Shown here one piece after another: positions 1 to 64,000 of a stretch of 64,000 nucleotides of DNA; within the stretch, counting starts at the first letter, position 1, and the number at the start of each line of letters is the position of its first letter. The stretch covers positions 1,054,001 through 1,118,000 of the forward strand of contig NZ_CP094460.1 in NCBI RefSeq assembly GCF_022809715.1, given 5' to 3'. The translations under genes were made by a program, and so were the position numbers. The notes beneath the pieces were generated by a model. It did no database searches. It had not been told where the DNA came from and saw only the letters and a program-made list of their open reading frames with translations. Source of the stretch: Burkholderia pyrrocinia (lineage in GTDB: Bacteria > Pseudomonadota > Gammaproteobacteria > Burkholderiales > Burkholderiaceae).

Positions 1-1126
1 CATCGAACACGGCCGCGCCCTGCATCGCGAGCAGCCCTTCTACCTCGTAGATCGCCTCGGGCTTCAGCAGCGCGCGGCGCGCCGGATCGCGATAGTGCGC
101 GAGCAGCCCGCCGCCGGACAGCAGGTGCCGATGCACGAGCCACAGGCGCCAGATCCGCTCGGGCGCGAATGCCGGCAGCGCGGCATCGACGTCGCAGCCG
201 ATCTCGCGCAGCGTTGCCAGCCCCTGTTCGCACTGCGCGAGCACGCCGGCCTCGGTCGCGAGATAACCGTTCCAGTCGCCGACCCACGCGATGCGCTTGC
301 CGCGCAGGTCCGCGTCGAGCGGCTGCGCGAACACGGCCGGATCTTCCGCGCGCGACAGCGGATCGTTGCGGTCGTAGCCGGCCTGGATCGCGAGCAGCTG
401 CGCAACGTCGCCGACCGTGCGGCCCATCGGCCCTTCGATGCCGAGCTGCTGCACGAACACGTCGACGGCCGGCCAGCGCGGTACGCGCCCCTGCGACGGG
501 CGGAAGCCGTAGATGTTGCAGAACGCGGCCGGATTGCGCAGCGAGCCGCCGAAATCGCTGCCGTCCGCCACCGGCAGCATCCGCGACGCGAGCGCCGCCG
601 CCGTGCCGCCGCTGCTGCCGCCCGCACTCTTCGTCAGGTCGTACGGATTGCGCGTCGCACCATAAACCTCGTTGAACGTGTGCGAACCGAGCCCGAACTC
701 CGGCGTATTGGTCTTGCCGATGAAGATCGCGCCGGCCGCGCGCATCCGCGCGACGCCGACGGAATCGGCCTGCGGCACGTTCTCGCGGAAGATCGGCGAG
801 CCGTAGGTGGTCCGCAGCCCCTTCGTCATCGCCAGATCCTTCGGCGCCTGCGGCATCCCGTGCATCCAGCCCTGGTACTCGCCACGCGCCAGCGCGGCAT
901 CCTTTTCCGCGGCTTCGGCGAGCAGCGCATCGCGCTCACGCAGCGCGACGATCGCATTGACCGCGCCGTTCACGCGCTCGACGTGGTCGAGATACGCGCG
1001 CATCGTCTCGACGCACGAGACCGCCTTGCCGCGGATCGCCGACGCGAGCTCGCCGGCCGACAGGCGCACGATCGGGTCGACGGGGATGGAGGCGGGAGCG
1101 AGAAGCTGCGGGGCGCCGTGCGGCAT
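1..1126 (-). CDS. Amidase signature family protein, C-terminus cut by window edge
   Basis: Amidase-signature serine hydrolase, expected to cleave a carboxamide to acid and ammonia in the cytoplasm. About 375 residues are visible and the frame stays open to the left edge, so the C-terminus is missing. The Ser-cisSer-Lys triad can be placed: Lys at about 96 (PKDLAMTKG), cis-Ser at about 171 in the glycine/serine stretch SAGGSSGG, and nucleophile Ser at about 195 (DFGGSLRNPA). The start is the ATG at 1126, with a GGAG-like ribosome site (CAGGAGACTCGC) just before it. It reads away from the usp gene, and a perfect 16-bp palindrome lies in the shared upstream region. The substrate is unknown; the family includes indoleacetamide, nitrile-derived and aryl amidases. 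Confidence 0.9.
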   Translation of the reverse strand, partial: MPHGAPQLLAPASIPVDPIVRLSAGELASAIRGKAVSCVETMRAYLDHVERVNGAVNAIVALRERDALLAEAAEKDAALARGEYQGWMHGMPQAPKDLAMTKGLRTTYGSPIFRENVPQADSVGVARMRAAGAIFIGKTNTPEFGLGSHTFNEVYGATRNPYDLTKSAGGSSGGTAAALASRMLPVADGSDFGGSLRNPAAFCNIYGFRPSQGRVPRWPAVDVFVQQLGIEGPMGRTVGDVAQLLAIQAGYDRNDPLSRAEDPAVFAQPLDADLRGKRIAWVGDWNGYLATEAGVLAQCEQGLATLREIGCDVDAALPAFAPERIWRLWLVHRHLLSGGGLLAHYRDPARRALLKPEAIYEVEGLLAMQGAAVFD

Positions 1127-1495
1127 GCGAGTCTCCTGAAATCGGAATGGAATGGCAGGCCGCGTGGCGGCGGCGGTCGCCCCCGAACCGGCCGGGAGGG
1201 GCCGCGCCGCGGCCGACGCTCTACTCTACGCGACGCCGATTCGGCGACCTTCGATATTTTCCGTCGCGATTCATTGCGGATCCGACTGAATCGGCGCGAC
1301 GCGTGCCGGGCCGCCCGCGCCGGCCCGATCGATGAAATCGTTTATGCGCATAAACTAAAATTTCTTATATTTCTAATAGGCGCGACACGAGACGGCGCGC
1401 GTTAACGACATTTTTACGCGACCGCCCGATCTCTTTAGATGGTTCGTTCCGGCGGCGCGCTACGCTGGAAGCATCTCGTTCCCTGGACATCGTTC
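1127..1495. other. Divergent intergenic region between amidase and usp
   Basis: A 369-bp spacer holding the promoters of two divergent genes. The amidase-proximal part is GC-rich and the usp-proximal part AT-rich. The only clear element is the palindrome at 1340-1355, listed separately. No gene is seen. Confidence 0.6.
1340..1355. promoter_or_regulatory. 16-bp perfect palindrome, putative operator
   Basis: GTTTATGCGCATAAAC is perfectly self-complementary and sits at the edge of an AT-rich stretch between the amidase and usp starts. It looks like a site for a dimeric regulator, such as a GntR-type repressor of the amidase. No regulator gene lies beside it in the window, so the cognate protein is unknown. 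Confidence 0.5.
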
Positions 1496-1930
1496 ATGCT
1501 CAAGCTGCTGGTTCCGGTCGGTCACTCGCCCCGCTCGCTGCAGGCGGTTCGCCACGCGACATTCCTGTATCGCGAGCGGTGCGCGTCGGAGATCGTGCTG
1601 ATCAACGTTCAGGCGCCGCTCGAATCGACGCGGCTCGAGGCCTATCATCCGCTGTCGCGGCTGCGCTCGATCGAGGAAAAGTTCGCGTCCGACGATCTGG
1701 CCATGGCGGAGCGGATTCTGCAGGACGCCGGCGTCAAGTACAGCGTCGTGAAGAAGGTCGGGCCAGTGGCCGATACGATCGCGGCCGTGGCAGCCGAGAC
1801 CGGATGCGACGAGATCGTGGTCGTCGCGCCGAGGCACGACCCGCTTCATGCACTGATGTCGGTGTTTCGCCGCAGCGTGATGGGCCGGCTGGTGCGGATT
1901 TCGAATGTGCCGGTGACTGCGGTGCAATGA
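1496..1930 (+). CDS. Universal stress protein (UspA family)
   Basis: A 144-residue single-domain Usp protein. The family forms dimeric cytoplasmic stress proteins. The first strand (MLKLLVPVGHSPRSLQAVRHA) and the closing strand (ISNVPVTAV) are typical. The ATP-binding motif G-x2-G-x9-G-S/T is not intact: the equivalent stretch, APRHDPLHALMSVFRRSVMG, lacks the first two glycines, so this is probably a non-ATP-binding member. The start is the ATG directly before the first beta strand; an upstream in-frame GTG/ATG extension has no family character. Confidence 0.88.
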   Translation: MLKLLVPVGHSPRSLQAVRHATFLYRERCASEIVLINVQAPLESTRLEAYHPLSRLRSIEEKFASDDLAMAERILQDAGVKYSVVKKVGPVADTIAAVAAETGCDEIVVVAPRHDPLHALMSVFRRSVMGRLVRISNVPVTAVQ

Positions 1931-1997
1931 CAGCGATGACGTGCGGCGACAGTCTCATGACAGGCCACAGGCTTGCACCGGCGACGGACCAATGAGC

Positions 1998-2040
1998 GGC
2001 GCAGTACGTGTGCGCGTTGCGCGCCGCACGTGTACTGCCC
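1998..2040. terminator. Hairpin between convergent genes
   Basis: GCAGTAC at 2001-2007 pairs with GTACTGC at 2032-2038, and the stem continues inward with GTGTGCG against CGCACGT through two wobble pairs. It lies between usp and the convergent small membrane protein. There is no T-run, so it may be a weak or Rho-assisted terminator. Confidence 0.35.
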
Positions 2041-2052
2041 GTCACACAGCGC

Positions 2053-2163
2053 TTATTTGATGACCTTGCGCCAGAACACGAAATAGGCGGCCGCCGAAGA
2101 CGCAACCAGCAGGATTGCCCACATCGGAGCGAGACTGATCAGCACGGAAGAGACGTTAAGCAT
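2053..2163 (-). CDS. 36-residue single-pass membrane peptide
   Basis: A small open frame beginning MLNVSSVLISLAPMWAILLV and ending in a basic tail (FWRKVIK). The middle 20-odd residues form one hydrophobic helix, so an inner-membrane peptide is likely. A good ribosome site (GAGGA, six to seven bases before ATG) supports translation. No family is recognised; it resembles the small accessory peptides of membrane complexes only in size and topology. Confidence 0.55.
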   Translation of the reverse strand: MLNVSSVLISLAPMWAILLVASSAAAYFVFWRKVIK

Positions 2164-2559
2164 TTGGATTCCTCACTATTTCGACAGCGATGTTCAACAC
2201 GCGCCTGCTTGCCGGAACCGACGCATTCATCCGTCATCGCGTTCCGTCAAATCATGCATTCATGCTATCGCTTTGAGCGGCGGCACAACCGTCCCCTCCC
2301 GCCCGTACCCTGACATTCGTCAAACTCGCGCGAATCACGCGTCTGTCGTGCCGAAATCCGTCGCGCGATCGCCGCGCTGCGTGCCTATCCTCGTCTCCGG
2401 CCGCCAGCCTGAAAGCCCGTTCCTTTTGCACGCGAAACCACGAAAAACGTGACGGGATCACGCCGCCCCGCCACCGATTCAGCAGACGTTTACCGGGGGA
2501 ACCACCAAGTGCTTCGTCGAACGTGTCCGCGTTACGCTTGAGCGACGAGGAGACGAACC
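2164..2559. other. Intergenic region, nothing recognised
   Basis: A 396-bp divergent spacer between the 36-residue membrane peptide and the 82-residue secreted protein. I see no convincing open frame, hairpin or named binding site in it. Confidence 0.5.
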
Positions 2560-2808
2560 ATGAGACGAGCCGTACATATCGCTGTTTTCGCGCTGCTGGC
2601 GTATCTCATTGCCGATCGCGCGATCCTGCATGCGCAGGGCCGCGACGCCAGCCCGCTTGCATGCGAACAGGGCGCCGCGCAGGTGAAGGCCGACGCGCTC
2701 GGCCGCGGCTTCGGCGAGGCGGCCGCCGGCAGCCAGAGCGAGGCGTTCATGTCGGGTTGCCTGGTAACGGGGCGAGGCAATCGGGACGTCGCGATGGCGA
2801 ACCGTTGA
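2560..2808 (+). CDS. Small exported hypothetical protein
   Basis: An 82-residue protein with an N-terminal signal sequence (basic MRR, then a hydrophobic core to about residue 22, then HAQG). It has two cysteines in the mature part (ACEQG and SGCLV) that could form a disulfide in the periplasm. A GAGGAGACGAACC ribosome site precedes the ATG. No family is recognised. It converges with the next gene. Confidence 0.55.
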   Translation: MRRAVHIAVFALLAYLIADRAILHAQGRDASPLACEQGAAQVKADALGRGFGEAAAGSQSEAFMSGCLVTGRGNRDVAMANR

Positions 2809-2841
2809 CGCGAATCCGGTGACGTTCCGGGCTCGTTCGAG

Positions 2842-3186
2842 TCAATTCCCGCTGTTTGCCGTCATTTTCTCGATCGATGTCGCGACGGATGTCACGCTCC
2901 GGACGCCGTTCACGCTGAACGTCTGCTCGTGGCCCGTGTCGTCGCGAGGAAGACGCACCGACATCTGGGCCATCAGGCCATCCTTGCCGTAAGCGCCGAA
3001 CCAGTCGACCAGCCTGCCGATGTAGCACGTGCCGCCCACATGAACCGGCATGTCGCCGACAATCTCGTACGCGTAGTGGCCGGGCCCATAGCTCATGTAC
3101 TCGCTGCGATCGTCGCCTTGCACCGACGGCGGAACCGGACACAGCGGCGTATCGGAGCCGGCATCGCGCGCGGTGCTGTCGCTCAC
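2842..3186 (-). CDS. Hypothetical protein
   Basis: A 114-residue protein beginning at a GTG. The frame stays open upstream (residues VSEIEQALRN precede the GTG), so the true start may be earlier; no good ribosome site decides it. It has two cysteines (PLCPVP and GTCYIG) and no obvious membrane segment. The C-terminal half (FSVNGVRSVTSVATSIEKM) looks like ordered beta structure. No family is recognised. It is divergent from the SnoaL-like gene. Confidence 0.5.
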   Translation of the reverse strand: MSDSTARDAGSDTPLCPVPPSVQGDDRSEYMSYGPGHYAYEIVGDMPVHVGGTCYIGRLVDWFGAYGKDGLMAQMSVRLPRDDTGHEQTFSVNGVRSVTSVATSIEKMTANSGN

Positions 3187-3285
3187 GTTGCGCAGCGCCT
3201 GTTCGATTTCCGATACAGTAGCTAGCCCGCTATCGGGCCATCGCGTCGAGACGCCGCTTCATCTACAACAACAGTCAATCAAAAG

Positions 3286-3759
3286 ATGAGTCATCCCAAC
3301 ACCGATTTGATCCAGCGTTTTTACACGGCCTTCCAGCAGCGCGACATCGACGCGATGCTCGCCTGCTATGCCGACGACATCGTCTTCAGCGATCCCGCGT
3401 TCGGCGAGCTGCGCGGCGAGCTCGCGCGCGACATGTGGCGCATGCTGGTGGCGCGTGCGCAGGAATTTTCGTTGACGTTCGGCGAGGTCGACGCGGACGA
3501 ACAGGCCGGGCGCGCGCAGTGGGTCGCGCACTACCGGTTCGGCGCGACCGGCCGCACGGTGGTCAACCGGATCGACGCGCGTTTCCGGTTCCGCGACGGG
3601 CTCATCGCCGAGCATCGCGACAGTTTCGACCTGTGGCGCTGGGCGCGTCAGGCGCTTGGGCTGAAGGGCGCCCTGCTCGGCTGGACGCCGTTCGTGCAAC
3701 GCGCGATCCGCGCGCAGGCACGGAAGAATCTCGACGCGTATCGGGCAAAGCGGGGCTAG
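3286..3759 (+). CDS. SnoaL-like / NTF2-fold protein
   Basis: A 157-residue protein with the NTF2-like cone fold signature. It opens with TDLIQRFYTAFQQRDIDAMLACYADDIVFSDPAFGEL, where the helix-turn before a D-x-V-F strand is typical of SnoaL-like polyketide cyclase relatives and limonene-epoxide-hydrolase-like proteins. Later strands (QWVAHYRFGATGRTVVNRID, FRFRDGLIAEHRDSFD) fit the sheet. Such proteins bind small hydrophobic molecules; no particular reaction can be assigned. It stands alone. Confidence 0.75.
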   Translation: MSHPNTDLIQRFYTAFQQRDIDAMLACYADDIVFSDPAFGELRGELARDMWRMLVARAQEFSLTFGEVDADEQAGRAQWVAHYRFGATGRTVVNRIDARFRFRDGLIAEHRDSFDLWRWARQALGLKGALLGWTPFVQRAIRAQARKNLDAYRAKRG

Positions 3760-4138
3760 GACACGTGCCGCTACTGCGTCATCGTGGCGTTGGCGTGTAC
3801 AGCTTCTTGCGTGCTTGTGCAGATATGTGCCGCACCTGAAACCCGAATCGAGCGCAAGGGCTTCTCTGGCTGGGGCATGTAGTCGTCCGGCGCGGCTTCG
3901 CACGGCCCGCCTCTGTTCCACATCACGAAAGCCAGCCCCGACAGGGCCAATCTACCGCCAGCGGACGCCCCCAACCGCAGCCGAGCAGCCCGCCGCAAAT
4001 CGCCTCCCCTCCTGCCGACTACCGCAAGAACCACACGAAATACCTCGCCCGCAAAGGCTCCCAGCCCACCCTCCGGAGCACGCACGGAAACGCCGTCTCC
4101 CCCGCGCCGCCACGCTCCCCCGCATCTTGCCCGTCAAC
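3760..4138. other. Intergenic region upstream of the aconitase control region
   Basis: About 380 bp of C-rich sequence with no convincing gene. Short open frames here lack ribosome sites and family character. The aconitase promoter elements lie at its right end and are listed separately. Confidence 0.5.
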
Positions 4139-4158
4139 TCTTATATAAGACATAAGAC
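4139..4158. promoter_or_regulatory. Palindrome plus direct repeat upstream of acnB, putative operator
   Basis: TCTTATATAAGA (4139-4150) is a perfect 12-bp palindrome. The half-site ATAAGAC occurs twice in direct succession (4145-4151 and 4152-4158), giving three half-sites just upstream of the -35 hexamer. The position suits a TCA-cycle regulator (GntR type is my guess) acting on acnB. Confidence 0.55.
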
Positions 4159-4160
4159 AT

Positions 4161-4189
4161 TTGACGTTACAGTTCATTGAGATTAGAAT
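4161..4189 (+). promoter_or_regulatory. Putative sigma-70 promoter of acnB
   Basis: TTGACG (4161-4166) and TAGAAT (4184-4189) are separated by 17 bp, close to the sigma-70 consensus. Transcription would begin near 4196, leaving a leader of about 70 nt before the acnB ATG. Confidence 0.65.
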
Positions 4190-4269
4190 CCCGCTCAAAG
4201 CAGTGCCTGGAACAGCCCCGGAGTGCCGGAACGGCCTTCCCCTCAAACGCCATATCAGCAGGTCTCCCC

Positions 4270-6855
4270 ATGCTTGAAAACTTTCGTGCTCACGTGGCCG
4301 CCCGCGCCGCGCTCGGTATTCCTCCCCTGCCGCTGACGGCTCAGCAAACCGCCGAACTGGTGGAACTGCTGACGAACCCGCCCGCAGGCGAAGAGCAGAC
4401 GCTGCTCGAACTGATCACCTACCGCGTGCCGGCCGGCGTCGACGAAGCCGCCCGCGTGAAGGCCGGCTTCCTGGCCGCCGTGGCCAAGGGCGAGACCGCC
4501 TGCGCGCTGATCTCGCGCGAACGCGCCACCGAACTGCTCGGCACGATGCTGGGCGGCTACAACATCCAGCCGCTGATCGAACTGCTGTCCGACGACGCAG
4601 TCGCGGCCGTGGCCGCCGACGCGCTGAAGAAAACCCTGCTGATGTTCGACCAGTTCCATGACGTGAAGGAACTCGCCGACAAGGGCAACGCGCACGCGAA
4701 GGCCGTGCTGCAAAGCTGGGCCGACGCCGAATGGTTCACCAGCCGTCCGGAAGTGCCGCAAAGCCTGACCATCACCGTCTTCAAGGTAACGGGCGAAACC
4801 AACACCGACGACCTGTCGCCGGCGCCCGACGCCACCACCCGCCCGGACATCCCGATGCACGCGCTGGCGATGCTGAAGAACGCGCGCCCGGGCATCACGC
4901 CGGAAGAAGACGGCAAGCGCGGCCCGGTCAAGTTCATCGAGTCGCTGAAGGAAAAGGGTCACCTGGTCGCATACGTGGGCGACGTGGTCGGCACCGGCTC
5001 CTCGCGCAAGTCGGCCACCAACTCGGTGCTGTGGTTCACCGGCGAAGACATCCCGTTCGTTCCGAACAAGCGCTTCGGCGGCGTGTGCCTCGGCGGCAAG
5101 ATCGCCCCGATCTTCTACAACACGATGGAAGATGCAGGCGCGCTGCCGATCGAACTCGACGTGTCGCAGATGGAAATGGGCGACGTGGTCGAACTGCGCC
5201 CGTATGACGGCAAGGCGCTGAAGAACGGCGAAGTGATCGCCGAATTCCAGGTCAAGTCCGACGTGCTGTTCGACGAAGTGCGCGCCGGCGGCCGCATTCC
5301 GCTGATCATCGGCCGCGGCCTGACCGCGAAGGCACGCGAAGCGCTGGGCCTCGCGCCGTCGACGCTGTTCCGCCTGCCGCACCAGCCGGCCGACAGCGGC
5401 AAGGGCTTCTCGCTCGCGCAGAAGATGGTCGGCCGTGCATGCGGTTTGCCGGAAGGTCAGGGTGTCCGCCCGGGCACGTACTGCGAACCGAAGATGACCT
5501 CGGTCGGCTCGCAGGACACCACGGGCCCGATGACCCGCGACGAACTGAAGGATCTCGCATGCCTCGGCTTCTCGGCCGATCTCGTGATGCAGTCGTTCTG
5601 CCACACCGCCGCTTATCCGAAGCCGGTCGACGTGAAGACGCACCAGACGCTGCCGAACTTCATCAGCACGCGCGGCGGTATCGCGCTGCGCCCGGGCGAC
5701 GGCGTGATCCACTCGTGGCTGAACCGCATGCTGCTGCCCGACACCGTCGGCACCGGCGGCGATTCGCACACGCGCTTCCCGATCGGCATCAGCTTCCCGG
5801 CAGGCTCGGGTCTGGTGGCCTTCGCGGCCGCCACCGGCACGATGCCGCTGGACATGCCGGAATCGGTGCTGGTCCGCTTCAAGGGCAAGATGCAGCCGGG
5901 CGTCACGCTGCGCGACCTCGTCAACGCGATTCCGCTGTACGCGATCAAGCAAGGCATGCTGACGGTCGCCAAGCAAGGCAAGAAGAACATCTTCTCGGGC
6001 CGCATTCTCGAAATCGAAGGCCTGCCCGACCTGAAGGTCGAGCAAGCGTTCGAACTGTCGGATGCGTCCGCCGAGCGTTCGGCCGCCGGTTGCACGGTCC
6101 ACCTGAACAAGGAACCGATCATCGAATACCTGAACAGCAACGTCACGCTGCTGAAGTGGATGATCGCGCAGGGCTACCAGGATCCGCGCAGCCTGCAGCG
6201 CCGTATCGCGGCAATGGAGCAGTGGCTGGCCGACCCGCAACTGCTGTCGCCGGATGCCGACGCCGACTACGCGGCCGTCATCGAGATCGATCTCGCCGAT
6301 ATCCATGAGCCGATCGTCGCCTGCCCGAACGACCCGGACGACGTGAAGACGCTGTCCGACGTCGCCGGCGCGAAGATCGACGAAGTGTTCATCGGCTCGT
6401 GCATGACCAACATCGGCCACTTCCGTGCGGCGTCGAAGCTGCTCGAAGGCAAGCGCGACATCCCGGTCAAGCTGTGGGTCGCCCCGCCGACCAAGATGGA
6501 CCAGAAGCAACTGACGGAAGAAGGTCACTACGGCGTGTTCGGCACGGCCGGTGCGCGTACCGAAATGCCGGGCTGCTCGCTGTGCATGGGTAACCAGGCA
6601 CAGGTGCGCGAAGGCGCGACGGTCATGTCGACGTCGACCCGCAACTTCCCGAACCGCCTGGGCAAGAACACGAACGTGTACCTCGGCTCGGCGGAACTGG
6701 CGGCAATCTGCTCGCGCCTGGGCAAGATCCCGACCAAGGACGAGTACATGGCCGACATGGGCGTGCTCAGCGCCAACGGCGACAAGATCTACAAGTACAT
6801 GAACTTCGACCAGATCGAAGACTTCAAGGAAGTGGCCGACACCGTGCAGATGTAA
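4270..6855 (+). CDS. acnB: Aconitate hydratase B / 2-methylisocitrate dehydratase
   Basis: AcnB interconverts citrate and isocitrate in the TCA cycle and usually also hydrates 2-methyl-cis-aconitate in the methylcitrate cycle. The 861-residue length matches the family. Order: N-terminal HEAT-like helices ([16 protein letters not shown] onward), the swivelling domain, then the catalytic domains. The [4Fe-4S] ligands are visible as Cys in [12 protein letters not shown] (about 710) and GCSLCMGNQ (about 769 and 772), close to the E. coli AcnB numbering. The ATG at 4270 gives the usual N-terminus; the frame runs about 30 codons further upstream but that extension overlaps the promoter. Codon use is strongly biased, as expected for a highly expressed gene. 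Confidence 0.98.
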
Positions 6856-6902
6856 GCACGCTGTCGGGCTGCGGCGGGTCTTTCCCGTCGCAGCGACACG
6901 CA

Positions 6903-6941
6903 ATGGCGCCGCAGGCTGCATGCCCGCGGCGCCATTTTTTT
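6903..6941 (+). terminator. Rho-independent terminator of acnB
   Basis: ATGGCGCCGC (6903-6912) pairs perfectly with GCGGCGCCAT (6926-6935), followed by seven Ts. It lies 48 bp after the acnB stop and also separates acnB from the convergent PPC-domain gene. Confidence 0.9.
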
Positions 6942-6959
6942 ATTCGGCTCCGGCGACGT

Positions 6960-7373
6960 TCACCCGGCATTGCCGCCCGGCTCGCGACAGATCACCAGCT
7001 CGTTGAAACCGGTATCCGCATCGGGTTCGCGAGAGAAACGATGCCCGGGAAGCAGCGCGAGCAGGATTTCGGCAGTCGTGCGCACCACGCAGCCGCTCGC
7101 CACATGGCCGCCCGACACGCGGCCGCCCGCATCGGAAACGGACATGTGCAGGTGCGCGCCGTCCGGCGATACCGAACCGGCCAGCGTCAGGATTTCGAGG
7201 TCGCCACGCAGTTCGGTCGGCAGGTCGGCGCCGGCAAAGCGCAACTGCGCGACGCTCAGGCTGCCGATGCCCTGGATCACGAATGCCGCGTGCGCACCGT
7301 GCGAACGCAACGCTTCCTCGATGGACGCGCGCAGATCGTCGCCGGGGGACAGACGCAGAGGATGGGCTTGCAT
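6960..7373 (-). CDS. PPC (DUF296) domain protein
   Basis: A 137-residue single PPC/DUF296 domain protein. The family signature is clear: AAFVIQGIGSLSVAQLRFAG, then SPDGAHLHMSVSDAGGRVSGGHV. The latter carries the clustered histidines and GGH loop that bind metal in archaeal and bacterial members; plant members bind AT-rich DNA. The start is the ATG at 7373 (MQAHPLRLSPGDDL), which is where the domain begins. It lies 128 bp downstream of the hcp-hcr pair in the same direction and may be co-transcribed. Its biochemical role is unknown. Confidence 0.85.
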   Translation of the reverse strand: MQAHPLRLSPGDDLRASIEEALRSHGAHAAFVIQGIGSLSVAQLRFAGADLPTELRGDLEILTLAGSVSPDGAHLHMSVSDAGGRVSGGHVASGCVVRTTAEILLALLPGHRFSREPDADTGFNELVICREPGGNAG

Positions 7374-7501
7374 GGTCGATAACCCGCTGGTGGATCGTGG
7401 TGTCGACAAAGAGTACGTTCGGCCCGTGAATCCGGCAAGTCACGCACGCTCGGCAAAACCGCCCTCGCGTCGCGGCAACGCGCAGGCACCACCCTCGGGC
7501 A

Positions 7502-8524
7502 TCACCCGGTAAAACGCTCGCTCGCAAACTGCGCATCCGGCACGCCTGCCGCAACGGCCACGTCCCGCACACCCTGCACGAGCGGCGGCGGCCCGCACAC
7601 GTAGATATCCGGCAGCGCACCGGCCTGTGCAAGCGCCGCACGCAACGCGTCGACCGGCGTGCCTCGCAACCCGGCCCACTCCCCGCCGGGCCGCCATACG
7701 CAGAGATCGACCTGCAACTGCGGCAGGTCGGCCTGCAATCGCGCAAGCTCGTCGAGCATGAACAGTTCGGTTTCCTGATTGACGCCGAAGAACAGCCGCG
7801 CATCGGCCATCTCCTGATACTCGGCCATGCGCCGCAGCATCGACAGGATCGGCGCGAGCCCCGTGCCGCCCGCGACGAACCAGCGCGGCCGCAGGCTGTC
7901 CGCGAACAGCCCGAAGCCGCCCATCGGAACGCGCACGGTCAGCGGATCGCCCGGCCGTGCGCGCTCGCGCAGATACGTCGAGAACCAGCCGTCCGGCCGC
8001 AGCCGGATCAGGAACTCGAGGCGGCCGTCCCAATTGCTCGTGTTCGCGAGCGAATACGGCCGGCGCAAGCCGCTGCCCGGCACCTCCAGCTCGGCGAACT
8101 GGCCGGGCTCGAACTCGACGGCCGAGCCGAACGCGTCGTCGGGTTCGACTTGCAACTCGACGCGCATCGTGTCGGCCGCGATCGTATCGAGCGTCGCGAT
8201 CCGGGCGGTGCGCACGGGCACTGGCTGCAGCAGCACCTTGGTCCGGTCGTACGGCGCGGCGACCCGCAGATCGCCGCGCGGCGTGGTCCGGCACAGCAGG
8301 ACCGCACCCTGCTGGCCGGCCGGCAGCACGCCTGCGCTGTCGGCCTGCATCTCGTACGCGCCGTCGACGACGGTCGCCTGGCACGCGCCGCAGCTTCCGC
8401 GCCGGCATTGCGACGGCAGCGTGATGCCGGCGTCCGCCGCTGCGGTGAGCAGATCCTGTTCGGCGTCGCATCCGAAGCCGAACTGCTCGCTGTCGCGCGT
8501 CGTGATCTCGATTCGATAGGTCAT
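7502..8524 (-). CDS. 2Fe-2S / FAD / NAD(P)H oxidoreductase (Hcr-type partner of Hcp)
   Basis: A 340-residue electron-transfer flavoprotein. It has an N-terminal plant-type [2Fe-2S] domain with Cys 40, 45, 48 and 78 (QCRRGSCGACQ and LLCRT). An FAD-binding domain (RRPYSLAN, about 154-161) and an NAD(P)H domain (VAGGTGLAPILSML, about 217-230; CGPPPLV) follow. This order matches phenol/methane monooxygenase reductases; E. coli Hcr carries the iron-sulfur domain at the other end. Position decides the likely role: it starts 13 bp after the hcp stop on the same strand, so it probably feeds NADH electrons to Hcp. Confidence 0.85.
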   Translation of the reverse strand: MTYRIEITTRDSEQFGFGCDAEQDLLTAAADAGITLPSQCRRGSCGACQATVVDGAYEMQADSAGVLPAGQQGAVLLCRTTPRGDLRVAAPYDRTKVLLQPVPVRTARIATLDTIAADTMRVELQVEPDDAFGSAVEFEPGQFAELEVPGSGLRRPYSLANTSNWDGRLEFLIRLRPDGWFSTYLRERARPGDPLTVRVPMGGFGLFADSLRPRWFVAGGTGLAPILSMLRRMAEYQEMADARLFFGVNQETELFMLDELARLQADLPQLQVDLCVWRPGGEWAGLRGTPVDALRAALAQAGALPDIYVCGPPPLVQGVRDVAVAAGVPDAQFASERFTG

Positions 8525-8537
8525 CGAACGATCCCGC

Positions 8538-10205
8538 TCAAGCGGCCTTGCGCGCCAGCGAAGCGGCAAGGTCCGCGCCGGCGTCGCCGATCGGCTGGAT
8601 GCCGAATTGCTCGACCAGCACCGCGAGCACGCCTGGCGTGACGAACGCCGGCAGCGTCGGTCCGAGGCGGATGTTGCGCAGGCCGAGCGCGAGCAGCGTC
8701 AGCAGCACGGCCGCCGCCTTCTGCTCGAACCACGAGATCACGAGCGACAGCGGCAAATCGTTCACGCCGCAATCGAACGCATCGGCAAGCGCCGTCGCGA
8801 TCCGGATCGCCGAATAGCTGTCGTTGCACTGCCCGACGTCGAGCAGGCGCGGAATGCCGCCGATATCGCCGAACGCATGCCGGTTGAACCGGTACTTGTT
8901 GCAGCCGAGCGTCATCACGACCGTATCGTCGGGCGCCTGCTCCGCGAACTCCGTGTAGTAGTTACGGCCCGGCGCCGCGCCGTCGCAGCCGCCGATCAGG
9001 AAGAAGTGGCGGATCTGTCCGGCCTTGACCGCGTCGATGACCTTGTCCGCGACGCCGAGCACCGCATGGCGGCCGAACCCGACCGTGATCGTCTGCTCCG
9101 GCGCCGTGGCCGGGAAACCGGGCAGCGCCTGCGCAGCGCGGATCAGCGTCGAGAAATCGTGATGTTCGAGATGGCGCACGCCCGGCCAGCCGACCGGCCC
9201 CGTCGTGAAGATCCGCTGCCGATATTGCGGCATCGGCTCGATGATGCAGTTGGACGTCATCAGGATCGGCCCGGGGAAATGCGCGAAGTCGCTCTGCTGG
9301 TCCTGCCACGCACCGCCATAGTTGCCGACGAGATGAGGAAATGCGTTGAGCGCCGGGTACGCGTGGGCCGGCAGCATTTCGCCGTGCGTGTACACGTGGA
9401 TGCCCGTGCCGGCCGTCTGTTCGAGCAGCGCGTGCAGATCGCCGAGATCGTGGCCCGACACGAGGATCGCCTTGCCCGCCACCGGCGACACGCGCACGGC
9501 GGTCGGCTGCTGCGCGCCGAAACGGCCGGTATTCGCGCTGTCGAGCAGTTCCATCACCGTCAGGTTCAGCCGGCCGAGTTCGAGCGCCTGCGCGAGCAGC
9601 GCGTCGACGTCGTCGGGGTCGCGCGCGAGAAACGCGAGCGCCGCTTCGACGCCCTCGTAGATGTCGTCGCGCTCGTAGCCGAGCACCCGCGCATGATGCG
9701 CGTAGGCGCATACGCCCTTCAGCCCGTACAGGACCAGCGCACGCAGGCCGACGATATCCGCGCCCACCTTGTCGAGCCCCGCGTCGATGCCGACGGCGGC
9801 GGCCTGTTCCAGCAGGCCGGCGAGATCGCCCGCCGGCTGCCACATCGCGGGCCCGTGCAGCACGGGGATGACCGCTCCCATGGCCCGCGCCTTCGCTTCG
9901 CATGCGGCCTTCACGCGGTCGCGCGTCTGCGCCGCGTCACGCAGCAACGCGACGAAGCGCGCCGCATGGAAGTTCACGTTGGTCAGCGTCGTGAACATCG
10001 CGTACAGCACGAACCGGTCGGCGTCGCGATCGGGGGCGCCCAGTGCGCGCGCGACCGCGCCGTATTGCGCAATGCCCTTCACCGCATGGACCAGCAGGTC
10101 CTGCAGGTCGGCCGTCGTTGCATCCTTGCCGCAGTTGCCTTTCGCCGATGCGCAGCCGGGCCGCGCGCCGGTCCGGTCGGTCTGTTCGCATTGATAGCAA
10201 AACAC
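8538..10205 (-). CDS. hcp: Hydroxylamine reductase (hybrid cluster protein)
   Basis: Hcp reduces hydroxylamine and, in better studied bacteria, nitric oxide. It is a cytoplasmic protein induced under anaerobic nitrosative stress. The 555-residue sequence opens [10 protein letters not shown] with cysteines at 3, 6, 18 and 25. The C-x2-C-x11-C-x6-C spacing is that of class II Hcp, normally holding the proximal cluster. Hybrid-cluster regions are recognisable later ([61 protein letters not shown]). The leader carries apparent NsrR and FNR sites, which fits its role. The reductase gene follows immediately. Confidence 0.96.
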
Positions 10206-10295
10206 GGTGCTCTCCTTTCTCGATCATGGGGGCGCGGGTCGGCGCGAACGGCGGCGGAACGCGGGTTCCTTGCCGCCGGGCATCCCGCCCGCCTC

Positions 10296-10318
10296 AAGAT
10301 GCGTTTCTTATGCATCTT
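10296..10318 (-). promoter_or_regulatory. NsrR-type operator upstream of hcp
   Basis: A 23-bp 11-1-11 inverted repeat. The left arm is AAGATGCGTTT, the centre C, and the right arm TTATGCATCTT, whose complement is AAGATGCATAA. This closely fits the enterobacterial NsrR consensus (AAGATGyATTT and its complement). It lies about 90-115 bp before the hcp start, overlapping the start site predicted from the FNR box. NO-sensitive repression is the likely role. Confidence 0.75.
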
Positions 10319-10350
10319 TTTCATGATGTTTCGGCACGCGTTTCGCCACC

Positions 10351-10364
10351 GTGATGCAGATCAA
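10351..10364 (-). promoter_or_regulatory. FNR/ANR-type box upstream of hcp
   Basis: Read on the minus strand this is TTGAT-CTGC-ATCAC, nine of ten matches to the FNR consensus TTGAT-N4-ATCAA. If it activates from -41.5, transcription would start near 10316, inside the NsrR-like repeat, with a 4/6 -10 match (CATCAT) at about 10323-10328. Confidence 0.65.
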
Positions 10365-10401
10365 GAAACGGGACGCTCGCCGGTGAGGCAACTTGTCGCT
10401 G

Positions 10402-10620
10402 TCACTGCCCTCCGGCTTCGGTCGTGCGTTCGTTTTCGGTATCCGCGCATTCGATGCCCCAGTCGCCGTATCGATACCAGTCGTCGCCGAGCAGTTCGCT
10501 CGGGTGCTGCGTGCGGCTGGAACCGTTGCCGCAACGCATCGCGTGCGCCGCGCAGTAGTTGTCGCATCCCCAGCAGATCCTCTCCGGATGCACGGGGTGC
10601 AGCGGAAATTTCCTGGCCAT
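10402..10620 (-). CDS. DUF3079 domain protein
   Basis: A 72-residue cysteine-rich protein. It opens MARKFPLHPVHPERICWGCD and continues with NYCAAHAMRCGNG, then HPSELLGDDWYRYGDWG, the conserved face of the DUF3079 family. The C-x2-C and C-x7-C arrangement suggests a metal site. A GGGAGGG ribosome site precedes the ATG. The function of the family is unknown to me. It lies upstream of hcp on the same strand, but the hcp promoter elements sit between them, so it is probably transcribed separately. Confidence 0.85.
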   Translation of the reverse strand: MARKFPLHPVHPERICWGCDNYCAAHAMRCGNGSSRTQHPSELLGDDWYRYGDWGIECADTENERTTEAGGQ

Positions 10621-10763
10621 CGCGCGTTGCCCTCCCGGTGTCGTTTCGTTCGCTACCGTTCGACTCTAGTGCACCGATGCACACCGGCAATGCGGCATTC
10701 TTTCGCAGTGGCGGCAGTGCATCGGCCAGGCACGCCGCGCAACGCAATTGGATCGCCTCAAAC

Positions 10764-10788
10764 AAAAAAGCCCGGACATCGTCCGGGC
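10764..10788 (-). terminator. Rho-independent terminator of the catabolic operon
   Basis: GCCCGGAC (10770-10777) and GTCCGGGC (10781-10788) form a perfect 8-bp stem. On the minus strand the stem is followed by six Ts. It lies 33 bp after the stop of the MFS gene and ends the long leftward operon. Confidence 0.9.
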
Positions 10789-10820
10789 ATTCACACATCG
10801 TCCGTTACCGCCGGCCGCGC

Positions 10821-12221
10821 TTACGCTTCGAGCGCCTCCAGCACCTTCCCCTTCGTCTCGATCCCGACGAAGTGCACGGTCACCGCCGCGATCAGCGGCA
10901 CGATGCCGATCAGGTAGAACGCGGGTGCAAGGTTCCCGCCGATGATCGCGTGCGGCACGACCATCGGCGCGACGAACGACGCGATCTTCAGCCACGCGCT
11001 GCCGAGCCCGCAGCCCGACGCGCGGATGCTCGTCGGATACTGTTCGGGCGTATAGACGTACGCGGTAATGAACCCCGACGCCATCAACCCGAGCGACAGC
11101 GAGCAGAAGACCGCGACGACATACACCGACGATGCGTGATAGATGCCCGCAAGCGCCAGCGATAGCGCGCACAGCACGAACGACCACACGATCACCGGCT
11201 TGCGGCCGAGCTTGTCGACGAGCAGCGCCGACGCCAGCGACCCGAGCACGCCCATCACCGAACCGATCACCGCGAGGTTCAGCGCGAGTTGCAGCGGCGC
11301 GTGATAGAAGTTCTTGTAGATCGTCGGCAGCCACGTCGACAGCCCGTACTGGATGAACCCGCAGGTCGCCCACAACGTCGCCACCGCGAGCGTGCGCTTG
11401 CGATACGCGGCGCTGAACAGGTCGCTCATCCTGCGCTTCGGATGCTGGCGCACCATCTCGTCGAACGCGGCCACGTGCGTGACGGGCGGCAGCGCGCCGC
11501 GCACCGACGCTTCGAACACGCCGACCGCGCGCCCGGCTTCCGCGAGCCGCCCGCGCGACGCGAGCCAGCGCGGCGATTCCGGCACGAGGCGCGTGAGCAC
11601 GAGCGACAGGATCAGCGGCAGCCCGCCGACGAAGTACATGATTTCCCAGCCGAACCGCGGCACGAGCCACGCACCGAGCGCCATCGACACCAGCAGGCCG
11701 ATCGGGAACACGATCTCGTACAGCAGCACGAAACGGCCGCGGCCATGCGCGCGCGTGATCTCGTTGATGTACGTCGCGGCGACCGGCAGCTCGCCGCCGA
11801 GCCCGAGCCCCTGCAGGATCCGCAGTAGCACGAACACCTCGAAGGTCGGCGCGAAGCCGCACGCGATGCTCGTGATGCCGATCACGGCCGAGCTCCACGC
11901 AATCGCCTTCACGCGGCCGTGCTTCTCGGCCAGCGCGGGAAACAGGAATGCGCCGATCAGCTGGCCGATTGCGCCGGACGCAATCAGCATGCCGATCTGC
12001 GTCGGCGACAGCCCCCATTTGTGAATCAGCAGCGGCAGCGTCGCCGCGATCGTGATCACGTCGAAGCCGTCGAAGAACGTCGCGGTGCCGATCAGCACGC
12101 GTGCGCGGATCTGCATCGCGTTGCCGGGAAGCCGCTCGAGCCGCGCGATGATCGCGCCGGGCGTGGAGGCGGCAGCTTCCATCGTGGCGCGACCGGCCAC
12201 GACGTTGTCGAAAGTGCTCAT
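10821..12221 (-). CDS. MFS transporter (aromatic acid/proton symporter type)
   Basis: A 466-residue major facilitator with twelve predicted membrane helices. The loop 2-3 motif is present as PALAEKHGRVKAIAW, and LLRILQGLGLGGELPVAATYINE resembles the helix-4/5 motif of the AAHS and sugar-porter families. PESPRWLASRGRL marks the central loop, and VDKLGRKPVIV repeats the loop motif in the second half. It is the last gene of the catabolic operon, 27 bp after the ferredoxin reductase, so it probably imports the operon's substrate. The actual compound is not determinable. Confidence 0.9.
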   Translation of the reverse strand: MSTFDNVVAGRATMEAAASTPGAIIARLERLPGNAMQIRARVLIGTATFFDGFDVITIAATLPLLIHKWGLSPTQIGMLIASGAIGQLIGAFLFPALAEKHGRVKAIAWSSAVIGITSIACGFAPTFEVFVLLRILQGLGLGGELPVAATYINEITRAHGRGRFVLLYEIVFPIGLLVSMALGAWLVPRFGWEIMYFVGGLPLILSLVLTRLVPESPRWLASRGRLAEAGRAVGVFEASVRGALPPVTHVAAFDEMVRQHPKRRMSDLFSAAYRKRTLAVATLWATCGFIQYGLSTWLPTIYKNFYHAPLQLALNLAVIGSVMGVLGSLASALLVDKLGRKPVIVWSFVLCALSLALAGIYHASSVYVVAVFCSLSLGLMASGFITAYVYTPEQYPTSIRASGCGLGSAWLKIASFVAPMVVPHAIIGGNLAPAFYLIGIVPLIAAVTVHFVGIETKGKVLEALEA

Positions 12222-12248
12222 GCGGGGTGTCTCCTGGTCTTTCGCCGG

Positions 12249-13493
12249 TCAGGCAAGCGCTTTAGTAGTGTCTGCCAGGGCTTCCGTATCCACTGCCCGG
12301 CCCTGGTTCATCCACTTGCGCGCGAGCTTCAGCTCACGTGCGTTGTTCACGGCGATGACACCTCTCACATGCCCGTCGCCAAGGAAAAACAGCGTCGCGC
12401 GACGCGCGGCGAGATCGCCGCGCACGACGAGCTGCGCATCGGCCGGCAGATCGCCGAGGATCTGCAGGTTCACGTCGTACTGATCGGACCAGAACCACGG
12501 AATCTCCGCGTACGGCGCGCGCACGCCGAGCACGGCCTTCGCGGCCGCGATCGCCTGGTTCTGCGCGTTGGCCCACGATTCGAGCCGCACGCGCCGCTTC
12601 AGCCAGCCGTTGTGATGATTCGCGACGTCGCCGCACGCGAAGATCGCCGGGTCGCTCGTCGCGCCGAATTCGTCGACGACGATGCCGTCGTCGACGGCCA
12701 GCCCCGCATCGCTCGCGAGCGACGCATTCAGCGCGAGGCCGATGCCGGCCACCGCGAAATCGGCGTCGATCGTCGTGCCGTCGGCGAGCGTCGCGCGCAC
12801 CTTCGATGCATCGCCAGGCTGCGCATCGAGCGACGCGAGCGCCGCGCCGACACGCACGTCGACGCCGTTCGCGCGATGCAGGTCGAGCAGGAAATCCGAC
12901 ACGATCTGCGGCACCGAACGCCCGCACAGCCGCGGCGCGCCTTCGACCACGACCGCCTCGACGCCGAGCTTGCGCGCGGTGGCCGCGACTTCGAGGCCGA
13001 TCCAGCCGCCGCCGATCACGAGCACGCGTTGGCTCGCGCGCAGCTTCTCGCCGAGCGCGGCCGCTTCGTCGAGCGTGCGCAGGTAGTGCAGGTTCGGCGT
13101 CCTCACGATTGCGTCCGGCAGGCGGCGCGACGTGCCGCCGGTCGCGATCACGAGCCGGTCGTATTCGATCTCGCGGCCGCTGGCGGTCGTCACCACGCGG
13201 CGCGCGCGGTCGATCGATGTGGCGCGTTCCGGCTGCCATGCTTCGATATCGAGCGCGTCGAATTCGTCCGGGCGCACGACGCGTACGGTTTCGATATCGG
13301 CGTCGCCGGCCAGCACGGCCTTCGACAACGGCGGACGCTCGTACGGCAGGTGCGGCTCGTCGGCGATCATCACGAGGCGGCCCGTGTAACCTTCCGCGCG
13401 CAACGTCTTCAGCACCCAACCGGCGGCCTGGCCGCCGCCGATCACGACGACCGTGCCGGGCGCGGGCTGCGCGGGCGTATTCGCTTCGGTCAT
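12249..13493 (-). CDS. FAD-dependent ferredoxin reductase of a Rieske oxygenase system
   Basis: A 414-residue pyridine-nucleotide oxidoreductase that would pass NAD(P)H electrons to the Rieske ferredoxin at the other end of the operon. It shows an N-terminal FAD Rossmann motif (VVVIGGGQAAGWVLKTLR), then the PHLPYERPPLSK motif typical of BphA4/PuxA reductases. A second NADH Rossmann motif (VLVIGGGWIGLEVAATARK) and an FAD-contacting IFACGDVAN segment follow. A reductase C-terminal domain (WFWSDQYDVNLQILG) closes it. The ATG at 13493 overlaps the stop of the preceding dioxygenase gene by 4 bp (ATGA), which fixes the start. Confidence 0.93.
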   Translation of the reverse strand: MTEANTPAQPAPGTVVVIGGGQAAGWVLKTLRAEGYTGRLVMIADEPHLPYERPPLSKAVLAGDADIETVRVVRPDEFDALDIEAWQPERATSIDRARRVVTTASGREIEYDRLVIATGGTSRRLPDAIVRTPNLHYLRTLDEAAALGEKLRASQRVLVIGGGWIGLEVAATARKLGVEAVVVEGAPRLCGRSVPQIVSDFLLDLHRANGVDVRVGAALASLDAQPGDASKVRATLADGTTIDADFAVAGIGLALNASLASDAGLAVDDGIVVDEFGATSDPAIFACGDVANHHNGWLKRRVRLESWANAQNQAIAAAKAVLGVRAPYAEIPWFWSDQYDVNLQILGDLPADAQLVVRGDLAARRATLFFLGDGHVRGVIAVNNARELKLARKWMNQGRAVDTEALADTTKALA

Positions 13494-14452
13494 GATTTGC
13501 GCTCCGTCATGAACTTGCCTTCCGGCGCCTTCGCGTTTTTCTGCCGGCGCGTGTTGCCGTCGAGGCCGCCGTCGACGGCCCATTCGGCGAACACGGTCGG
13601 GCCCGGCTCGAATTCGCGCGGCTGCCATTCGGGCGTCAGCACGTCCTCGTCCGCGTAGTACTCGATCAGCGCGCCGGCCGGATTCTGGAAGTACCAGAAG
13701 TACGCGGACGACACCGGGTGACGGCCCGGGCCGAGTTGCGTTTCCCAGCCGCAGCGGTCGATATGCATGCCGCCGCCGAACACTTCGTGGATGTCGCGCA
13801 CCGTGAACGCGACGTGGTTCAGGCCACGCTTTCCGTTCGGCAATGCGAGCAGGAACAGGTCGTGGTGGCCGCCGTGCGGCGCGCAGCGCATGAACGCACC
13901 GCGGTCCGGGTAGCGATCGGACGTCTCGAAGCCGAGCAGTTCGTGATAGAACTTCACCTGTTCGTCGAGGCAGTTCGTGAAGAACACGACATGCCCGACC
14001 TCGACCGGCTCCGCGCGTGCATAGATCGGGCTCGGCTGGTCGACGCGCAGCGTCTGGCCCCACACGTTCGACGGCGAGCCGGTGATGTCGAGTTCGCGCT
14101 TGCGCGTGACTTCGACGCGGATCGCCATTCCGTTCGGGTCGATACAGCCGACCGCGTCGTCTTGCGCGTAGTAACCCGGTTGGCCGGCAAGCTTCGTGCG
14201 CAGCACGTCGAGTTCGCCCTGCGTCGCGACGCCCCACGTCACTTCGCGCAGCGTCGGGCCCGCTTCGAACGCGGGCGGCAGCGCCGGATCGTCGGCGTTG
14301 ACGGCCAGCACGGTGCAGCCGTTCATCGTCTCGAAGCGCGCGTGCGTGTCGTCGTGCGCGACTTCCTTCAGCCCCCAGTCGGCGAAAAAGCGCCGGCAGG
14401 TCGCCAGATCGTCGACGCCGTACGTGATCTGCTCGATTCCCAAAATGCTCAT
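13490..14452 (-). CDS. Two-domain extradiol-type (VOC) dioxygenase
   Basis: A 320-residue vicinal-oxygen-chelate protein with two modules, the layout of type I extradiol ring-cleavage dioxygenases. The three Fe(II) ligands expected of an active enzyme can be placed in the C-terminal module: His 154 (VGHVVFFT), His 213 (LNHVAFTV) and Glu 264 (ALIEYYAD). Their spacing is close to that of BphC. It would cleave a catechol-like ring beside a hydroxyl. Neighbours supply ring hydroxylation, dehydrogenation and a hydrolase. It starts 18 bp after the ALDH stop and overlaps the reductase start. Confidence 0.9.
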   Translation of the reverse strand: MSILGIEQITYGVDDLATCRRFFADWGLKEVAHDDTHARFETMNGCTVLAVNADDPALPPAFEAGPTLREVTWGVATQGELDVLRTKLAGQPGYYAQDDAVGCIDPNGMAIRVEVTRKRELDITGSPSNVWGQTLRVDQPSPIYARAEPVEVGHVVFFTNCLDEQVKFYHELLGFETSDRYPDRGAFMRCAPHGGHHDLFLLALPNGKRGLNHVAFTVRDIHEVFGGGMHIDRCGWETQLGPGRHPVSSAYFWYFQNPAGALIEYYADEDVLTPEWQPREFEPGPTVFAEWAVDGGLDGNTRRQKNAKAPEGKFMTERKS

Positions 14453-14470
14453 TGCGTCATTCCCCTTCGC

Positions 14471-15961
14471 TCAGTTCGCCCACGGCAGCGGCGCGTCGTT
14501 CAAACCCCAGTAGAGGCTCTTCTGCTGCATGTACTCGCGGATGCCGAGGCGCCCCTTCTCGCGCCCCATCCCGCTCTCCTTCCAGCCGGAGAACGGCGTG
14601 GAGATCGAAAACAGCTTGTACGTATTGATCCAGACGGTGCCCGTTTCGAGCGCGCGCGCGATGCGCCACGCACGCTTGTAGTCGCGCGTCCAGATGCCGG
14701 CGGCAAGGCCGAACACGCTGTCGTTCGCCTGCGCGATCAGCGACGCTTCGTCGTCGAACGGCATCGCGACGAGCACAGGCCCGAAGATTTCCTCCTGGCA
14801 GATGCGCGCGCTGTTCGGCAAGCCTTCGAGTATCGTCGGCTGGTAGAAGAAGCCGTGCTCGCGCCCGTCGCCCGACGGCCGCTCGCCGCCGCACAGCAGG
14901 CGGCCGCCTTCTTCCAGGCCGAGCGCGACGTAGCGCTCCACCGATTCGCGGTGCTTCGCGGTGATCAGCGGCCCCATCTGCGTATCGGGCCGCGTCGGGT
15001 CGCCCACGCGCAGCTTGCGGGCGCCCGCAACCAGGCGCTTCATGAATTCGTCGTACACCGCGCGCTGCACGAACAGCCGCGAACCCGCGATGCACGCTTC
15101 GCCCGACGAGCTGAAAATGCCGTACAGCACGCCGTTGACCGCATGATCGAGATCGGCGTCGTCGCACACGATCGTCGGCGACTTGCCGCCGAGTTCGAGC
15201 GACACGGGCATCAGCTTCTCGGCCGCGATGCGCGCGATGCCGCGGCCCACTTCGGTGCCGCCCGTGAACGACACCTTCTTCACCAGCGGATGGCGCACGA
15301 GCACGTCGCCGATCACCGAGCCCTTGCCCGGCAGCACGCTCAGCACGCCCTTCGGCACGCCGGCTTCCTCGCAGATGCGCGCGAGCGCGAGCGACACGAG
15401 CGGCGTGACTTCGGCCGGCTTGAGCACCACCGCGTTGCCGCCGGCAAGTGCCGGCGCGAGCTTCTGCGCGTCGGATGCGATCGGCGAGTTCCATGGTGTG
15501 ATCGCGGCGATCACGCCGATCGGCTCGTACACGCTCATCGTCAGGTAGTCGCCGCGCGACGGCGTCAGTTCTTCGTCGAGCGTTTCGAGGCAGGCCGCGA
15601 AATAGCGGAACGTGTTCGCGGCGCTGGCCACCAGCACGCGCGTCTCGCCGATCGGCTTGCCGTTGTCGCGGCGCTGCAGGTTCGCGAGCGCCTCGTGGCG
15701 CTGCATGATCAGATCCGCGATGCGGTACAGCACCTGCGCGCGCTGGTGTGGCTTCAGCCCGACCCAGTCGGCGCGGCGCCATGCGGCATCGGCGGCTTCG
15801 ACGGCTTCTGCCGCGTCTTCCGCGTTAGCCGTCGACACTTCCATGTTCACCGACTGGTCGGCAGGATAGATGCTGGCGTAAGGCGCGCCACGGCCGCGCC
15901 GCCACTCGCCGCCGATCAGGATGTTGCCGTCGGGTACCAGGCTCGTATCGAAAGGTGTCAT
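14471..15961 (-). CDS. NAD(P)-dependent aldehyde dehydrogenase
   Basis: A 496-residue ALDH-superfamily enzyme oxidising an aldehyde to its acid. Catalytic residues are all present: Asn 158 (TPWNSP), Glu 256 (LELGGKSP) and nucleophile Cys 290 (SSSGEACIAGSRLF). The SFTGGTEVGR cofactor loop is at about 231-240. The closest general types are betaine-aldehyde and 2-hydroxymuconic-semialdehyde dehydrogenases. Within the operon it could oxidise a ring-cleavage semialdehyde or the product of the ThDP enzyme. The gap to the upstream aspartate-dehydrogenase-like gene is 89 bp, the widest in the operon. Confidence 0.95.
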   Translation of the reverse strand: MTPFDTSLVPDGNILIGGEWRRGRGAPYASIYPADQSVNMEVSTANAEDAAEAVEAADAAWRRADWVGLKPHQRAQVLYRIADLIMQRHEALANLQRRDNGKPIGETRVLVASAANTFRYFAACLETLDEELTPSRGDYLTMSVYEPIGVIAAITPWNSPIASDAQKLAPALAGGNAVVLKPAEVTPLVSLALARICEEAGVPKGVLSVLPGKGSVIGDVLVRHPLVKKVSFTGGTEVGRGIARIAAEKLMPVSLELGGKSPTIVCDDADLDHAVNGVLYGIFSSSGEACIAGSRLFVQRAVYDEFMKRLVAGARKLRVGDPTRPDTQMGPLITAKHRESVERYVALGLEEGGRLLCGGERPSGDGREHGFFYQPTILEGLPNSARICQEEIFGPVLVAMPFDDEASLIAQANDSVFGLAAGIWTRDYKRAWRIARALETGTVWINTYKLFSISTPFSGWKESGMGREKGRLGIREYMQQKSLYWGLNDAPLPWAN

Positions 15962-16050
15962 GTCACAAGTCCCACAAATCTGTCTCTGCGCACCCGCCCT
16001 CGCCGTGGCGCGGGCAGACGTTCAATAGTCCGAATCTCTCGAAGCGCCGC

Positions 16051-18518
<2,468 letters not shown>

Positions 18519-18526
<8 letters not shown>

Positions 18527-19316
18527 GGCGTGCAAAGCCTCCAGAAACGTCGATATGGCTGCCCGCCGTGTAGGACGACAGATGCGTTGCGAGATAAAAA
18601 AGTGCCCAGGCGGCCTCGTCGGGCTTGCCGAAGCGATTCAGCGGAATGTTCTTCTTGCGCGCGAGCGCACCCGTCCAGTCTTCCCAGCTTTCGCCGGCTT
18701 GCGCCTGCGCTTCGAAGCGGCGGCGCCACTGGCCCGACTCGACGATGCCGATCAGGATCGAGTTCACGCGGATGCGCTGCGGCGCCAGTTCGGTCGCGAG
18801 CGACTTCACGAGGCTCAGCACGCCCGCCCGCGCCGACGACGTCGCGACCATGTGCGGCTCGGGCTGCAGCGCGAGCAGCGAGTTCACGCAGGTGATCGTC
18901 GGTGCCTGCGCATCGCGCAGCAGCGGCAGGAACGCGCGCGTCGGGCGGATGATGCTGAAGTACTTCAGTTCGAGCTCTTCGCGCCACGCGTCGTCGGTCG
19001 TATCGGCGAAGGTCGACACGCGGCCCTGGCCCGCGTTGTTCACCAGCATGTCGGCACGGCCGAAGCGTGCGGACACCGCTTGCGCGAACGCAGCCACGTC
19101 GGCTTCGTCGAGCACGTTGCAGCGCTCGGCGAGCAGTTGTGCGCCCGGATATTTTTCGCCGAGCATCGCCGCGGCGCGTGCGAGTCGGTCGCTGTCACGG
19201 CCGCAAATCGCGACCGACGCACCGGCCTGCAGGAACCGTTCGGCCGTCGCGAGGCCGATGCCGGACGAACCGCCCGTCACCACCGCAACCTGCCCGGTCA
19301 GATCGATCTGAATCAT
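18519..19316 (-). CDS. SDR-family protein with degenerate catalytic residues
   Basis: A 265-residue short-chain dehydrogenase fold. The NAD(P) loop VVTGGSSGIG (about 12-21) and NNAG (93-96) are normal. Ser 146 (CVNSLLA) is kept, but the Tyr-x3-Lys pair reads Thr 159 and Arg 163 (VATSSARAG). The tetrad Asn position also appears to be Lys 118 (LELKYFS). By family knowledge, loss of Tyr and Lys should remove ordinary oxidoreductase activity, so a binding, regulatory or altered reaction is possible. The C-terminus (YTAGSHIDVSGGFARHV) is intact and the gene shows no decay. It overlaps both neighbours. Confidence 0.9.
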
Positions 19317-20167
19317 CGGAGTCCTAATGCCTTCATAAACGTGTGCTCGTCATCCGAGCGGTAATTGAGCCGCCGCGACAGTTCCGCCGCCGCGCGCTGT
19401 ACCTTGTCGATCAACCCGTCCGCGATCAGCGCCGCGTCGATCTCCGGCCGCGGCACCGTCACCGTGATGCACGCGACGATCTTCTGCGTCTCGTTGCGCA
19501 CCGGCGCCGTGACCACCGAGATGCCGCGCTCGAACGACGAATTGCTGACGCCGTAGCCGCGCAGCGCATCCTCGCGGATCACTTCGTACAACGCATCGAC
19601 CGTCTCCGGCGTCGCGCTCGTCATCCGGTTCAGCGTGCCTTCCGGATACAGCGAGCGCAGCTCCTTCAGCGACAGGTCGCCCATCAGCACGTGGCCGTGA
19701 GTCGTCGCATAGGCGGGCAAGCGGGTGCCGACGTTCACGCGGATCGAGCTGAACACCGGCGACTGGCTCTGCGCCTTCGCGACGAACACGACATCGCGGC
19801 CGTCGCGGATCACGATGTGCGTCGTGAAGCCGGTCGCGTCCCGCAGGCTCTCGATCACCGGCAGGCCGAGATCGGTCAGCTCCAGCGAGCTCAGGTATTC
19901 GAAGCCGAGCCGCAGCACGGCGATGCCGAGCTTGTAGTTGCGATCCTTGTCCGCACGCTCGAGGAAGCCGAGCGATTCGAGCGTCTGCAGCAGACGGAAC
20001 ACCGTCGTGCGCGGAATGCCGAGCCGCTTCGACAACTCCGGCGCGCCGAGCACGGGCTCGCGCGGCGAGAATTCGGCGAGAATCCGCAGCCCGCGTTCGA
20101 GGCCCGGCACCACGTAGCTGGCTTCGGCCTTCCCGTTTTCGGGTTCTTGTTGCAGCGGTTCGCTCAT
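19313..20167 (-). CDS. IclR-family transcriptional regulator inside the operon
   Basis: A 284-residue IclR-type regulator. It has an N-terminal winged helix (VPGLERGLRILAEFSPREPV, LSKRLGIPRTTVFRLLQTLE) and a C-terminal GAF-like effector domain (ATGFTTHIVIRDGRDVVFVAKAQ, RLPAYATTHGHVLMGDL, SFERGISVVTAPVRN). The ATG at 20167 overlaps the hydrolase stop by 4 bp. The protein is very similar to the IclR regulator at 25767-26660, suggesting an old duplication. It probably reads a pathway intermediate and acts on the twin palindromes at 24200 and 24485. Confidence 0.94.
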   Translation of the reverse strand: MSEPLQQEPENGKAEASYVVPGLERGLRILAEFSPREPVLGAPELSKRLGIPRTTVFRLLQTLESLGFLERADKDRNYKLGIAVLRLGFEYLSSLELTDLGLPVIESLRDATGFTTHIVIRDGRDVVFVAKAQSQSPVFSSIRVNVGTRLPAYATTHGHVLMGDLSLKELRSLYPEGTLNRMTSATPETVDALYEVIREDALRGYGVSNSSFERGISVVTAPVRNETQKIVACITVTVPRPEIDAALIADGLIDKVQRAAAELSRRLNYRSDDEHTFMKALGLR

Positions 20168-21060
20168 ACCAGCCCCCACTGCGTATCGCACTGACGGCAG
20201 AACGTGTCGATCAGTGCGGAATAAACGGCCGGCGCTTCCACGTACCCGGCATGACCGGCTTGCGGAATCACCTGCAGCCCGACGTGCGCGGCCGCGGCGA
20301 TCCGCTCGCATGCGGCGGGCGGCGTGATCGCGTCGTTCGCGCCGACGGCCACGGCCGTGCGGCCGCGAAAACCGGCGAGATCGGCCGCGAGATCGGCGTT
20401 CGCGAGCAGATGCGTGGCCTGCGCATAGCCGGCCGGCACGATGCGCGCCATGTTCCAGCGCACCCACGCACGCGCATCCTCGCTCGCGAAACCGGACAGC
20501 ATGTTGCCGCTGCGCTGCTCGGCGAGCCCGGCCGGGCCGAGTTCCGCGAGCATCGCGAGCCGCGCGTCGCGGCGCGATTCGCGCGTTTCGGCGGGGGCGC
20601 TGCCGTAGCCACCGGCAGGCGACACCAGCAGCAGGCCGGCGATCCGCGCGGGCATCACGCGGGCGAGACCGCCCGCGACGATCGCGCCGAGCGAATGCCC
20701 GACCAGCACGCAGCGTTCGATGCCGAGTGCCTCGAGCCACGCGTTCAGCGACGCCGCGTAATCGGCGGCGGCCGGCGACGCGCCGTGCACGGGCGTCGAC
20801 GCGCCATAACCGGGCGCATCCCACGCGAGCACGCGCCGCGATGCGCCGAGCGTGTCGAGCTGGCGCACCCACGATGCGGCACCCGAGCCGATCCCGTGCA
20901 GCAGCACGACGGGCAGCGCGCGGCCCGCATGCTGCGCGCCGGCCTCGCGATAGCCGATCGTGCCCGCCGCGCCGGCCGCGCAGCGCTGCTCGGGAAACTG
21001 CCCGAGCAGCGCTGCGAATGCCGCGGTGCGGTCGCGTTCACGTTTGTCGATGACACTCAT
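20164..21060 (-). CDS. Alpha/beta-fold hydrolase
   Basis: A 298-residue alpha/beta hydrolase, probably the ring-cleavage-product hydrolase of the operon. The oxyanion-hole segment VVLLHGIGSGAASW (about 51-64) and nucleophile elbow GHSLG with Ser 123 are clear. The acid is probably Asp in VGANDAITPP and the base His in PQAGHAGYVEAP. The general likeness is to 2-hydroxymuconate-semialdehyde and related C-C bond hydrolases, but ester hydrolysis cannot be excluded. It starts 18 bp after the cupin stop. Confidence 0.92.
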   Translation of the reverse strand: MSVIDKRERDRTAAFAALLGQFPEQRCAAGAAGTIGYREAGAQHAGRALPVVLLHGIGSGAASWVRQLDTLGASRRVLAWDAPGYGASTPVHGASPAAADYAASLNAWLEALGIERCVLVGHSLGAIVAGGLARVMPARIAGLLLVSPAGGYGSAPAETRESRRDARLAMLAELGPAGLAEQRSGNMLSGFASEDARAWVRWNMARIVPAGYAQATHLLANADLAADLAGFRGRTAVAVGANDAITPPAACERIAAAAHVGLQVIPQAGHAGYVEAPAVYSALIDTFCRQCDTQWGLV

Positions 21061-21078
21061 TGCTTCACCGGCTCCGTC

Positions 21079-21606
21079 TCAACGCTTGATCTTCGCGAGC
21101 GGCGAATCGGGCGGATACGTCGGCGTGATGGGCTTCGGCGAACCGAGCATCACGCACATCAGCGCGTCTTCCTCGCCGATGTTGATTTCCGTGCGATACA
21201 CGCCGGGCGGCACCGAGATCAGGTCGCGCTCGCCGAGGATCGCTTCCCACGTCTCGCCGTCGCGTTCGCAGATCACCTTCATCTTGCCGCGCAGCACGAA
21301 GAAGATTTCTTCCACGTCGATGTGGATGTGGCTCGGGCCGATGTTGCCGGCCGGGATCACCATCGTCGAGAACGTGAAGTTGCCGGCCGGCACCGTGTTG
21401 ACGTCCTTCGCGACGCCCGTGCCGCCGGTGCCGACATAGCGCATCTGCGCACGGCGGTACTTCGGGTCGTAGTCGGCCTGGAACTTCAGTGCGTCCCAGT
21501 CGTAGCGCCGCGTCGCATAGCGCGCCACGCGCCCTTCCATCCAGTCGTTGAAGCTTGCGCCTTCCGGCTGGTCCCACGACTTGCGTTCGAGATCGGCGTC
21601 CGCCAT
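21079..21606 (-). CDS. Cupin-domain protein
   Basis: A 175-residue single-cupin protein. The first cupin motif is clear in PAGNIGPSHIHIDVEEIFF and VLRGKMKVICERDG, with an H-x-H pair and a following Glu as metal ligands. The second motif is weaker (LISVPPGVYRTEINIGEE). Such proteins may be dioxygenases, isomerases or binding proteins. The ATG at 21606 has a GGAGAGG ribosome site; an earlier in-frame ATG at 21621 does not. It lies between an SDR and the hydrolase, so a role on a pathway intermediate is likely. Confidence 0.85.
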   Translation of the reverse strand: MADADLERKSWDQPEGASFNDWMEGRVARYATRRYDWDALKFQADYDPKYRRAQMRYVGTGGTGVAKDVNTVPAGNFTFSTMVIPAGNIGPSHIHIDVEEIFFVLRGKMKVICERDGETWEAILGERDLISVPPGVYRTEINIGEEDALMCVMLGSPKPITPTYPPDSPLAKIKR

Positions 21607-21635
21607 CGTCCTCTCCTTCATTCAGAGTGAAAACA

Positions 21636-22406
21636 TCAATTCATTACGAAGCCGCCGTTCACCGGCAGCAGTTGGCCCGTCACGAAGCGCGCGCCGTCCG
21701 ACAGCAGGAACAGCACGGGGCCCGTCACGTCGTCGGGCACCTGCGCGCGCGTCAGCGCGCGGCCCTGCATGTAGAACGCGTGACGCTCGGCCGGCACGTA
21801 GGCGGTCGCCTCGACTTCGGTCAGCCCCGGCGCGATCGCGTTGACCGTCACGCCGTGCGCGCCGAATTCGCGCGCCTGCGCATGCGTCATCGCGATCACC
21901 GCGCCCTTGCTCGCGACGTACGCGAGCAGCTTCGGCGCGCCCCACAGCGCGGTGTCCGATGCGAGGTTCACGATCGCGCCGCGGCCCGACTTCGCGAGGT
22001 GCGGCAGCGCCGCATTGCTGACGAGCCACACGCCGCGCACGTTCACGTTCATCACGGCGTCCCATGTCGCGACGTCGAGCTCCGTCGACAGCTTGCCGCC
22101 CGAGTTCGTGATCGCCGCGTTGTTGATCAGCGCGTCGATGCCGCCGAGCGCCGCCGCGCCCTGCGCGACGAATGCGTCGACGCTCGCCGGGTCGGCCAGG
22201 TCGAGCGCGAAGAAATGCGCAACGTGGCCGGCTTCCGACAGTTGCGCGGCAAGCGCACGGCCTTCGTCGGCCAGCACGTCGCCGAACGCGACCTGCGCGC
22301 CCGCGGCGACGAGCGCCTTCACGAACGCCGCGCCGAGGCCGCGCGCGCCGCCCGTGACGAGCACGCGGCGCCGCGCGAGCGACACGACCGGTGCGAGCTC
22401 AGCCAT
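21636..22406 (-). CDS. SDR-family oxidoreductase (probable dihydrodiol or alcohol dehydrogenase)
   Basis: A 256-residue classical SDR with every catalytic residue present: cofactor loop VTGGARGLG (18-26), NNAA (95-98), Asn 122, Ser 150 (VNLAS), Tyr 163 and Lys 167 (AYVASKGAV). It would use NAD(P) to oxidise a hydroxyl; after a Rieske oxygenase the natural proposal is a cis-dihydrodiol re-aromatised to a catechol. The ATG at 22406 overlaps the oxygenase stop by 8 bp. It contrasts with the other SDR of this operon, which lacks Tyr and Lys. Confidence 0.93.
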   Translation of the reverse strand: MAELAPVVSLARRRVLVTGGARGLGAAFVKALVAAGAQVAFGDVLADEGRALAAQLSEAGHVAHFFALDLADPASVDAFVAQGAAALGGIDALINNAAITNSGGKLSTELDVATWDAVMNVNVRGVWLVSNAALPHLAKSGRGAIVNLASDTALWGAPKLLAYVASKGAVIAMTHAQAREFGAHGVTVNAIAPGLTEVEATAYVPAERHAFYMQGRALTRAQVPDDVTGPVLFLLSDGARFVTGQLLPVNGGFVMN

Positions 22407-23469
22407 TCGCGGGCTCCGAAGCGGCTTGCGCCGCGCGATGCGCGTCGAGCGCGGACAGGTGTTCCTGCGCACGCTGGCGCAGCATCCGGCGCACGCGCGT
22501 GATGCCGACGTCGTGCTGGTACAGGTATTCGTGATCGCGGGCCTGCGGCGCGAGGCTTTCGAGGACGTAGCGGTCCTGCTCGAGCACGTCCCAGTGCAGC
22601 CCTTCAAGGCGGTTGCGGTACATGAAGCGCCACACGTCGCGCTGCCAGCCGCTGACCTTGCGCGTGCGCCAGAAGTAGACCTGGCAGTTGTCGCCGTCGA
22701 CCGGCGTCGCGAAGCCGATGATCCCGAAGTTGCCGCCCGGGCCGAACTTCTGCTTGTACGGAATCGCGAGGCGCATCCACAGGCAGCCGGTTTCGCCGAG
22801 CTCGACCCAGTCGAAGTTCACGTCGCGCTGGCCGATTTTCTCGAACATCAGGCCAGTTTCCGTCTTGCGCACGCGCATGTCGGCCTGCTTGTCGCCTTCG
22901 GCCATCGAGTGCGACGTCGCATGCAGGTACGCGCCGTGCATCGGGTCCATCACGTTGTCGATCGCGTACTGGTAATTGCACTTCCAGTTCGACACGCACA
23001 GGAAGTGGCCGTACTCGTCGGCGACCAGTTCCTCGGGCAGGTTCAGCGGCGCCGGCTCGCCGTGCGCTTCGTCGCCGAACCACAGGAAGATCGCGCCGGC
23101 CTTCTCTTCGACCGGATAGGACTTCACGCACTTCATGCCTTCGAGCGGACAGTTCGACACGGCCGGCACACGATTGACCGTGCCGCCGCCGTCGACTTCG
23201 ATGCCGTGATACCAGCAGGCAATGCTGCCGCCGAGGTTCCAGCCGAGCGACAGACGCGCGCCGCGGTGCGGGCAGCGATCTTCCAGTGCGTGAACCTTGC
23301 CCTCGTGATCGCGCCACAGCACGATCTGCTCGGACAGGCGCGTGAGGCCGACGGGCGCGTTCGACACCTGCCAGCTCGGCGCGACGGGATACCAGTAGTT
23401 CTTGATGCCGCGGTCGAGATAGTCACGGACCGGGTCGTGTTGGGATGCGTGTTGTGCGGGGGACGTCAT
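22399..23469 (-). CDS. Rieske non-heme iron oxygenase, catalytic subunit
   Basis: A 356-residue ring-hydroxylating oxygenase alpha subunit. The Rieske cluster ligands are Cys 66, His 68, Cys 85 and His 88 (CPHRGARLSLG and CWYHGIEV). The mononuclear iron site is in DNVMDPMHGAYLHATS, with His 178 and His 183 and an upstream Asp 175. Length and a single-subunit layout (no beta subunit gene nearby) resemble the phthalate/vanillate-type group, not the biphenyl-type group. It would hydroxylate or demethylate the operon's substrate, fed by the ferredoxin and reductase at the two ends of the operon. Confidence 0.95.
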   Translation of the reverse strand: MTSPAQHASQHDPVRDYLDRGIKNYWYPVAPSWQVSNAPVGLTRLSEQIVLWRDHEGKVHALEDRCPHRGARLSLGWNLGGSIACWYHGIEVDGGGTVNRVPAVSNCPLEGMKCVKSYPVEEKAGAIFLWFGDEAHGEPAPLNLPEELVADEYGHFLCVSNWKCNYQYAIDNVMDPMHGAYLHATSHSMAEGDKQADMRVRKTETGLMFEKIGQRDVNFDWVELGETGCLWMRLAIPYKQKFGPGGNFGIIGFATPVDGDNCQVYFWRTRKVSGWQRDVWRFMYRNRLEGLHWDVLEQDRYVLESLAPQARDHEYLYQHDVGITRVRRMLRQRAQEHLSALDAHRAAQAASEPANG

Positions 23470-23524
23470 CAGTGTGCTCCGGATGCGGTTGTCGTCGGGT
23501 CGGCGGATCGCGCGCTCGGCGCGG

Positions 23525-23836
23525 TCATTCCGCGAGCGCGGCCATTTCGGCGCGGAAGCGCTCCGGTGTCCACGGCGTGCCGTCCGGTGCGCGGAAGCCG
23601 ATGCGGTTCAGGCCCGCGACGACGTCGTCCAGCTCGGTCGCGCCGGCTTCGAACACGCGTTCGAGCGCATCGCCGAGGTCGTTCTCGTACTGGGTCGGCT
23701 CGGCCTTGCGGTTCTGCCAGATCCGGTTCTCGACCTGACCGGGGATCTCGATCTGCCCCTTGCCGGCGACGTTGTTCGGCTGCGGCGCCACCCACGGCTT
23801 CAGGAAGGGATTGAAGTTGACGGTCGCTTCTTTCAT
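23525..23836 (-). CDS. Small recombinase-like helix-turn-helix protein
   Basis: A 103-residue protein. The C-terminal half (VVAGLNRIGFRAPDGTPWTPERFRAEMAAL) resembles the small HTH found at the end of serine recombinases. The N-terminal half (NFNPFLKPWVAPQPNN) is proline-rich, with no known domain. It has no catalytic serine region, so it is not a recombinase. One base separates it from the ferredoxin stop, and it precedes the oxygenase by 55 bp. A structural or assembly role for the oxygenase is one guess; the function is unknown. Confidence 0.75.
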   Translation of the reverse strand: MKEATVNFNPFLKPWVAPQPNNVAGKGQIEIPGQVENRIWQNRKAEPTQYENDLGDALERVFEAGATELDDVVAGLNRIGFRAPDGTPWTPERFRAEMAALAE

Positions 23837-23837
23837 G

Positions 23838-24155
23838 TCATTCCACCTTGATCTGGATTTCCTCGCCGGCCAGGCGCACCGCGTACTGCTTCAGCGCGCG
23901 TCCGCCCGGACCCTTCAGGCATTCGCCCGTCCTGATGTCGAACACGGCCTCGTGCAGCGGGCATTCGACCGTGCCTTCGTCGACGAACCCCTGCGTCAGC
24001 AGCGCGTACGCATGCGGGCACACGTTCTCGAGCGCATACACGTCGTCGCCGACGCGATAGATCCCGATTTCGACGCCGTCGGTCCGCTTGAACTCGATCG
24101 GCGTGTCTTCCGACAGCGCGCCGGCGTGCCCGGCGCAAATCCATTGTTCAGACAT
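23838..24155 (-). CDS. Rieske-type [2Fe-2S] ferredoxin
   Basis: A 105-residue Rieske ferredoxin, first gene of the operon. Ligands are Cys 46 and His 48 (NVCPHAYALLTQG) and Cys 65 and His 68 (ECPLHEAVFD). The separation of the two pairs and the KGPGGRALKQYAVRL tail are typical of oxygenase ferredoxins such as BphA3. The ATG at 24155 (MSEQWICAG) has an AAGGGTGTGAG ribosome site; a frame extension to 24206 adds 17 uncharacteristic residues. It would shuttle electrons from the reductase (12249-13493) to the oxygenase. Confidence 0.94.
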   Translation of the reverse strand: MSEQWICAGHAGALSEDTPIEFKRTDGVEIGIYRVGDDVYALENVCPHAYALLTQGFVDEGTVECPLHEAVFDIRTGECLKGPGGRALKQYAVRLAGEEIQIKVE

Positions 24156-24199
24156 CTCACACCCTTCCTTCTGATCGACTCTCGGTTTGCTTCTTGTTT

Positions 24200-24215
24200 G
24201 TTCCATATTAGGAAC
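24200..24215. promoter_or_regulatory. Operator palindrome, operon-proximal copy
   Basis: GTTCCATATTAGGAAC: perfect 5-bp arms around six AT bases, 45 bp before the ferredoxin ATG. The reverse complement of the porin-proximal copy differs from it at one base only. Size and placement fit an IclR-family dimer. Confidence 0.75.
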
Positions 24216-24484
24216 ATCAGTTTATGGATGGTGATTATAGGAGCGACTTTCCACGAGTAAAACAAAAAGCTGCACGCCCTAGGGAAAACACTGACCGTTG
24301 GGTCGGCGATCGTCGCCGCCTACCCTATCAAATGTGATTTTTTGTTTTGCGGCGGGGAGTTATGCCCTTTTTGAAAGCTCCACGCATCGCTGCGGCGCAG
24401 CGCTTTCGATCCCATCCGTCCCGAAAAATTTATTTTTGATCACGCGCTTGACGCCCCTATACTCCATTCCATCAGAGGCACATC

Positions 24485-24500
24485 GTTCCTTATATGGAAC
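24485..24500. promoter_or_regulatory. Operator palindrome, porin-proximal copy
   Basis: GTTCCTTATATGGAAC, about 100 bp before the porin ATG. In reverse complement it matches the copy at 24200-24215 at 15 of 16 positions. The pair probably lets one regulator control both operon and porin. Confidence 0.75.
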
Positions 24501-24602
24501 ACACGAAATGCCCATCCGGCGGTGGAACACGCGTGACGGCCGGCCGTCTCCGCGTATGCCGCCACGGCACGTTTTCATCAGGTTGGAGAGTCAGGAGATC
24601 AA

Positions 24603-25682
24603 ATGGTCAAGCATGCGGTAGCAGCAGCAGTCATCGGGATGGGCGCCGCGTCGGGCGCGTGGGCGCAGAGCAGCGTGGTGCTGTACGGCAGCCTGGATGC
24701 GGGCGTCGCGTACGTGAACAACGTCGGCGGCCATGCGAAGTGGGCGATGATCCAGGGCAACACGCAGCCCGATCGGTGGGGCCTGAAAGGCAAGGAAGAC
24801 CTCGGCGACGGCCTGTCGGCGATCTTCCAGCTCGAAAACGGCTTCTATACGAACAACGGCCAGTTCGCGACCGCGAACACGATCTGGAACCGCGCGGCGT
24901 TCGTCGGCCTGAGTTCGGACCGCTACGGCACGCTGACGCTCGGCCGCCAGACGCCGCTGTCGTTCGACTATCTCGATCCGCTCAGCACGGCCTACCTGGC
25001 GCTGAGCTGGTACGCGTTCCACCCCGGCAACATCGACGGGCTCGCCGCGACCGGCAACGTGCCGTACAACAATTCTGTGAAGTACCGCTCGCCGACCTAT
25101 GCGGGCTTCTCGGCCGCGGCGACGCTGGCGCTCGGCAACACGACGAACTTCTCGACCGGCAAGTCGGTCGGCGTCGCGCTGAACTATGCGAACGGGCCGT
25201 TCAAGGCGTCGGCCGTCTACTCGAACGAACACGACCGCTCGATCCTGATCGGCCAGACGGGTATCGCGTCATTCCAGGGGCAGAACACCGCGAACGGCTA
25301 CATAGCGAACAAGGTCGAGAACATCGGCGCGGGCGCGTCGTACCAGTTCGGCGACTTCCTCGTGCACGGCCTCTACACGCGCACGAAGATGCAGTCGAAC
25401 GGCTTTTCGGATACGTTCCAGAGCTATGACGCGGGCGTGAACTACCGCAGCAGCGCGTTCAACACGATCGCGGGCGGCGCGGCGACCACGACGCTGGCCG
25501 GCCGCCGCTGGACGCAGGTCGAGCTCGGCGACATCTACGCGCTGTCGAAGCGCACGCAGCTCTATGCGAACGTGTTGTACGAGCACGGGTCGGGCGGCGC
25601 GAAAGCCGCGTTCTTCACGGCCGGCGTGTCGAGCACCGCGAACCAGGTGATCGTGCTCACCGGGATCCACCACTCGTTCTGA
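24603..25682 (+). CDS. Gram-negative trimeric porin
   Basis: A 359-residue outer-membrane porin of the Burkholderia/Neisseria type. It has a cleavable signal (to AWA at about residue 21), then the first strand QSSVVLYGSLDAGVAYVNN. The eyelet-containing segment WGLKGKEDLGDGLSAIFQLE and FVGLSSDRYGTLTLGRQ are also present. The last strand ends in Phe (VLTGIHHSF), the BAM recognition signal. An AGGAG ribosome site precedes the ATG. It is divergent from the catabolic operon and shares a palindrome with it, so it probably admits that operon's substrate. Confidence 0.94.
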   Translation: MVKHAVAAAVIGMGAASGAWAQSSVVLYGSLDAGVAYVNNVGGHAKWAMIQGNTQPDRWGLKGKEDLGDGLSAIFQLENGFYTNNGQFATANTIWNRAAFVGLSSDRYGTLTLGRQTPLSFDYLDPLSTAYLALSWYAFHPGNIDGLAATGNVPYNNSVKYRSPTYAGFSAAATLALGNTTNFSTGKSVGVALNYANGPFKASAVYSNEHDRSILIGQTGIASFQGQNTANGYIANKVENIGAGASYQFGDFLVHGLYTRTKMQSNGFSDTFQSYDAGVNYRSSAFNTIAGGAATTTLAGRRWTQVELGDIYALSKRTQLYANVLYEHGSGGAKAAFFTAGVSSTANQVIVLTGIHHSF

Positions 25683-25712
25683 GCGGTTTCGCGCGTTCGG
25701 CGCCTGAAACGA

Positions 25713-25745
25713 CAAGAGCGGCCCGCGGGCCGCTCTTGCTTTTTG
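25713..25745 (+). terminator. Rho-independent terminator of the porin gene
   Basis: A long inverted repeat: CAAGAGCGGCCCG (25713-25725) pairs with CGGGCCGCTCTTG (25726-25738), leaving a very tight loop, and Ts follow at 25740-25744. It lies 31 bp after the porin stop, ahead of the convergent IclR gene. Confidence 0.85.
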
Positions 25746-25766
25746 CGATGCCGGGCGCGTCGCGAG

Positions 25767-26660
25767 TCAGAACATCGCGACCTTGTGGCGCGCGTGCGCA
25801 AACGTCGGGTCGCTTTCGAGCGGACGATAGTTCAGGCGCTGCGACAGGTCGACCGCCGCACCGCATACGGCTTCGACGAGCCGCTCCTTCTCGCCGGCCT
25901 CGCCGATCTCCGAACGCGGCACCGTCGCGGTGATCGCCGCGACGATCGAACCCGAATGATCGCGCACGGGCGCGGTCACGGCCGAGATGCCGCTTTCGAA
26001 CGCCGCCTCGCTGACCGCATAGCCGAGCCGCGCGTACTGCCGCACGCGTTCGTACAGTTCGTCGACGGTGCCCGGCGTGCGCTCGGTGAACTGCTCGAGC
26101 CGCTTTTCCGGATAGAGCTGGCGCAGCGCGTCGCGCGTCAGGTCGCCCATCAGCACGTGGCCGTGCACGGTCGCATGCGCGGGCAGGCGCGTACCGACGT
26201 GCACCTTCACCGAACCGAACATCGACGCATTGCTCTGCGCCTTCGCGACGAACACGACGTCGCGCTGGTCGCGGATCAGCAGGTGCGTCGAGAAGCCGGT
26301 GGAATCGCGCAGCCGTTCGAGCACCGGCGCGCCGAGATCGGTCAGCTCGAGCGAGTTCAGGTATTCGAAGCCGAGCCGCAGCACGCCGACGCCGAGCCGG
26401 AAATGGCGGTCGCCGTTCACGCGTTCGAGAAACCCGAGCGCCTCGAGCGTCTGCAGCAGGCGGAACGTGGTCGTGCGCGGAATGCCGATGCGCTTCGACA
26501 GCTCGGGCGCGCCGAGCACGGGCTCGCGCGCCGAGAATTCGGCGAGAATCCGCAGTCCGCGCTCGAGCCCCGGCACCAGATAGGACGAAGCGCCGCCGGA
26601 CGATTCGTCATCGCCGGCAGCGGCAGGATCGGGGGCGTCGCTCATCGTTGTCTTGACCAT
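25767..26660 (-). CDS. IclR-family transcriptional regulator, second copy
   Basis: A 297-residue IclR regulator nearly parallel in sequence to the one at 19313-20167. It has the same winged-helix block (VPGLERGLRILAEFSAREPV, LSKRIGIPRTTTFRLLQTLE) and the same effector-domain blocks (STGFSTHLLIRDQRDVVFVAKAQ, RLPAHATVHGHVLMGDL, SAVTAPVRD). The start could be 26660 (MVKTTMSD) or 26645 (MSDAPDP); neither has a strong ribosome site. It flanks the porin, so control of the porin or of the whole cluster is likely. With similar DNA-reading helices, the two copies may share operators. Confidence 0.93.
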   Translation of the reverse strand: MVKTTMSDAPDPAAAGDDESSGGASSYLVPGLERGLRILAEFSAREPVLGAPELSKRIGIPRTTTFRLLQTLEALGFLERVNGDRHFRLGVGVLRLGFEYLNSLELTDLGAPVLERLRDSTGFSTHLLIRDQRDVVFVAKAQSNASMFGSVKVHVGTRLPAHATVHGHVLMGDLTRDALRQLYPEKRLEQFTERTPGTVDELYERVRQYARLGYAVSEAAFESGISAVTAPVRDHSGSIVAAITATVPRSEIGEAGEKERLVEAVCGAAVDLSQRLNYRPLESDPTFAHARHKVAMF

Positions 26661-26948
26661 GTGGACATGGACGGAAGGAAATCGGTCACGAAACAGGCCA
26701 TGGATCGTCGTGGATATTCAGTCATGCTACTCCAGCGCGCGCGCAGGTTCGCACCCGCGCGCTGCGCCGCGACGCAGCATGCGCATCCGCGACCCCATGC
26801 AGAGTCATTCACGGTCGAGAGGATAGCAGCGATGGACAGCGCGACGCCATGCGGAAATCGCCGAACGGCGGGAAGACCGCCGCCCGGCCGTTGCCCGTCT
26901 CGGGTGGCTGAAAGACGACAAACGGCGCGGCATCCGACGCCGCGTCGC
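26661..26948. other. Intergenic region, nothing recognised
   Basis: A 288-bp spacer between the IclR gene and the downstream end of the cysteine-hydrolase-like gene. No GTTCC-N6-GGAAC site, hairpin with T-run, or gene is seen in it. Confidence 0.45.
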
Positions 26949-27428
26949 CTACAGGCGCGACAGGTGGACCCGGAGGTTCGCGCGATCGAACGTAAAGCCG
27001 CCGGCCGCATCCTGCTCGAGCACCCGTGCAAGGTCGACCGCATACATCCAGCCGCTGCCCAGACGGCCGCCGTTCACGGCCCGGATCCGGCTGCCGCCGA
27101 CCGCGATCGCGGCATGAAAGACATTGCCGCCGCGGGAGAAACCGACCGCGGTTCCCGCCGGAATGCTGGCGCGCCCGTCCCACTGATCGCCGGTCTCGAA
27201 GTTGAACCGCGTCCTCCAGTGCTGACCGATCGTGTCGAGCAGCGTATCGGGCGCGATCATCGCGTCGCCGCGCAGCAGGTACCGGACATAGGCCGCGGCG
27301 TCGTAGCAGACGCCGCCGGACACATACTCGTTGATGTCGGCCATGCCGTACATCAGCGCTTGCGCATGTTTCTGCTTTTCGGCGAAGCCGGATTGGGCGA
27401 CATGGCCGCCTAACTGGGTCAGTTGCAT
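26949..27428 (-). CDS. Possible papain-fold cysteine hydrolase
   Basis: A 159-residue protein. GGVCYDAAAYVRYLLRGD places a cysteine at the start of a helix, and about 75 residues later comes GNVFHAAIAVGGSRIRAVNGG with a histidine at the start of a strand. This Cys-helix, His-strand pattern is that of NlpC/P60 and other papain-like peptidases and amidases. No signal peptide is seen. The ATG at 27428 has an AAAAGGA ribosome site; 19 upstream in-frame residues look untranslated. The gene stands alone. The family is not firmly recognised; a peptidoglycan- or peptide-cleaving role is inference. Confidence 0.6.
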   Translation of the reverse strand: MQLTQLGGHVAQSGFAEKQKHAQALMYGMADINEYVSGGVCYDAAAYVRYLLRGDAMIAPDTLLDTIGQHWRTRFNFETGDQWDGRASIPAGTAVGFSRGGNVFHAAIAVGGSRIRAVNGGRLGSGWMYAVDLARVLEQDAAGGFTFDRANLRVHLSRL

Positions 27429-27525
27429 GGGTAGGTCCTTTTGAGGAAGAAAGGCATCGTCGTCCCGCCAACGCAATAACCTCATATCTTATTACGATAT
27501 CCGCCGACGGCGGCCGGCCCGGGCG

Positions 27526-27786
27526 TCACGGCGCACGCGCCGCCGACGCCGGTGCGGCGGCGGCCGCGTCGGGATTCGGCGCGAGCCGCAGGCGCACGCG
27601 CAACGGCTGCAGCATGTCGGGCGGCGGCGGCTCGGCCAGCGGGCCGCCGGCCGTGAGCAGTTGCCGCAGCGCCGCGTCCGCGCCGGGATCGCCCAGCGAC
27701 GCGAATTCGACGCGCGTGACGGCACCGTTCGCGCCGATCCACGCGCGCACGACGATCGCGGGCGGCGGTGCATCGGCGCACCGCAT
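27526..27786 (-). CDS. TonB C-terminal-like short protein, possibly truncated
   Basis: An 86-residue frame whose core (AIVVRAWIGANGAVTRVEFASLGD, LRQLLTAGGPLAEPPPP, QPLRVRLRLAP) looks like a TonB C-terminal domain. The only usable start is the ATG at 27786. The frame is open for 38 further codons upstream and contains FHRDTYIARYRM, which also looks like part of the domain, yet no ATG, GTG or TTG exists there. Either the N-terminus was lost or the start is unusual. No membrane anchor or proline-rich spacer remains, so ordinary TonB function is unlikely. Confidence 0.45.
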   Translation of the reverse strand: MRCADAPPPAIVVRAWIGANGAVTRVEFASLGDPGADAALRQLLTAGGPLAEPPPPDMLQPLRVRLRLAPNPDAAAAAPASAARAP

Positions 27787-27900
27787 GCGGTATCGCGCGA
27801 TGTATGTATCGCGGTGGAAGGAATACGGGAACCGATCAGGAAAAAAACGGCAGGAGGCGGGCGGTGAAGGCGATCCTCGGGCGGGATCGACGCGACGGCG

Positions 27901-28107
27901 TCAGGCCGTCACGGCGGCGTCATACTCGGCGCGGGCAAGCTGGCCGGCGGCGTACGCCTCGGCTTCGCCGCGAAAGCCTTCCCGGCTGAATGCGACGACT
28001 TTCACACCGACGCCGGTCGCCCGCTTCACCGTCAGCGCCCATTGCCATCCGCCGTCTTGTTCGAAGACGTGCAGCGAGGGTTCGAAGGAAGGGTCGAGTA
28101 CGGTCAC
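27901..28107 (-). CDS. Hypothetical 68-residue protein
   Basis: A short soluble protein starting at a GTG (28107) with an AGGAG ribosome site. The sequence opens MTVLDPSFEPSLHVFEQDGG, then WQWALTVKRATGVGVKVVAFS and a helical, alanine-rich tail. It reads like a small single-domain beta-alpha protein. No family is recognised. It lies upstream of the TonB-like fragment on the same strand. Confidence 0.5.
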   Translation of the reverse strand: MTVLDPSFEPSLHVFEQDGGWQWALTVKRATGVGVKVVAFSREGFRGEAEAYAAGQLARAEYDAAVTA

Positions 28108-28449
28108 GCGTTATGCTCCTGCCCCGTTGCACGTTGCATCGGCAACGCACGGGGGCATGTCGAAAAGATCGCGCCGGGATGCGACGCGTTTCAGCCATTC
28201 GACAGTCTAGTCAATGATTGTTGCGACGCACCATCAGAGGTTTCACTCATCTATCGGAACCGGGCGGTCGATCGAATATGTCTGAAACCCATATGGGACG
28301 AGCCTCAGAGCCGCTTCAGGCCGCATGACACGACGCTCATGCGGCAACGTGCCGCATGAGCGGCCGATTGCTTGCATCGGCCGTTCGTGGGTCGCAAAAA
28401 CGGGGCGCGAATAGCCCGGCCACCCGGGCACCGCTGTGACAGCCTGCCG
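28108..28449. other. Intergenic region with a strong inverted repeat
   Basis: A 342-bp spacer upstream of the 68-residue gene and downstream of alkB. The only notable element is the 12-bp stem at 28335-28361, listed separately. Open frames in it lack ribosome sites. Confidence 0.5.
28335..28361. repeat. Perfect 12-bp inverted repeat with 3-base loop
   Basis: GCTCATGCGGCA (28335-28346) and TGCCGCATGAGC (28350-28361) are exact complements around ACG. No T-run follows on either strand. It is downstream of alkB, so it may be a Rho-dependent or mRNA-stabilising hairpin, or a protein site. Confidence 0.6.
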
Positions 28450-29055
28450 CTACCGGCCCGTACCGGCGGGCATCACGCGCCGGAATGTCAGGTTGACGCG
28501 CTCGCCCTGCACGCTCGGCGCCTTCGGCACGCGATGCTGCCATTCGGCCTGCGTGCGCCCGCGCATCACCAGCAGGCTGCCATGCACGAGGCGATATGCA
28601 TGCGTGACGCCGGTCGCGCGATGACGAAGATCGAACACGCGCATCGCACCGAGGCTCACCGACGCGATCACCGGCGCATCGCCGAGCTCTGGCTCGTTGT
28701 CCGCGTGCCAGCCCAGGCTGTCCTGCCCGTTGCGGTAGCGATTGAGCAGCACGCTGTTGAAGTGCGCGCCGCACGTCGCCTCGACCGCGTGCTTCAGGTC
28801 GAGCACGGCCGGCGTCCACGGCGCCGGCACGTTGCGGATCCCCGAATACACGTAAACGGCGTCGGGCTCGCCCTGCCACGCGGTGAGCCTCGGCAACGGA
28901 ATGCGTCCGCGCGGCGTGCGGATCGTGTCCTGCCGCCACGCGACCTCGCCGATCAGCGCGGCCAGCGCGCGGTCGGCGTCGGGCTGCGCGAGCCAGTCCG
29001 GGTACCAGTCCACGTCTGGCGCGGGCGTATCAGCGAAGAGATCGGACGTCGACAT
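28450..29055 (-). CDS. Alpha-ketoglutarate-dependent DNA repair dioxygenase, AlkB family
   Basis: A 201-residue AlkB-type demethylase that would remove alkyl groups from bases by oxidation. Iron ligands are visible as H-x-D in SLGWHADNEPELG and the distal His in EWQHRVPKAP. The 2-oxoglutarate-binding arginines lie in RVNLTFRR. NRYRNGQDSLGWHAD and SVSLGAMRVFDLRH place it with the AlkB2/AlkB3-like group. The ATG at 29055 (MSTSDLFADTP) gives the family's usual short N-terminus; the upstream in-frame extension is uncharacteristic, but no strong ribosome site settles it. Confidence 0.92.
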   Translation of the reverse strand: MSTSDLFADTPAPDVDWYPDWLAQPDADRALAALIGEVAWRQDTIRTPRGRIPLPRLTAWQGEPDAVYVYSGIRNVPAPWTPAVLDLKHAVEATCGAHFNSVLLNRYRNGQDSLGWHADNEPELGDAPVIASVSLGAMRVFDLRHRATGVTHAYRLVHGSLLVMRGRTQAEWQHRVPKAPSVQGERVNLTFRRVMPAGTGR

Positions 29056-29291
29056 GTCGGGAGGAAACGGGCGATGAGCGGGACGAACAGCGCATGTCTG
29101 CATACTAGCCAACGGCGCCGCGCGCCGCCATGCTCTGTCATTCGCCGATGCAAGGAAACCGCCGCGCACCGCACTGTGCGTTCGCGCATCACACTATCAT
29201 CGCGGCGTGTCGCGGCGCCCTGCCGCAAGGCGCCGCTTGCTTCCGCCATGCCTGCCGGCGCGACCCGGCCGCTTTCTTTCCGGATCCCATC

Positions 29292-29879
29292 ATGACGACG
29301 CTCTCCGATTCCGCCCTCGATCAACTGTTCCTCACCGCGCGCACGCACAACGCGTGGCAGGACAAACCCGTCGACGACGCGCTGCTGCACCGGCTGATCG
29401 ACCTGACGAAATTCGGCCCGACGTCGGCGAACTCGAGCCCCGCGCGCTTCGTGTTCGTCAAGTCGCCCGAAGCGAAGGCGCGCCTGAAGCCCGCGTTGTC
29501 CAAAGGCAATCTCGCGAAGACGATGGCCGCACCCGTCACCGTGATCGTCGCGATGGATTTCGCGTTCCTCGATCACCTGCCGCGCCTGTTCCCTCGCGCC
29601 GACGCACGCAGCTGGTTCGCCGGCAACGATGCGCTGATCGAGGCCACCGCGTTCCGCAATTCGTCGCTGCAAGGCGCGTACCTGATCCTCGCCGCACGCG
29701 CGCTCGGCCTCGATGCGGGCCCGATGTCGGGCTTCGACAACGCGAAGGTCGATGCCGAATTCTTCGCGGGCACCGCGATCAAGAGCAACTTCCTCGTGAA
29801 TCTCGGCTACGGCGATCCGGCCGGCCTGTTCCCGCGCAGCCCGCGCTTCGACTTCGACGATATCGCCCGCATCGAATGA
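29292..29879 (+). CDS. Nitroreductase-family protein, RutE / malonic semialdehyde reductase type
   Basis: A 195-residue FMN-dependent nitroreductase-fold protein. The length and blocks match the RutE/HadB group: [68 protein letters not shown]. In uracil catabolism RutE reduces malonic semialdehyde to 3-hydroxypropionate. No other rut gene is present nearby, so the physiological substrate here is uncertain. The start is the ATG at 29292 ([11 protein letters not shown]). Confidence 0.88.
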
Positions 29880-29888
29880 CGGGGCTCG

Positions 29889-31037
29889 CTAGCCGCCGCT
29901 CGTCAACCGGATCAGCGTGATCTCGGACGGCACGCCGAAGCGGTTCGGCGGCCCCCAGTATCCGGTGCCGCGGCTCGTATAGAGCCACAGATCGCCGAAG
30001 CGGCTCAGCCCGCCGATCACCGGCTGCTGCATCCGCACGAACGGCGGCCACGGCAGGAACTGGCCGCCGTGCGTGTGCCCCGACAGTTGCACGGTAAAAC
30101 CCGCGCGGTTCGCCGCTTCCGCGCTGCGCGGCTGGTGCGCGAGCAGGATCTTGGTGCCGACGTCGTGCGGCGCGCCGGCCAGCGCCTGCTCGGGGTCGCT
30201 CCGATGCGCGGGATCGAACCCGCCCGCCGTGAAGTCGGTCACGCCCGCGAGCACCGCGCGCGCGCCGTCGTGCTCGATCAGCACGTGCTCGTTCAGCAGC
30301 ACCGTCAGCCCGATGCGCCGGAATTCGTCGATCCACGCGTGCGCGCCCGCGTAATACTCGTGGTTGCCCGTCACGAGAAAGCTGCCGTGCCGCGACTGCA
30401 TGCGGCCGAGCGGCGCGGTGTGTTCGCGCAGGCGCTTGACCGAACCGTCGACCACGTCGCCCGTCACGACGACGAGGTCGGCATCGAGCGCATTGACCGC
30501 ACGCACGATCCGTTCGATATAGGGCCGCTTGATCGTCGGCCCGACGTGAATGTCGGACAGTTGCACGATCGTCAGCCCGTCGAGCGCGGCCGGCAGCCCG
30601 GCGACCGGAATCGACACGCGCTTGACCGCCGCCGTGCGGCGCGCGCCGACGAACCCGATCGCGGTGACGAGCACCGCGGCCGCCAGCACGCCGAGCGCCG
30701 TGTCGGCCGCAGCGCCGCTCCACGCGCCGTCGTACCCGAGCTGCCGCCACGCGAACACGCCGAGCAGCACGAACTCGCGCAGGAACGTCAGCACCAGCAG
30801 CGACGAAAAGAAACCCATCAGGAGCGAGCCGGTCCAGCCTGCCAGCGTCGCGGCCCAGCCTTCGTCGAAGCGGCGCGAGAACATGCCGACCGGGATCAGC
30901 ACGACGAAGCTCGCCAGCACGAGCGCGGCGATCGTGCGCGCGACCGGCGACGCGAACGCGTCGGGAATGATCCGCATCCCGACATACAGATGGAACAGCA
31001 CGCCGATTGCAATGAACCGGACAAAGAAACTTCGCAT
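29889..31037 (-). CDS. Membrane-anchored metallophosphoesterase
   Basis: A 382-residue protein. Four to five hydrophobic helices fill the first 150 residues (VRFIAIGVLFHLYVGMRII, TIAALVLASFVVLIPVGMF, ADTALGVLAAAVLVTAIGFV). A calcineurin-type phosphoesterase domain follows, with the metal motifs QLSDIHVGP, VVTGDVVDGS, VTGNHEYYAG and QLSGHTHGGQF in the standard D-x-H, G-D, G-N-H, G-H-x-H order. It resembles E. coli YaeI-type enzymes. The ATG at 31037 has an AAGGTGAG ribosome site. Likely substrates are membrane-associated phosphoesters; none can be named. Confidence 0.92.
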   Translation of the reverse strand: MRSFFVRFIAIGVLFHLYVGMRIIPDAFASPVARTIAALVLASFVVLIPVGMFSRRFDEGWAATLAGWTGSLLMGFFSSLLVLTFLREFVLLGVFAWRQLGYDGAWSGAAADTALGVLAAAVLVTAIGFVGARRTAAVKRVSIPVAGLPAALDGLTIVQLSDIHVGPTIKRPYIERIVRAVNALDADLVVVTGDVVDGSVKRLREHTAPLGRMQSRHGSFLVTGNHEYYAGAHAWIDEFRRIGLTVLLNEHVLIEHDGARAVLAGVTDFTAGGFDPAHRSDPEQALAGAPHDVGTKILLAHQPRSAEAANRAGFTVQLSGHTHGGQFLPWPPFVRMQQPVIGGLSRFGDLWLYTSRGTGYWGPPNRFGVPSEITLIRLTSGG

Positions 31038-31554
31038 GGAGCGCTCACCTTCGTTGCGATACGGCTTCCGCGACGCGCGTCGTACGGGGCCGTGACGCCC
31101 CGGGCCGCGCTTCGCGCCATACGTACGATGGTACACAGATCCCGGCCGCGACGACCGGTCGCGGCCGCCGGTGGTGACTCGCGCGGCTTCGCGCGGTAAT
31201 CGGCCGTTTCCACGCCGATTCCGCCGCATCGGCGCGGCAAATTTCGCCAGCCCTCTTTCGTCTTACGATCCTTTACAGTCCGTTAGCAACCCTACACGAG
31301 CTTGCGCTGGCAGAATCACGGCGATCCGGCCGCCCCGCCGCCCCGCCGCCGAAACGCGATGCCGGACTGGCCGGCACCACCGCCAACGCGACCGCGACCG
31401 GCCATGGCCCGTACCGCCCCCCTCGAGACGGACGGCTGGCGATCCGCATCGCGCTGCTTTATTATCGGCCCCGTATCTCGGAATCGTCGTCGCGGCGACG
31501 AACCGCATTGCGCCGTGCCCGGCATCCCCCCCCCATCGTCGAGCTCGTCACACC
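31038..31554. other. Intergenic region upstream of the efflux operon
   Basis: A 517-bp divergent spacer between the phosphoesterase and the ytcA-like gene. It probably holds the efflux operon promoter, but I cannot point to a convincing -35/-10 pair or operator. Open frames in it do not resemble genes. Confidence 0.4.
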
Positions 31555-31848
31555 ATGAGAAAAACAACGCCGCGCGCGCCCCTGCGCGTCGCCGCCGTCC
31601 TGGCGCCAGCCCTGCCGCTCGCGGGCTGCGCATCGCGCGGCGCACCGTCGTACGTGCTGTTCGGCGCGTATTTCCCGCTCTGGCTCGTCAGCGCGATCGT
31701 CGGCATCGTCGGCGCGATCGTTGCGCACCGCGTGTTCGTCGCGACCGGCTGGGCCGCCACGGTCCCTTACCAGCTTGCCGTCTGCACCGCGATCGGGCTC
31801 GTGATCGCCGTGATCGTCTGGCTCACCGGCACGGGGCCGTTCGCATGA
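31555..31848 (+). CDS. YtcA-like small inner-membrane lipoprotein
   Basis: A 97-residue protein with a lipobox (LPLAGCASRG, Cys at about 23), then two hydrophobic helices (YFPLWLVSAIVGIVGAIVAH and YQLAVCTAIGLVIAVIVWL). It matches the YtcA type of small lipoprotein, which in E. coli lies directly before mdtNOP. Here too it precedes the adaptor gene with an ATGA overlap, so it belongs to the efflux operon. Its role is not established; a structural partner of the pump is a reasonable guess. Confidence 0.8.
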   Translation: MRKTTPRAPLRVAAVLAPALPLAGCASRGAPSYVLFGAYFPLWLVSAIVGIVGAIVAHRVFVATGWAATVPYQLAVCTAIGLVIAVIVWLTGTGPFA

Positions 31849-32894
31849 AGGCCGCCGGAACCGCCCGCCCCTCCTTCAAAGGCCGCGTGATCGCGCTCGC
31901 GATCGTCGCGCTCGGCATCGCGGCGCTCGCGTATGCATACCACCGCACGACGGCCTACCCGTCCACCGACGACGCATCGATCGACGCGGACGTCGTGCAT
32001 GTCGCATCGCCTGTCGGCGGGCGCATCGTGCGGCTCGCTGTGCATGAAAACCAGCGCGTCGCGAAAGGCGACCTGCTGTACGAAATCGATCCCGTACCGT
32101 ACCGGCTGACGGTTGCGCAAGCGCAAGCCGACCTCGAGCTCGCGCGCGCATCGCTCGACACGCGCCGCCGTTCGCTGATCGGCGAGCGTTCGAATGCTGC
32201 AGTCGCCGCCGAGCAGGTCAAGCGCGCGACGCAGAACGCCGACCTCGCGACGCGCGACGTGAACCGGCTCGCGCCGCTCGCCGCGCAGGGCTACGTCAGC
32301 GCGCAGCAGTTCGACCAGGCGAAGGTCCGCCAGCGCGACGCGGCCGTGTCGCTCGCGCAGGCGCAAGAACAGCAGCGCGCGTCCGCGCAGACGATCGGCG
32401 ACGAAGCCGACGCGATCGCGACGCTGCATGCGCGCGAGGCAGCGCTGGCCCGCGCGCAGCACGCGCTCGACGATACGATCGTGCGTGCGCCGCACAACGG
32501 GCTCGTGACGGGCCTGACCGTGCTCGCCGGCGAAACCCTCGCGCCGAACCAGTCGATCTTCACGCTGATCGACGCGAGCGAATGGTTCGCCGTCGGCAAT
32601 TTCCGCGAAACGTCGCTGAACCGCATCGAGGTCGGCGACTGCGCGACCGTCTATTCGATGATCGACCGCAGCCGCCCGATGACGGGCAAGGTCGTCGGCA
32701 TCGGCGCGGGCATCGCGGACAGTGCCCGCATCAACCTGCCGCGCTCGCTGCCGATCGTGCAGAACTCGGTGAACTGGGTACACGTCGCGCAGCGCTTCCC
32801 CGTGCGCGTGAAGCTCGACGAACCCGACGGCAAGCTCGTGCGCGTCGGCGCCAGCGCGATCGTCGAGGTCCGGCATGGCACTGCCTGCCGCTGA
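31845..32894 (+). CDS. HlyD-family efflux adaptor (MdtN/EmrA-like)
   Basis: A 349-residue periplasmic adaptor. It has an N-terminal membrane anchor (VIALAIVALGIAALAYAYH), the first lipoyl half (ASPVGGRIVRLAVHENQRV) and a long coiled-coil hairpin rich in alanine, glutamine and arginine. The second lipoyl half (DDTIVRAPHNGLVTGLTVLAG) and a C-terminal beta-barrel follow. It bridges the inner-membrane FUSC protein and the outer-membrane channel encoded next. The ATG overlaps the ytcA stop by 4 bp, and its end overlaps the next gene by 20 bp, showing a single operon. Confidence 0.93.
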   Translation: MKAAGTARPSFKGRVIALAIVALGIAALAYAYHRTTAYPSTDDASIDADVVHVASPVGGRIVRLAVHENQRVAKGDLLYEIDPVPYRLTVAQAQADLELARASLDTRRRSLIGERSNAAVAAEQVKRATQNADLATRDVNRLAPLAAQGYVSAQQFDQAKVRQRDAAVSLAQAQEQQRASAQTIGDEADAIATLHAREAALARAQHALDDTIVRAPHNGLVTGLTVLAGETLAPNQSIFTLIDASEWFAVGNFRETSLNRIEVGDCATVYSMIDRSRPMTGKVVGIGAGIADSARINLPRSLPIVQNSVNWVHVAQRFPVRVKLDEPDGKLVRVGASAIVEVRHGTACR

Positions 32895-34926
32895 CGTCCG
32901 CTCGCCGGGCCCGCGCGAAGTCCTGCGGCTGCTGGCACCGTTTCCGGGGCGCACGGCGATCGCCGTGCGCGTCGCGCTGATCTGCGCGCTGGTCGTGCTC
33001 GTGACGAGCGGCTACGGCACGCCGGAAGCCGCGATCTCCGCGTATGTCGTGTTCTTCCTGAACCGTGCCGACCGCGTGACGAGCGTCGTGCTCGCGGTCG
33101 CGATGCTGCTGCTCGTCACGGTCGTGATCGCGCTCGTGATGGGCGTCGCGATCTTCAGCATCGATTATTCGATCCTTCGAGTCGCCTGCATGACCGTGAT
33201 GTCGATCGGCTTGCTCTACCTGACATCCGCCAGCAAGCTGCGCCCGGTCGGCGCGATCCTCGCGATGATCGTCGGCTTCGGGCTCGACCAGCTCGGCCTG
33301 GCGCCGTTCGGCGAAGCCGCGACGCGCGCGCTGCTCTATGCATGGCTGATGGTCGCGATCCCGGTCGGTGTCGCGATCGTCGTCAACCTGCTGATCGCGC
33401 CGTCGCCGCGCAAGCTCGTGCACGCGCAGCTCGCGAAACGGCTGCGGCTCGCCGCGCGGCGGCTGCGCGGCGATGACAGCGGCGACTCTCGCGCCGCGTT
33501 CGACGCGAGCCTGCGCGAAGGCGACAAGCAGTTGCTCACGTGGCTCAAGCTGTCGAAGCTCGAAGGCTCGTCGGCAGCCGCCGACGTCGTCGCGCTGCGG
33601 CAGGCCATCGCATCGAGCACCACGCTGCTCGTCGCGGTCGCGCTCGCCGACCGCGAACCCGACGCGCGGCTGCCCGACGCGTTTGTCAAGCCGATCGCGA
33701 CGACGCTCGACGAGATGGCCGCCATCCTCGAACGCGGCGGCTATCCGGTCGACGTGACGCTCACGCTGCCGGCAGCCGATGCGCTGCCGCCGCTCGCGCG
33801 CGTCGTCGCGACGGATCTGCACACGGCGATCACACTCTTCGCGGAACCGGCCGAGGCCGATGCTTCGACCGACACAGCCCACGCGCACGCCGCCGACACG
33901 CCTGCCGAACCCGCCGCACCGCCTGCCCCCGGCGGCGGCTTCTTCCTGCCCGACGCGCGCACCAATCCCGACCACGTCCGCTATGCGCTGAAAACGACGG
34001 CAGCGGCGATGTTCTGCTACCTGCTGTACTCGCAGCTCGACTGGTCGGGCATCCATACCTGCTTCATCACCTGCTACATGGTGTCGCTCGGCTCGACGGC
34101 CGAAACGGTCGAGAAGCTCACGCTGCGCATCGCCGGCTGCATCGTCGGCGCGCTGCTCGGTACGGCCGCGCTCGTGTTCGTCGTGCCGTCGCTGTCGTCG
34201 ATCGGCGAGCTGATGGCGCTCGTGTTCGCCGGCGCATGGCTCGCCGCGTGGATCGCGTTCGGGTCGCCGCGCATCGCCTACGCGGGCTTCCAGGTCGCAT
34301 TCGCGTTCTTCCTGTGCGTGATCCAGGGCGCGGGCCCCGGCTTCGACCTGACGCTCGCGCGCGATCGCACGATCGGCATCCTGCTCGGCAACGTGGTCGT
34401 GTATCTCGTGTTTACGCGCATCTGGCCCGTCAGCATCGGCAAGCAGATCGACACGGCGCTCGCGGCGCTGCTCGACCAGTGGCGGCGCGTCGCGCAGATC
34501 GCACAGCCGGCCGAACGGCGCGCGCTGGCCGCCGAAGCGTTCGCACGCCACGGCGCGATCGCGCAGGAGCTCGGCCTGATCCATTACGAACCGTCGTGGG
34601 TGCGGCCGGCCGCCACGTGGCTCGCCGCACGGCGGCGCGCACTCGCGGAACTCGGCGCGATCGAAGGCCCGCTGTTCCTGCTCGCCGAGCGCGCACCGGG
34701 CGACGCCGCGATCGGCGCGCGGCTCGCACGCGTGGTCGACCTGCACGACGACGAAGCCGCGCCTCGCGCGGATTCCCCCGCGCCACCGGCCCCACCGCCG
34801 AATGCCGCCCCCACCGACCCCGCACGCGACGCGCTGCTGAACCTGATCGACACGCGGCTCGCGCACGTCGCCGACGCCGCCCGTCAAGACACACCGAAGG
34901 AGCCTGCCCCCCATGCGCCTACCTGA
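32875..34926 (+). CDS. FUSC-family inner-membrane efflux protein (MdtO/AaeB-like)
   Basis: A 683-residue fusaric-acid-resistance family protein. Two blocks of five to six membrane helices (about residues 25-175 and 370-520) are each followed by a cytoplasmic part. Recognisable segments are YGTPEAAISAYVVFFLNR, LRPVGAILAMIVGFGLDQ, FITCYMVSLGSTAETVEKL and GILLGNVVVYLVFTRIWP. A proline- and alanine-rich linker sits before the second block. Relatives export aromatic acids or similar compounds. It overlaps both neighbours in the operon. Confidence 0.93.
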   Translation: MALPAADVRSPGPREVLRLLAPFPGRTAIAVRVALICALVVLVTSGYGTPEAAISAYVVFFLNRADRVTSVVLAVAMLLLVTVVIALVMGVAIFSIDYSILRVACMTVMSIGLLYLTSASKLRPVGAILAMIVGFGLDQLGLAPFGEAATRALLYAWLMVAIPVGVAIVVNLLIAPSPRKLVHAQLAKRLRLAARRLRGDDSGDSRAAFDASLREGDKQLLTWLKLSKLEGSSAAADVVALRQAIASSTTLLVAVALADREPDARLPDAFVKPIATTLDEMAAILERGGYPVDVTLTLPAADALPPLARVVATDLHTAITLFAEPAEADASTDTAHAHAADTPAEPAAPPAPGGGFFLPDARTNPDHVRYALKTTAAAMFCYLLYSQLDWSGIHTCFITCYMVSLGSTAETVEKLTLRIAGCIVGALLGTAALVFVVPSLSSIGELMALVFAGAWLAAWIAFGSPRIAYAGFQVAFAFFLCVIQGAGPGFDLTLARDRTIGILLGNVVVYLVFTRIWPVSIGKQIDTALAALLDQWRRVAQIAQPAERRALAAEAFARHGAIAQELGLIHYEPSWVRPAATWLAARRRALAELGAIEGPLFLLAERAPGDAAIGARLARVVDLHDDEAAPRADSPAPPAPPPNAAPTDPARDALLNLIDTRLAHVADAARQDTPKEPAPHAPT

Positions 34927-36457
34927 ACCGCCGGCCGCGTCGATCGCCGCCGCCGCCCTCGCGACCGCCGTCGCGCTGGCCGGCTGCGCGACGTCGTCGA
35001 TCGATCTGGCGCCGGAGGCGTCCGACCGCCCGTGGCAGCCGCAGACCTCGGCCGCGGGCGACATCGTGCCCGCACCGCCGCGCGCGACCGCGCAAGGTGC
35101 GCACGACTACACGCTGCCGGCCACGCCCGCGCTCGCGTCGGTAGCGCCGCCTGCCGCGCTCGATGCCGCGCATGCGTACACGCTGCCCGAACTGATCGAC
35201 CTCGCCGAATCGGCGAACCCGCTGACGCGCATCGCATGGAACGACGCGCGCAATGCGGCGCTCGCGGTCGGCATCGCGAAATCCGCCTACCTGCCGAAGC
35301 TGTCGGCAACGGCCATGGGCGCGTACCAGGCGAGCCACGGCTCGACGTCGACGATACTCGGTGACTCGTCGAGCGACACGACCGCGCACGGCACGATCTC
35401 GGCGCTGTCGCTGCAATGGCTGCTGTTCGATTTCGGCGGGCGCGCGGCGCGCGTCGAAGCGGCCGAACAGGCGTCGATCGCGTCGAACGTCGCGTTCACG
35501 GCCGTGCACCAGCAAGTGATCCACGACGTGACCGTCGCGTACTACCGGTACGAAGCCGCGCGCTCGCGCGCACTCAGCGCGCAGCAGGGCCTCGCGAACG
35601 CGGACGCGATCCTCGCGGCGTCCCGCGCGCGGCTCAAGCATGGCGTCGGCACGGTCGTCGAGCTCGCGCAGGCGACGCAGAACCGTGCGCAGGCGAACCT
35701 CGCGCTCGTACAGGCGAGCGGCACGGAGAGCGACAGCTACCTCGCCCTCGTGTCCGCGCTCGGCATCTCGCCGCTGTCGAAACCGACGATCGCCGCGCTG
35801 CCGAAGCGGCCGCTGCCGCCCGCGCTCGGTTCGTCGGTCGACGCGATCGTGTCGGACGCGATCGCGCGCCGCCCCGACCTGCAGGGCGCGTTTGCGCTCG
35901 AAAAAGCCAATCGCGCGAAGATCAAGGCCGCCGAAGCCGCGTTCATGCCGAAGATATTCCTGTCCGCTTCGACGTCGTATGCGAGCGGCGGCACGGCCAT
36001 CACCGCACTGCCTGCGATCGGCGACCAGGCGCCGACCGTCAACCTGAACGGCAGCCGCTACGGCGGCGGCGTGTTCCTCGGCGTGACGATCCCGCTGTAC
36101 GACGGCGGCCTGCGTTCGGCCGTGCTGATGCAGGCGCGCAACGACGCGCAAAGCGCATCCGCGCGCCTCACGCGGACCAAGGAGGAAGCCGTCCGCCAGG
36201 TCGTCGCCGCGCAGAACGCGGTGCAGACGAGCCTCGCGTCGCACGACGCCGCGACCGCGCTCGTCGATGCCGCGCAGACGAGCTACGATGCGGCGCTGAC
36301 CGCGTACCGGAACGGCGTCGGCTCGGTCACCGATACGACGATCGCGCAAAGCCAGCTGCTCGCAGCGCGGAATGCGGAGGTCGACAGCTACGCCGGCGCG
36401 CTGTCGGCGGCTGCCGCGCTCGCGCTCGCAACCGGGACGATCGGCTCCGCGCAGTAG
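34913..36457 (+). CDS. Outer-membrane efflux channel, TolC/NodT family (MdtP-like)
   Basis: A 514-residue outer-membrane factor. The lipobox LATAVALAGCATSS puts the acylated Cys at about 26. Two repeats of the alpha-barrel/beta-barrel unit follow: LPELIDLAESANPLTRIAWNDARNAALAVG with FDFGGR, then RRPDLQGAFALEKANRAKIKAAEAAFMPKI with IPLYDGG. It forms the outer-membrane exit of the pump. It starts inside the end of the FUSC gene and is the last gene of the operon. Confidence 0.94.
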   Translation: MRLPEPPAASIAAAALATAVALAGCATSSIDLAPEASDRPWQPQTSAAGDIVPAPPRATAQGAHDYTLPATPALASVAPPAALDAAHAYTLPELIDLAESANPLTRIAWNDARNAALAVGIAKSAYLPKLSATAMGAYQASHGSTSTILGDSSSDTTAHGTISALSLQWLLFDFGGRAARVEAAEQASIASNVAFTAVHQQVIHDVTVAYYRYEAARSRALSAQQGLANADAILAASRARLKHGVGTVVELAQATQNRAQANLALVQASGTESDSYLALVSALGISPLSKPTIAALPKRPLPPALGSSVDAIVSDAIARRPDLQGAFALEKANRAKIKAAEAAFMPKIFLSASTSYASGGTAITALPAIGDQAPTVNLNGSRYGGGVFLGVTIPLYDGGLRSAVLMQARNDAQSASARLTRTKEEAVRQVVAAQNAVQTSLASHDAATALVDAAQTSYDAALTAYRNGVGSVTDTTIAQSQLLAARNAEVDSYAGALSAAAALALATGTIGSAQ

Positions 36458-36463
36458 CGCAAC

Positions 36464-36480
36464 CGCCGCCGGGCGGTTGA
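36464..36480 (+). terminator. Hairpin after the efflux operon
   Basis: CCGCC and GGCGG form the core of the short stem-loop CAACCGCC-GCCG-GGCGGTTG, a few bases after the stop codon. There is no T-run, and its right arm overlaps the -35 element of the next promoter, so termination may be inefficient. Confidence 0.35.
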
Positions 36481-36506
36481 CGCATGCGCACGCCGCCCAC
36501 TAGAAT
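36477..36506 (+). promoter_or_regulatory. Putative sigma-70 promoter of mgtC
   Basis: TTGACG (36477-36482) and TAGAAT (36501-36506) lie 18 bp apart. Transcription would start near 36513, leaving a leader of about 250 nt before mgtC. Confidence 0.6.
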
Positions 36507-36512
36507 GCCGCC

Positions 36513-36764
36513 CATTCTTCCTTCAGGAACCATCGTGGACAGTTGCAGCACTCCGTTGCGTGCGCCGCTTGCCGCCTGAACGCCTGTCCGACGCAGTTCT
36601 CCTGCCCCGGCTCGCGTTCCGCGAGCCCGCACGCCTACCGTTTCACACTGAATGACGCATACGCGCGGTACAGTACCGCGCGATGACGGCTATCTTCGCG
36701 TCGCCTTCGGCATTGCGCCACGGCGATGCGAGCCGCTATGCGCGCCTTGCACGGCAGGACAACC
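36513..36764 (+). promoter_or_regulatory. Long structured mgtC leader, possible magnesium-responsive element
   Basis: The leader holds a 14-residue GTG-started mini-ORF at 36535-36579 with an AGGA ribosome site. It also has a strong hairpin (GGCTCGCG-TTC-CGCGAGCC, about 36609-36627) and a palindrome GCGCGGTAC-A-GTACCGCGC at about 36663-36681. Enteric mgtC leaders also use short ORFs and alternative hairpins, but this sequence is not one I recognise from Rfam. Confidence 0.45.
36535..36579 (+). CDS. Possible leader peptide upstream of mgtC
   Basis: A 15-codon frame encoding MDSCSTPLRAPLAA. It starts at GTG, with AGGA seven bases upstream. It contains two prolines; proline-rich leader peptides control mgtC in Salmonella. 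Translation is unproven. Confidence 0.3.
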   Translation: MDSCSTPLRAPLAA

Positions 36765-37472
36765 ATGACTTTCGATTTCGCACTCCGTCTTTTCACCGCG
36801 TTCGCCTGCGGCGTCGCCATCGGCCTCGAGCGCCAGATGCGCCAGCGCACGGCCGGCCTGCGCACGATCACGCTCGTCGCGAGCGGCGCGTGCCTGTTCG
36901 TCACGCTCGGCGTGCTGACCGGCAACGGCGTCGCGGGCGTCACGCAGATCGCCGCGTACGTCGTGTCGGGCGTCGGCTTTCTCGGCGGCGGCGTGATCAT
37001 GCGCGACAAGGGCTCGATCCAGGGCATCAACACGGCCGCGACGCTGTGGTGTTCGGCCGCCGTCGGGGTGCTGGCCGGCTCCGGCCATTACGTGCCCGCG
37101 CTCGCCGGCACCGGCGTCGTGCTGCTCACCAATACCCTGCTGCGCGGCGTCAGCCAGGCGATCAACGCAACGCCCGTGTCGAATGCCGATCTCGTGCGCG
37201 AATACCAGATCACCGTGATCTGCCTCGCCGCCGACGAGGTGCACATCCGCACGCTGCTGTCGAACGCGATGTACGCGAAGCCGCTGTCGTTCCAGAGCCT
37301 GACGAGCGAGGACGTGCCCGACCAGCCTGACCGGCTGAAAGTGACCGCGACGCTGAAGCTGCATCCGAAGGATCAGCAGAAGCTCGAGCAGATCGCGAGC
37401 CGGATGAGCATGGAGAAGAGCATTTCCAGCGTGAGCTGGACCGCGAAGGAAGCGGAGCCGTTGATGGAGTGA
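36765..37472 (+). CDS. mgtC: MgtC/SapB-family membrane protein
   Basis: A 235-residue MgtC-family protein. The conserved N-terminal membrane block is clear: FACGVAIGLERQMRQRTAGLRT, SGACLFVTLGVL, GVGFLGGGVIMRDKGSIQGIN and TAATLWCSAAVGVLAGSG. A C-terminal cytoplasmic ACT-like domain (YQITVICLAADEVHIRTLL) follows. MgtC supports growth at low magnesium and survival inside macrophages in several pathogens, including, to my knowledge, Burkholderia cenocepacia. The ATG at 36765 has an AGGA ribosome site. It is convergent with cepR, 45 bp apart. Confidence 0.93.
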   Translation: MTFDFALRLFTAFACGVAIGLERQMRQRTAGLRTITLVASGACLFVTLGVLTGNGVAGVTQIAAYVVSGVGFLGGGVIMRDKGSIQGINTAATLWCSAAVGVLAGSGHYVPALAGTGVVLLTNTLLRGVSQAINATPVSNADLVREYQITVICLAADEVHIRTLLSNAMYAKPLSFQSLTSEDVPDQPDRLKVTATLKLHPKDQQKLEQIASRMSMEKSISSVSWTAKEAEPLME

Positions 37473-37517
37473 GCGGCATGGCGGCCGCCGGATTCGGCGC
37501 CGCCGCCCTCGCTTGCG

Positions 37518-38237
37518 TCAGGGTGCCTCGATGAGCCCGGCCGAGATCGCCTTGACGACCGCCTGGACCTTGTTCGTCGCGCCGAGCTTCTCGAGGATGT
37601 TGTTGACGTGGAAGTTGACCGTCCGCTCCGAGATGCTGAGGATCTGGCCGATCTCGCATGCGGTCTTGCCTTCGGCGGTCCAGCACAGCACCTCGCGCTC
37701 GCGCGCGGTCAGCGTGACGCCCGCCGCGGGCGACAGCTTCGGCACCATGAAGCGGCTCATCAGCGAATGCGACAGGTTCGCGAGCCAGTTCGTCTGCAGC
37801 GTCAGCATATTAATCTCGGCCGGCGTGAGCCGGTCGGCGTGGCGCGCGATGCTCAGCAGCCCGAACGCACCGCGGGCCGCCCAGCTCGACTGCGCGACAC
37901 CCACCGACAGCCCGAATTCGCGCGCGTCCTGCCACAGCGGGTTCGGATCGATCCGGTCGACATCCGGCCAGACGATCATGTTGGTGCTGTGCGTGCCGTC
38001 GCGCACCGTCGAATCGATCTCGATGTAGTTCCGCGCCTGATAGTGCGCCATCCAGCCGTCCGGATAGGTATCGAAGATCGCGACCGACGGTTTCGACACC
38101 GGCAGCGGCACGCGAATGCCGTAACAGCAATATTCGAATCCCAGCCGCCTGGAATAGGTGGCGATCCGCTGGAAGAGCTGCTGCTCGTCTTCCGCGGCGC
38201 TGAATTGTTGATAGGCATCCTGCCAGCGCAGTTCCAT
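37518..38237 (-). CDS. cepR: LuxR-type quorum-sensing receptor CepR
   Basis: A 239-residue LuxR-family regulator. The autoinducer domain has the usual aromatic and acidic residues (GFEYCCYGIRVPLPVS, IFDTYPDGWMAHYQARNYIEID, VWPDVDRIDPNPLWQDAREF). The GerE-type helix-turn-helix follows (LTAREREVLCWTAEGKTACE, SERTVNFHVNNILEKLG). I recognise it as CepR, which binds N-octanoyl-homoserine lactone and activates virulence genes. The ATG has a GGAG ribosome site. It is divergent from the rsaM-like gene with a cep-box-like site between them. Confidence 0.96.
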   Translation of the reverse strand: MELRWQDAYQQFSAAEDEQQLFQRIATYSRRLGFEYCCYGIRVPLPVSKPSVAIFDTYPDGWMAHYQARNYIEIDSTVRDGTHSTNMIVWPDVDRIDPNPLWQDAREFGLSVGVAQSSWAARGAFGLLSIARHADRLTPAEINMLTLQTNWLANLSHSLMSRFMVPKLSPAAGVTLTAREREVLCWTAEGKTACEIGQILSISERTVNFHVNNILEKLGATNKVQAVVKAISAGLIEAP

Positions 38238-38258
38238 TCGTTCTCCGACAACGTCACG

Positions 38259-38274
38259 CTGTCATACTTGTCAG
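38259..38274. promoter_or_regulatory. cep-box-like site between cepR and the rsaM-like gene
   Basis: CTGTCATACTTGTCAG fits the pattern CTGTNANNNTTNNCAG also met by the cepI site. It lies in the 73-bp divergent spacer, 22 bp before cepR and 37 bp before the rsaM-like gene, so CepR could act on both. Confidence 0.6.
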
Positions 38275-38310
38275 GTGCCAGCTCCGGTTCGAGGCTGATA
38301 CATTCCGCGC

Positions 38311-38754
38311 ATGACTTTACCTTTGCTGCACCCGGTTCCCGGCCCGTCCCCGGACGGCTACGTGCGCCTGTCAAAAGGCGCACTGGCCGCGCTTGCACTC
38401 GATCATGTCACAAGCGGCCTCGACGCATCACTGCTCGCGGAACTGCGCGACAACGCGATCGACGCACGCCTCGCCGGCTATACCGAATGGCAGCGCACGG
38501 CCCGTGCCGGCGTCCCTTACGTGACGGTCGGCTGGGACTGGTACCTCGAACGCGCAACGGGCACGTTCGTCATCGCCGGCGGCGACGTCCGCAGCAACGT
38601 AATGGCCGTCGACGCCACGGGTGCCGACATCGGCATGTTCCGCACGGCCGCCGCGCTCGTCGCGCGGCTCGCCTGCATCGACTGGCACGCCGCGGTCGCG
38701 TCTGCCCTGCTCGGTTGCAACGACGCCTATCATGCCGGTCCGACGCTCCAGTGA
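38311..38754 (+). CDS. RsaM-like quorum-sensing modulator (DUF4902)
   Basis: A 147-residue protein lying between cepR and cepI. It opens MTLPLLHPVPGPSPDGYVRL and contains WQRTARAGVPYVTVGWDWYL and GGDVRSNVMAVDATG, the conserved blocks of the DUF4902/RsaM family. In Burkholderia and plant Pseudomonas, RsaM proteins hold back autoinducer synthesis. No DNA-binding motif is visible. No clear ribosome site precedes the ATG. It faces the same way as cepI, 211 bp upstream. Confidence 0.9.
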   Translation: MTLPLLHPVPGPSPDGYVRLSKGALAALALDHVTSGLDASLLAELRDNAIDARLAGYTEWQRTARAGVPYVTVGWDWYLERATGTFVIAGGDVRSNVMAVDATGADIGMFRTAAALVARLACIDWHAAVASALLGCNDAYHAGPTLQ

Positions 38755-38793
38755 CAACCGGCTGCGCATTCCTCTGACAATTTCCAAGATGCT

Positions 38794-38827
38794 GGCGCTC
38801 TTTATAAGCAAAAGCGCCCGGTTTTTC
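38794..38827 (+). terminator. Probable terminator after the rsaM-like gene
   Basis: GGCGCT (38794-38799) pairs with AGCGCC (38813-38818), and five Ts follow at 38822-38826. It would separate the rsaM-like transcript from cepI. Confidence 0.5.
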
Positions 38828-38886
38828 AATCCCGTCGATCAAGAAACCGTTACCACGTCCTAAATGGCGCTTTTGCGCCGCCCAAC

Positions 38887-38902
38887 CTGTAAGAGTTACC
38901 AG
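38887..38902 (+). promoter_or_regulatory. cep box (lux box) of cepI
   Basis: CTGTAAGAGTTACCAG, the CepR-binding dyad known upstream of cepI, 64 bp before the cepI ATG. It extends imperfectly to 38908 (TTACCG in place of a perfect arm). Confidence 0.8.
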
Positions 38903-38965
38903 TTACCGCCCCCTCGTGCCGCGCGATGTAATGCATGCATACAAAAGCACAAATCCGAGGACACC

Positions 38966-39574
38966 ATGCGGACCTTCGTTCACGAAGAAGGGCGGTTACC
39001 ACACGAACTTGCAGCGGATCTCGGGCGCTACCGGCGCCGCGTGTTCGTCGAACAACTCGGTTGGGAGCTCCCGTCGGCGAACGAAAGCTTCGAGCGCGAC
39101 CAGTTCGATCGCGACGATACCGTGTACGTGTTCGCGCGAAATGCCGGCGGCGACGTGTGCGGATGTGCGCGCCTGCTGCCCACGACGCGCCCGTATCTGC
39201 TGCAGTCGCTGTTCGCCGACCTGATCGCCGCAGACATGCCGCTGCCGCAATCGGCGGCCGTCTGGGAGCTGTCCAGGTTCGCGGCGACCGACGACGAAGG
39301 CGGGTCGGGCAATGCCGAGTGGGCCGTGCGGCCGATGCTCGCGGCCGTGGTCGAATGCGCGGCGCAGCTCGGCGCGCGGCAGCTGATCGGCGTGACGTTC
39401 GCGAGCATGGAGCGGCTGTTCCGCCGGATCGGCATACACGCGCACCGCGCAGGCCCGCCGAAGCAGGTGGACGGACGTCTGGTGGTCGCATGCTGGATCG
39501 ATATTGATCCGCAAACGTTTGCGGCATTAGGAATCAAGCCGGGGCAGGCAGCCCGGCAAGCCATCGCCGCCTGA
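38966..39574 (+). CDS. cepI: N-acylhomoserine lactone synthase CepI
   Basis: A 202-residue LuxI-family synthase that makes N-octanoyl- and some N-hexanoyl-homoserine lactone from acyl-ACP and S-adenosylmethionine. Conserved residues are present: Arg, Phe and Trp in RYRRRVFVEQLGWELP, Asp residues in ERDQFDRDDTVYVF, and CGCARLLPTTRPYLL with the substrate-contacting Arg. WELSRFAAT follows. The ATG at 38966 has a CCGAGG ribosome site and gives the known CepI length. A 34-codon upstream extension overlaps the cep box. Confidence 0.97.
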   Translation: MRTFVHEEGRLPHELAADLGRYRRRVFVEQLGWELPSANESFERDQFDRDDTVYVFARNAGGDVCGCARLLPTTRPYLLQSLFADLIAADMPLPQSAAVWELSRFAATDDEGGSGNAEWAVRPMLAAVVECAAQLGARQLIGVTFASMERLFRRIGIHAHRAGPPKQVDGRLVVACWIDIDPQTFAALGIKPGQAARQAIAA

Positions 39575-39625
39575 GCCGGAACGCGCGTTTCCGTCCGGGC
39601 GGCATCGTAACGAAGGAGAACCAAC

Positions 39626-40378
39626 GTGGACCAGTCTCAGGTCTTTCGCGCGATGATGCCCGGGTTGACGAGCGCCAACGGCGCCCGCATCGCGGTCGCC
39701 TATCCGTCGTTTCCCAGGCCGCTGCCGCTCGTTCGGCTCGACCGCCGCGGGCTCGTGTTTCGTGCCGCCGGCGCCGCGCCGCTCGTCTGCGGGCTGCCGC
39801 GCGCGGCGACGCTGCTGGTCGCGGACGAGCCGCTGTGCTCGCTGCGCCTCGTGATCCGCGACATCGCCCCTGCCGGCGACGGCCGCCACGACCTGACGAT
39901 GCAGCCGTCCGGCGCCGTCGGCGACGAATTGCTGTGGCATGCGCTGCGCGACCATGCGCCGTACCGGCGAATTCAGCATCCGCTCGCGCCCGTCGACGCG
40001 CCCCTCGCCGCGAACAACGAACCGCGCGCGGCGGCCGGCGAAGCCGGGCCGCGCCCGTCGCGCAGCGCGGCTTTCCGCCTGCCGTGCCACAGCGACGCGC
40101 TGTTCTTCGCGGACTGGCTCGAATATCACTTCGACGAGCTGCGTGCGCTGTCGCAACAACACGGGCCGCAACTGCAACTCAACCAGCTCGAGCGGAAAGT
40201 TGCCGACGACGAGGTTGGCGTGCGCTTCGTCTACGACATCGACGGGCACGCGCTGACCGACTGCGCGCGCGAGGCCTGTGCGTGGATCGAGACGGAGATG
40301 CGCGACAAGTACGCGCTGTCTGTCGCGCAGGAGCGGTTCGGTGCGTTTGCGGCGCACGCGCGGGCCGGCGGCATGTGA
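39626..40378 (+). CDS. Conserved hypothetical protein downstream of cepI
   Basis: A 250-residue soluble protein starting at GTG (39626), with a strong AAGGAGAA ribosome site. It begins MDQSQVFRAMMPGLTSANGA. The middle is poorly structured, rich in Ala, Pro and Arg. The C-terminal part is helical (DALFFADWLEYHFDELRALS, REACAWIETEMRDKYALSV). No domain is recognised. It lies 51 bp after cepI on the same strand and is probably co-transcribed; in B. cenocepacia the gene in this position is, to my knowledge, under quorum-sensing control. Confidence 0.75.
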   Translation: MDQSQVFRAMMPGLTSANGARIAVAYPSFPRPLPLVRLDRRGLVFRAAGAAPLVCGLPRAATLLVADEPLCSLRLVIRDIAPAGDGRHDLTMQPSGAVGDELLWHALRDHAPYRRIQHPLAPVDAPLAANNEPRAAAGEAGPRPSRSAAFRLPCHSDALFFADWLEYHFDELRALSQQHGPQLQLNQLERKVADDEVGVRFVYDIDGHALTDCAREACAWIETEMRDKYALSVAQERFGAFAAHARAGGM

Positions 40379-40502
40379 GTGTGGTATCGACGCGAGGCGA
40401 CCGGAACGGCAGCAAGTTGCATCGATACAACGGGGGCTTGCCAACCCTCGGGTTTTCCCTTAAATTTATGTCTGTCTCCTCCATGTCTCCAAACATGGAT
40501 TC

Positions 40503-40528
40503 AGCCCGCTCAAGCAGCGGGCTTTTTC
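40503..40528 (+). terminator. Rho-independent terminator after the cepI operon
   Basis: AGCCCGCT (40503-40510) and AGCGGGCT (40516-40523) form a perfect 8-bp stem with a 5-base loop, followed by a T-run. It lies about 125 bp after the gene downstream of cepI. Confidence 0.85.
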
Positions 40529-40570
40529 TTGCCTGCGTGAATTGCGGGGCCGCATCGCCTTCCGTTCCGG

Positions 40571-40861
40571 CTAACCTGCCGGACGTGCTCTGGCCGGCGG
40601 CAACCAGTAATGGCGCACCGCAAATATCAGCGCGACCGCTACGACAAGTATCAGCAGCAGGTACAGCCAACCCTTTCTGGTCGTCGGCAGATCTGTTAGA
40701 CCGCCCAGGTCGCCCGTCAGGGCCATCAACGCGACCATCGCCAGCCCGGCCAGCACCATCGTCCCCTTTGCCACCCACCCAAAGGCAGCATCCAGCACGG
40801 CCGCCCATCGGGATTGGCGATAAGGTCCGGCAACCGGCCGACGAAGGTCGGGCTTACCCAT
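40571..40861 (-). CDS. Small two-helix membrane protein
   Basis: A 96-residue protein with a basic N-terminal segment and two hydrophobic helices (VAKGTMVLAGLAMVALMALT and GWLYLLLILVVAVALIFAVR), ending in a short basic tail. A GAGGTGAGG ribosome site lies just before the ATG. No family is recognised. It is convergent with the cepI operon, whose terminator lies between. A 41-codon frame upstream on the same strand (ATG near 40990) has no clear support. Confidence 0.55.
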   Translation of the reverse strand: MGKPDLRRPVAGPYRQSRWAAVLDAAFGWVAKGTMVLAGLAMVALMALTGDLGGLTDLPTTRKGWLYLLLILVVAVALIFAVRHYWLPPARARPAG

Positions 40862-41107
40862 TCCTCACCTCCCGTACGGCATGCGCGTATCCGCACGTCG
40901 ACGGACAGGCTCCGTCGAAGGCAGGGATTCGACAGTTTTCCGGAAGAGCAACTGCAGCGATGGGGTTCGCGCACGCGATCTGAGCGTCATGCTGTTTTCT
41001 TTCGTGAGATGAGGTTCGGCGGCACGTTTCGGCCGGAACGGATCCACATTTACAGGATCGTGCTGCAGAACGCTGCATGGCGCTGACGGCCCGATGTACG
41101 TGAGCCA

Positions 41108-41674
41108 TTACGCGCCGACGCCGCCGCCGGGGCGCGCGACATACACGACGTGCCGCCGCAGCGCATGCCCTTCCGGTAACGCCGGATGATCGAAATCGTG
41201 CGCGGGTTCGCGCTGCATACCGAGCCGCTGCATCACGTGTTGCGATCGCAGATTGGTATCGGCCGTCCATGCGAAGATCTCGCCGAGTCCGATCCGGTCG
41301 AATCCGTCGACCAAAGCCGCGGCCGCCGCTTCGGCAACGTAACCCTGCCCCCAAGCGTGACGCGCCTGCCGCCACATGATCTCGACGCACGGCGCCATCG
41401 GATGCGTTGCGCGCGCTTCGTGCGACAAGCCGCACAGCCCGATCAGCATCGCGTCGGCGCGACGCTCGACCGCCCAGAGCCCGAAACCGTGCGCATCGAA
41501 ATGCGCTTCAAAGCGCGCGATGGCGTCGTTCGCCTCATCGATGGACATCGGGCCGCGTGCGAGCCACGCGGTCACGTCCGGACGCGCATGCATCGCCGCA
41601 AGTGCGTCCGCGTCCGCCGGTCGCCAGCGACGCAGCGTCAGGCGTTCGGTTTCGATCCTCGATGGCGTGGTCAT
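41108..41674 (-). CDS. GNAT-family N-acetyltransferase (RimJ/RimL-like)
   Basis: A 188-residue acetyltransferase of the RimJ/RimL type. Blocks: ETERLTLRRWRPADADALAAM at the start, GLWAVERRADAMLIGLCGL, and the acetyl-CoA loop region WGQGYVAEAAAAALVDGFD. IFAWTADTNLRSQHVMQRLGM, the usual asparagine-containing C-terminal motif, follows. It would transfer an acetyl group to an amine, possibly a protein N-terminus or a small molecule. It stands alone, 150 bp downstream of ribA. Confidence 0.9.
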   Translation of the reverse strand: MTTPSRIETERLTLRRWRPADADALAAMHARPDVTAWLARGPMSIDEANDAIARFEAHFDAHGFGLWAVERRADAMLIGLCGLSHEARATHPMAPCVEIMWRQARHAWGQGYVAEAAAAALVDGFDRIGLGEIFAWTADTNLRSQHVMQRLGMQREPAHDFDHPALPEGHALRRHVVYVARPGGGVGA

Positions 41675-41802
41675 GGGTGATACGGATCGTACGGGTTGCG
41701 GTGCAACGCGGTAACGTCACGAACCCGGATACAGAACGAATGAAGGGGAAATCGCGATCGTCGCGTCAGCCGACGACGACCGGAAGAACAAGCAGCGAGA
41801 AA

Positions 41803-41820
41803 CGGGCGCCAGTGCGCCCG
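41803..41820 (-). terminator. Probable terminator of ribA
   Basis: CGGGCGC and GCGCCCG form a 7-bp stem with a CAGT/ACTG loop, six bases after the ribA stop. On the minus strand it is followed by TTT only, so it is weak. Confidence 0.45.
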
Positions 41821-41826
41821 CTGTAA

Positions 41827-42477
41827 TTACTCGTTTTCCTCGAAGTAATGCCCGAACTTCGTCTGCTTCGTACGGATATAACGCTCGTTTTCCTCGCGCA
41901 CGGGCACCGCGAGCGCCACGCGTTCACAGACGGGAATGCCGTGCTTCGCGAGCGTGTCGAACTTCTTCGGGTTGTTGCTCATCAGGCGCACCGACGTCAC
42001 GCCGAGGATCCGGAGGATCGCGGCGGCCGAGTCGTATTCGCGAGCGTCGTCGGGCAGGCCCAGGTCGAGGTTCGCCTCGACGGTATCGCGCCCCTGCTCC
42101 TGCAACGCGTATGCGCGAATCTTGTTGCTCAGGCCGATCCCGCGCCCCTCATGGCCGCGCAGATACAGCAGCACGCCGCGGTCTTCGGCCGCAATGTAGC
42201 GCAACGCGAGATCGAGCTGCTCGCCGCAATCGCAGCGGTACGAGCCGAACACGTCGCCGGTCAGGCATTCGGAATGCAGCCGCGTCAGCACGGACTGCTC
42301 GCCGGTCACGTCGCCCATCACGAGCGCGAGATGTTCGGCATCGCTGCCCGATACGCGGAATGCGTATGACGTGAACGTACCGTAGCGCGTAGGCAGCGAC
42401 GCAGTGGCGACGAGCGTCACGCACTCGTCGGCCTGGCCATTGCCCGGCGTGGGCGATTGGGGACGCAAAGACATCAT
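41827..42477 (-). CDS. ribA: GTP cyclohydrolase II
   Basis: A 216-residue RibA, first committed step of riboflavin synthesis, converting GTP to a diaminopyrimidine with release of formate and pyrophosphate. Zinc ligands are the three cysteines in [17 protein letters not shown]. The GTP-binding and catalytic region is [20 protein letters not shown], followed by [17 protein letters not shown]. It is a stand-alone RibA with no RibB domain, and no other rib gene is near. The product could serve flavin supply or redundancy with a chromosome 1 copy. Confidence 0.96.
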
Positions 42478-42653
42478 GAATTCAATCGAAACGTTCAGGA
42501 ATGTAGGAGTTGTGTGGATAGTGCGTGACGGGAGTTTACCGCTAATCTGGAAACGTCACGCGACTGCCGCCGCCTGCCCGGCTATACTGGGCCCATCGGG
42601 TGACGCGCATCACGCCTGCCTTCCCTGCATCGACCTGCACACGGAGAAAGCGA

Positions 42654-43115
42654 ATGAGCACGACTGTCGCGCAGATTCTCAAGGCCAAGCCGGATTCGGG
42701 CCGAACCATCTACACCGTCAAGAAGAACGACCTCGTCTACGACGCCATCAAGCTGATGGCGGAAAAGGGCATCGGCGCTTTGCTGGTCGTGGACGGCGAC
42801 GACATCGCAGGCATCGTCACCGAGCGCGACTATGCGCGCAAGATCGTCCTGCAGGACCGTTCATCGAAAGCCACCCGCGTCGAGGAAATCATGACGGCGA
42901 AGGTGCGCTACGTCGAGCCGTCGCAATCCACCGACGAGTGCATGGCGCTGATGACCGAGCACCGGATGCGCCACCTGCCCGTCCTCGACGGCGGCAAGCT
43001 GATCGGCCTCATCTCGATCGGCGACCTCGTGAAGAGCGTGATTGCCGATCAGCAGTTCACGATCAGCCAGCTCGAACACTACATCCACGGCACGCCCTCG
43101 GTTACGTCCGTCTGA
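42654..43115 (+). CDS. CBS-domain pair protein
   Basis: A 153-residue cytoplasmic protein made of two CBS domains in tandem. The first is TVKKNDLVYDAIKLMAEKGI to VTERDYARKIVL; the second is VEPSQSTDECMALMTEHRMR to IGLISIGDLVKSVI. Such pairs bind adenosyl nucleotides (AMP, ATP, NADH) and sense energy state. The ATG has GGAGAAAG upstream. It reads away from ribA and stands alone. Its partner is unknown. Confidence 0.93.
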   Translation: MSTTVAQILKAKPDSGRTIYTVKKNDLVYDAIKLMAEKGIGALLVVDGDDIAGIVTERDYARKIVLQDRSSKATRVEEIMTAKVRYVEPSQSTDECMALMTEHRMRHLPVLDGGKLIGLISIGDLVKSVIADQQFTISQLEHYIHGTPSVTSV

Positions 43116-43126
43116 CCCGCTCCAGC

Positions 43127-43160
43127 AAAAAAGGCCCAAACGCGTAAGCATCTGGGCGGA
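43127..43160 (-). terminator. Probable terminator of the DUF4148 gene
   Basis: Read on the minus strand, GCCCA and TGGGC bracket a loop of about 14 bases and are followed by CTTTTTT. The short stem makes the call tentative. It lies between convergent genes. Confidence 0.4.
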
Positions 43161-43272
43161 AAGCCGCCGGAATGCGGCGACGGAGGTTCTGCTCCTGCGG
43201 GCGAACGACGCGCGCGGACGGCGCGCGCCTCGTCGATTAAGTGGTGCGCTCGGGCAGACCGGGGACGTTCGC

Positions 43273-43602
43273 TTAGTTGCCGAAGTAGACCGAGTTCACG
43301 GGGTTCGGTGCTTCCCGCGTCATGCGACGGCCAGTTTGTCCGGCACCCGTCGCCACCGCACCGTAGCCGCTCGTATCGGCCTGCGCGAGCATCGGCTGGT
43401 TCGGCTGGATCCGTTGTTCGGCGGCCTGGATATCGCTCGGATATTGCGAATCGCTCGCCAGCGGCTTGTAGCCGTTCTGTTCGAGTTGCACGAGTTCGGC
43501 CTTGACCTGGTCGCGGGTCAGCCCTTGGTCGGACTGTGCAAACGATGCGATCGGGGCGGCAAGGACGGATGCGGCGATGGCTGCGTAGATGATCGACTTC
43601 AT
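43273..43602 (-). CDS. DUF4148 exported protein
   Basis: A 109-residue periplasmic protein. It has a signal peptide (MKSIIYAAIAASVLAAPIASFAQ), then LTRDQVKAELVQLEQNGYKP and YPSDIQAAEQRI, the diagnostic pattern of DUF4148, a family very common in Burkholderia. A CCGGAGG ribosome site precedes the ATG. The function of the family is unknown. It stands alone upstream of a 517-bp AT-rich spacer. Confidence 0.9.
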   Translation of the reverse strand: MKSIIYAAIAASVLAAPIASFAQSDQGLTRDQVKAELVQLEQNGYKPLASDSQYPSDIQAAEQRIQPNQPMLAQADTSGYGAVATGAGQTGRRMTREAPNPVNSVYFGN

Positions 43603-44119
43603 GATTTACCTCCGGAATATGTTCTGTTTTGACGTCGCCTCGGCAGGACTGTCTGAAGCGATTGAATCCAGTGTAGTTCTCGCCGCCTCAAGGGAAAACC
43701 CTTGGTTTGAACATACAGCGTTGCGATTTTGGAAAATATCGCCCACTGTTTATGGACCAGGGCATCGCCACTTGCTTCATCCGCACAACAATCACTGACG
43801 AAACGCCAACAGCCAGATCACATATCCCGAAGGTTGTGTTGTAAAATCGTAAGGTTTTATTCGCCAGTCGATTCGATATTCCATCCACCATGTACGCGCT
43901 CACGCCCCTCTCGGTTTCGCTGTCCGGCCCGGCCGGCGCGCGCGCACGCGCCGGCCATCCGGCGCATCCACTCGCTCGACGCACGGCCCAGGCGCCGCTC
44001 GCCCCTGCCCGGCGCCTGATCTGACGGCTCAGTCTCCTCCCGGAGCCAGGTCAGACAGGCTCCGGGCGATCCTCATAGGCACGCCACGCCTGCCCCTGCC
44101 GATCATTTGGAGAACTGCC
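43603..44119 (+). other. Long intergenic region and rnk leader
   Basis: A 517-bp spacer whose middle (about 43700-43880) is notably AT-rich. A possible -10 (TAAAAT) lies at 43842-43847. Downstream come a 44-codon frame (43890-44024, MYALTPLSVSLSGPAGARAR at its start) and a 9-bp hairpin, CCCGGAGCC (44039-44047) with GGCTCCGGG (44058-44066), before rnk. No ribosome site supports the frame strongly. Confidence 0.4.
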
Positions 44120-44518
44120 ATGAAACAACGCCTTTACCAGTTGACTGAACTCGACGTCGCTCGCCTCGAGAAGCACGCCGAACACAACCCGCGATTCCAG
44201 ACGATGCTCGACACGCTGCTCGAACGCGCCGATATCGTCCAGCCCGACGCCATCAAGGCGAACGTCGTCACGATGAACTCGCAAATCACGCTGCTCGACG
44301 AAGCGACCCAGGAACAGGCCACCTGGACAATTGTTTATCCGGACGCCGCCAATCTCGAACTCGGCCGCCTGAACGTCTTCTCGCCCGTCGGCATGGCGCT
44401 GCTGGGTACGCAGCGCGGCCAGATGGTCAAGGTGATGCAGCCGAGCGGCACCGAAAAGCTGATGAAGGTCGCCGCGATCGTGTTCCAGCCGGAAGCCAAC
44501 GGCGAATACACGCGCTGA
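44120..44518 (+). CDS. rnk: Nucleoside diphosphate kinase regulator (Rnk)
   Basis: A 132-residue protein with a short N-terminal helix pair (YQLTELDVARLEKHAEHNP) and a C-terminal GreA/GreB-type domain: VTMNSQITLLDEATQEQ, TIVYPDAANLELGRLNVFSP and VGMALLGTQRGQMVKVMQP. Rnk binds RNA polymerase and affects nucleoside diphosphate kinase levels; it lacks the acidic coiled-coil of the Gre cleavage factors. It is a single gene with its own strong terminator. Confidence 0.93.
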   Translation: MKQRLYQLTELDVARLEKHAEHNPRFQTMLDTLLERADIVQPDAIKANVVTMNSQITLLDEATQEQATWTIVYPDAANLELGRLNVFSPVGMALLGTQRGQMVKVMQPSGTEKLMKVAAIVFQPEANGEYTR

Positions 44519-44561
44519 GCCATCTGCCACGGGTACCGCCCCCGCGACGGCGCACAACGAG

Positions 44562-44589
44562 AAAAGCGAGGCCCGTGCCTCGCTTTTTT
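44562..44589 (+). terminator. Rho-independent terminator of rnk
   Basis: AGCGAGGC (44565-44572), loop CCGT, GCCTCGCT (44577-44584), then six Ts, 47 bp after the rnk stop. Confidence 0.92.
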
Positions 44590-44632
44590 GCATCCGGACG
44601 ATGCGAATCGTCGACATCACATTCCGCAGACG

Positions 44633-44659
44633 AAAAAAGGCGCCCGAAGGCGCCTTTTT
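44633..44659. terminator. Bidirectional terminator between rnk and the porin
   Basis: A-run, GGCGCC (44639-44644), loop CGAA, GGCGCC (44649-44654), T-run. It works in either direction; on the minus strand it ends the porin mRNA 35 bp after its stop. Confidence 0.88.
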
Positions 44660-44693
44660 CGATGCTGCGAAGCGGGTTACCCCGCCGTCACGC

Positions 44694-45812
44694 TTAGAAG
44701 CGGTGACGCAGACCAACCGTTGCTGCGGTTTGGTTGATCGACGAGCTCGGAGCCGTCGTGACGTCGCCGTTGTAGATCGAAGCGCCGCCGGCGTTCTTCG
44801 ATGCACGTTGGTACACAGCTTGTGCGTACACGTCCGTGCGCTTCGACAGAGCGTAGTCAGCTTGCAGGCCGAACTGGTTCCAGTGCGCGCTGCTGCCGTC
44901 AACCTTCGCGTTCGTGTACGTGTAAGCAGCACCCAGGCCGAGAGCCGGCGTCAGGTTGTACTTTGCGTTGACTTCGTAGTTGTCAGCGCGCAGCGAGCCG
45001 CCGCCGTTCGCTTGGTTGTCCAGACGCGATTGCGTCCATGCTGCACCGACTTGCGCCGGGCCGAATGCGTATGCTGCAGCTGCACCGAACGTGCGGTTAC
45101 GGCCTTGAGCGGCGAATGCGTTGACTGCGCCCGACGGGTTAGCCACGGAACCGATGTTCGCTTGCGAGTATGCTGCACCCAGCTTCAGGCCTTGGAACTG
45201 GTACGACGCACCGCCGCTGTATGCACGGTTGTTGCCGAAGTTCGTGTTGTTCGAGAACGAGTACGTGCCGCCGAATTGCAGACCAGCGTAGTTCGCGCTC
45301 GTGTACTTGACCGTGTTGTTCAGCGCGACGTCGCCATTCGTGCTCAGACGGTCATTGTTCAGCGGGTGCGCGAAGTACGTGCCGCCCCACGAACCCGTTG
45401 CCGTCAGCGGCGCCAGGTAGTCTTGCGTTGCGTCGTACTGCTTGCCCAGCGTGACCGTGCCGTACTGGCTCGACAGGCCAACGAACGACTGACGGTTGAA
45501 CATGCCGCCGTTGCCGTTTGCGAAGCGGCCGTTACCGATGTTGAAACCGCTTTCCAACGTGAAGATTGCCTTCAGACCACCACCGAGGTCTTCCGAGCCA
45601 CGCAGGCCGAAACGGCTCTGGTCAATGCCCGAACCCATCGCCCACTGCGACTTGCCGTTGACCGGCTGGCCAGCTGCGTTGACGCCCGTTGCGATGTTGC
45701 TTTGGTAGGTGATGCCTGCGTCCAGCACGCCGTACAGCGTGACGCTGCTTTGCGCGTGAGCGACGGTAGCGAACGATGCTGCAGCTGCTGCAACGATCAG
45801 AGTCTTGTTCAT
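44694..45812 (-). CDS. Major outer-membrane porin (OpcP/Omp38-like)
   Basis: A 372-residue trimeric general porin. The signal peptide ends at AHA (about residue 20). Strands begin SSVTLYGVLDAGITYQSN; the loop region has FGLRGSEDLGGGLKAIFTLE and SFVGLSSQYGTVTLGKQYD, and the protein ends in Phe (VGLRHRF). It differs clearly from the porin at 24603. Codon use is unlike its neighbours, with many GCT, GCA, GTT and AAC codons, as in highly expressed genes, so this is probably a major envelope protein. A long AT-rich upstream region fits a strong promoter. Confidence 0.94.
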   Translation of the reverse strand: MNKTLIVAAAAASFATVAHAQSSVTLYGVLDAGITYQSNIATGVNAAGQPVNGKSQWAMGSGIDQSRFGLRGSEDLGGGLKAIFTLESGFNIGNGRFANGNGGMFNRQSFVGLSSQYGTVTLGKQYDATQDYLAPLTATGSWGGTYFAHPLNNDRLSTNGDVALNNTVKYTSANYAGLQFGGTYSFSNNTNFGNNRAYSGGASYQFQGLKLGAAYSQANIGSVANPSGAVNAFAAQGRNRTFGAAAAYAFGPAQVGAAWTQSRLDNQANGGGSLRADNYEVNAKYNLTPALGLGAAYTYTNAKVDGSSAHWNQFGLQADYALSKRTDVYAQAVYQRASKNAGGASIYNGDVTTAPSSSINQTAATVGLRHRF

Positions 45813-46423
45813 TCGTGGAGCTCCCTTCTAAAAAGAGGCAGGTCTCGCGACCTTGTTTCATAAACGGTCTCAACCGCCCGGGAACGCCATCGGTCCTGCT
45901 GGCCGCGCCCGGATAGTTGCCCGTTTGGGAACCGTGAGTTTAGGGGTGTACCCTAGGGGCGCGATCCGCAAATAAAGAAATAAGCTTTTCCAGAACTAGA
46001 AATAATGAAAGTGGGGAAACATTATAAGTATTTGTTTTGATGTCTGTTTTTGACTTCTTGACGGGGACTTTTTGGAGGCTTTCATCGCACCATTCTTTCA
46101 TGTCGCCGTCTTGACGGTTGCATAGAAACAACAAACAGGTTCGACTGAAACCCCGAAGTCGGCAATTTTTACCCATTTCAGCCTCAAATGCCGAGCTTCG
46201 ATCGTCTAAACCGTGTCGGTCGACCAGTAAACAGGGAGCGACGCCCGTGCAGCGGGCGATGTCCGCCTGTCAGTCCGCAGAAACGGGAAGGTCGATCTCC
46301 ACCGGCTGGGCCGCCCAACCGTGTGCCGTGACACGCGGTAACAGCCTTAACCGCCGGCGTAACCCGGCCGGCGTACCGGCACGCTAATGTGAGGCCGCCT
46401 CCAATACAGAACAGGGACACGCC
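45813..46423. other. AT-rich divergent region upstream of the major porin
   Basis: A 611-bp spacer between two divergent genes. The part from about 45960 to 46150 is the most AT-rich stretch of the window and probably contains the porin promoter and binding sites. I see no clear single operator and no convincing gene. Confidence 0.5.
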
Positions 46424-46795
46424 ATGAATCGACGCTCGTTGCTGCGCGCCATCGGATTGACCGCCGCCTTCGTCGGCACCGGCTGGCTCCGCGCCGCCTC
46501 GGCCCAGCCCGCACCGCCGGGGTACCGGCCGTCCGGCCCGAACCGCGTGCCCGGCGGGCCGCCTTATGACGACCGCCCGGGCTTCGGGCCGCCGGCGGCC
46601 CGGCACGACCGCCGCCCGCCGCCGCCACGGCCGCACGGCTATATATGGACCGACGGTTACTGGCGCTGGCAGCGCGGCCGCTATATATGGGTATCCGGTC
46701 GCTGGGTCGCACGGCGCCCCGGGCGTCGCTGGGTGCCCGGCTACTGGCGTCGCCAGGGGCAGGTGTGGGTCTACGTCGACGGTTCGTGGCGATAG
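46424..46795 (+). CDS. Exported WXXGXW-repeat protein
   Basis: A 123-residue protein with a twin-arginine-like signal (MNRRSLLRAIGLTAAFVGTG), a proline-rich linker and then four YXWXX/WXXGXW-type repeats: WTDGYW, WVSGRW, WVPGYW and YVDGSW. The family is usually attached to or found in the cell envelope, and its function is unknown. Whether Tat or Sec exports it is not certain; there is no lipobox cysteine. Confidence 0.85.
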   Translation: MNRRSLLRAIGLTAAFVGTGWLRAASAQPAPPGYRPSGPNRVPGGPPYDDRPGFGPPAARHDRRPPPPRPHGYIWTDGYWRWQRGRYIWVSGRWVARRPGRRWVPGYWRRQGQVWVYVDGSWR

Positions 46796-47314
46796 GCGGT
46801 TGCGCGGCTCCGGCCCGTGGCGCGCCCGGACCCGGAGCCGGACGGCTTGCGAACCCGCGCCGTTCGGCTCCGGATTCATGGGTGCCCGACAGGCGTACTC
46901 GCGACTCTGCTGCGACGCTCGCCCTTTCCCTGGAACGATCCCGACCGCCAAAGCCGATGCCCGGGCGTCCAATCAGGCAACGTCGACATGCAACATGCCC
47001 GCCGATCTCAGGCGCGTCATCGTGCATCGACCGAATTCCTGCCACTCTCTTATCGTGCGCATCGCATGCCGCGCAATTAGACGACCGAATGTTTCGGTCG
47101 CGCCGATGCCAGGTCCATTCTCCGGGCGCGGTGTTGCAAGCGCATCGCAGCATTCGCGACGAATACGGCAAAGCATCGTCAAGCCGTCCATTCCGACCAA
47201 ATCATTCGGATAACGAAATCATGCGATGTCGATGCGAATGCATCGAACATGCGTCACCGCATCGCGCTTCGTCCGCAACAGCCCGACAAGCGAAAGAACG
47301 GCGCGCGCATCCCC
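46796..47314. other. Intergenic region, no convincing gene
   Basis: A 519-bp stretch with weaker codon structure than its surroundings. It has one neat hairpin, CGACCGAA-TGT-TTCGGTCG (47082-47100). Open frames here lack ribosome sites and family character. It borders a regulator remnant and may be decayed sequence. Confidence 0.45.
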
Positions 47315-47407
47315 TCAGCGCGCGGCGCAGATCGCGCGATGATGTTCGTCGGCCCACCGGATCATCGCCTGTATCGGCGTCAGGAACGAACGCCCGAGGT
47401 CGGTCAC
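47315..47407 (-). pseudogene. C-terminal remnant of an HxlR-family regulator
   Basis: About 30 residues (VTDLGRSFLTPIQAMIRWAD, then EHHRAICAAR and a stop) match the end of HxlR-type regulators. Upstream in the same frame the sequence turns into low-complexity arginine-rich translation, and only about 120 bp remain before the GST stop. The winged-helix part is therefore missing. I read this as a deletion remnant. Confidence 0.55.
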
Positions 47408-47528
47408 GCACCGGCTGATCGACCAGCCCGACAGCCCGTCGAGACGTTTACGACGAAGGAGAACAATGTTTCCCGGCGGGCGGGCGGCTGGTTCCCGCGC
47501 CGCCCGTGCGGCGCGGGCGCTGCATCCG

Positions 47529-48176
47529 TCAGTGCGCCGGCGCTGCGGCCGGCGCGCGGCAGGCGTCCAGGCCTCGCTGAACGGCCGGCCGTGCGGCGAT
47601 GTCGGCAAGCCAGCGCTCGACGTGCGGGTAATCGGCAACGTCGAGATCGAGTTCGGCCGCCGAGCGCAGCCACGGAAACGCGGCGATGTCGGCGATCGAG
47701 TATCGCGACGATGCGAGATACGCCGATTCCGACAATCGGCCGTTCACGACCCCATAGAGGCGCCGCGCTTCGTTCCGATAGCGGTCGATCGCTTCGGCAT
47801 TGACCGTCTTCGATGCATGCAGGAACCACCAGAGCTGGCCGAGCATCGGCCCGATCCCGCCGATCTGGAAGTGCAGCCATTGCTGGACCGCCGTACGCTC
47901 GGCCAGCGTTTCGGGATGCAGACAGCCCGTCTTCGCGGCGAGATAGCCGAGGATCGCGCCGGATTCGAACACGGCCAGCCCGGTGTCGTGGTCGACGATG
48001 GCCGGAATCTTGCCGTTCGGGTTGATCGCGAGAAACGCCGGGCTGCGCTGCTCGCCGGCGGACAGGTTCACGTGCACAAGGTCGTGCGCGAGCCCCGCCT
48101 CTTCCAGATAGATCGCGATCTTGTGCCCGTTCGGCGTGTCGGCCGTATAGAACGTGAGGGAGTGCGTCGATGTCAT
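47529..48176 (-). CDS. Glutathione S-transferase (nu-class, YghU/YfcG-like)
   Basis: A 215-residue GST. The N-terminal thioredoxin-fold part contains FYTADTPNGHKIAIYLEEAG, NPNGKIPAIVD and the glutathione-binding ESGAILGYLAAK. The TPNGHK motif points to the nu-class disulfide-reducing type. The all-helical C-terminal domain follows (WLHFQIGGIGPMLGQLWWFL, RYSIADIAAFPWLRS). The ATG at 48176 has an AAGGA ribosome site. MarR-type palindromes lie just upstream, so the neighbouring MarR protein probably controls it. Confidence 0.92.
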   Translation of the reverse strand: MTSTHSLTFYTADTPNGHKIAIYLEEAGLAHDLVHVNLSAGEQRSPAFLAINPNGKIPAIVDHDTGLAVFESGAILGYLAAKTGCLHPETLAERTAVQQWLHFQIGGIGPMLGQLWWFLHASKTVNAEAIDRYRNEARRLYGVVNGRLSESAYLASSRYSIADIAAFPWLRSAAELDLDVADYPHVERWLADIAARPAVQRGLDACRAPAAAPAH

Positions 48177-48200
48177 GTCGGTCCTTATCATCCGGTTATC

Positions 48201-48229
48201 ATTGCAACTGCAATCGTTGCAATTGCAAT
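48201..48229. promoter_or_regulatory. Tandem MarR-type palindromes upstream of gst
   Basis: ATTGCA-AC-TGCAAT (48201-48214) and TTGCAATTGCAA (48217-48228) are perfect palindromes, 25-53 bp before the gst ATG. Their TTGCA core is the same as in the palindrome upstream of the marR gene. Confidence 0.7.
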
Positions 48230-48402
48230 CCTACGCCGAGACCGAGGGCTCCGATACATGCCAGCACTCGAAGGAGGGATATGTAGACTGTGCGATCCGG
48301 GGCAGGCAGGCGCTCGACAGCGAGCGCAAATCCGGCTGTGCGGTGCCTGCCGCACAGGCGATGCACCGGTATGCGCGCGGCCGACGCGCGAGCAGGCCTC
48401 CG

Positions 48403-48858
48403 CTACTTCGCGTCGGCCGTCGCTTCACGCGCCGCGGCGGTCGCGCGATCGAGCGCGGCGGCCATCGCCACCTGCTCCTTGCCGGTGAACTGCCCGAGAA
48501 AGAGTTCCGAGACCGTCGACTGGTACACCTTCCACATCTTCTTGCGCAGTGCCCGCCCCTTGTCGGTGATGCTCGCGTATGCGGCGCGGCCGTCGTCGGC
48601 CGAACGGGCGCGCGTGACGAGCCCCTCCTGTTCGAGCCGGTCGACGAGCCGCGTGAGGTTGTAGCGCTCGATCGCGAGCACGTCGGCCAGTTCGTGCATG
48701 CGGCGCGTGCCGTCGGGCCCGCTTTCGAGGCCCCACAACGCGTCGTACCACGCATACGCGGGCAGGCCGGCATCCGCAAGGCGGCGCTCGATCTCGCGAA
48801 TCATCGTCCGGTGCGCGCGGACGAACGAGAACCACAGATCGGGTTCGGGTGCGCTCAT
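48403..48858 (-). CDS. MarR-family transcriptional regulator
   Basis: A 151-residue winged-helix regulator. Dimerisation helices flank the DNA-binding core, MHELADVLAIERYNLTRLVD with RLEQEGLVTRARSADDGRAA and YASITDKGRAL (recognition helix and wing). MarR proteins usually repress until they bind a phenolic or oxidant. Palindromes with the same TTGCA core occur upstream of this gene and of the GST gene, so it probably represses both. It is divergent from nothing and lies upstream of gst on the same strand. Confidence 0.93.
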   Translation of the reverse strand: MSAPEPDLWFSFVRAHRTMIREIERRLADAGLPAYAWYDALWGLESGPDGTRRMHELADVLAIERYNLTRLVDRLEQEGLVTRARSADDGRAAYASITDKGRALRKKMWKVYQSTVSELFLGQFTGKEQVAMAAALDRATAAAREATADAK

Positions 48859-48876
48859 GTCAGGTCGTTCCTTTCG

Positions 48877-48898
48877 TTTAATTGCAGTTGCAATTAAA
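48877..48898. promoter_or_regulatory. MarR autoregulatory palindrome
   Basis: Arms TTTAATTGCA (48877-48886) and TGCAATTAAA (48889-48898) are exact complements around GT, 19 bp before the marR start. Confidence 0.75.
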
Positions 48899-48987
48899 TC
48901 TTACCTCGATACGGTTCCCCTCCACATATAGTCGTGCTCCGCGCGGCAGGCACCACAGTTCCGGCCTGCCGCGCCGCCCTGCCCGCG

Positions 48988-50523
48988 CTACCGTCCCGAC
49001 TGCGCGAGCGGCCCTTGCGCGCGCTGCGCCGTTCCCGACGGCCAGCCGCCCGCGAGCGCCTTGTACAGCGCGACCGTCGATGCCGCGCTGCGCGTGCGCG
49101 CGTCGGCCGCCGCATCCTGCGCCTGCAGCAGCGTCCGTTGCGCGTCGAGCACTTCGTAGTAGTCGATCGCGCCGGCCGAGAAGCGTGTCTGCGCGAGCTG
49201 CGCGGCAAGTGCGCTGTCGTCCGCCGCACGCACGAGGTGCGTTGTCTCGTCACGCGTGCGTGCGACGCGCAGCAGCGCGTTCTCAGTTTCCTCCAGCGCA
49301 CCGAGCACGGTCTGCCGGTACTGCGCGAGCTGGCCGGCCGCTTCCGCATCGCTCGCGGCGATCCGCGCACGCACGCGGCCGACGTCGAGGAACGACCAGT
49401 CGATGCCGAGCGCGATCAGGTTCGTGTCGCTGCCCGCGCGAAAGAACCCGTAGCTGCTCGTCGCGCTGCCGAGCAATCCCGACAGCGTGAAGCGCGGAAA
49501 CAGGTCGGCCGTCGCGACGCCGACACGCGCGGTCGCCGCGTGCAGCCGTGCCTCGGCGGCCGCGACGTCGGGGCGCCGCCGCAGCAGGTCGCCCGGCGTG
49601 CCGGGATCGATGTTGGCGGCAAGCGTCGGCAGCGGCACGGGCGTGCCCGCCGAAGCGACGGCCTTCGGGAGATCGAACCGGCCGATCAGCGCATCCGGCA
49701 TCTGCCCGGTCAGCACCGCGAGCCGGTGCTCGTCGACGCCGATCGCGGCTTCATACACGGCAATCCGCGACGTCGTCGATTCGTACTGCGCCCGCGCACG
49801 CGCCGCATCGAGTTCGGAGCCGCGCCCTGCGTCGACGCGCGCATTGATCAGCGCGAGCGTCTGCTTCTGGTTGTCGGCGTTGTCGCGCGCGATCCGCAGC
49901 CGCTCCTGCGAGCCGCGCAGATCGACGTACGTGCTCGCGACCTCGCCGGCGATCGCGACACGCACCGCGCGCACGTCCGCCGCGCTCGCAGCCGTTTCCG
50001 CACGCTGCGACTCGATCGAGCGGCGCACCCGGCCGAACAGGTCGAGTTCCCACGCCGCGTTGATCCCGACGCTGGATATAGGCGTATCGCGCTGGCTGCG
50101 CGGCGCGCCGAACGCCTGGTCCTTGCTCGTCAGTTGATGGCCGATCTGACCGCTCGCGGTGATCGTCGGATAGCGGTCGAACGTCGCCTGCGACAGCAGC
50201 GCGTTCGATGCGTCGTAGCGCGACACGGCAACCTGCAGGTCCTGGTTCGCCGCGAGCGCCGTGTCGATCAGCCGCGTCAACGCCGGATCGCCGAAGCCGC
50301 GCCAGAACGCGGCATCGGCATCGGCCGACGCGTCGGGCGGCGTATCGGACGTCGGATTGGACGTCGTATTGGACGGTGGCCCCTCGCGCTGCGTCGCCGG
50401 CTGCGCGTCGCGCGCGAACCGCGCGGCCGTGGCCGTATCGGGCCGCTTGAAATCGGGGCCGACCGCGCACGCGGCCAGCGTCACCGACATCGCGAGCGCG
50501 GAAAGACGGAAAGCGGCGCTCAT
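48988..50523 (-). CDS. RND efflux outer-membrane channel (NodT/OprM-like)
   Basis: A 511-residue outer-membrane lipoprotein. The lipobox LAACAVGPDFKRP places the acylated Cys at about 18. Two copies of the outer-membrane-efflux unit follow: FWRGFGDPALTRLIDTALAANQD with AWELDLFGRVRR, then LLRRRPDVAAAEARLHAATARVGVATADLFP with WSFLDVGRVRARI. It forms the exit duct for the RND pump just upstream; its ATG overlaps that gene's stop by 4 bp. It is the third gene of the operon. Confidence 0.95.
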   Translation of the reverse strand: MSAAFRLSALAMSVTLAACAVGPDFKRPDTATAARFARDAQPATQREGPPSNTTSNPTSDTPPDASADADAAFWRGFGDPALTRLIDTALAANQDLQVAVSRYDASNALLSQATFDRYPTITASGQIGHQLTSKDQAFGAPRSQRDTPISSVGINAAWELDLFGRVRRSIESQRAETAASAADVRAVRVAIAGEVASTYVDLRGSQERLRIARDNADNQKQTLALINARVDAGRGSELDAARARAQYESTTSRIAVYEAAIGVDEHRLAVLTGQMPDALIGRFDLPKAVASAGTPVPLPTLAANIDPGTPGDLLRRRPDVAAAEARLHAATARVGVATADLFPRFTLSGLLGSATSSYGFFRAGSDTNLIALGIDWSFLDVGRVRARIAASDAEAAGQLAQYRQTVLGALEETENALLRVARTRDETTHLVRAADDSALAAQLAQTRFSAGAIDYYEVLDAQRTLLQAQDAAADARTRSAASTVALYKALAGGWPSGTAQRAQGPLAQSGR

Positions 50524-53500
50524 CGGTTTTCTCCTTCGAGGGTGCCGTGCTGTTCGCTCCAGATGGCCGGCGTGCCGCCCGCGAGCTTGCGGATCGCCAC
50601 ATAGAACACGGGCGTCAGGAACAGCCCGAACAACGTGACGCCCAGCATCCCCGCGAACACGGTGACGCCGGTGGCCGCGCGCACTTCGCTGCCCGCGCCG
50701 CGGCCGATCAGCAGCGGCACCGAACCGGCGATGAACGCGACCGACGTCATCACGATCGGGCGCAGCCGCAGCTTGCACGCTTCGAGCGCGGCCTCGATCA
50801 CGCCCTTGCCCTGGATTTCGAGCTCGCGCGCGAACTCGACGATCAGGATCGCGTTCTTGCATGCAAGCCCCATCAGCACGACGAGCCCTACCTGCACGAA
50901 CACGTTGTTGTCGCCGCCCGACAGCCACACGCCGAACAGCGCCGCGCACATGCACACCGGCACGATCAGGATCACCGCGAGCGGCAGCGTCCAGCTCTCG
51001 TACAGCGACGCGAGCACGAGGAACACGAGCATCACTGCGAGCGGGAACACGACGATCGCCGCGTTGCTCTGCGTGACCTGCTGGTAGCTGAGGTCGGTCC
51101 ATTCGAGCGTGATGCCGGGCGGCAGCACCTCCTTCGCGATCTGCTGGAGCTTCGCGATCGCCTGCGACGACGACATCGCCTTCGGATCGGCGTCGCCGAT
51201 CAGGTCGGCGGCCGGATAGCCGTTGTAGCGGACGACCGGGTCCGGCCCGTACGCGGGCCCCACCGTCACCATCGAGCCGATCGGCACCATCTCGCCCTTC
51301 GCGTTGCGCGTACGCAGGTTCGCGATGTCGGCGGCCGTCTGCCGATGACCGGCATCGGCCTGCGCCATCACGCGATACACGCGGCCGAACACGTTGAAGT
51401 CGTTCACGTACATCGAGCCGAGATAGACCTGCAGCGTGTTGAACAGGTCGGTCAGCGCGACGCCCTGCGCCTTCGCCTTCAGCCGATCGACCTTCACCTC
51501 GAGCTGCGGGATGTTCGCCTGGTACGAGCTGACGGGGTAGCTCATCCCCGGCGTCTTCGCAACCGCCGCCTGGAACGCGGTGAGCGCGTTCTGCAATGCG
51601 CCGTAGCCGAGCCCGCCGCGATCCTCCAGGTACAGCGAGTAGCCGGAGCCGTTGCCGAGCCCTTGGATCGGCGGCGGCATCAGCGCGTAGGTGATGCCGC
51701 CGCCGATGGCCGCGAAGCGCGCGTTCAGGTCCGCGTTGATCTGCGCGGCGCTGCGGTGACGCTGGTCGAACGGCTTCAGGATCACGTACGAGTTCGTGAT
51801 GTTCGGCGTGTTCACGCCCTGCAGCGCATTCAGCCCCGCAAACGCCGGCACCATCTCGACGCCGTCGGTGCCGAGCGCGATCTTCGTCATCTGCTCGGTC
51901 ACCGCGCTGGTGCGCGCGAGCGACGCGCCTTCCGGCAGCTTCGCGCCCGCGAACAGGTACAGCTTGTCCTGCACGGGGATGAAGCCGCCCGGCACCGCGT
52001 TGAACAGCAGCGCGGTGGCCGCGAGCAGCGCCGCATAGACCGCGAACACCACGCCGCGCCGTTTCAGCGTGCGCGCGACGACACCGTGATAGCGGTCCGA
52101 ACTGCGCTCGAAGAAGCGGTTGAACGGATGGAACAGCCAGCCGAATGCGCGGTCGAGCGCGCGCGTGAGCGCATCCTTCGGTGCGCCGTGCGGGCGCAGC
52201 AGCTTCGCGGCGAGCGCGGGCGACAGCGTCAGCGAGTTGATCGCGGAGATCACCGTCGAGATCGCGATCGTCACCGCAAACTGCCTGTAGAACTGGCCCG
52301 TGACACCCGACATGAACGCCATCGGCACGAACACCGCGCACAGCACCAGTGCGATCGCAACGATCGGGCCCGACACCTCGCGCATCGCCTGGTGCGCGGC
52401 ATCGCGCGGGCTGAGCCCCTGCGCGATGTTGCGCTCGACGTTCTCGACGACGACGATTGCATCGTCGACGACGATCCCGATCGCGAGCACGAGCCCGAAC
52501 AGCGTCAGCGTGTTGATCGAATAGCCGAGCAGATGGAGAAACGCGAACGTGCCGACCACCGACACGGGCACCGCGACGAGCGGAATGATCGACGCGCGCC
52601 AGGTCTGCAGGAACAGGATCACGACGAGCACGACCAGCACGACGGCCTCGATCAGCGTGTGCTGCACCGCGCGGATCGATTCGCGCACGAACACGGTCGG
52701 GTCCCACACGGGGCGGTACGCGACGCCGGGCGGGAAACGCTTCGACAGTTCGTCGAGCTTCGCATACACGGCCTTCGCGACGTCGAGCGCGTTCGCGCCC
52801 GGCGACAGGAAGATGCCGACCACGGCCGAATGCCTGTCGTTGAAATACGAGCGCAGCGTGTAGTCGCCCGCGCCGAGCTCGATGCGCGCGACGTCGGACA
52901 GCTTCACGACCTGGCCGTCGTCGCCGTTGCGCAGCACGATGTCGCTGAATTCCTGCACCGTGCGCAGGCGGCCGCGCACGTTGATCGACACGAGGAAGTC
53001 GTTCGCCTTCGGCGACGGCTCCGCGCCGAGCTGGCCGGCCGACACCTGCACGTTCTGCTCGCGCACGGCCGCGATCACGTCGCTCGCGGTCAGCCCGCGC
53101 GACGCGAGCCGGTTCGGGTCGAGCCACAGCCGCATCGCGTAGTCGCCCGAGCCGTACACGCCGACGTCGCCGATGCCGGTGAGCCGCGACAGTTCGTCCT
53201 TCACGTTCAGCGTCAGGTAGTTGCGCAGGTACAGCGAATCGCGGCTGTTGTCCGGCGAATAGAGGCTCACGTACATCAGCGGTGTCGGCGACTGCTTCTG
53301 CGTCGTCACGCCGTACTGGCGCACCTCGTCGGGCAGGCGCGACAGCGCCTGGCTCACGCGGTTCTGCACGCGCACGGCGGCCGTGTCGGGATCGACGCCC
53401 TGCAGGAACGTGACGACGACCTGCAGGCTGCCGTCCGACCCGGCGACCGACTTCATGTACATGATGCCTTCGACGCCGTTGATCGCCTCTTCCAGCGGTT

Positions 53501-53693
53501 CGGCGACCGATTCGGCGATTTCCTTCGGGTTCGCGCCCGGGTACGTCGCACGCACGACGACGCTCGGCGGCACGACTTCCGGGTATTCGCCGGCCGGCAG
53601 CATCGGAATCGAGATCAGGCCGATCGCGAAGATGACGATCGACAGCACGACCGCGAAGATCGGCCGGTCGATGAAGAATCGGGAGAAATCCAT
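50520..53693 (-). CDS. RND-family multidrug efflux permease (HAE1 type, MexF/CeoB-like)
   Basis: A 1057-residue inner-membrane proton-driven pump. It opens MDFSRFFIDRPIFAVVLSIV, with the usual FF-IDRPIFA start, then GEYPEVVPPSVVVRATYPGA. The membrane block has GLVLAIGIVVDDAIVVVENV with the paired aspartates of proton relay in helix 4, and a matching Lys/helix-10 region (VQVGLVVLMGLACKNAILIV). Length and motifs fit the MexF/CeoB group, whose substrates include chloramphenicol, trimethoprim and fluoroquinolones; the actual range here is unknown. The start at 53693 follows the adaptor stop by 13 bp. Confidence 0.96.
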   Translation of the reverse strand: MDFSRFFIDRPIFAVVLSIVIFAIGLISIPMLPAGEYPEVVPPSVVVRATYPGANPKEIAESVAEPLEEAINGVEGIMYMKSVAGSDGSLQVVVTFLQGVDPDTAAVRVQNRVSQALSRLPDEVRQYGVTTQKQSPTPLMYVSLYSPDNSRDSLYLRNYLTLNVKDELSRLTGIGDVGVYGSGDYAMRLWLDPNRLASRGLTASDVIAAVREQNVQVSAGQLGAEPSPKANDFLVSINVRGRLRTVQEFSDIVLRNGDDGQVVKLSDVARIELGAGDYTLRSYFNDRHSAVVGIFLSPGANALDVAKAVYAKLDELSKRFPPGVAYRPVWDPTVFVRESIRAVQHTLIEAVVLVVLVVILFLQTWRASIIPLVAVPVSVVGTFAFLHLLGYSINTLTLFGLVLAIGIVVDDAIVVVENVERNIAQGLSPRDAAHQAMREVSGPIVAIALVLCAVFVPMAFMSGVTGQFYRQFAVTIAISTVISAINSLTLSPALAAKLLRPHGAPKDALTRALDRAFGWLFHPFNRFFERSSDRYHGVVARTLKRRGVVFAVYAALLAATALLFNAVPGGFIPVQDKLYLFAGAKLPEGASLARTSAVTEQMTKIALGTDGVEMVPAFAGLNALQGVNTPNITNSYVILKPFDQRHRSAAQINADLNARFAAIGGGITYALMPPPIQGLGNGSGYSLYLEDRGGLGYGALQNALTAFQAAVAKTPGMSYPVSSYQANIPQLEVKVDRLKAKAQGVALTDLFNTLQVYLGSMYVNDFNVFGRVYRVMAQADAGHRQTAADIANLRTRNAKGEMVPIGSMVTVGPAYGPDPVVRYNGYPAADLIGDADPKAMSSSQAIAKLQQIAKEVLPPGITLEWTDLSYQQVTQSNAAIVVFPLAVMLVFLVLASLYESWTLPLAVILIVPVCMCAALFGVWLSGGDNNVFVQVGLVVLMGLACKNAILIVEFARELEIQGKGVIEAALEACKLRLRPIVMTSVAFIAGSVPLLIGRGAGSEVRAATGVTVFAGMLGVTLFGLFLTPVFYVAIRKLAGGTPAIWSEQHGTLEGENR

Positions 53694-53706
53694 TATCTGT
53701 CTCCCG

Positions 53707-54927
53707 TCATTGCGCGGCCGACGCGCCGGCGTCGGCCACGGCCTGCGTGCCACCGCCCGTGCCACTGCCATTGCCGGAACCGGCATCGGCGCGTGCGGGC
53801 AGCGCTTTCGGCTTCACCTGCGCGCCCGGATAGTAGATCCGCTGCACGCCGTCGACCACCACGCGGTCGCCCGCCTGCAGCCCCTTCTCGACGATCCGCT
53901 CGCCTTCGAGCTCGCGGCCGATCGTCACGTCGCGCCGCAGCGCCTTGTCGCCGGGGCCGATCACGTACACGTACTTGCGGTCCTGGTCGGTGAGCACGGC
54001 CTTGTCGTCGACGAGCAGCGCATCCTGGTCGCGGCCGCTGACGAGCTGCACGCGCGCATACAGGCCCGGCGTGAACGTGTGGTCCGCGTTCGTCAGCCGC
54101 ACGCGCGCGCGAATCGTGCCGGTTTGCGGATCGAGCCGGTTGTCGAGGAAGTCGACGGTGCCCGCATGCGGGAAGCCCGTCTCGTTCGCAAGACCCACGC
54201 GCACCGGATCGGCGCCGATCGCGCGATGCTTCGGATCGGCACGCCGCGCGTTGTAGCGCAGGTAGCTCTGCTCGTCGCAGTCGAAATACACGTAGACCGG
54301 ATTCTGCGACACGACGGTCGTCAGCAGCGTGTCGTCAGCGCGCGCGAGGTTGCCGGCGGTCGCGACCGCGCGGCCGACACGGCCCGCGATCGGTGCGCGC
54401 ACTTCGGTGAAGCCGAGATTGAGTCTGGCATCGGCAACGGCCGCGTCGGCCGCCTGCAGGTCGGCACGCGCCTGCTCGGCGGTGGCTCGCGCGTTGTCGA
54501 GCTCTTCCTGCGACGTCGCATGCGCATCGATCAGCGTCTGCACGCGCTTGAGCTGTACGTTCGCGAGGCTCGCGGCCGCGCGGGCCCGCTGCTGCTGCGC
54601 GTTCGCGCGGTCGAGCGCGATCCGGTACGGGCGCGGGTCGATCTCGAACAGCAGCGCGCCCTGCGCGACGAGATCGCCCTCCTTGTAAGCGACGCGCTGC
54701 AGATAGCCGCTTACGCGCGGCCGCAGTTCGACCGCGTCGACTGCTTCGACGCGTCCGTTGAATTCGTCAGCGAGGCGGACCGTGCGCGGCGCGACGGTTG
54801 CGACGCCGACTTCGGGAAGGGGATGGGCTGACGCTGCGCCTTTGCCGTCGTGACAGCCCGACAATGCCAGCAACAGGGCACAGGTCGCGCCCAAAGGCGA
54901 CGTCCTGCGTAGGGATAAGGAGAGCAT
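53707..54927 (-). CDS. RND efflux periplasmic adaptor
   Basis: A 406-residue membrane fusion protein. The lipobox LLALSGCHDGKG places the acylated Cys at about 25. Domains in order: first lipoyl half (VELRPRVSGYLQRVAYKEGD), alpha-helical hairpin (RANAQQQRARAAASLANVQL), second lipoyl half (FTEVRAPIAGRVGRAVATAG), beta-barrel and membrane-proximal domain. The C-terminus is glycine- and alanine-rich. It is the first gene of the operon and is divergent from soxR, with a SoxR-type dyad in the spacer. Confidence 0.95.
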   Translation of the reverse strand: MLSLSLRRTSPLGATCALLLALSGCHDGKGAASAHPLPEVGVATVAPRTVRLADEFNGRVEAVDAVELRPRVSGYLQRVAYKEGDLVAQGALLFEIDPRPYRIALDRANAQQQRARAAASLANVQLKRVQTLIDAHATSQEELDNARATAEQARADLQAADAAVADARLNLGFTEVRAPIAGRVGRAVATAGNLARADDTLLTTVVSQNPVYVYFDCDEQSYLRYNARRADPKHRAIGADPVRVGLANETGFPHAGTVDFLDNRLDPQTGTIRARVRLTNADHTFTPGLYARVQLVSGRDQDALLVDDKAVLTDQDRKYVYVIGPGDKALRRDVTIGRELEGERIVEKGLQAGDRVVVDGVQRIYYPGAQVKPKALPARADAGSGNGSGTGGGTQAVADAGASAAQ

Positions 54928-54967
54928 GATGCCTCGCGACGGGTTAAACTGCCGCGTAGCATAAAAG

Positions 54968-54983
54968 TTGAAGTTAACTTCAA
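54968..54983. promoter_or_regulatory. SoxR-type dyad between efflux operon and soxR
   Basis: TTGAAGTTAACTTCAA is a perfect 16-bp palindrome; SoxR sites in other bacteria have the core CTCAAGTTAACTTGAG. It lies in the 80-bp divergent spacer, 25 bp before the soxR ATG and 40 bp before the adaptor gene. Confidence 0.75.
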
Positions 54984-55007
54984 GTCAAGCTTTTCCCGGA
55001 GAACGCC

Positions 55008-55487
55008 ATGGGTACCCCGGAAGAACCGAAATGGCCGCTGATGTCGATTCGCGAAGTGGCCGCGCGCAGCGGCGTGCCGGCGTCGACACTGCGGTTCTAC
55101 GAAACGCGCGGGCTCATCAAGTCGCACCGGAACGGCTCGAGCCATCGCCACTATTCGCGCGCGGTGTTGCGGCTGATCGCGTTCATCGTGTTCGCGCAGA
55201 AAATCGGCTATTCGCTCGACGAGATTGCCGAGCAGCTCGTCAGCCTCCCCGAGGACACCGCGCCGAGCAACAAGGACTGGCAGCGGCTGTCGCGCGGCTG
55301 GAAGCAGCGCGTCGCGAGCCGGATCGAGGAATTGCAGCGGCTCTACATCAACCTCGACGAGTGCATCGGCTGCGGTTGCCTGTCGCTGAAGCGCTGCAAG
55401 CTGACCAACCCGGAAGACCGCGCGGGCCGCAACGGGCCCGGCGCGCGGCGCTGGCTCGGCGACAAGCCGCCTACGGACGTCGAATGA
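55008..55487 (+). CDS. soxR: Redox-sensing MerR-family regulator SoxR
   Basis: A 159-residue SoxR. The MerR helix-turn-helix (SIREVAARSGVPASTLRFYE) and dimerisation helix are followed by the four cluster cysteines 119, 122, 124 and 130 (DECIGCGCLSLKRCKL), the C-x2-C-x-C-x5-C signature of the [2Fe-2S] sensor. Oxidation by redox-cycling drugs activates it. With no soxS nearby and a SoxR-type dyad next to it, it probably controls the divergent RND operon directly, as SoxR does in many non-enteric bacteria. Confidence 0.96.
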   Translation: MGTPEEPKWPLMSIREVAARSGVPASTLRFYETRGLIKSHRNGSSHRHYSRAVLRLIAFIVFAQKIGYSLDEIAEQLVSLPEDTAPSNKDWQRLSRGWKQRVASRIEELQRLYINLDECIGCGCLSLKRCKLTNPEDRAGRNGPGARRWLGDKPPTDVE

Positions 55488-55536
55488 TGCGCGGGCCGCA
55501 CCCGGCCGCCGGCGCGGATCGCGTCACCCGACGCGC

Positions 55537-55731
55537 CAGATGCAGACGACGGCCGGGCTCGTCGAGGGTGGCATCGGCGTCGCGCTGATGCCGCGCCTGT
55601 TCGTGCCGATGCAGCCGCAATGCATTACGTTCTGCGAACTGAATGATGCGGGCAGCCTGCTCGCGTACAAGCTGGCGATCGCGTACCGGACGCTGTCGCC
55701 GCTCGTCGATGCACTGCACGGAACGCCGTGA
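55537..55731 (+). pseudogene. C-terminal remnant of a LysR-type regulator
   Basis: About 64 residues (QTTAGLVEGGIGVALMPRLF, then VPMQPQCITFCELNDAGSLL and KLAIAYRTLSPLVDALHGT) match the end of the LysR effector-binding domain. The sequence before it, directly after soxR, is not LysR-like and no winged-helix part is present. A lone start at 55540 would give only a fragment of the domain. I read this as a deletion remnant. Confidence 0.7.
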
Positions 55732-55787
55732 GCGAACCGGGTCTGGTTGCCGCGACATGACCGCGCGCATCGTTCACGCGGCGGCGT

Positions 55788-56441
55788 TCAGTCGCCGATG
55801 ATGTTGAGCGCGGCGGCGAGCACGGCCTGCTTGAACGCGTCCCGCTGCGTCGGCAGCGACGTGAACGCCAGCATCATGTGGCTGTACGACACCGTCGTGC
55901 CGATCGCGCTCGCGATCATGAAGAACAGCACGTTCGGATCGACCGCACGGATCGCGCCGGCCTGCACGGCGTCCGACAGCAGCGGGAACATCACGTCGTG
56001 ATACGGCCGCACGATCCGCTCCTGCAATCGATCGAGCCGCCCGCCCACCTCGGTCGCCGCGGTCGAGAAGAACATGCCGATGTCGGGCTCGTCGAATTCG
56101 TGATCGACGCACAGCTCGAGCGCGCGCCGCACGCGGTCGCGATGCGGCAGTGACGACGTGCGCAACGCACGCAGCGCGTCGAACATCGGCGTCGCCAGGT
56201 CGACGATCTGCTCGACGACGGCCAGCCACAACGTTTCCTTCGTACCGAAATGATGGGCGATCAGCGCCGCGTCGACGCCCAGTTCGCGCGCGACCTCGCG
56301 CACGCTCGTCGCGTCGTAGCCTCGCTTCGCGAACGTGCGGCGCGCGGCCCGCAAAATCACGTCCGGACCGACGGACGCACCCGCCAGCGGCCGCCCGCGC
56401 GAACGCCGCTTCGACGGCGCGCGCTCAGTGACTTCAGCCAC
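55788..56441 (-). CDS. TetR-family transcriptional regulator
   Basis: A 217-residue TetR-type regulator. The N-terminal helix-turn-helix is ILRAARRTFAKRGYDATSVR with EVARELGVDAALIAHHFGTK and ETLWLAVV; the C-terminal part is the helical ligand domain. It is divergent from the NDH-2 gene with 148 bp between, and a 14-bp palindrome lies near the NDH-2 start. Control of that gene is the natural inference; the ligand is unknown. Confidence 0.93.
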   Translation of the reverse strand: MAEVTERAPSKRRSRGRPLAGASVGPDVILRAARRTFAKRGYDATSVREVARELGVDAALIAHHFGTKETLWLAVVEQIVDLATPMFDALRALRTSSLPHRDRVRRALELCVDHEFDEPDIGMFFSTAATEVGGRLDRLQERIVRPYHDVMFPLLSDAVQAGAIRAVDPNVLFFMIASAIGTTVSYSHMMLAFTSLPTQRDAFKQAVLAAALNIIGD

Positions 56442-56568
56442 GTTTTCCTGCTCCCCTTGAATGGTTCGAATGCCCGTGTTCGGACCCCGGTTTCACGTCG
56501 CCGGAACCGGGCTGCCTGCCCCGCTCCGTTGACACGCGAAGCCGGGAAGCGCTAGGATCATACCTTAT

Positions 56569-56582
56569 TCATCACGTGATGA
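56569..56582. promoter_or_regulatory. Palindrome near the NDH-2 start, putative TetR operator
   Basis: TCATCACGTGATGA is a perfect 14-bp palindrome ending seven bases before the NDH-2 ATG, where it would cover the start site or ribosome site. The divergent TetR protein is the likely ligand. Confidence 0.5.
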
Positions 56583-56589
56583 TTTATTC

Positions 56590-57882
56590 ATGACAACCCC
56601 TACACGCATCGTCATCGTCGGCGGCGGGATCGCCGGACTGCAGCTCGCGACCCGCCTGGGCGAGCGCCTCGGCCGGTCCGGGCGTGCGCAGGTCACCGTC
56701 GTCGACCGCAGTCCGACGCATATCTGGAAGCCGATGCTGCACACGATCGCGGCCGGCACGCGCGACGTCCAGCAGCAACAGGTGAACTTCCTCGCCCATG
56801 CACGCGACCACGGCTACACGTACCAGCCCGGCGAACTGAAGGGGCTCGATCGTGCGCGCCGTCGCGTGCAGCTCGGCGAGATCCGCTCGCAGGACGGCGA
56901 CGTGGTGATCGAGGCCCGCGAACTCGAATACGACGTGCTGATTCTCGCGCTCGGCAGCCAGGCCAACGATTTCGGCGTGCCGGGCGTTCGCGAGCACTGC
57001 TACTTCATCGACAGCCAGCAGCAGGCCGAGACCTTCAACGAAGCGTTGCGGATGCGCGTGTTCCGCAGCATCGCGCGCGACGAGCCGTTTCGCGTCGCGA
57101 TCGTCGGCGCGGGCGCGACGGGCGTGGAACTCGCGGCGGAGTTGAGCCGGTTACTGGAAGTGGCGCAGGCGTATGGCGACGCGACGGTGCGCGAACGGCT
57201 GCAGCTGACGCTGCTCGAAAGCGGACCGCGCATCCTCGCCGCGTTTCCGCCGAGGATTTCCGCGTCGGCGCAGCGGCGGCTCGAACAGATCGGTTTTCAC
57301 GTGCTGACGTCGACGCGCGTCACGTCGGCCGACGCGAACGGCTTCCACTACGGCGACGGTTCGTACGCCGAAGCAGATCTGATGGTCTGGGCGGCGGGCG
57401 TGAAGGCGCCCGATTTCATGCAGGCGCTGGGCGGGCTCGACACGAACCGCGCGAACCAGATCGTCGTCGGGCCGACGCTACAGGCCACGGGCGACGAGCA
57501 CGTGTTCGCGATCGGCGATTGCGCGAGCCTGCTGCCCGACGGCCACGAACGGCCGCTGCCGCCGACCGCGCAGGTCGCGACGCAGCAGGCCGAGCATCTC
57601 GCGAAGCACCTGCCCGCGTGGCTCGACGGCAAGCCGATGCCGTTGTTCGCGTTCCACGATTTCGGCGCGCTGGTGTCGATCAGCGACTACGACGCGTTCG
57701 GCACGCTCGGGCAGTTCGGGTTCTTCCGCGGCGGCTTCATCCAGGGGCGTTTCGCGCAGTTCAGCCACCTGATGCTCTACCGGCGGCACCAGCAGGCGCT
57801 GCACGGTTTCTCCAAGGCGACCCTGCTGTGGATCGCCGAACGGATCAACGGCTGCGTGCAGCCGCGCATCCGCCTGTCGTGA
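56590..57882 (+). CDS. Type II NADH dehydrogenase (NDH-2)
   Basis: A 430-residue membrane-associated flavoprotein that would pass electrons from NADH to quinone without pumping protons. The FAD motif is RIVIVGGGIAGLQLATRLGE, the NADH motif VAIVGAGATGVELAAELSRL. The family block IGDCASLLPDGHERPLPPTAQVATQQAEHL is split around the second FAD contact. The hydrophobic C-terminal segment (FSKATLLWIAERINGCV) is the probable membrane anchor. No strong ribosome site precedes the ATG. It could relieve NADH excess under control of the divergent TetR protein. Confidence 0.92.
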   Translation: MTTPTRIVIVGGGIAGLQLATRLGERLGRSGRAQVTVVDRSPTHIWKPMLHTIAAGTRDVQQQQVNFLAHARDHGYTYQPGELKGLDRARRRVQLGEIRSQDGDVVIEARELEYDVLILALGSQANDFGVPGVREHCYFIDSQQQAETFNEALRMRVFRSIARDEPFRVAIVGAGATGVELAAELSRLLEVAQAYGDATVRERLQLTLLESGPRILAAFPPRISASAQRRLEQIGFHVLTSTRVTSADANGFHYGDGSYAEADLMVWAAGVKAPDFMQALGGLDTNRANQIVVGPTLQATGDEHVFAIGDCASLLPDGHERPLPPTAQVATQQAEHLAKHLPAWLDGKPMPLFAFHDFGALVSISDYDAFGTLGQFGFFRGGFIQGRFAQFSHLMLYRRHQQALHGFSKATLLWIAERINGCVQPRIRLS

Positions 57883-57926
57883 TGCCGCGCGTCGCGGTGT
57901 CGCGTAACGTTTCGAGGAAAACAGAC

Positions 57927-58316
57927 ATGAACGACAGTGCAGCGCCCTGGCTCATGACCGTCGCCGCGATCGGCAGCTTCGACATGACGTCCTTATCGTG
58001 GGGCATGCCGCGGCGACGCAGCGTCACGCGCGATCGCCTGCCGTCGTGGGACGCGACGAGCCGGCCGACCATCAGCGTGCTCGAGCGGCCCACGGCCGAC
58101 ACCGTGATGATTTCGTGGTGCGATGCGTGCACCGGGCACTACGGCTACCAGAAGTGGCGGCTGTTCACGACGCGCAAGCGCGGCGTCTGCGCACTGTCGG
58201 GGCGGTCGATCGGGATCGGCGACAGCGTCTATGCGCCGCAATTGCTCGGCTCGACGCCGGGCAACGCCGCCGCGATGGTGCTGGCGGCGTGCATCGACGA
58301 AGCCTGCACCGCTTGA
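57927..58316 (+). CDS. DUF3331 protein
   Basis: A 129-residue protein of a Burkholderia-typical family: RPTISVLERPTADTVMISWC, DACTGHYGYQKWRLFTTRKR, GVCALSGRSIGIGDSVYAP and NAAAMVLAACIDEACT. Cysteines spaced around CDAC and GVCALSG suggest a metal-binding knuckle. AGGAAAAC precedes the ATG at 57927. It follows NDH-2 by 44 bp and ends 2 bp from the convergent symporter gene. Function unknown. Confidence 0.82.
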   Translation: MNDSAAPWLMTVAAIGSFDMTSLSWGMPRRRSVTRDRLPSWDATSRPTISVLERPTADTVMISWCDACTGHYGYQKWRLFTTRKRGVCALSGRSIGIGDSVYAPQLLGSTPGNAAAMVLAACIDEACTA

Positions 58317-58318
58317 GG

Positions 58319-59647
58319 TCAGCTCGACGTAGCCTGACCGGCGCCGTAGGCCTGATCGCGGTTCTGCCGTTCCAGTTCGGCATCGAGATGCGCGGCATGC
58401 ACTTCCGCCTCTGCTTCCGACATCAGCTCGCCTTCCCACTTCGCGACCACCGCGCTGGCGATCGAGTTGCCCACCGCATTCGTGGCCGAGCGCCCCATGT
58501 CGAGGAACGTGTCGACGCCGAGAATCAGCAGCAGCCCGGCTTCCGGGATATTGAACTGGTGCAGCGTCGCCGCGATCACGACGAGCGATGCGCGCGGCAC
58601 GCCGGCCATCCCCTTCGACGTCAGCATCAGGATCAGCAGCATCGTGACCTGCGTGCCGAGCGATAGGTGGATGTTGTAGGCCTGCGCGATGAACAGCGAC
58701 GCGAACGTGCAGTACATCATCGAGCCGTCGAGGTTGAACGAATAGCCCATCGGCATCACGAAGCTCGCGATCTTGCGCCGCACGCCGAAACGGTCGAGCG
58801 CGTCGAGGATCTTCGGATACGCGGCCTCGGAGCTGGCGGTCGCGAACGACAGCATGAACGCTTCCTTGATCAGCAGGAGCAGCTTGAACACGCGGCGGCC
58901 GAGGAACAGCAGCCCGGCGGCGACGAGCGTGGCCCACAGCAGCACGAGGCTCACGTAGAAGTCGCCCATGAACACCGCGAACTTCAGCAGGATCGACAGC
59001 CCGTTGATCGCGACGGTCGACGCCATCGCCGCCATCACCGCGAGCGGCGCGAGCTTCATCACGTAGCCGGTGATCTTGAGCATCACGTGCGACAACTGGT
59101 CGATCGCGGCGACGAGGATCTTGCCGCGCTCGCCGAGCGCCGCCAGCGCAACGCCGAAGAACAGCGAGAACACGACGATCTGCAGGATCTCGTTGTTCGC
59201 CATCGCCTCGGCGAACGACTTCGGCACCATGTGGCCGACGAAATCCTTCAGCGTGAACTTGGACGTCGCGAGATGCGCGGACGCACCGATGTCCGGCAGC
59301 GGCAGGCCGAGGTTCTCGCCGGGCCGCAGCAGGTTCGCCATCAGCAGCCCGAGCAGCAGCGAGATCAGCGACGCGGTGACGAACCAGCCGAGCGCCTTCA
59401 CGAACACGCGCCCGACGGACGACGCATCGCCCATATGCGCAATGCCGACGACGAGCGTCGAGAACACCAGCGGGCCGATCACCATCTTGATCAGCCGCAG
59501 GAACACATCGGACACGAGCGAGATGTAGCCGGCGATTTCCGCGGCCGACTGCTTGTCGGGAAGCTGCGTGAAGATCAGGTAGCCGATGAGGATGCCGGCC
59601 GCCATCGCGAGCAGGATCCAGCCTGCCGCAGACATTCGTTTGTTCAT
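58319..59647 (-). CDS. Dicarboxylate/cation symporter (DctA/GltP family)
   Basis: A 442-residue secondary carrier of the DAACS family. It would import C4-dicarboxylates or glutamate/aspartate with protons or sodium. Eight membrane helices and two re-entrant hairpins are expected. The serine-rich hairpin (LSFATASSEAAYPKIL) and the NLDGSMMYCTFASLF and VDTFLDMGRSATNAVGNS motifs hold the substrate- and cation-contacting Asp, Asn and Ser residues. The hydrophilic C-terminal tail is typical of DctA. It stands alone; no two-component dct sensor is in the window. Confidence 0.94.
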   Translation of the reverse strand: MNKRMSAAGWILLAMAAGILIGYLIFTQLPDKQSAAEIAGYISLVSDVFLRLIKMVIGPLVFSTLVVGIAHMGDASSVGRVFVKALGWFVTASLISLLLGLLMANLLRPGENLGLPLPDIGASAHLATSKFTLKDFVGHMVPKSFAEAMANNEILQIVVFSLFFGVALAALGERGKILVAAIDQLSHVMLKITGYVMKLAPLAVMAAMASTVAINGLSILLKFAVFMGDFYVSLVLLWATLVAAGLLFLGRRVFKLLLLIKEAFMLSFATASSEAAYPKILDALDRFGVRRKIASFVMPMGYSFNLDGSMMYCTFASLFIAQAYNIHLSLGTQVTMLLILMLTSKGMAGVPRASLVVIAATLHQFNIPEAGLLLILGVDTFLDMGRSATNAVGNSIASAVVAKWEGELMSEAEAEVHAAHLDAELERQNRDQAYGAGQATSS

Positions 59648-59853
59648 AACGGGATTCGTCGCACGGTGAAGGGGTTGACGGATGAAAGGCGCGTGTCAGC
59701 GCACGTGTGTGGCAAGCCGGTCGTACGCGGAATGCCACGCACAGGCGCCGATCGTGCTTGCGGATGTCCGCGAACGGACACGCTGCCGCCGTCGCGGCCT
59801 TCGCGAAAACGCGAATGCGGGCGGCGGCAGCGGGTCAGCATGATGCGATCAGG

Positions 59854-61605
59854 TCAGTAGCCGATCGCCGATCCGGCCGGACGGCGCGGATCGTTGTAAC
59901 CGTATATGAAGCCGGCGCGCACGTTGCCGGACACGGACGAATCGTTCCCGGAACTCTGGCGGCTCGCCGCTTCGGTGCCCGGCAGGCCGACCATGATCAG
60001 CTCGGCCGCGCCCCACGGCGTCTGCTCGACCATCTTGTAGCCCATGTTGCGCAGGATCGCGAGCGTGTCCGGCGACAGGCCGTAGGTTTCGTAATAGACC
60101 TCGTCGGGCAGCCACTGGTGGTGGATGCGCGGCGCGGCGACCGCGTCCTGCGGCGTCATCCCGTAGTCGATCACGTTCAGCACGGTCTGCAGCGTGATCG
60201 TGATGATGCGCGATCCGCCCGGCGAACCGACCACCATGAACACCTTGCCGTCCTTCGTCACGATGGTCGGCGCCATCGACGACAGCGGACGCTTGCCTGG
60301 CGCGATCGAGTTGCGCGTGCCCTGCACGAGGCCGAACAGGTTCTGCGCGCCGACCTTCGTGGTGAAGTCGTCCATCTCGTCGTTCAGGAAGAAGCCCGTG
60401 CCCGGCGCGATGACCACGGCGCCGAAGCGGCCGTTGACGGTATAGGTCGTCGATACCGCATTGCCGTCGTGGTCGATGATCGAGTAATGCGTCGTTTCCG
60501 GCTTCTCGTGCATGCCGACGCCGGGCTGCACGTCGACCGACGGGGTCGCCGTATCGGCATGGATGCTCTTGCGGATTTGCGCCGCGTATTCCTTGCTCGT
60601 CAGCTTCGCGATCGGATTGTCGATGAAGTTCGGATCGCCGAGCAGCGTGTTGCGATCTTCGTACGCGTGCCGCATCGCTTCGGTCATGTAGTGGACCGAC
60701 GCCGCGGAGTGATAGCCCAGCTTGCGCAGGTCATACCCTTCGAGGATGTTCAGCGTCTCGCACATCGTCACGCCGCCCGAGCTCGGCGGCGGCGCCGACA
60801 CGAACTCGTAGCCGCGGTACGTGCACTTCAGCGGGGCCATGTCGTCGGCCCGGTAGGACGCGAAATCGGCCGCCGTGATCAGGCCGCCCGCCTGCTTCGA
60901 CGCCGCCTCGACGATCTTCGGAATCTCGCCGTGATAGAACGCGTCGGGCCCCTGCGCCGCGATCCGCTCCAGCGTGCGGGCCAGATCCTTCTGCACCAGG
61001 CGGTCGCCCGGCTGCAGCGGCGTGCCGTCCGGCCGCAGGAAGATGCGCGCCGCGTCCGGGTCCTTCTTGAAGCGCTCGATCGTCGTGTCGAGGATGTCCG
61101 TATCGCCGCGCGTCAGGATGAAGCCGTCGCGCGCGAGCCGGATCGCGGGTGCCATCACCTGCTTGCGCGTCAGCTTGCCGTATTTGCGCTGCGCGAGATC
61201 GAGGCCGGCGACCGTGCCCGGCACGCCGACGGCGCGATAGCCGTACAGGCTTTCGCCCGGGCGGACGTTGCCCGACGCGTCGAGATACATGTTCGCCGTC
61301 GCCGCGGCCGGTGCAGTCTCGCGGAAGTTGATGAAGCGGTCGCGGCCGTCGGCCAGGTGCACGGTCATGAAGCCGCCGCCGCCGATATTGCCGCAGCACG
61401 GATTGGTCACCGCCTGCGCATAACCGACCGCCACCGCCGCGTCCACCGCGTTGCCGCCTTGCTTCAGGATGTCGACGCCGATCTGCGACGCGAAGTGCTG
61501 CGACGACACGACCATGCCGTTCTTCGCTTCAACCGCGGGGTCTGAAGCGGCGAACCCGCACACGCTCAAAGCCGACAACAGGGTGAGTACGACGAGCCGC
61601 CTCAT
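59854..61605 (-). CDS. ggt: Gamma-glutamyltransferase (periplasmic)
   Basis: A 583-residue proenzyme that transfers or hydrolyses gamma-glutamyl groups of glutathione. The signal peptide is MRRLVVLTLLSALSVCGFAA. NPCCGNIGGGGFMTVH and INFRETAP bind substrate. Autoprocessing would occur at the catalytic Thr in KPETTHYSIIDHDGNAVSTT (about 371). The small subunit shows GRRP-type loop residues (APGKRPLSSMAPT) and VGSPGGSRIITI. A GGAGG ribosome site supports the ATG at 61605; upstream in-frame codons lack this. Two adjacent cysteines (NPCC) are a mild oddity. Confidence 0.95.
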   Translation of the reverse strand: MRRLVVLTLLSALSVCGFAASDPAVEAKNGMVVSSQHFASQIGVDILKQGGNAVDAAVAVGYAQAVTNPCCGNIGGGGFMTVHLADGRDRFINFRETAPAAATANMYLDASGNVRPGESLYGYRAVGVPGTVAGLDLAQRKYGKLTRKQVMAPAIRLARDGFILTRGDTDILDTTIERFKKDPDAARIFLRPDGTPLQPGDRLVQKDLARTLERIAAQGPDAFYHGEIPKIVEAASKQAGGLITAADFASYRADDMAPLKCTYRGYEFVSAPPPSSGGVTMCETLNILEGYDLRKLGYHSAASVHYMTEAMRHAYEDRNTLLGDPNFIDNPIAKLTSKEYAAQIRKSIHADTATPSVDVQPGVGMHEKPETTHYSIIDHDGNAVSTTYTVNGRFGAVVIAPGTGFFLNDEMDDFTTKVGAQNLFGLVQGTRNSIAPGKRPLSSMAPTIVTKDGKVFMVVGSPGGSRIITITLQTVLNVIDYGMTPQDAVAAPRIHHQWLPDEVYYETYGLSPDTLAILRNMGYKMVEQTPWGAAELIMVGLPGTEAASRQSSGNDSSVSGNVRAGFIYGYNDPRRPAGSAIGY

Positions 61606-61965
61606 GCGGAATCCTCCAGACAAATAACCGGACCATGCCGGGATGCGCCGCCGCGTCATCGCGTGCCAACGCTGCCGATCCGGCATGTAATAAACGGTAC
61701 ATTCCGGCGAGGCCGCGATCATAGCACTCGCTTTTTCACGTAAAAACCTAGGGTTACTACTGAATTTGAAGCGAATACACACGGAAACACGACCCGCCAA
61801 ATGTTCGTTTCATTACATTGATGGGCGGACCAGCTGGCCGAGCGATGCGTCCCTCTAATTTCGGCCCGCGCGCGGCCCGCCGCACGTCGATCGGCTAACA
61901 TGCGTGGAGTCCCGGCAGACGCACGTCTGCCGTTTGTCATTCAGATAAGAGAGCTGGAGTGCCCG
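61606..61965. other. Divergent intergenic region between ggt and the RpiR-type regulator
   Basis: A 360-bp spacer. The AT-rich part near 61735-61800 probably holds the ggt promoter. No clear dyad or hairpin is identified, and no gene. Confidence 0.45.
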
Positions 61966-62844
61966 ATGGGGACGAGCATCAGGGCGTTGCTGTTATCCCA
62001 GATGGATAGCTTCACGCCGTCGGAACAGAAGGTTGCGCAGGCGTTGCTGGATCGCTATCCGAGCCTCGGCCTCGGGCCGATCGCGAGCTTCGCGAAGCAG
62101 GCTGAAGTCAGCGATCCGACCGTGTTCCGCTTTGTCGGCCGGATCGGCTTTCCGAATTACTCGTCGTTCCAGCAGGCGCTGTACGACGAGATCGACACGG
62201 CGATGAATTCGCCGCTCGCGCGAATGGATGCGTTCCATTCGGAAACGGGCCTGCGCGACAGCCATTCGGCGATTTTCCAGCGGCTGTCCGAATCGCTCGC
62301 GGCCACGATCGAAGGGCTCGACGCGGCGGCGTTCGACGCAGCCGTGGCGTTGCTGGCCGATACCGACATCCGCATCTTCTGCGGCGGCGGGCGCTACACG
62401 GCGCCGCTCGCGTCGCTGTTTTCGTTCACGCTGGCCTATGCGCGCCCGCACGTGCAGTACGTCGAACCGAACGTGAATCTCGCGTCGGTCGCACTGACCG
62501 ACATGGGGCGCAACGACGTGCTCGTCATCTTCGACTTTCGCCGCTACCAGAAGGACAGCATCCGCTTCGCGCAGGCCGCGCACCGGCTCGGCACGCGGAT
62601 CCTGCTGATCACCGACGAATGGATGTCGCCGATCGGCAAGTTCGCGGAGATCGTGCTGCGGATCCACGGGCGCCCGTTCGCGATGCTGCAGACCAATGTG
62701 CCGGCGCTGGCGCTCGCGGAAGCGCTCGTGATCGGCGTGACGAACCGGCTGCCGGAGTTGGCGCGGCAGCGGATGGAGAAGATCGAGCATCTCAGTACCG
62801 GCGGGATCGATCTGGACGCCAACCAGCGCGATTTGCCCGAATGA
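61966..62844 (+). CDS. MurR/RpiR-family transcriptional regulator
   Basis: A 292-residue regulator. The N-terminal RpiR-type helix-turn-helix is TPSEQKVAQALLDRYPSLGL with IASFAKQAEVSDPTVFRFVG and RIGFPNYSSFQ. A C-terminal sugar-isomerase (SIS) domain follows (IRIFCGGGRYTAPLASLFSF, MGRNDVLVIFDFRRYQKDSI, GTRILLITDEWMSPIG), which would sense a phosphosugar or related ligand. The ATG at 61966 (MGTSIRALLL) has CTGGAG upstream. It is divergent from ggt and could regulate it. Confidence 0.92.
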   Translation: MGTSIRALLLSQMDSFTPSEQKVAQALLDRYPSLGLGPIASFAKQAEVSDPTVFRFVGRIGFPNYSSFQQALYDEIDTAMNSPLARMDAFHSETGLRDSHSAIFQRLSESLAATIEGLDAAAFDAAVALLADTDIRIFCGGGRYTAPLASLFSFTLAYARPHVQYVEPNVNLASVALTDMGRNDVLVIFDFRRYQKDSIRFAQAAHRLGTRILLITDEWMSPIGKFAEIVLRIHGRPFAMLQTNVPALALAEALVIGVTNRLPELARQRMEKIEHLSTGGIDLDANQRDLPE

Positions 62845-62871
62845 CGATCGCTCGCCATTCGGGTGCGGGCA

Positions 62872-64000
62872 TCAACTCTCGACATCCTCGAGACTGAACA
62901 CCTCGGTCTTGTCGTTATACGAAAAAACTTCGCCGTAACGCCCCCAGTCGATCACCGCGTCGAGCGTTTCCTCGGCCGCTTCGTCCGACAGGAAATCCTC
63001 GAGCTCCTGCTCGAAGCGCACACGCGGCGCACGATGGCCCGGACGCTCGTTCAGCACCTTCCTGATCCGTGCGGCGAGCGGTACGTGCTTCAGCAGATGA
63101 TCCGCGAACATCAGCTTGCGCTCCTGCGTGCCGAATTCCGCGAACACGCGCGCGGGCGGCGTCAGGAACACGTCGCCTTCCCGCACGTCCGCAAAGCCGA
63201 GATACTGCAGCACTTCGGCGATCGGAAACAGTTCGTCGACTTCCAGATGCAGCGTGCGCGCGATTTCCGGCATGTCCGCGCGGCCATGGTACGGCGCCAT
63301 CGCGAGCGTTTCGATCAGGCCGGCCATCAGGTTGGTCGACACCTGCGGCAGCCAGCTGCCGAGCTCGAGCCCCTTCTTCGTCGCCTCGCCGGTCTGGCGG
63401 GCCGTCATCTTCGCGTAGATGTCGTCGACGAGCTTGCGGAAATCGGTGTCGAGCCGGTTGCGCGGGTGCTTGAACGGCACCTTGATCTCGGCGATCACGC
63501 GGCCCGGATTCGACGACAGCACGAGGATCCGGTCGCACATGAACACGGCTTCCTCGATGTTGTGCGTGACGATCAGCACCGACTTGATCGGCATCCGCCC
63601 TTGCGTCCACAGGTCGAGCAGGTCGGTACGCAGCGTCTCGGCCGTCAGCACGTCGAGCGCCGAGAACGGCTCGTCCATCAGCAGGATCGTCGGATCGACG
63701 ACGAGCGCGCGCGCAAAACCCACGCGCTGGCGCATGCCGCCCGACAGCTCGCGCGGGTACGCGTTCTCGAAACCGTCGAGACCGATCAGGTCGATCGCGG
63801 CCAGCGCACGCTCGCGCCGCTCACGCGCGCCGACGCCGAGCGCTTCGAGGCCGGCCTCCACGTTCTGCAGCACGGTCAGCCACGGGAACAGCGCGAAGGT
63901 CTGGAACACCATCGCGACGCCTTCGGCCGGGCCGCGCAGCGGCTGGCCGAGGTAAGTCACTTCACCGCCGGTCGGCTCGATCAGCCCGGCGATGATTCGC
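62872..64000 (-). CDS. ABC transporter ATPase with C-terminal AAA-associated domain, N-terminus cut by window edge
   Basis: ATP-binding subunit of a nitrate/sulfonate/taurine-type importer. The visible 376 residues begin inside the N-terminal domain (IIAGLIEPTGGEV); Walker A lies beyond the right edge. Q-loop (MVFQTFALFPWLTV), signature (LSGGMRQRVGFARAL), Walker B (ILLMDEPFSALD) and switch His (VTHNIEEAVF) are present. About 150 extra C-terminal residues form the AAA-associated domain, an added regulatory region found in a subset of these importers. The GTG near 63960 is an internal valine, not the start. Permease genes should follow to the right. Confidence 0.92.
   Translation of the reverse strand, partial: RIIAGLIEPTGGEVTYLGQPLRGPAEGVAMVFQTFALFPWLTVLQNVEAGLEALGVGARERRERALAAIDLIGLDGFENAYPRELSGGMRQRVGFARALVVDPTILLMDEPFSALDVLTAETLRTDLLDLWTQGRMPIKSVLIVTHNIEEAVFMCDRILVLSSNPGRVIAEIKVPFKHPRNRLDTDFRKLVDDIYAKMTARQTGEATKKGLELGSWLPQVSTNLMAGLIETLAMAPYHGRADMPEIARTLHLEVDELFPIAEVLQYLGFADVREGDVFLTPPARVFAEFGTQERKLMFADHLLKHVPLAARIRKVLNERPGHRAPRVRFEQELEDFLSDEAAEETLDAVIDWGRYGEVFSYNDKTEVFSLEDVES

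Follow-up and report, generated by a model that had tools for sequence, protein, structure and literature searches.

A conserved 14-gene operon of Burkholderia pyrrocinia as a candidate locus for kynurenate degradation through the quinoline pathway

Introduction

Kynurenic acid (4-hydroxyquinoline-2-carboxylate) is a side product of tryptophan catabolism and a receptor ligand in animals. Its degradation through the "quinoline pathway" was worked out as Pseudomonas biochemistry by the Hayaishi group in about 1960–1963 (EC 1.14.99.2, 1.3.1.18, and 1.13.11.10). To our knowledge, the pathway is known from enzymology only, and no gene or sequence assignment to it was found in the open-access literature.

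Three other described systems resemble parts of the locus studied here. The AndA anthranilate and HcaA phenylpropionate dioxygenases likewise pair a separate Rieske ferredoxin with an FAD ferredoxin reductase, both of the types found here, but the locus has a single alpha subunit of the VanA/DdmC/CarAa type and an HTH_62 protein instead of a beta subunit, no beta-subunit gene being present among its 14 genes. The carbazole system (CarAa/CarAc/CarAd) also has a ferredoxin, a reductase, an extradiol enzyme, and a hydrolase. The N-terminal half of carbazole 1,9a-dioxygenase CarAa is homologous to the terminal oxygenase of the locus (72 bits), whereas the extradiol enzyme of the locus is of the two-domain VOC type and ThDP enzyme, ALDH, and AspDH genes stand in place of the carbazole meta pathway. 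Finally, characterized AspDHs (K. pneumoniae, Delftia, P. aeruginosa, and R. eutropha) share activity name and family with the AspDH of the locus; the excerpt of one study presents AspDH as a means of producing amino acids, with no mention of a ring-cleavage operon (PMC5554190).

Results and Discussion

Organization and conservation of the operon

The window, a 64,000-nucleotide stretch of B. pyrrocinia DNA, carries 14 open reading frames on the minus strand between positions 10821 and 24155, with family matches as listed in Table 1. An earlier note made from the sequence had described a 14-gene operon with a full three-component Rieske system, and the metal ligands and catalytic residues that it named are present and conserved. 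Its statement that most junctions overlap by 4 or 8 bp was slightly overstated: such overlaps occur at 6 of 13 junctions, while the other 7 have gaps of 1–89 bp (the starts of SDR1, 22406, and IclR, 20167, were set by eye for this measurement). A single transcription unit is plausible. An Rfam scan of window positions 8000–27000 returned nothing at gathering scores.

Table 1. Features of the locus; the 14 operon genes come first, in order from the 5' end
Feature	Position	Strand	Match or remark
Rieske ferredoxin, electron carrier of the oxygenase	23838..24155	-	PF00355 66.6 bits; AndAb-like
HTH_62 protein ("recombinase-like")	23525..23836	-	PF20552 104.8 bits
Rieske oxygenase alpha subunit, proposed kynurenate 7,8-dioxygenase	22399..23469	-	PF00355 + PF19112 VanA_C
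SDR1, classical SDR, proposed 7,8-dihydrodiol dehydrogenase	21636..22406	-	PF13561/PF00106
Cupin, candidate for ring opening or isomerization (?)	21079..21606	-	PF07883; weak PDB match, QueD quercetinase, E 1.2e-4
Alpha/beta hydrolase, proposed C-C or lactam hydrolase	20164..21060	-	PF12697
IclR regulator within the operon	19313..20167	-	PF01614/PF09339
SDR2, non-canonical SDR, proposed side-chain C=C reductase	18519..19316	-	NF005468 480.7 bits, cut-off 266
ThDP-dependent enzyme, proposed 2-oxo acid decarboxylase	16859..18526	-	NF005470 976.7 bits, cut-off 495
L-Aspartate dehydrogenase (AspDH), proposed iminosuccinate reductase at pathway end	16051..16866	-	NF009826 564.8 bits, cut-off 479
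Aldehyde dehydrogenase (ALDH), proposed 2'-formylethyl-dihydroxypicolinate dehydrogenase	14471..15961	-	PF00171 577.5 bits
Type I extradiol dioxygenase, proposed 7,8-dihydroxykynurenate 8,8a-dioxygenase	13490..14452	-	PF00903, VOC extradiol-type
Ferredoxin-NAD(+) reductase	12249..13493	-	HcaD/AndAa-like, 388 and 366 bits, under both cut-offs
MFS transporter, aromatic acid:H+ symporter type	10821..12221	-	TIGR00895 221.7 bits, under cut-off
Operator-like palindrome GTTCC-N6-GGAAC	24200..24215	.	45 bp upstream of ferredoxin start
Second GTTCC-N6-GGAAC palindrome	24485..24500	.	between operon and divergent porin
Divergent porin	24603..25682	+	PF13609 160.9 bits
Second IclR regulator	25767..26660	-	in 76/80 related loci

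The gene-order comparison across Burkholderiaceae bore the earlier note out. Order and direction of all 14 genes are kept in 73 of 80 related loci (the best 80 of 525 relatives, all Burkholderiaceae), and the arrangement is thus not due to chance. Most of the gene set, rearranged, was found in Klebsiella, Acinetobacter, Rhodobacterales, Novosphingobium, and one Streptomyces. Relatives lie on plasmid records of Klebsiella, Acinetobacter, and Vibrio, and carriers include large plasmids of soil bacteria. A class-wide search with a limit of 1e-150 recovered 1 of 369 genomes, the source genome alone; since the plasmid records hold relatives, either the sample was thin or the limit too strict. Variation was followed in a table of 51 diverse loci anchored on the ThDP enzyme, so that the presence of this enzyme there is uninformative; some rows are near relatives. 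Other anchors brought in L133 (HTH_62) and L134 and L135 (Rieske protein), and the table also holds L138, the other half of L135, and L140, a full copy neighbouring L120.

Enzymes of ring attack

The terminal oxygenase has the CxH/CxxH motif and the 2-His-1-Asp site, and with the ferredoxin and the FAD reductase it makes up a three-component Rieske system; its ligands C66/H68/C85/H88 and H178/H183/D299 are kept in 118 of 118 relatives. SDR1 carries the classical Ser...Tyr-x3-Lys residues (S151/Y164/K168 in 121/121 relatives). The His-His-Glu iron site of the extradiol enzyme, in the second VOC domain and with positions assigned from the motif rather than a structure, consists of H154 and H213 (each in 108/109 relatives) and E264 (109/109). 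Judged by family and active-site residues, genes for dioxygenation, dihydrodiol dehydrogenation, and extradiol cleavage thus lie in one unit, and this part of the earlier proposal is supported by gene content.

The HTH_62 gene is present in 39 of the 40 diverse loci that have a Rieske gene, and its product is probably a partner of the Rieske oxygenase. The predicted structure (pLDDT 72, pTM 0.50) has a three-helix C-terminal domain, preceded by a conserved N-terminal part that is modelled with low confidence. A fold search with this model gave no match at E ≤ 0.001, and a PDB sequence search with the protein gave none.

Lower-pathway enzymes and the proposed route

The ThDP enzyme (E52 kept in 164/164 relatives) and the ALDH supply, by family, a 2-oxo acid decarboxylase and an aldehyde dehydrogenase. 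We know of no pathway other than the quinoline pathway of kynurenate in which these two activities follow extradiol cleavage. SDR2 departs from the classical SDR pattern: in the window protein Tyr is replaced by Thr159 and Lys by Arg163, relatives have Thr/Ser159 and Arg163 in 142 of 142 cases, and the Tyr/Lys dyad is absent throughout, which argues against ordinary alcohol oxidation. Its PDB match is the structural-genomics relative 3lf1 (E 7.5e-104), and a distantly related SDR of L184–L186 and L189 likewise has no Tyr-x3-Lys.

We lean towards the view that the operon degrades kynurenic acid through the quinoline pathway; gene content, gene order, and conserved catalytic residues are observed, and all substrates are inferred. 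The predicted enzyme classes occur in the order needed and cover nearly all steps of that pathway. Ferredoxin reductase, ferredoxin, and Rieske oxygenase would put O2 on C7–C8 of kynurenate, SDR1 would convert the cis-dihydrodiol to 7,8-dihydroxykynurenate, and the extradiol enzyme would cut the benzene ring at C8/C8a, giving a pyridone that bears CH=CH-CO-COOH as its side chain. SDR2 would then reduce the side-chain double bond, the ThDP enzyme would decarboxylate the 2-oxo acid to an aldehyde, and the ALDH would oxidize the latter to 5-(2-carboxyethyl)-4,6-dihydroxypicolinate; intermediates from ring cleavage to this point (steps 3–6) are those of KEGG map00380. The last two steps are deductions of this analysis. 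The pyridone may be opened and split by the hydrolase and the cupin, for which two hydrolyses would balance as C9H9NO6 + 2 H2O = glutarate (C5H8O4) + iminosuccinate (C4H5NO4), and AspDH would turn iminosuccinate into L-aspartate. The predicted end products, aspartate and glutarate, set this route apart from the described pathway.

The hydrolase (S123 in 125/126 relatives, D243 and H270 in 126/126) has esterases, RutD, HsaD, and BphD among its PDB matches. Together with the Rieske system, the dihydrodiol-type SDR, and the extradiol enzyme, a BphD/HsaD-matching hydrolase would form the upper part of a conventional meta-cleavage pathway for a monocyclic aromatic acid, in which the hydrolase splits the ring-fission product and ThDP enzyme, ALDH, and AspDH handle side products. 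We regard this as quite improbable: the 14 products include no 2-hydroxypentadienoate hydratase, 4-hydroxy-2-oxovalerate aldolase, acylating acetaldehyde dehydrogenase, or tautomerase, and both the AspDH (44/51 diverse loci) and the ThDP enzyme on which that table is anchored would be left unexplained. An ordinary meta pathway was set aside on the absence of lower-pathway genes among the 14; an operon of the indole-acetate (iac) type was set aside as well, its gene set being different.

The earlier note had suggested that an amino acid is oxidized to a 2-oxo acid, which is decarboxylated to an aldehyde and oxidized to an acid. The latter two conversions agree with gene content; amino-acid oxidation as the source of the 2-oxo acid is not supported. 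The AspDH scores above its family cut-off, and all 146 of 146 relatives keep H224, which we take to be the catalytic His. One AspDH each is present in the clusters of Klebsiella and Acinetobacter. According to the excerpt of one study, the two characterized AspDHs of Klebsiella and Delftia are aspartate-specific, using pyruvate or 2-oxoglutarate at only 2–4% of oxaloacetate, with no aromatic amino acids among the substrates noted (PMC5554190). Thus, while the AspDH, ThDP, and ALDH genes do lie together, it is very improbable that an aromatic amino acid is oxidized, decarboxylated, and oxidized again by their products before ring attack, the more so as these genes accompany two different entry oxygenases (see below) and so look like a shared lower part. 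A better order is one in which the 2-oxo acid arises by extradiol opening of a bicyclic ring and AspDH acts last; specificity for oxaloacetate/aspartate matches a release of iminosuccinate. RidA, found in 8 of the 51 loci, fits an imine or enamine intermediate.

Variant clusters and the identity of the substrate

Eleven rows of the diverse table are Rieske-negative, and conclusions were drawn from five of them, L111, L187, L188, and L190 (contig ends), L138 (a fragment), and L184 (whose stretch lacks the extradiol gene too) being left out. All five (L110, L113, L114, L123, and L167) also have no SDR1 or HTH_62 gene, and all five have an FAD monooxygenase; L167 has no AspDH either. The flavin monooxygenase stands in for the Rieske system, SDR1, and HTH_62, as if a monohydroxylated relative (e.g., xanthurenate) entered at the same catechol; we count this in favour of the kynurenate reading.

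Such clusters suggest a family of related substrates, and another bicyclic N-heteroaromatic acid (xanthurenate, quinaldate, hydroxyquinoline, or another fused pyridine/pyrrole acid) might be inducer and substrate of the same enzymology, with kynurenate at most an intermediate. The large plasmids of soil bacteria among the carriers would agree with this. On pNK84 of Caballeronia NK8, the full operon is followed by a partial copy and this by a three-subunit molybdenum hydroxylase. Enzymes of this type act on quinolines among other substrates, and the arrangement is in keeping with kynurenate as the substrate; some such enzymes turn quinaldate into kynurenate, and the one next to the second copy could do the same. 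Its score is higher with 4-hydroxybenzoyl-CoA reductase (437.6 bits) than with quinoline 2-oxidoreductase (267.6 bits), which counts against the kynurenate reading. We consider a different bicyclic substrate unlikely. The window's operon has no further hydroxylase, so its substrate must already suit dihydroxylation, and an association with tryptophan 2,3-dioxygenase (TDO) would point to kynurenine-derived acids: 17 of 18 carriers have a TDO gene, as against 112 of 182 non-carriers (Fisher p 0.004 on raw counts, ignoring genome size and phylogeny). In genome G1433, the only such case among 176 loci scanned, the cluster is directly followed by a TDO gene (430 bits, cut-off 390.7), convergent with it; in the remaining 16 TDO-bearing carriers the listed TDO lies on a different contig or more than 1 Mb away. 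No kynureninase gene turned up in the cluster stretches retrieved.

Further observations count against kynurenate as the substrate. The cupin (40/51 diverse loci, two types), AspDH, and SDR2 (41/51, three of them at just 24–28% identity) occur incompletely. Tracer work of 1961 reportedly concerned glutamate formation, to which aspartate and glutarate lead only indirectly. P. aeruginosa has part of the cluster (PA3504–PA3511). A kynU deletion mutant of this species accumulates kynurenic acid, according to an excerpt of PMC4938989, which fits the kynurenate reading only if the Rieske part is absent there.

In the literature searched, close orthology of the entire operon to a characterized pathway was not found, the characterized relatives being AspDHs and 3lf1 (SDR2). 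The earlier statement that the combination could not be matched to a known pathway is answered by the quinoline pathway as a proposed match. If correct, this match would assign genes to a pathway known for ~60 years from enzymology alone, make bacterial destruction of kynurenic acid directly testable, and provide roles for HTH_62, the Tyr-less SDR2, and the "stray" aspartate dehydrogenase, all of them poorly understood. More tentatively, operons of this type may be the long-missing genetic basis of kynurenate and xanthurenate mineralization in Pseudomonadota at large, including opportunistic pathogens. Entry would be through either of two exchangeable modules (Rieske system, SDR1, and HTH_62, or a flavin monooxygenase), side-chain reduction through a new class of reductases derived from SDRs without the Tyr-Lys dyad, HTH_62 would be a new oxygenase partner, and pyridine nitrogen would pass to aspartate via iminosuccinate. 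Occurrence of the same set in Burkholderia, Klebsiella, Acinetobacter, and soil and marine bacteria bears on turnover of tryptophan metabolites in hosts and soils. In A. baumannii, excerpts of two studies mention such genes: after a lux insertion in A1S_0947, whose annotation is vanillate O-demethylase oxygenase subunit, attention was drawn to a promoter region that precedes the ferredoxin gene A1S_0945 (PMC4328036), and A1S_0956–0958, annotated as AspDH, betaine-aldehyde dehydrogenase, and acetolactate synthase, appear together in a list of genes raised on mucin (PMC5757984).

Operator-like sites and porin

Of the related loci that contain the ferredoxin gene, 77 of 77 have the palindrome GTTCC-N6-GGAAC no more than 500 bp upstream of it, and 20 of these have two sites; the whole genome has 7 sites in 7.69 Mb. 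One of the five operator-like sites away from the operon, an AT-rich one (G000:C2:1858629), sits at a LysR gene that shows no obvious connection. A porin also adjoins the Caballeronia operon, and the divergent porin is probably the outer-membrane channel of the system.

Operon Layout and Gene Families

The 14 ORFs found at positions 10821–24155 of the window, all on the minus strand, matched named families in family searches, which bears out the list of parts given in the earlier note; its view that the combination is unusual is also upheld. Adjacent genes overlap by 4 or 8 bp at six of the 13 junctions and are separated by 1–89 bp at the remaining seven, with two start codons set by reading the sequence. 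The window corresponds to positions 1054001–1118000 of contig C2 in a 7.69 Mb genome of three contigs; its closest named relatives belong to Burkholderia. A gene for a hybrid-cluster protein lies nearby and is also present at five of the 80 related loci described below.

Features of the operon and its surroundings
Feature	Position	Strand	Basis or remark
Rieske ferredoxin	operon	-	family search
HTH_62 protein (PF20552)	operon	-	family search
Rieske oxygenase alpha subunit with VanA_C domain	operon	-	family search
SDR1	operon	-	family search
Cupin	operon	-	family search
Alpha/beta hydrolase	operon	-	family search
IclR	operon	-	family search
SDR2	operon	-	family search, PRK07062
ThDP enzyme	operon	-	PRK07064, 976.7 bits (cut-off 495)
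L-aspartate dehydrogenase (AspDH)	operon	-	family search, 564.8 bits (cut-off 479)
ALDH	operon	-	family search
VOC extradiol-type dioxygenase	operon	-	family search
HcaD/AndAa-type ferredoxin reductase	operon	-	family search
MFS transporter, aromatic-acid type	operon	-	family search
GTTCC-N6-GGAAC, copy 1	24200–24215		between operon and porin
GTTCC-N6-GGAAC, copy 2	24485–24500		between operon and porin
Porin	24603–25682		divergent from operon
Second IclR gene	25767–26660		near porin
Hybrid-cluster protein (hydroxylamine reductase family)	8538–10205	-	775 bits (cut-off 367)
ORF downstream of hybrid-cluster gene	7502–8569	-	start resembles 2Fe-2S ferredoxin-type reductase, by eye

Conservation and Spread

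The earlier note had suggested comparing gene order across Burkholderiaceae, and this was done with the best 80 of 525 relatives from a scan of the genome collection. All 14 genes were present in the same order and direction at 73 of these 80 loci; contig ends truncate six of the exceptions, and the seventh, L071, has no MFS gene. Distribution of the ThDP gene is patchy: it was found in 9 of 300 genomes of an order sample, 1 of 369 of a class sample, and 13 of 398 of a phylum sample, while other queries at a limit of 1e-180 found it in 18 of 200 genomes of one family and 9 of 248 of another. Plasmid records from Klebsiella, Acinetobacter, Paracoccus, Nitratireductor, Pseudosulfitobacter, and Novosphingobium contain most of the gene set in rearranged form, and a Vibrio plasmid record likewise contains most of it, without the Rieske part. 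Most of the set, again rearranged, is also present on a plasmid without annotation from Streptomyces. The operon is real and widespread.

The unannotated homologous cluster on the Streptomyces chartreusis plasmid (60% identity for the ALDH, 51–52% for the Rieske protein) suggests transfer between phyla. A 19.7 kb Burkholderia ambifaria “plasmid” (NZ_CP066767) holds scattered pieces of the extradiol, reductase, MFS, and hybrid-cluster genes at 89–99% identity to the window; it appears to be part of a chromosome that the assembly presents as a plasmid.

Catalytic Residues

Active-site residues were counted in relatives with more than 30–45% identity and a query coverage of 75% or higher; many of these relatives are closely related. 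The Rieske ligands and the 2-His-1-Asp site were kept in 118 of 118 relatives, the ThDP enzyme glutamate in 164 of 164, AspDH H224 in 146 of 146, and the SDR1 Ser/Tyr/Lys residues in 121 of 121. In the extradiol dioxygenase, H154 and H213 were kept in 108 of 109 sequences, and E264 in all 109. SDR2 showed a different pattern: Thr (141 of 142) or Ser (1 of 142) occupies the Tyr position, and Arg replaces Lys in all 142. In four loci (L184, L185, L186, and L189), SDR2 is missing or matched at only 24–28%, and another SDR, also without Tyr-x3-Lys, lies beside the cluster. 2,4-Dienoyl-CoA reductases, SDRs in which the Tyr is displaced, reduce C=C bonds, which makes it plausible, by analogy, that SDR2 acts as a C=C reductase. 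The closest solved relative in a PDB sequence search was 3lf1, deposited as Q9HYA2, presumably a P. aeruginosa protein.

Two Proposed Entry Modules

A table of 51 diverse loci was used to compare cluster composition. The Rieske oxygenase is present in 40 of them, accompanied by HTH_62 in 39 and SDR1 in 37. Six of the 11 Rieske-negative loci were set aside as fragments or for absence of the extradiol gene as well. The five informative ones (L110, L113, L114, L123, and L167) have no Rieske oxygenase, SDR1, or HTH_62, and all carry a FAD monooxygenase, assigned on L114 to the 3-hydroxybenzoate 6-monooxygenase type, together with the hydrolase, extradiol, SDR2, ThDP, and ALDH genes; AspDH is found in four. 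Ten of the 40 Rieske clusters have this FAD monooxygenase as well. In the simplest reading, Rieske oxygenase plus SDR1 on the one hand, and the flavin enzyme on the other, would convert two related substrates to the same catechol, and the extradiol enzyme, SDR2, ThDP enzyme, ALDH, AspDH, and hydrolase would form a common lower pathway.

HTH_62 accompanies the oxygenase, and a role as part of a recombinase is unlikely. In its predicted structure, a conserved N-terminus of low confidence precedes a confidently modeled three-helix domain, and a comparison of the model with the PDB gave no significant match. Electron transfer is, as judged from the sequences, exchangeable between clusters: ferredoxin with reductase, a VanB-type reductase, or a FAD protein with flavodoxin were observed among the 51 loci, in some of which no electron-transfer partner was recognized.

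A separate small cluster (L133, contig C1 of same-genus genome G1024) contains HTH_62, a Rieske oxygenase (54%), RidA, a VanB-type reductase, ABC transporter genes, and a small unknown protein; ThDP, ALDH, and AspDH genes are absent. A protein of ~110 aa adjoins HTH_62 and the Rieske gene in 9 of the 51 loci, including L133 (9741–10091) and L135 (11438–11770), the latter a locus found via the Rieske protein; the L133 and L135 proteins had no Pfam match.

Candidate Operator and Expression

The two GTTCC-N6-GGAAC sites compare with a mean of 0.03 in shuffled windows; genome-wide, there are seven such sites versus three for the reversed pattern. At all 77 of the 80 loci that include the ferredoxin gene, the motif lies within 500 bp upstream of it, with two sites in 20 of the 77. 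In 18 further loci, a looser pattern was found upstream of the ferredoxin gene of an operon copy on Caballeronia sp. NK8 plasmid pNK83 (L119) and at three places in L135, while most of the remaining loci had none before the cluster. The natural reading is that the motif is a putative IclR operator.

Expression data are available for A. baumannii genes, whose A1S numbers were matched to the Acinetobacter cluster by annotation order, not sequence. A lux insertion in A1S_0947 led to a promoter region upstream of A1S_0945 (PMC4328036); A1S_0945, 0946, and 0956 are listed among genes whose expression was confined to biofilm cells (PMC3758355); and A1S_0956–0958 have values of 2.2–2.4 among genes raised on mucin (PMC5757984). 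A1S_0945 is a ferredoxin by annotation. These data fit one transcription unit.

A Proposed Kynurenate-Type Route

The earlier note offered, as one order of events, that an amino acid is oxidized to a 2-oxo acid, decarboxylated to an aldehyde, and oxidized to an acid, before or after ring attack. We propose a different order. Extradiol opening of a fused ring would leave CH=CH-CO-COOH as a side chain. The kynurenate quinoline pathway (KEGG) continues with reduction of this chain, its decarboxylation to an aldehyde, and oxidation of the aldehyde to an acid. These steps would give SDR2, the ThDP enzyme, and ALDH each an exact use, as putative reductase, decarboxylase, and aldehyde dehydrogenase, respectively. 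We know of no other ring-cleavage pathway with such a sequence of reactions. All atoms are accounted for in C9H9NO6 + 2 H2O = glutarate + iminosuccinate, the latter being the intermediate of the AspDH reaction. The Klebsiella AspDH characterized earlier is, we assume, likely the enzyme encoded in the Klebsiella cluster (L125). In the study that characterized it, the Klebsiella and Delftia AspDHs act on oxaloacetate/aspartate, with only 2–4% activity on pyruvate or 2-oxoglutarate (PMC5554190).

We lean towards the operon encoding a kynurenate-type quinoline pathway; the main alternative, that the substrate is another fused N-heteroaromatic acid, appears rather unlikely to us. A kynurenate degradation pathway is stated to exist in Pseudomonas fluorescens in a paper citing Taniuchi and Hayaishi 1963 (PMC5610271). 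Among the papers listed in open-access searches on kynurenate, xanthurenate, and quinaldate degradation and on AspDH and A. baumannii genes, mostly without subscription papers, there was no gene assignment to this route; an earlier assignment to the kynurenate route may exist in the subscription literature.

Possible Genomic Links to Quinoline and Tryptophan Metabolism

On plasmid pNK84 of Caballeronia NK8, the full 14-gene set is followed after ~8 kb by a second, incomplete copy (ferredoxin, HTH_62, Rieske, ThDP, and extradiol genes) and then by a three-subunit molybdenum hydroxylase. The large subunit of the latter scored highest as 4-hydroxybenzoyl-CoA reductase and lower for the group that includes quinoline 2-oxidoreductase. 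An SDR2-family gene, a chemotaxis protein, and a porin are also present on pNK84, and the pNK83 operon copy is a full one.

The cluster of genome G1433 comprises extradiol, porin-like, FAD monooxygenase, DHDPS-family, HTH_62, Rieske, and reductase ORFs, and a convergent tryptophan 2,3-dioxygenase (TDO) ORF lies two bases from its end. Among 200 genomes of the family to which G1433 belongs, TDO was found in 17 of 18 carriers versus 112 of 182 non-carriers (Fisher p 0.004, uncorrected for relatedness or genome size). Weighing against such a link, no TDO or kynureninase was found in the other fetched stretches (176 loci, L017–L192) beyond G1433 and the kynurenine locus of the B. pyrrocinia genome itself, which is on a different contig from the operon. 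The DHDPS-family gene of G1433 (PF00701) lies within the cluster (L191, 4652–5548). Members of the DHDPS superfamily remove pyruvate from benzylidenepyruvates, and by analogy this gene would suit a bicyclic ring-fission product. A long ORF in the same genome (L192, 123–3599, minus strand) has a start that, by eye, resembles a Cas9 protein.
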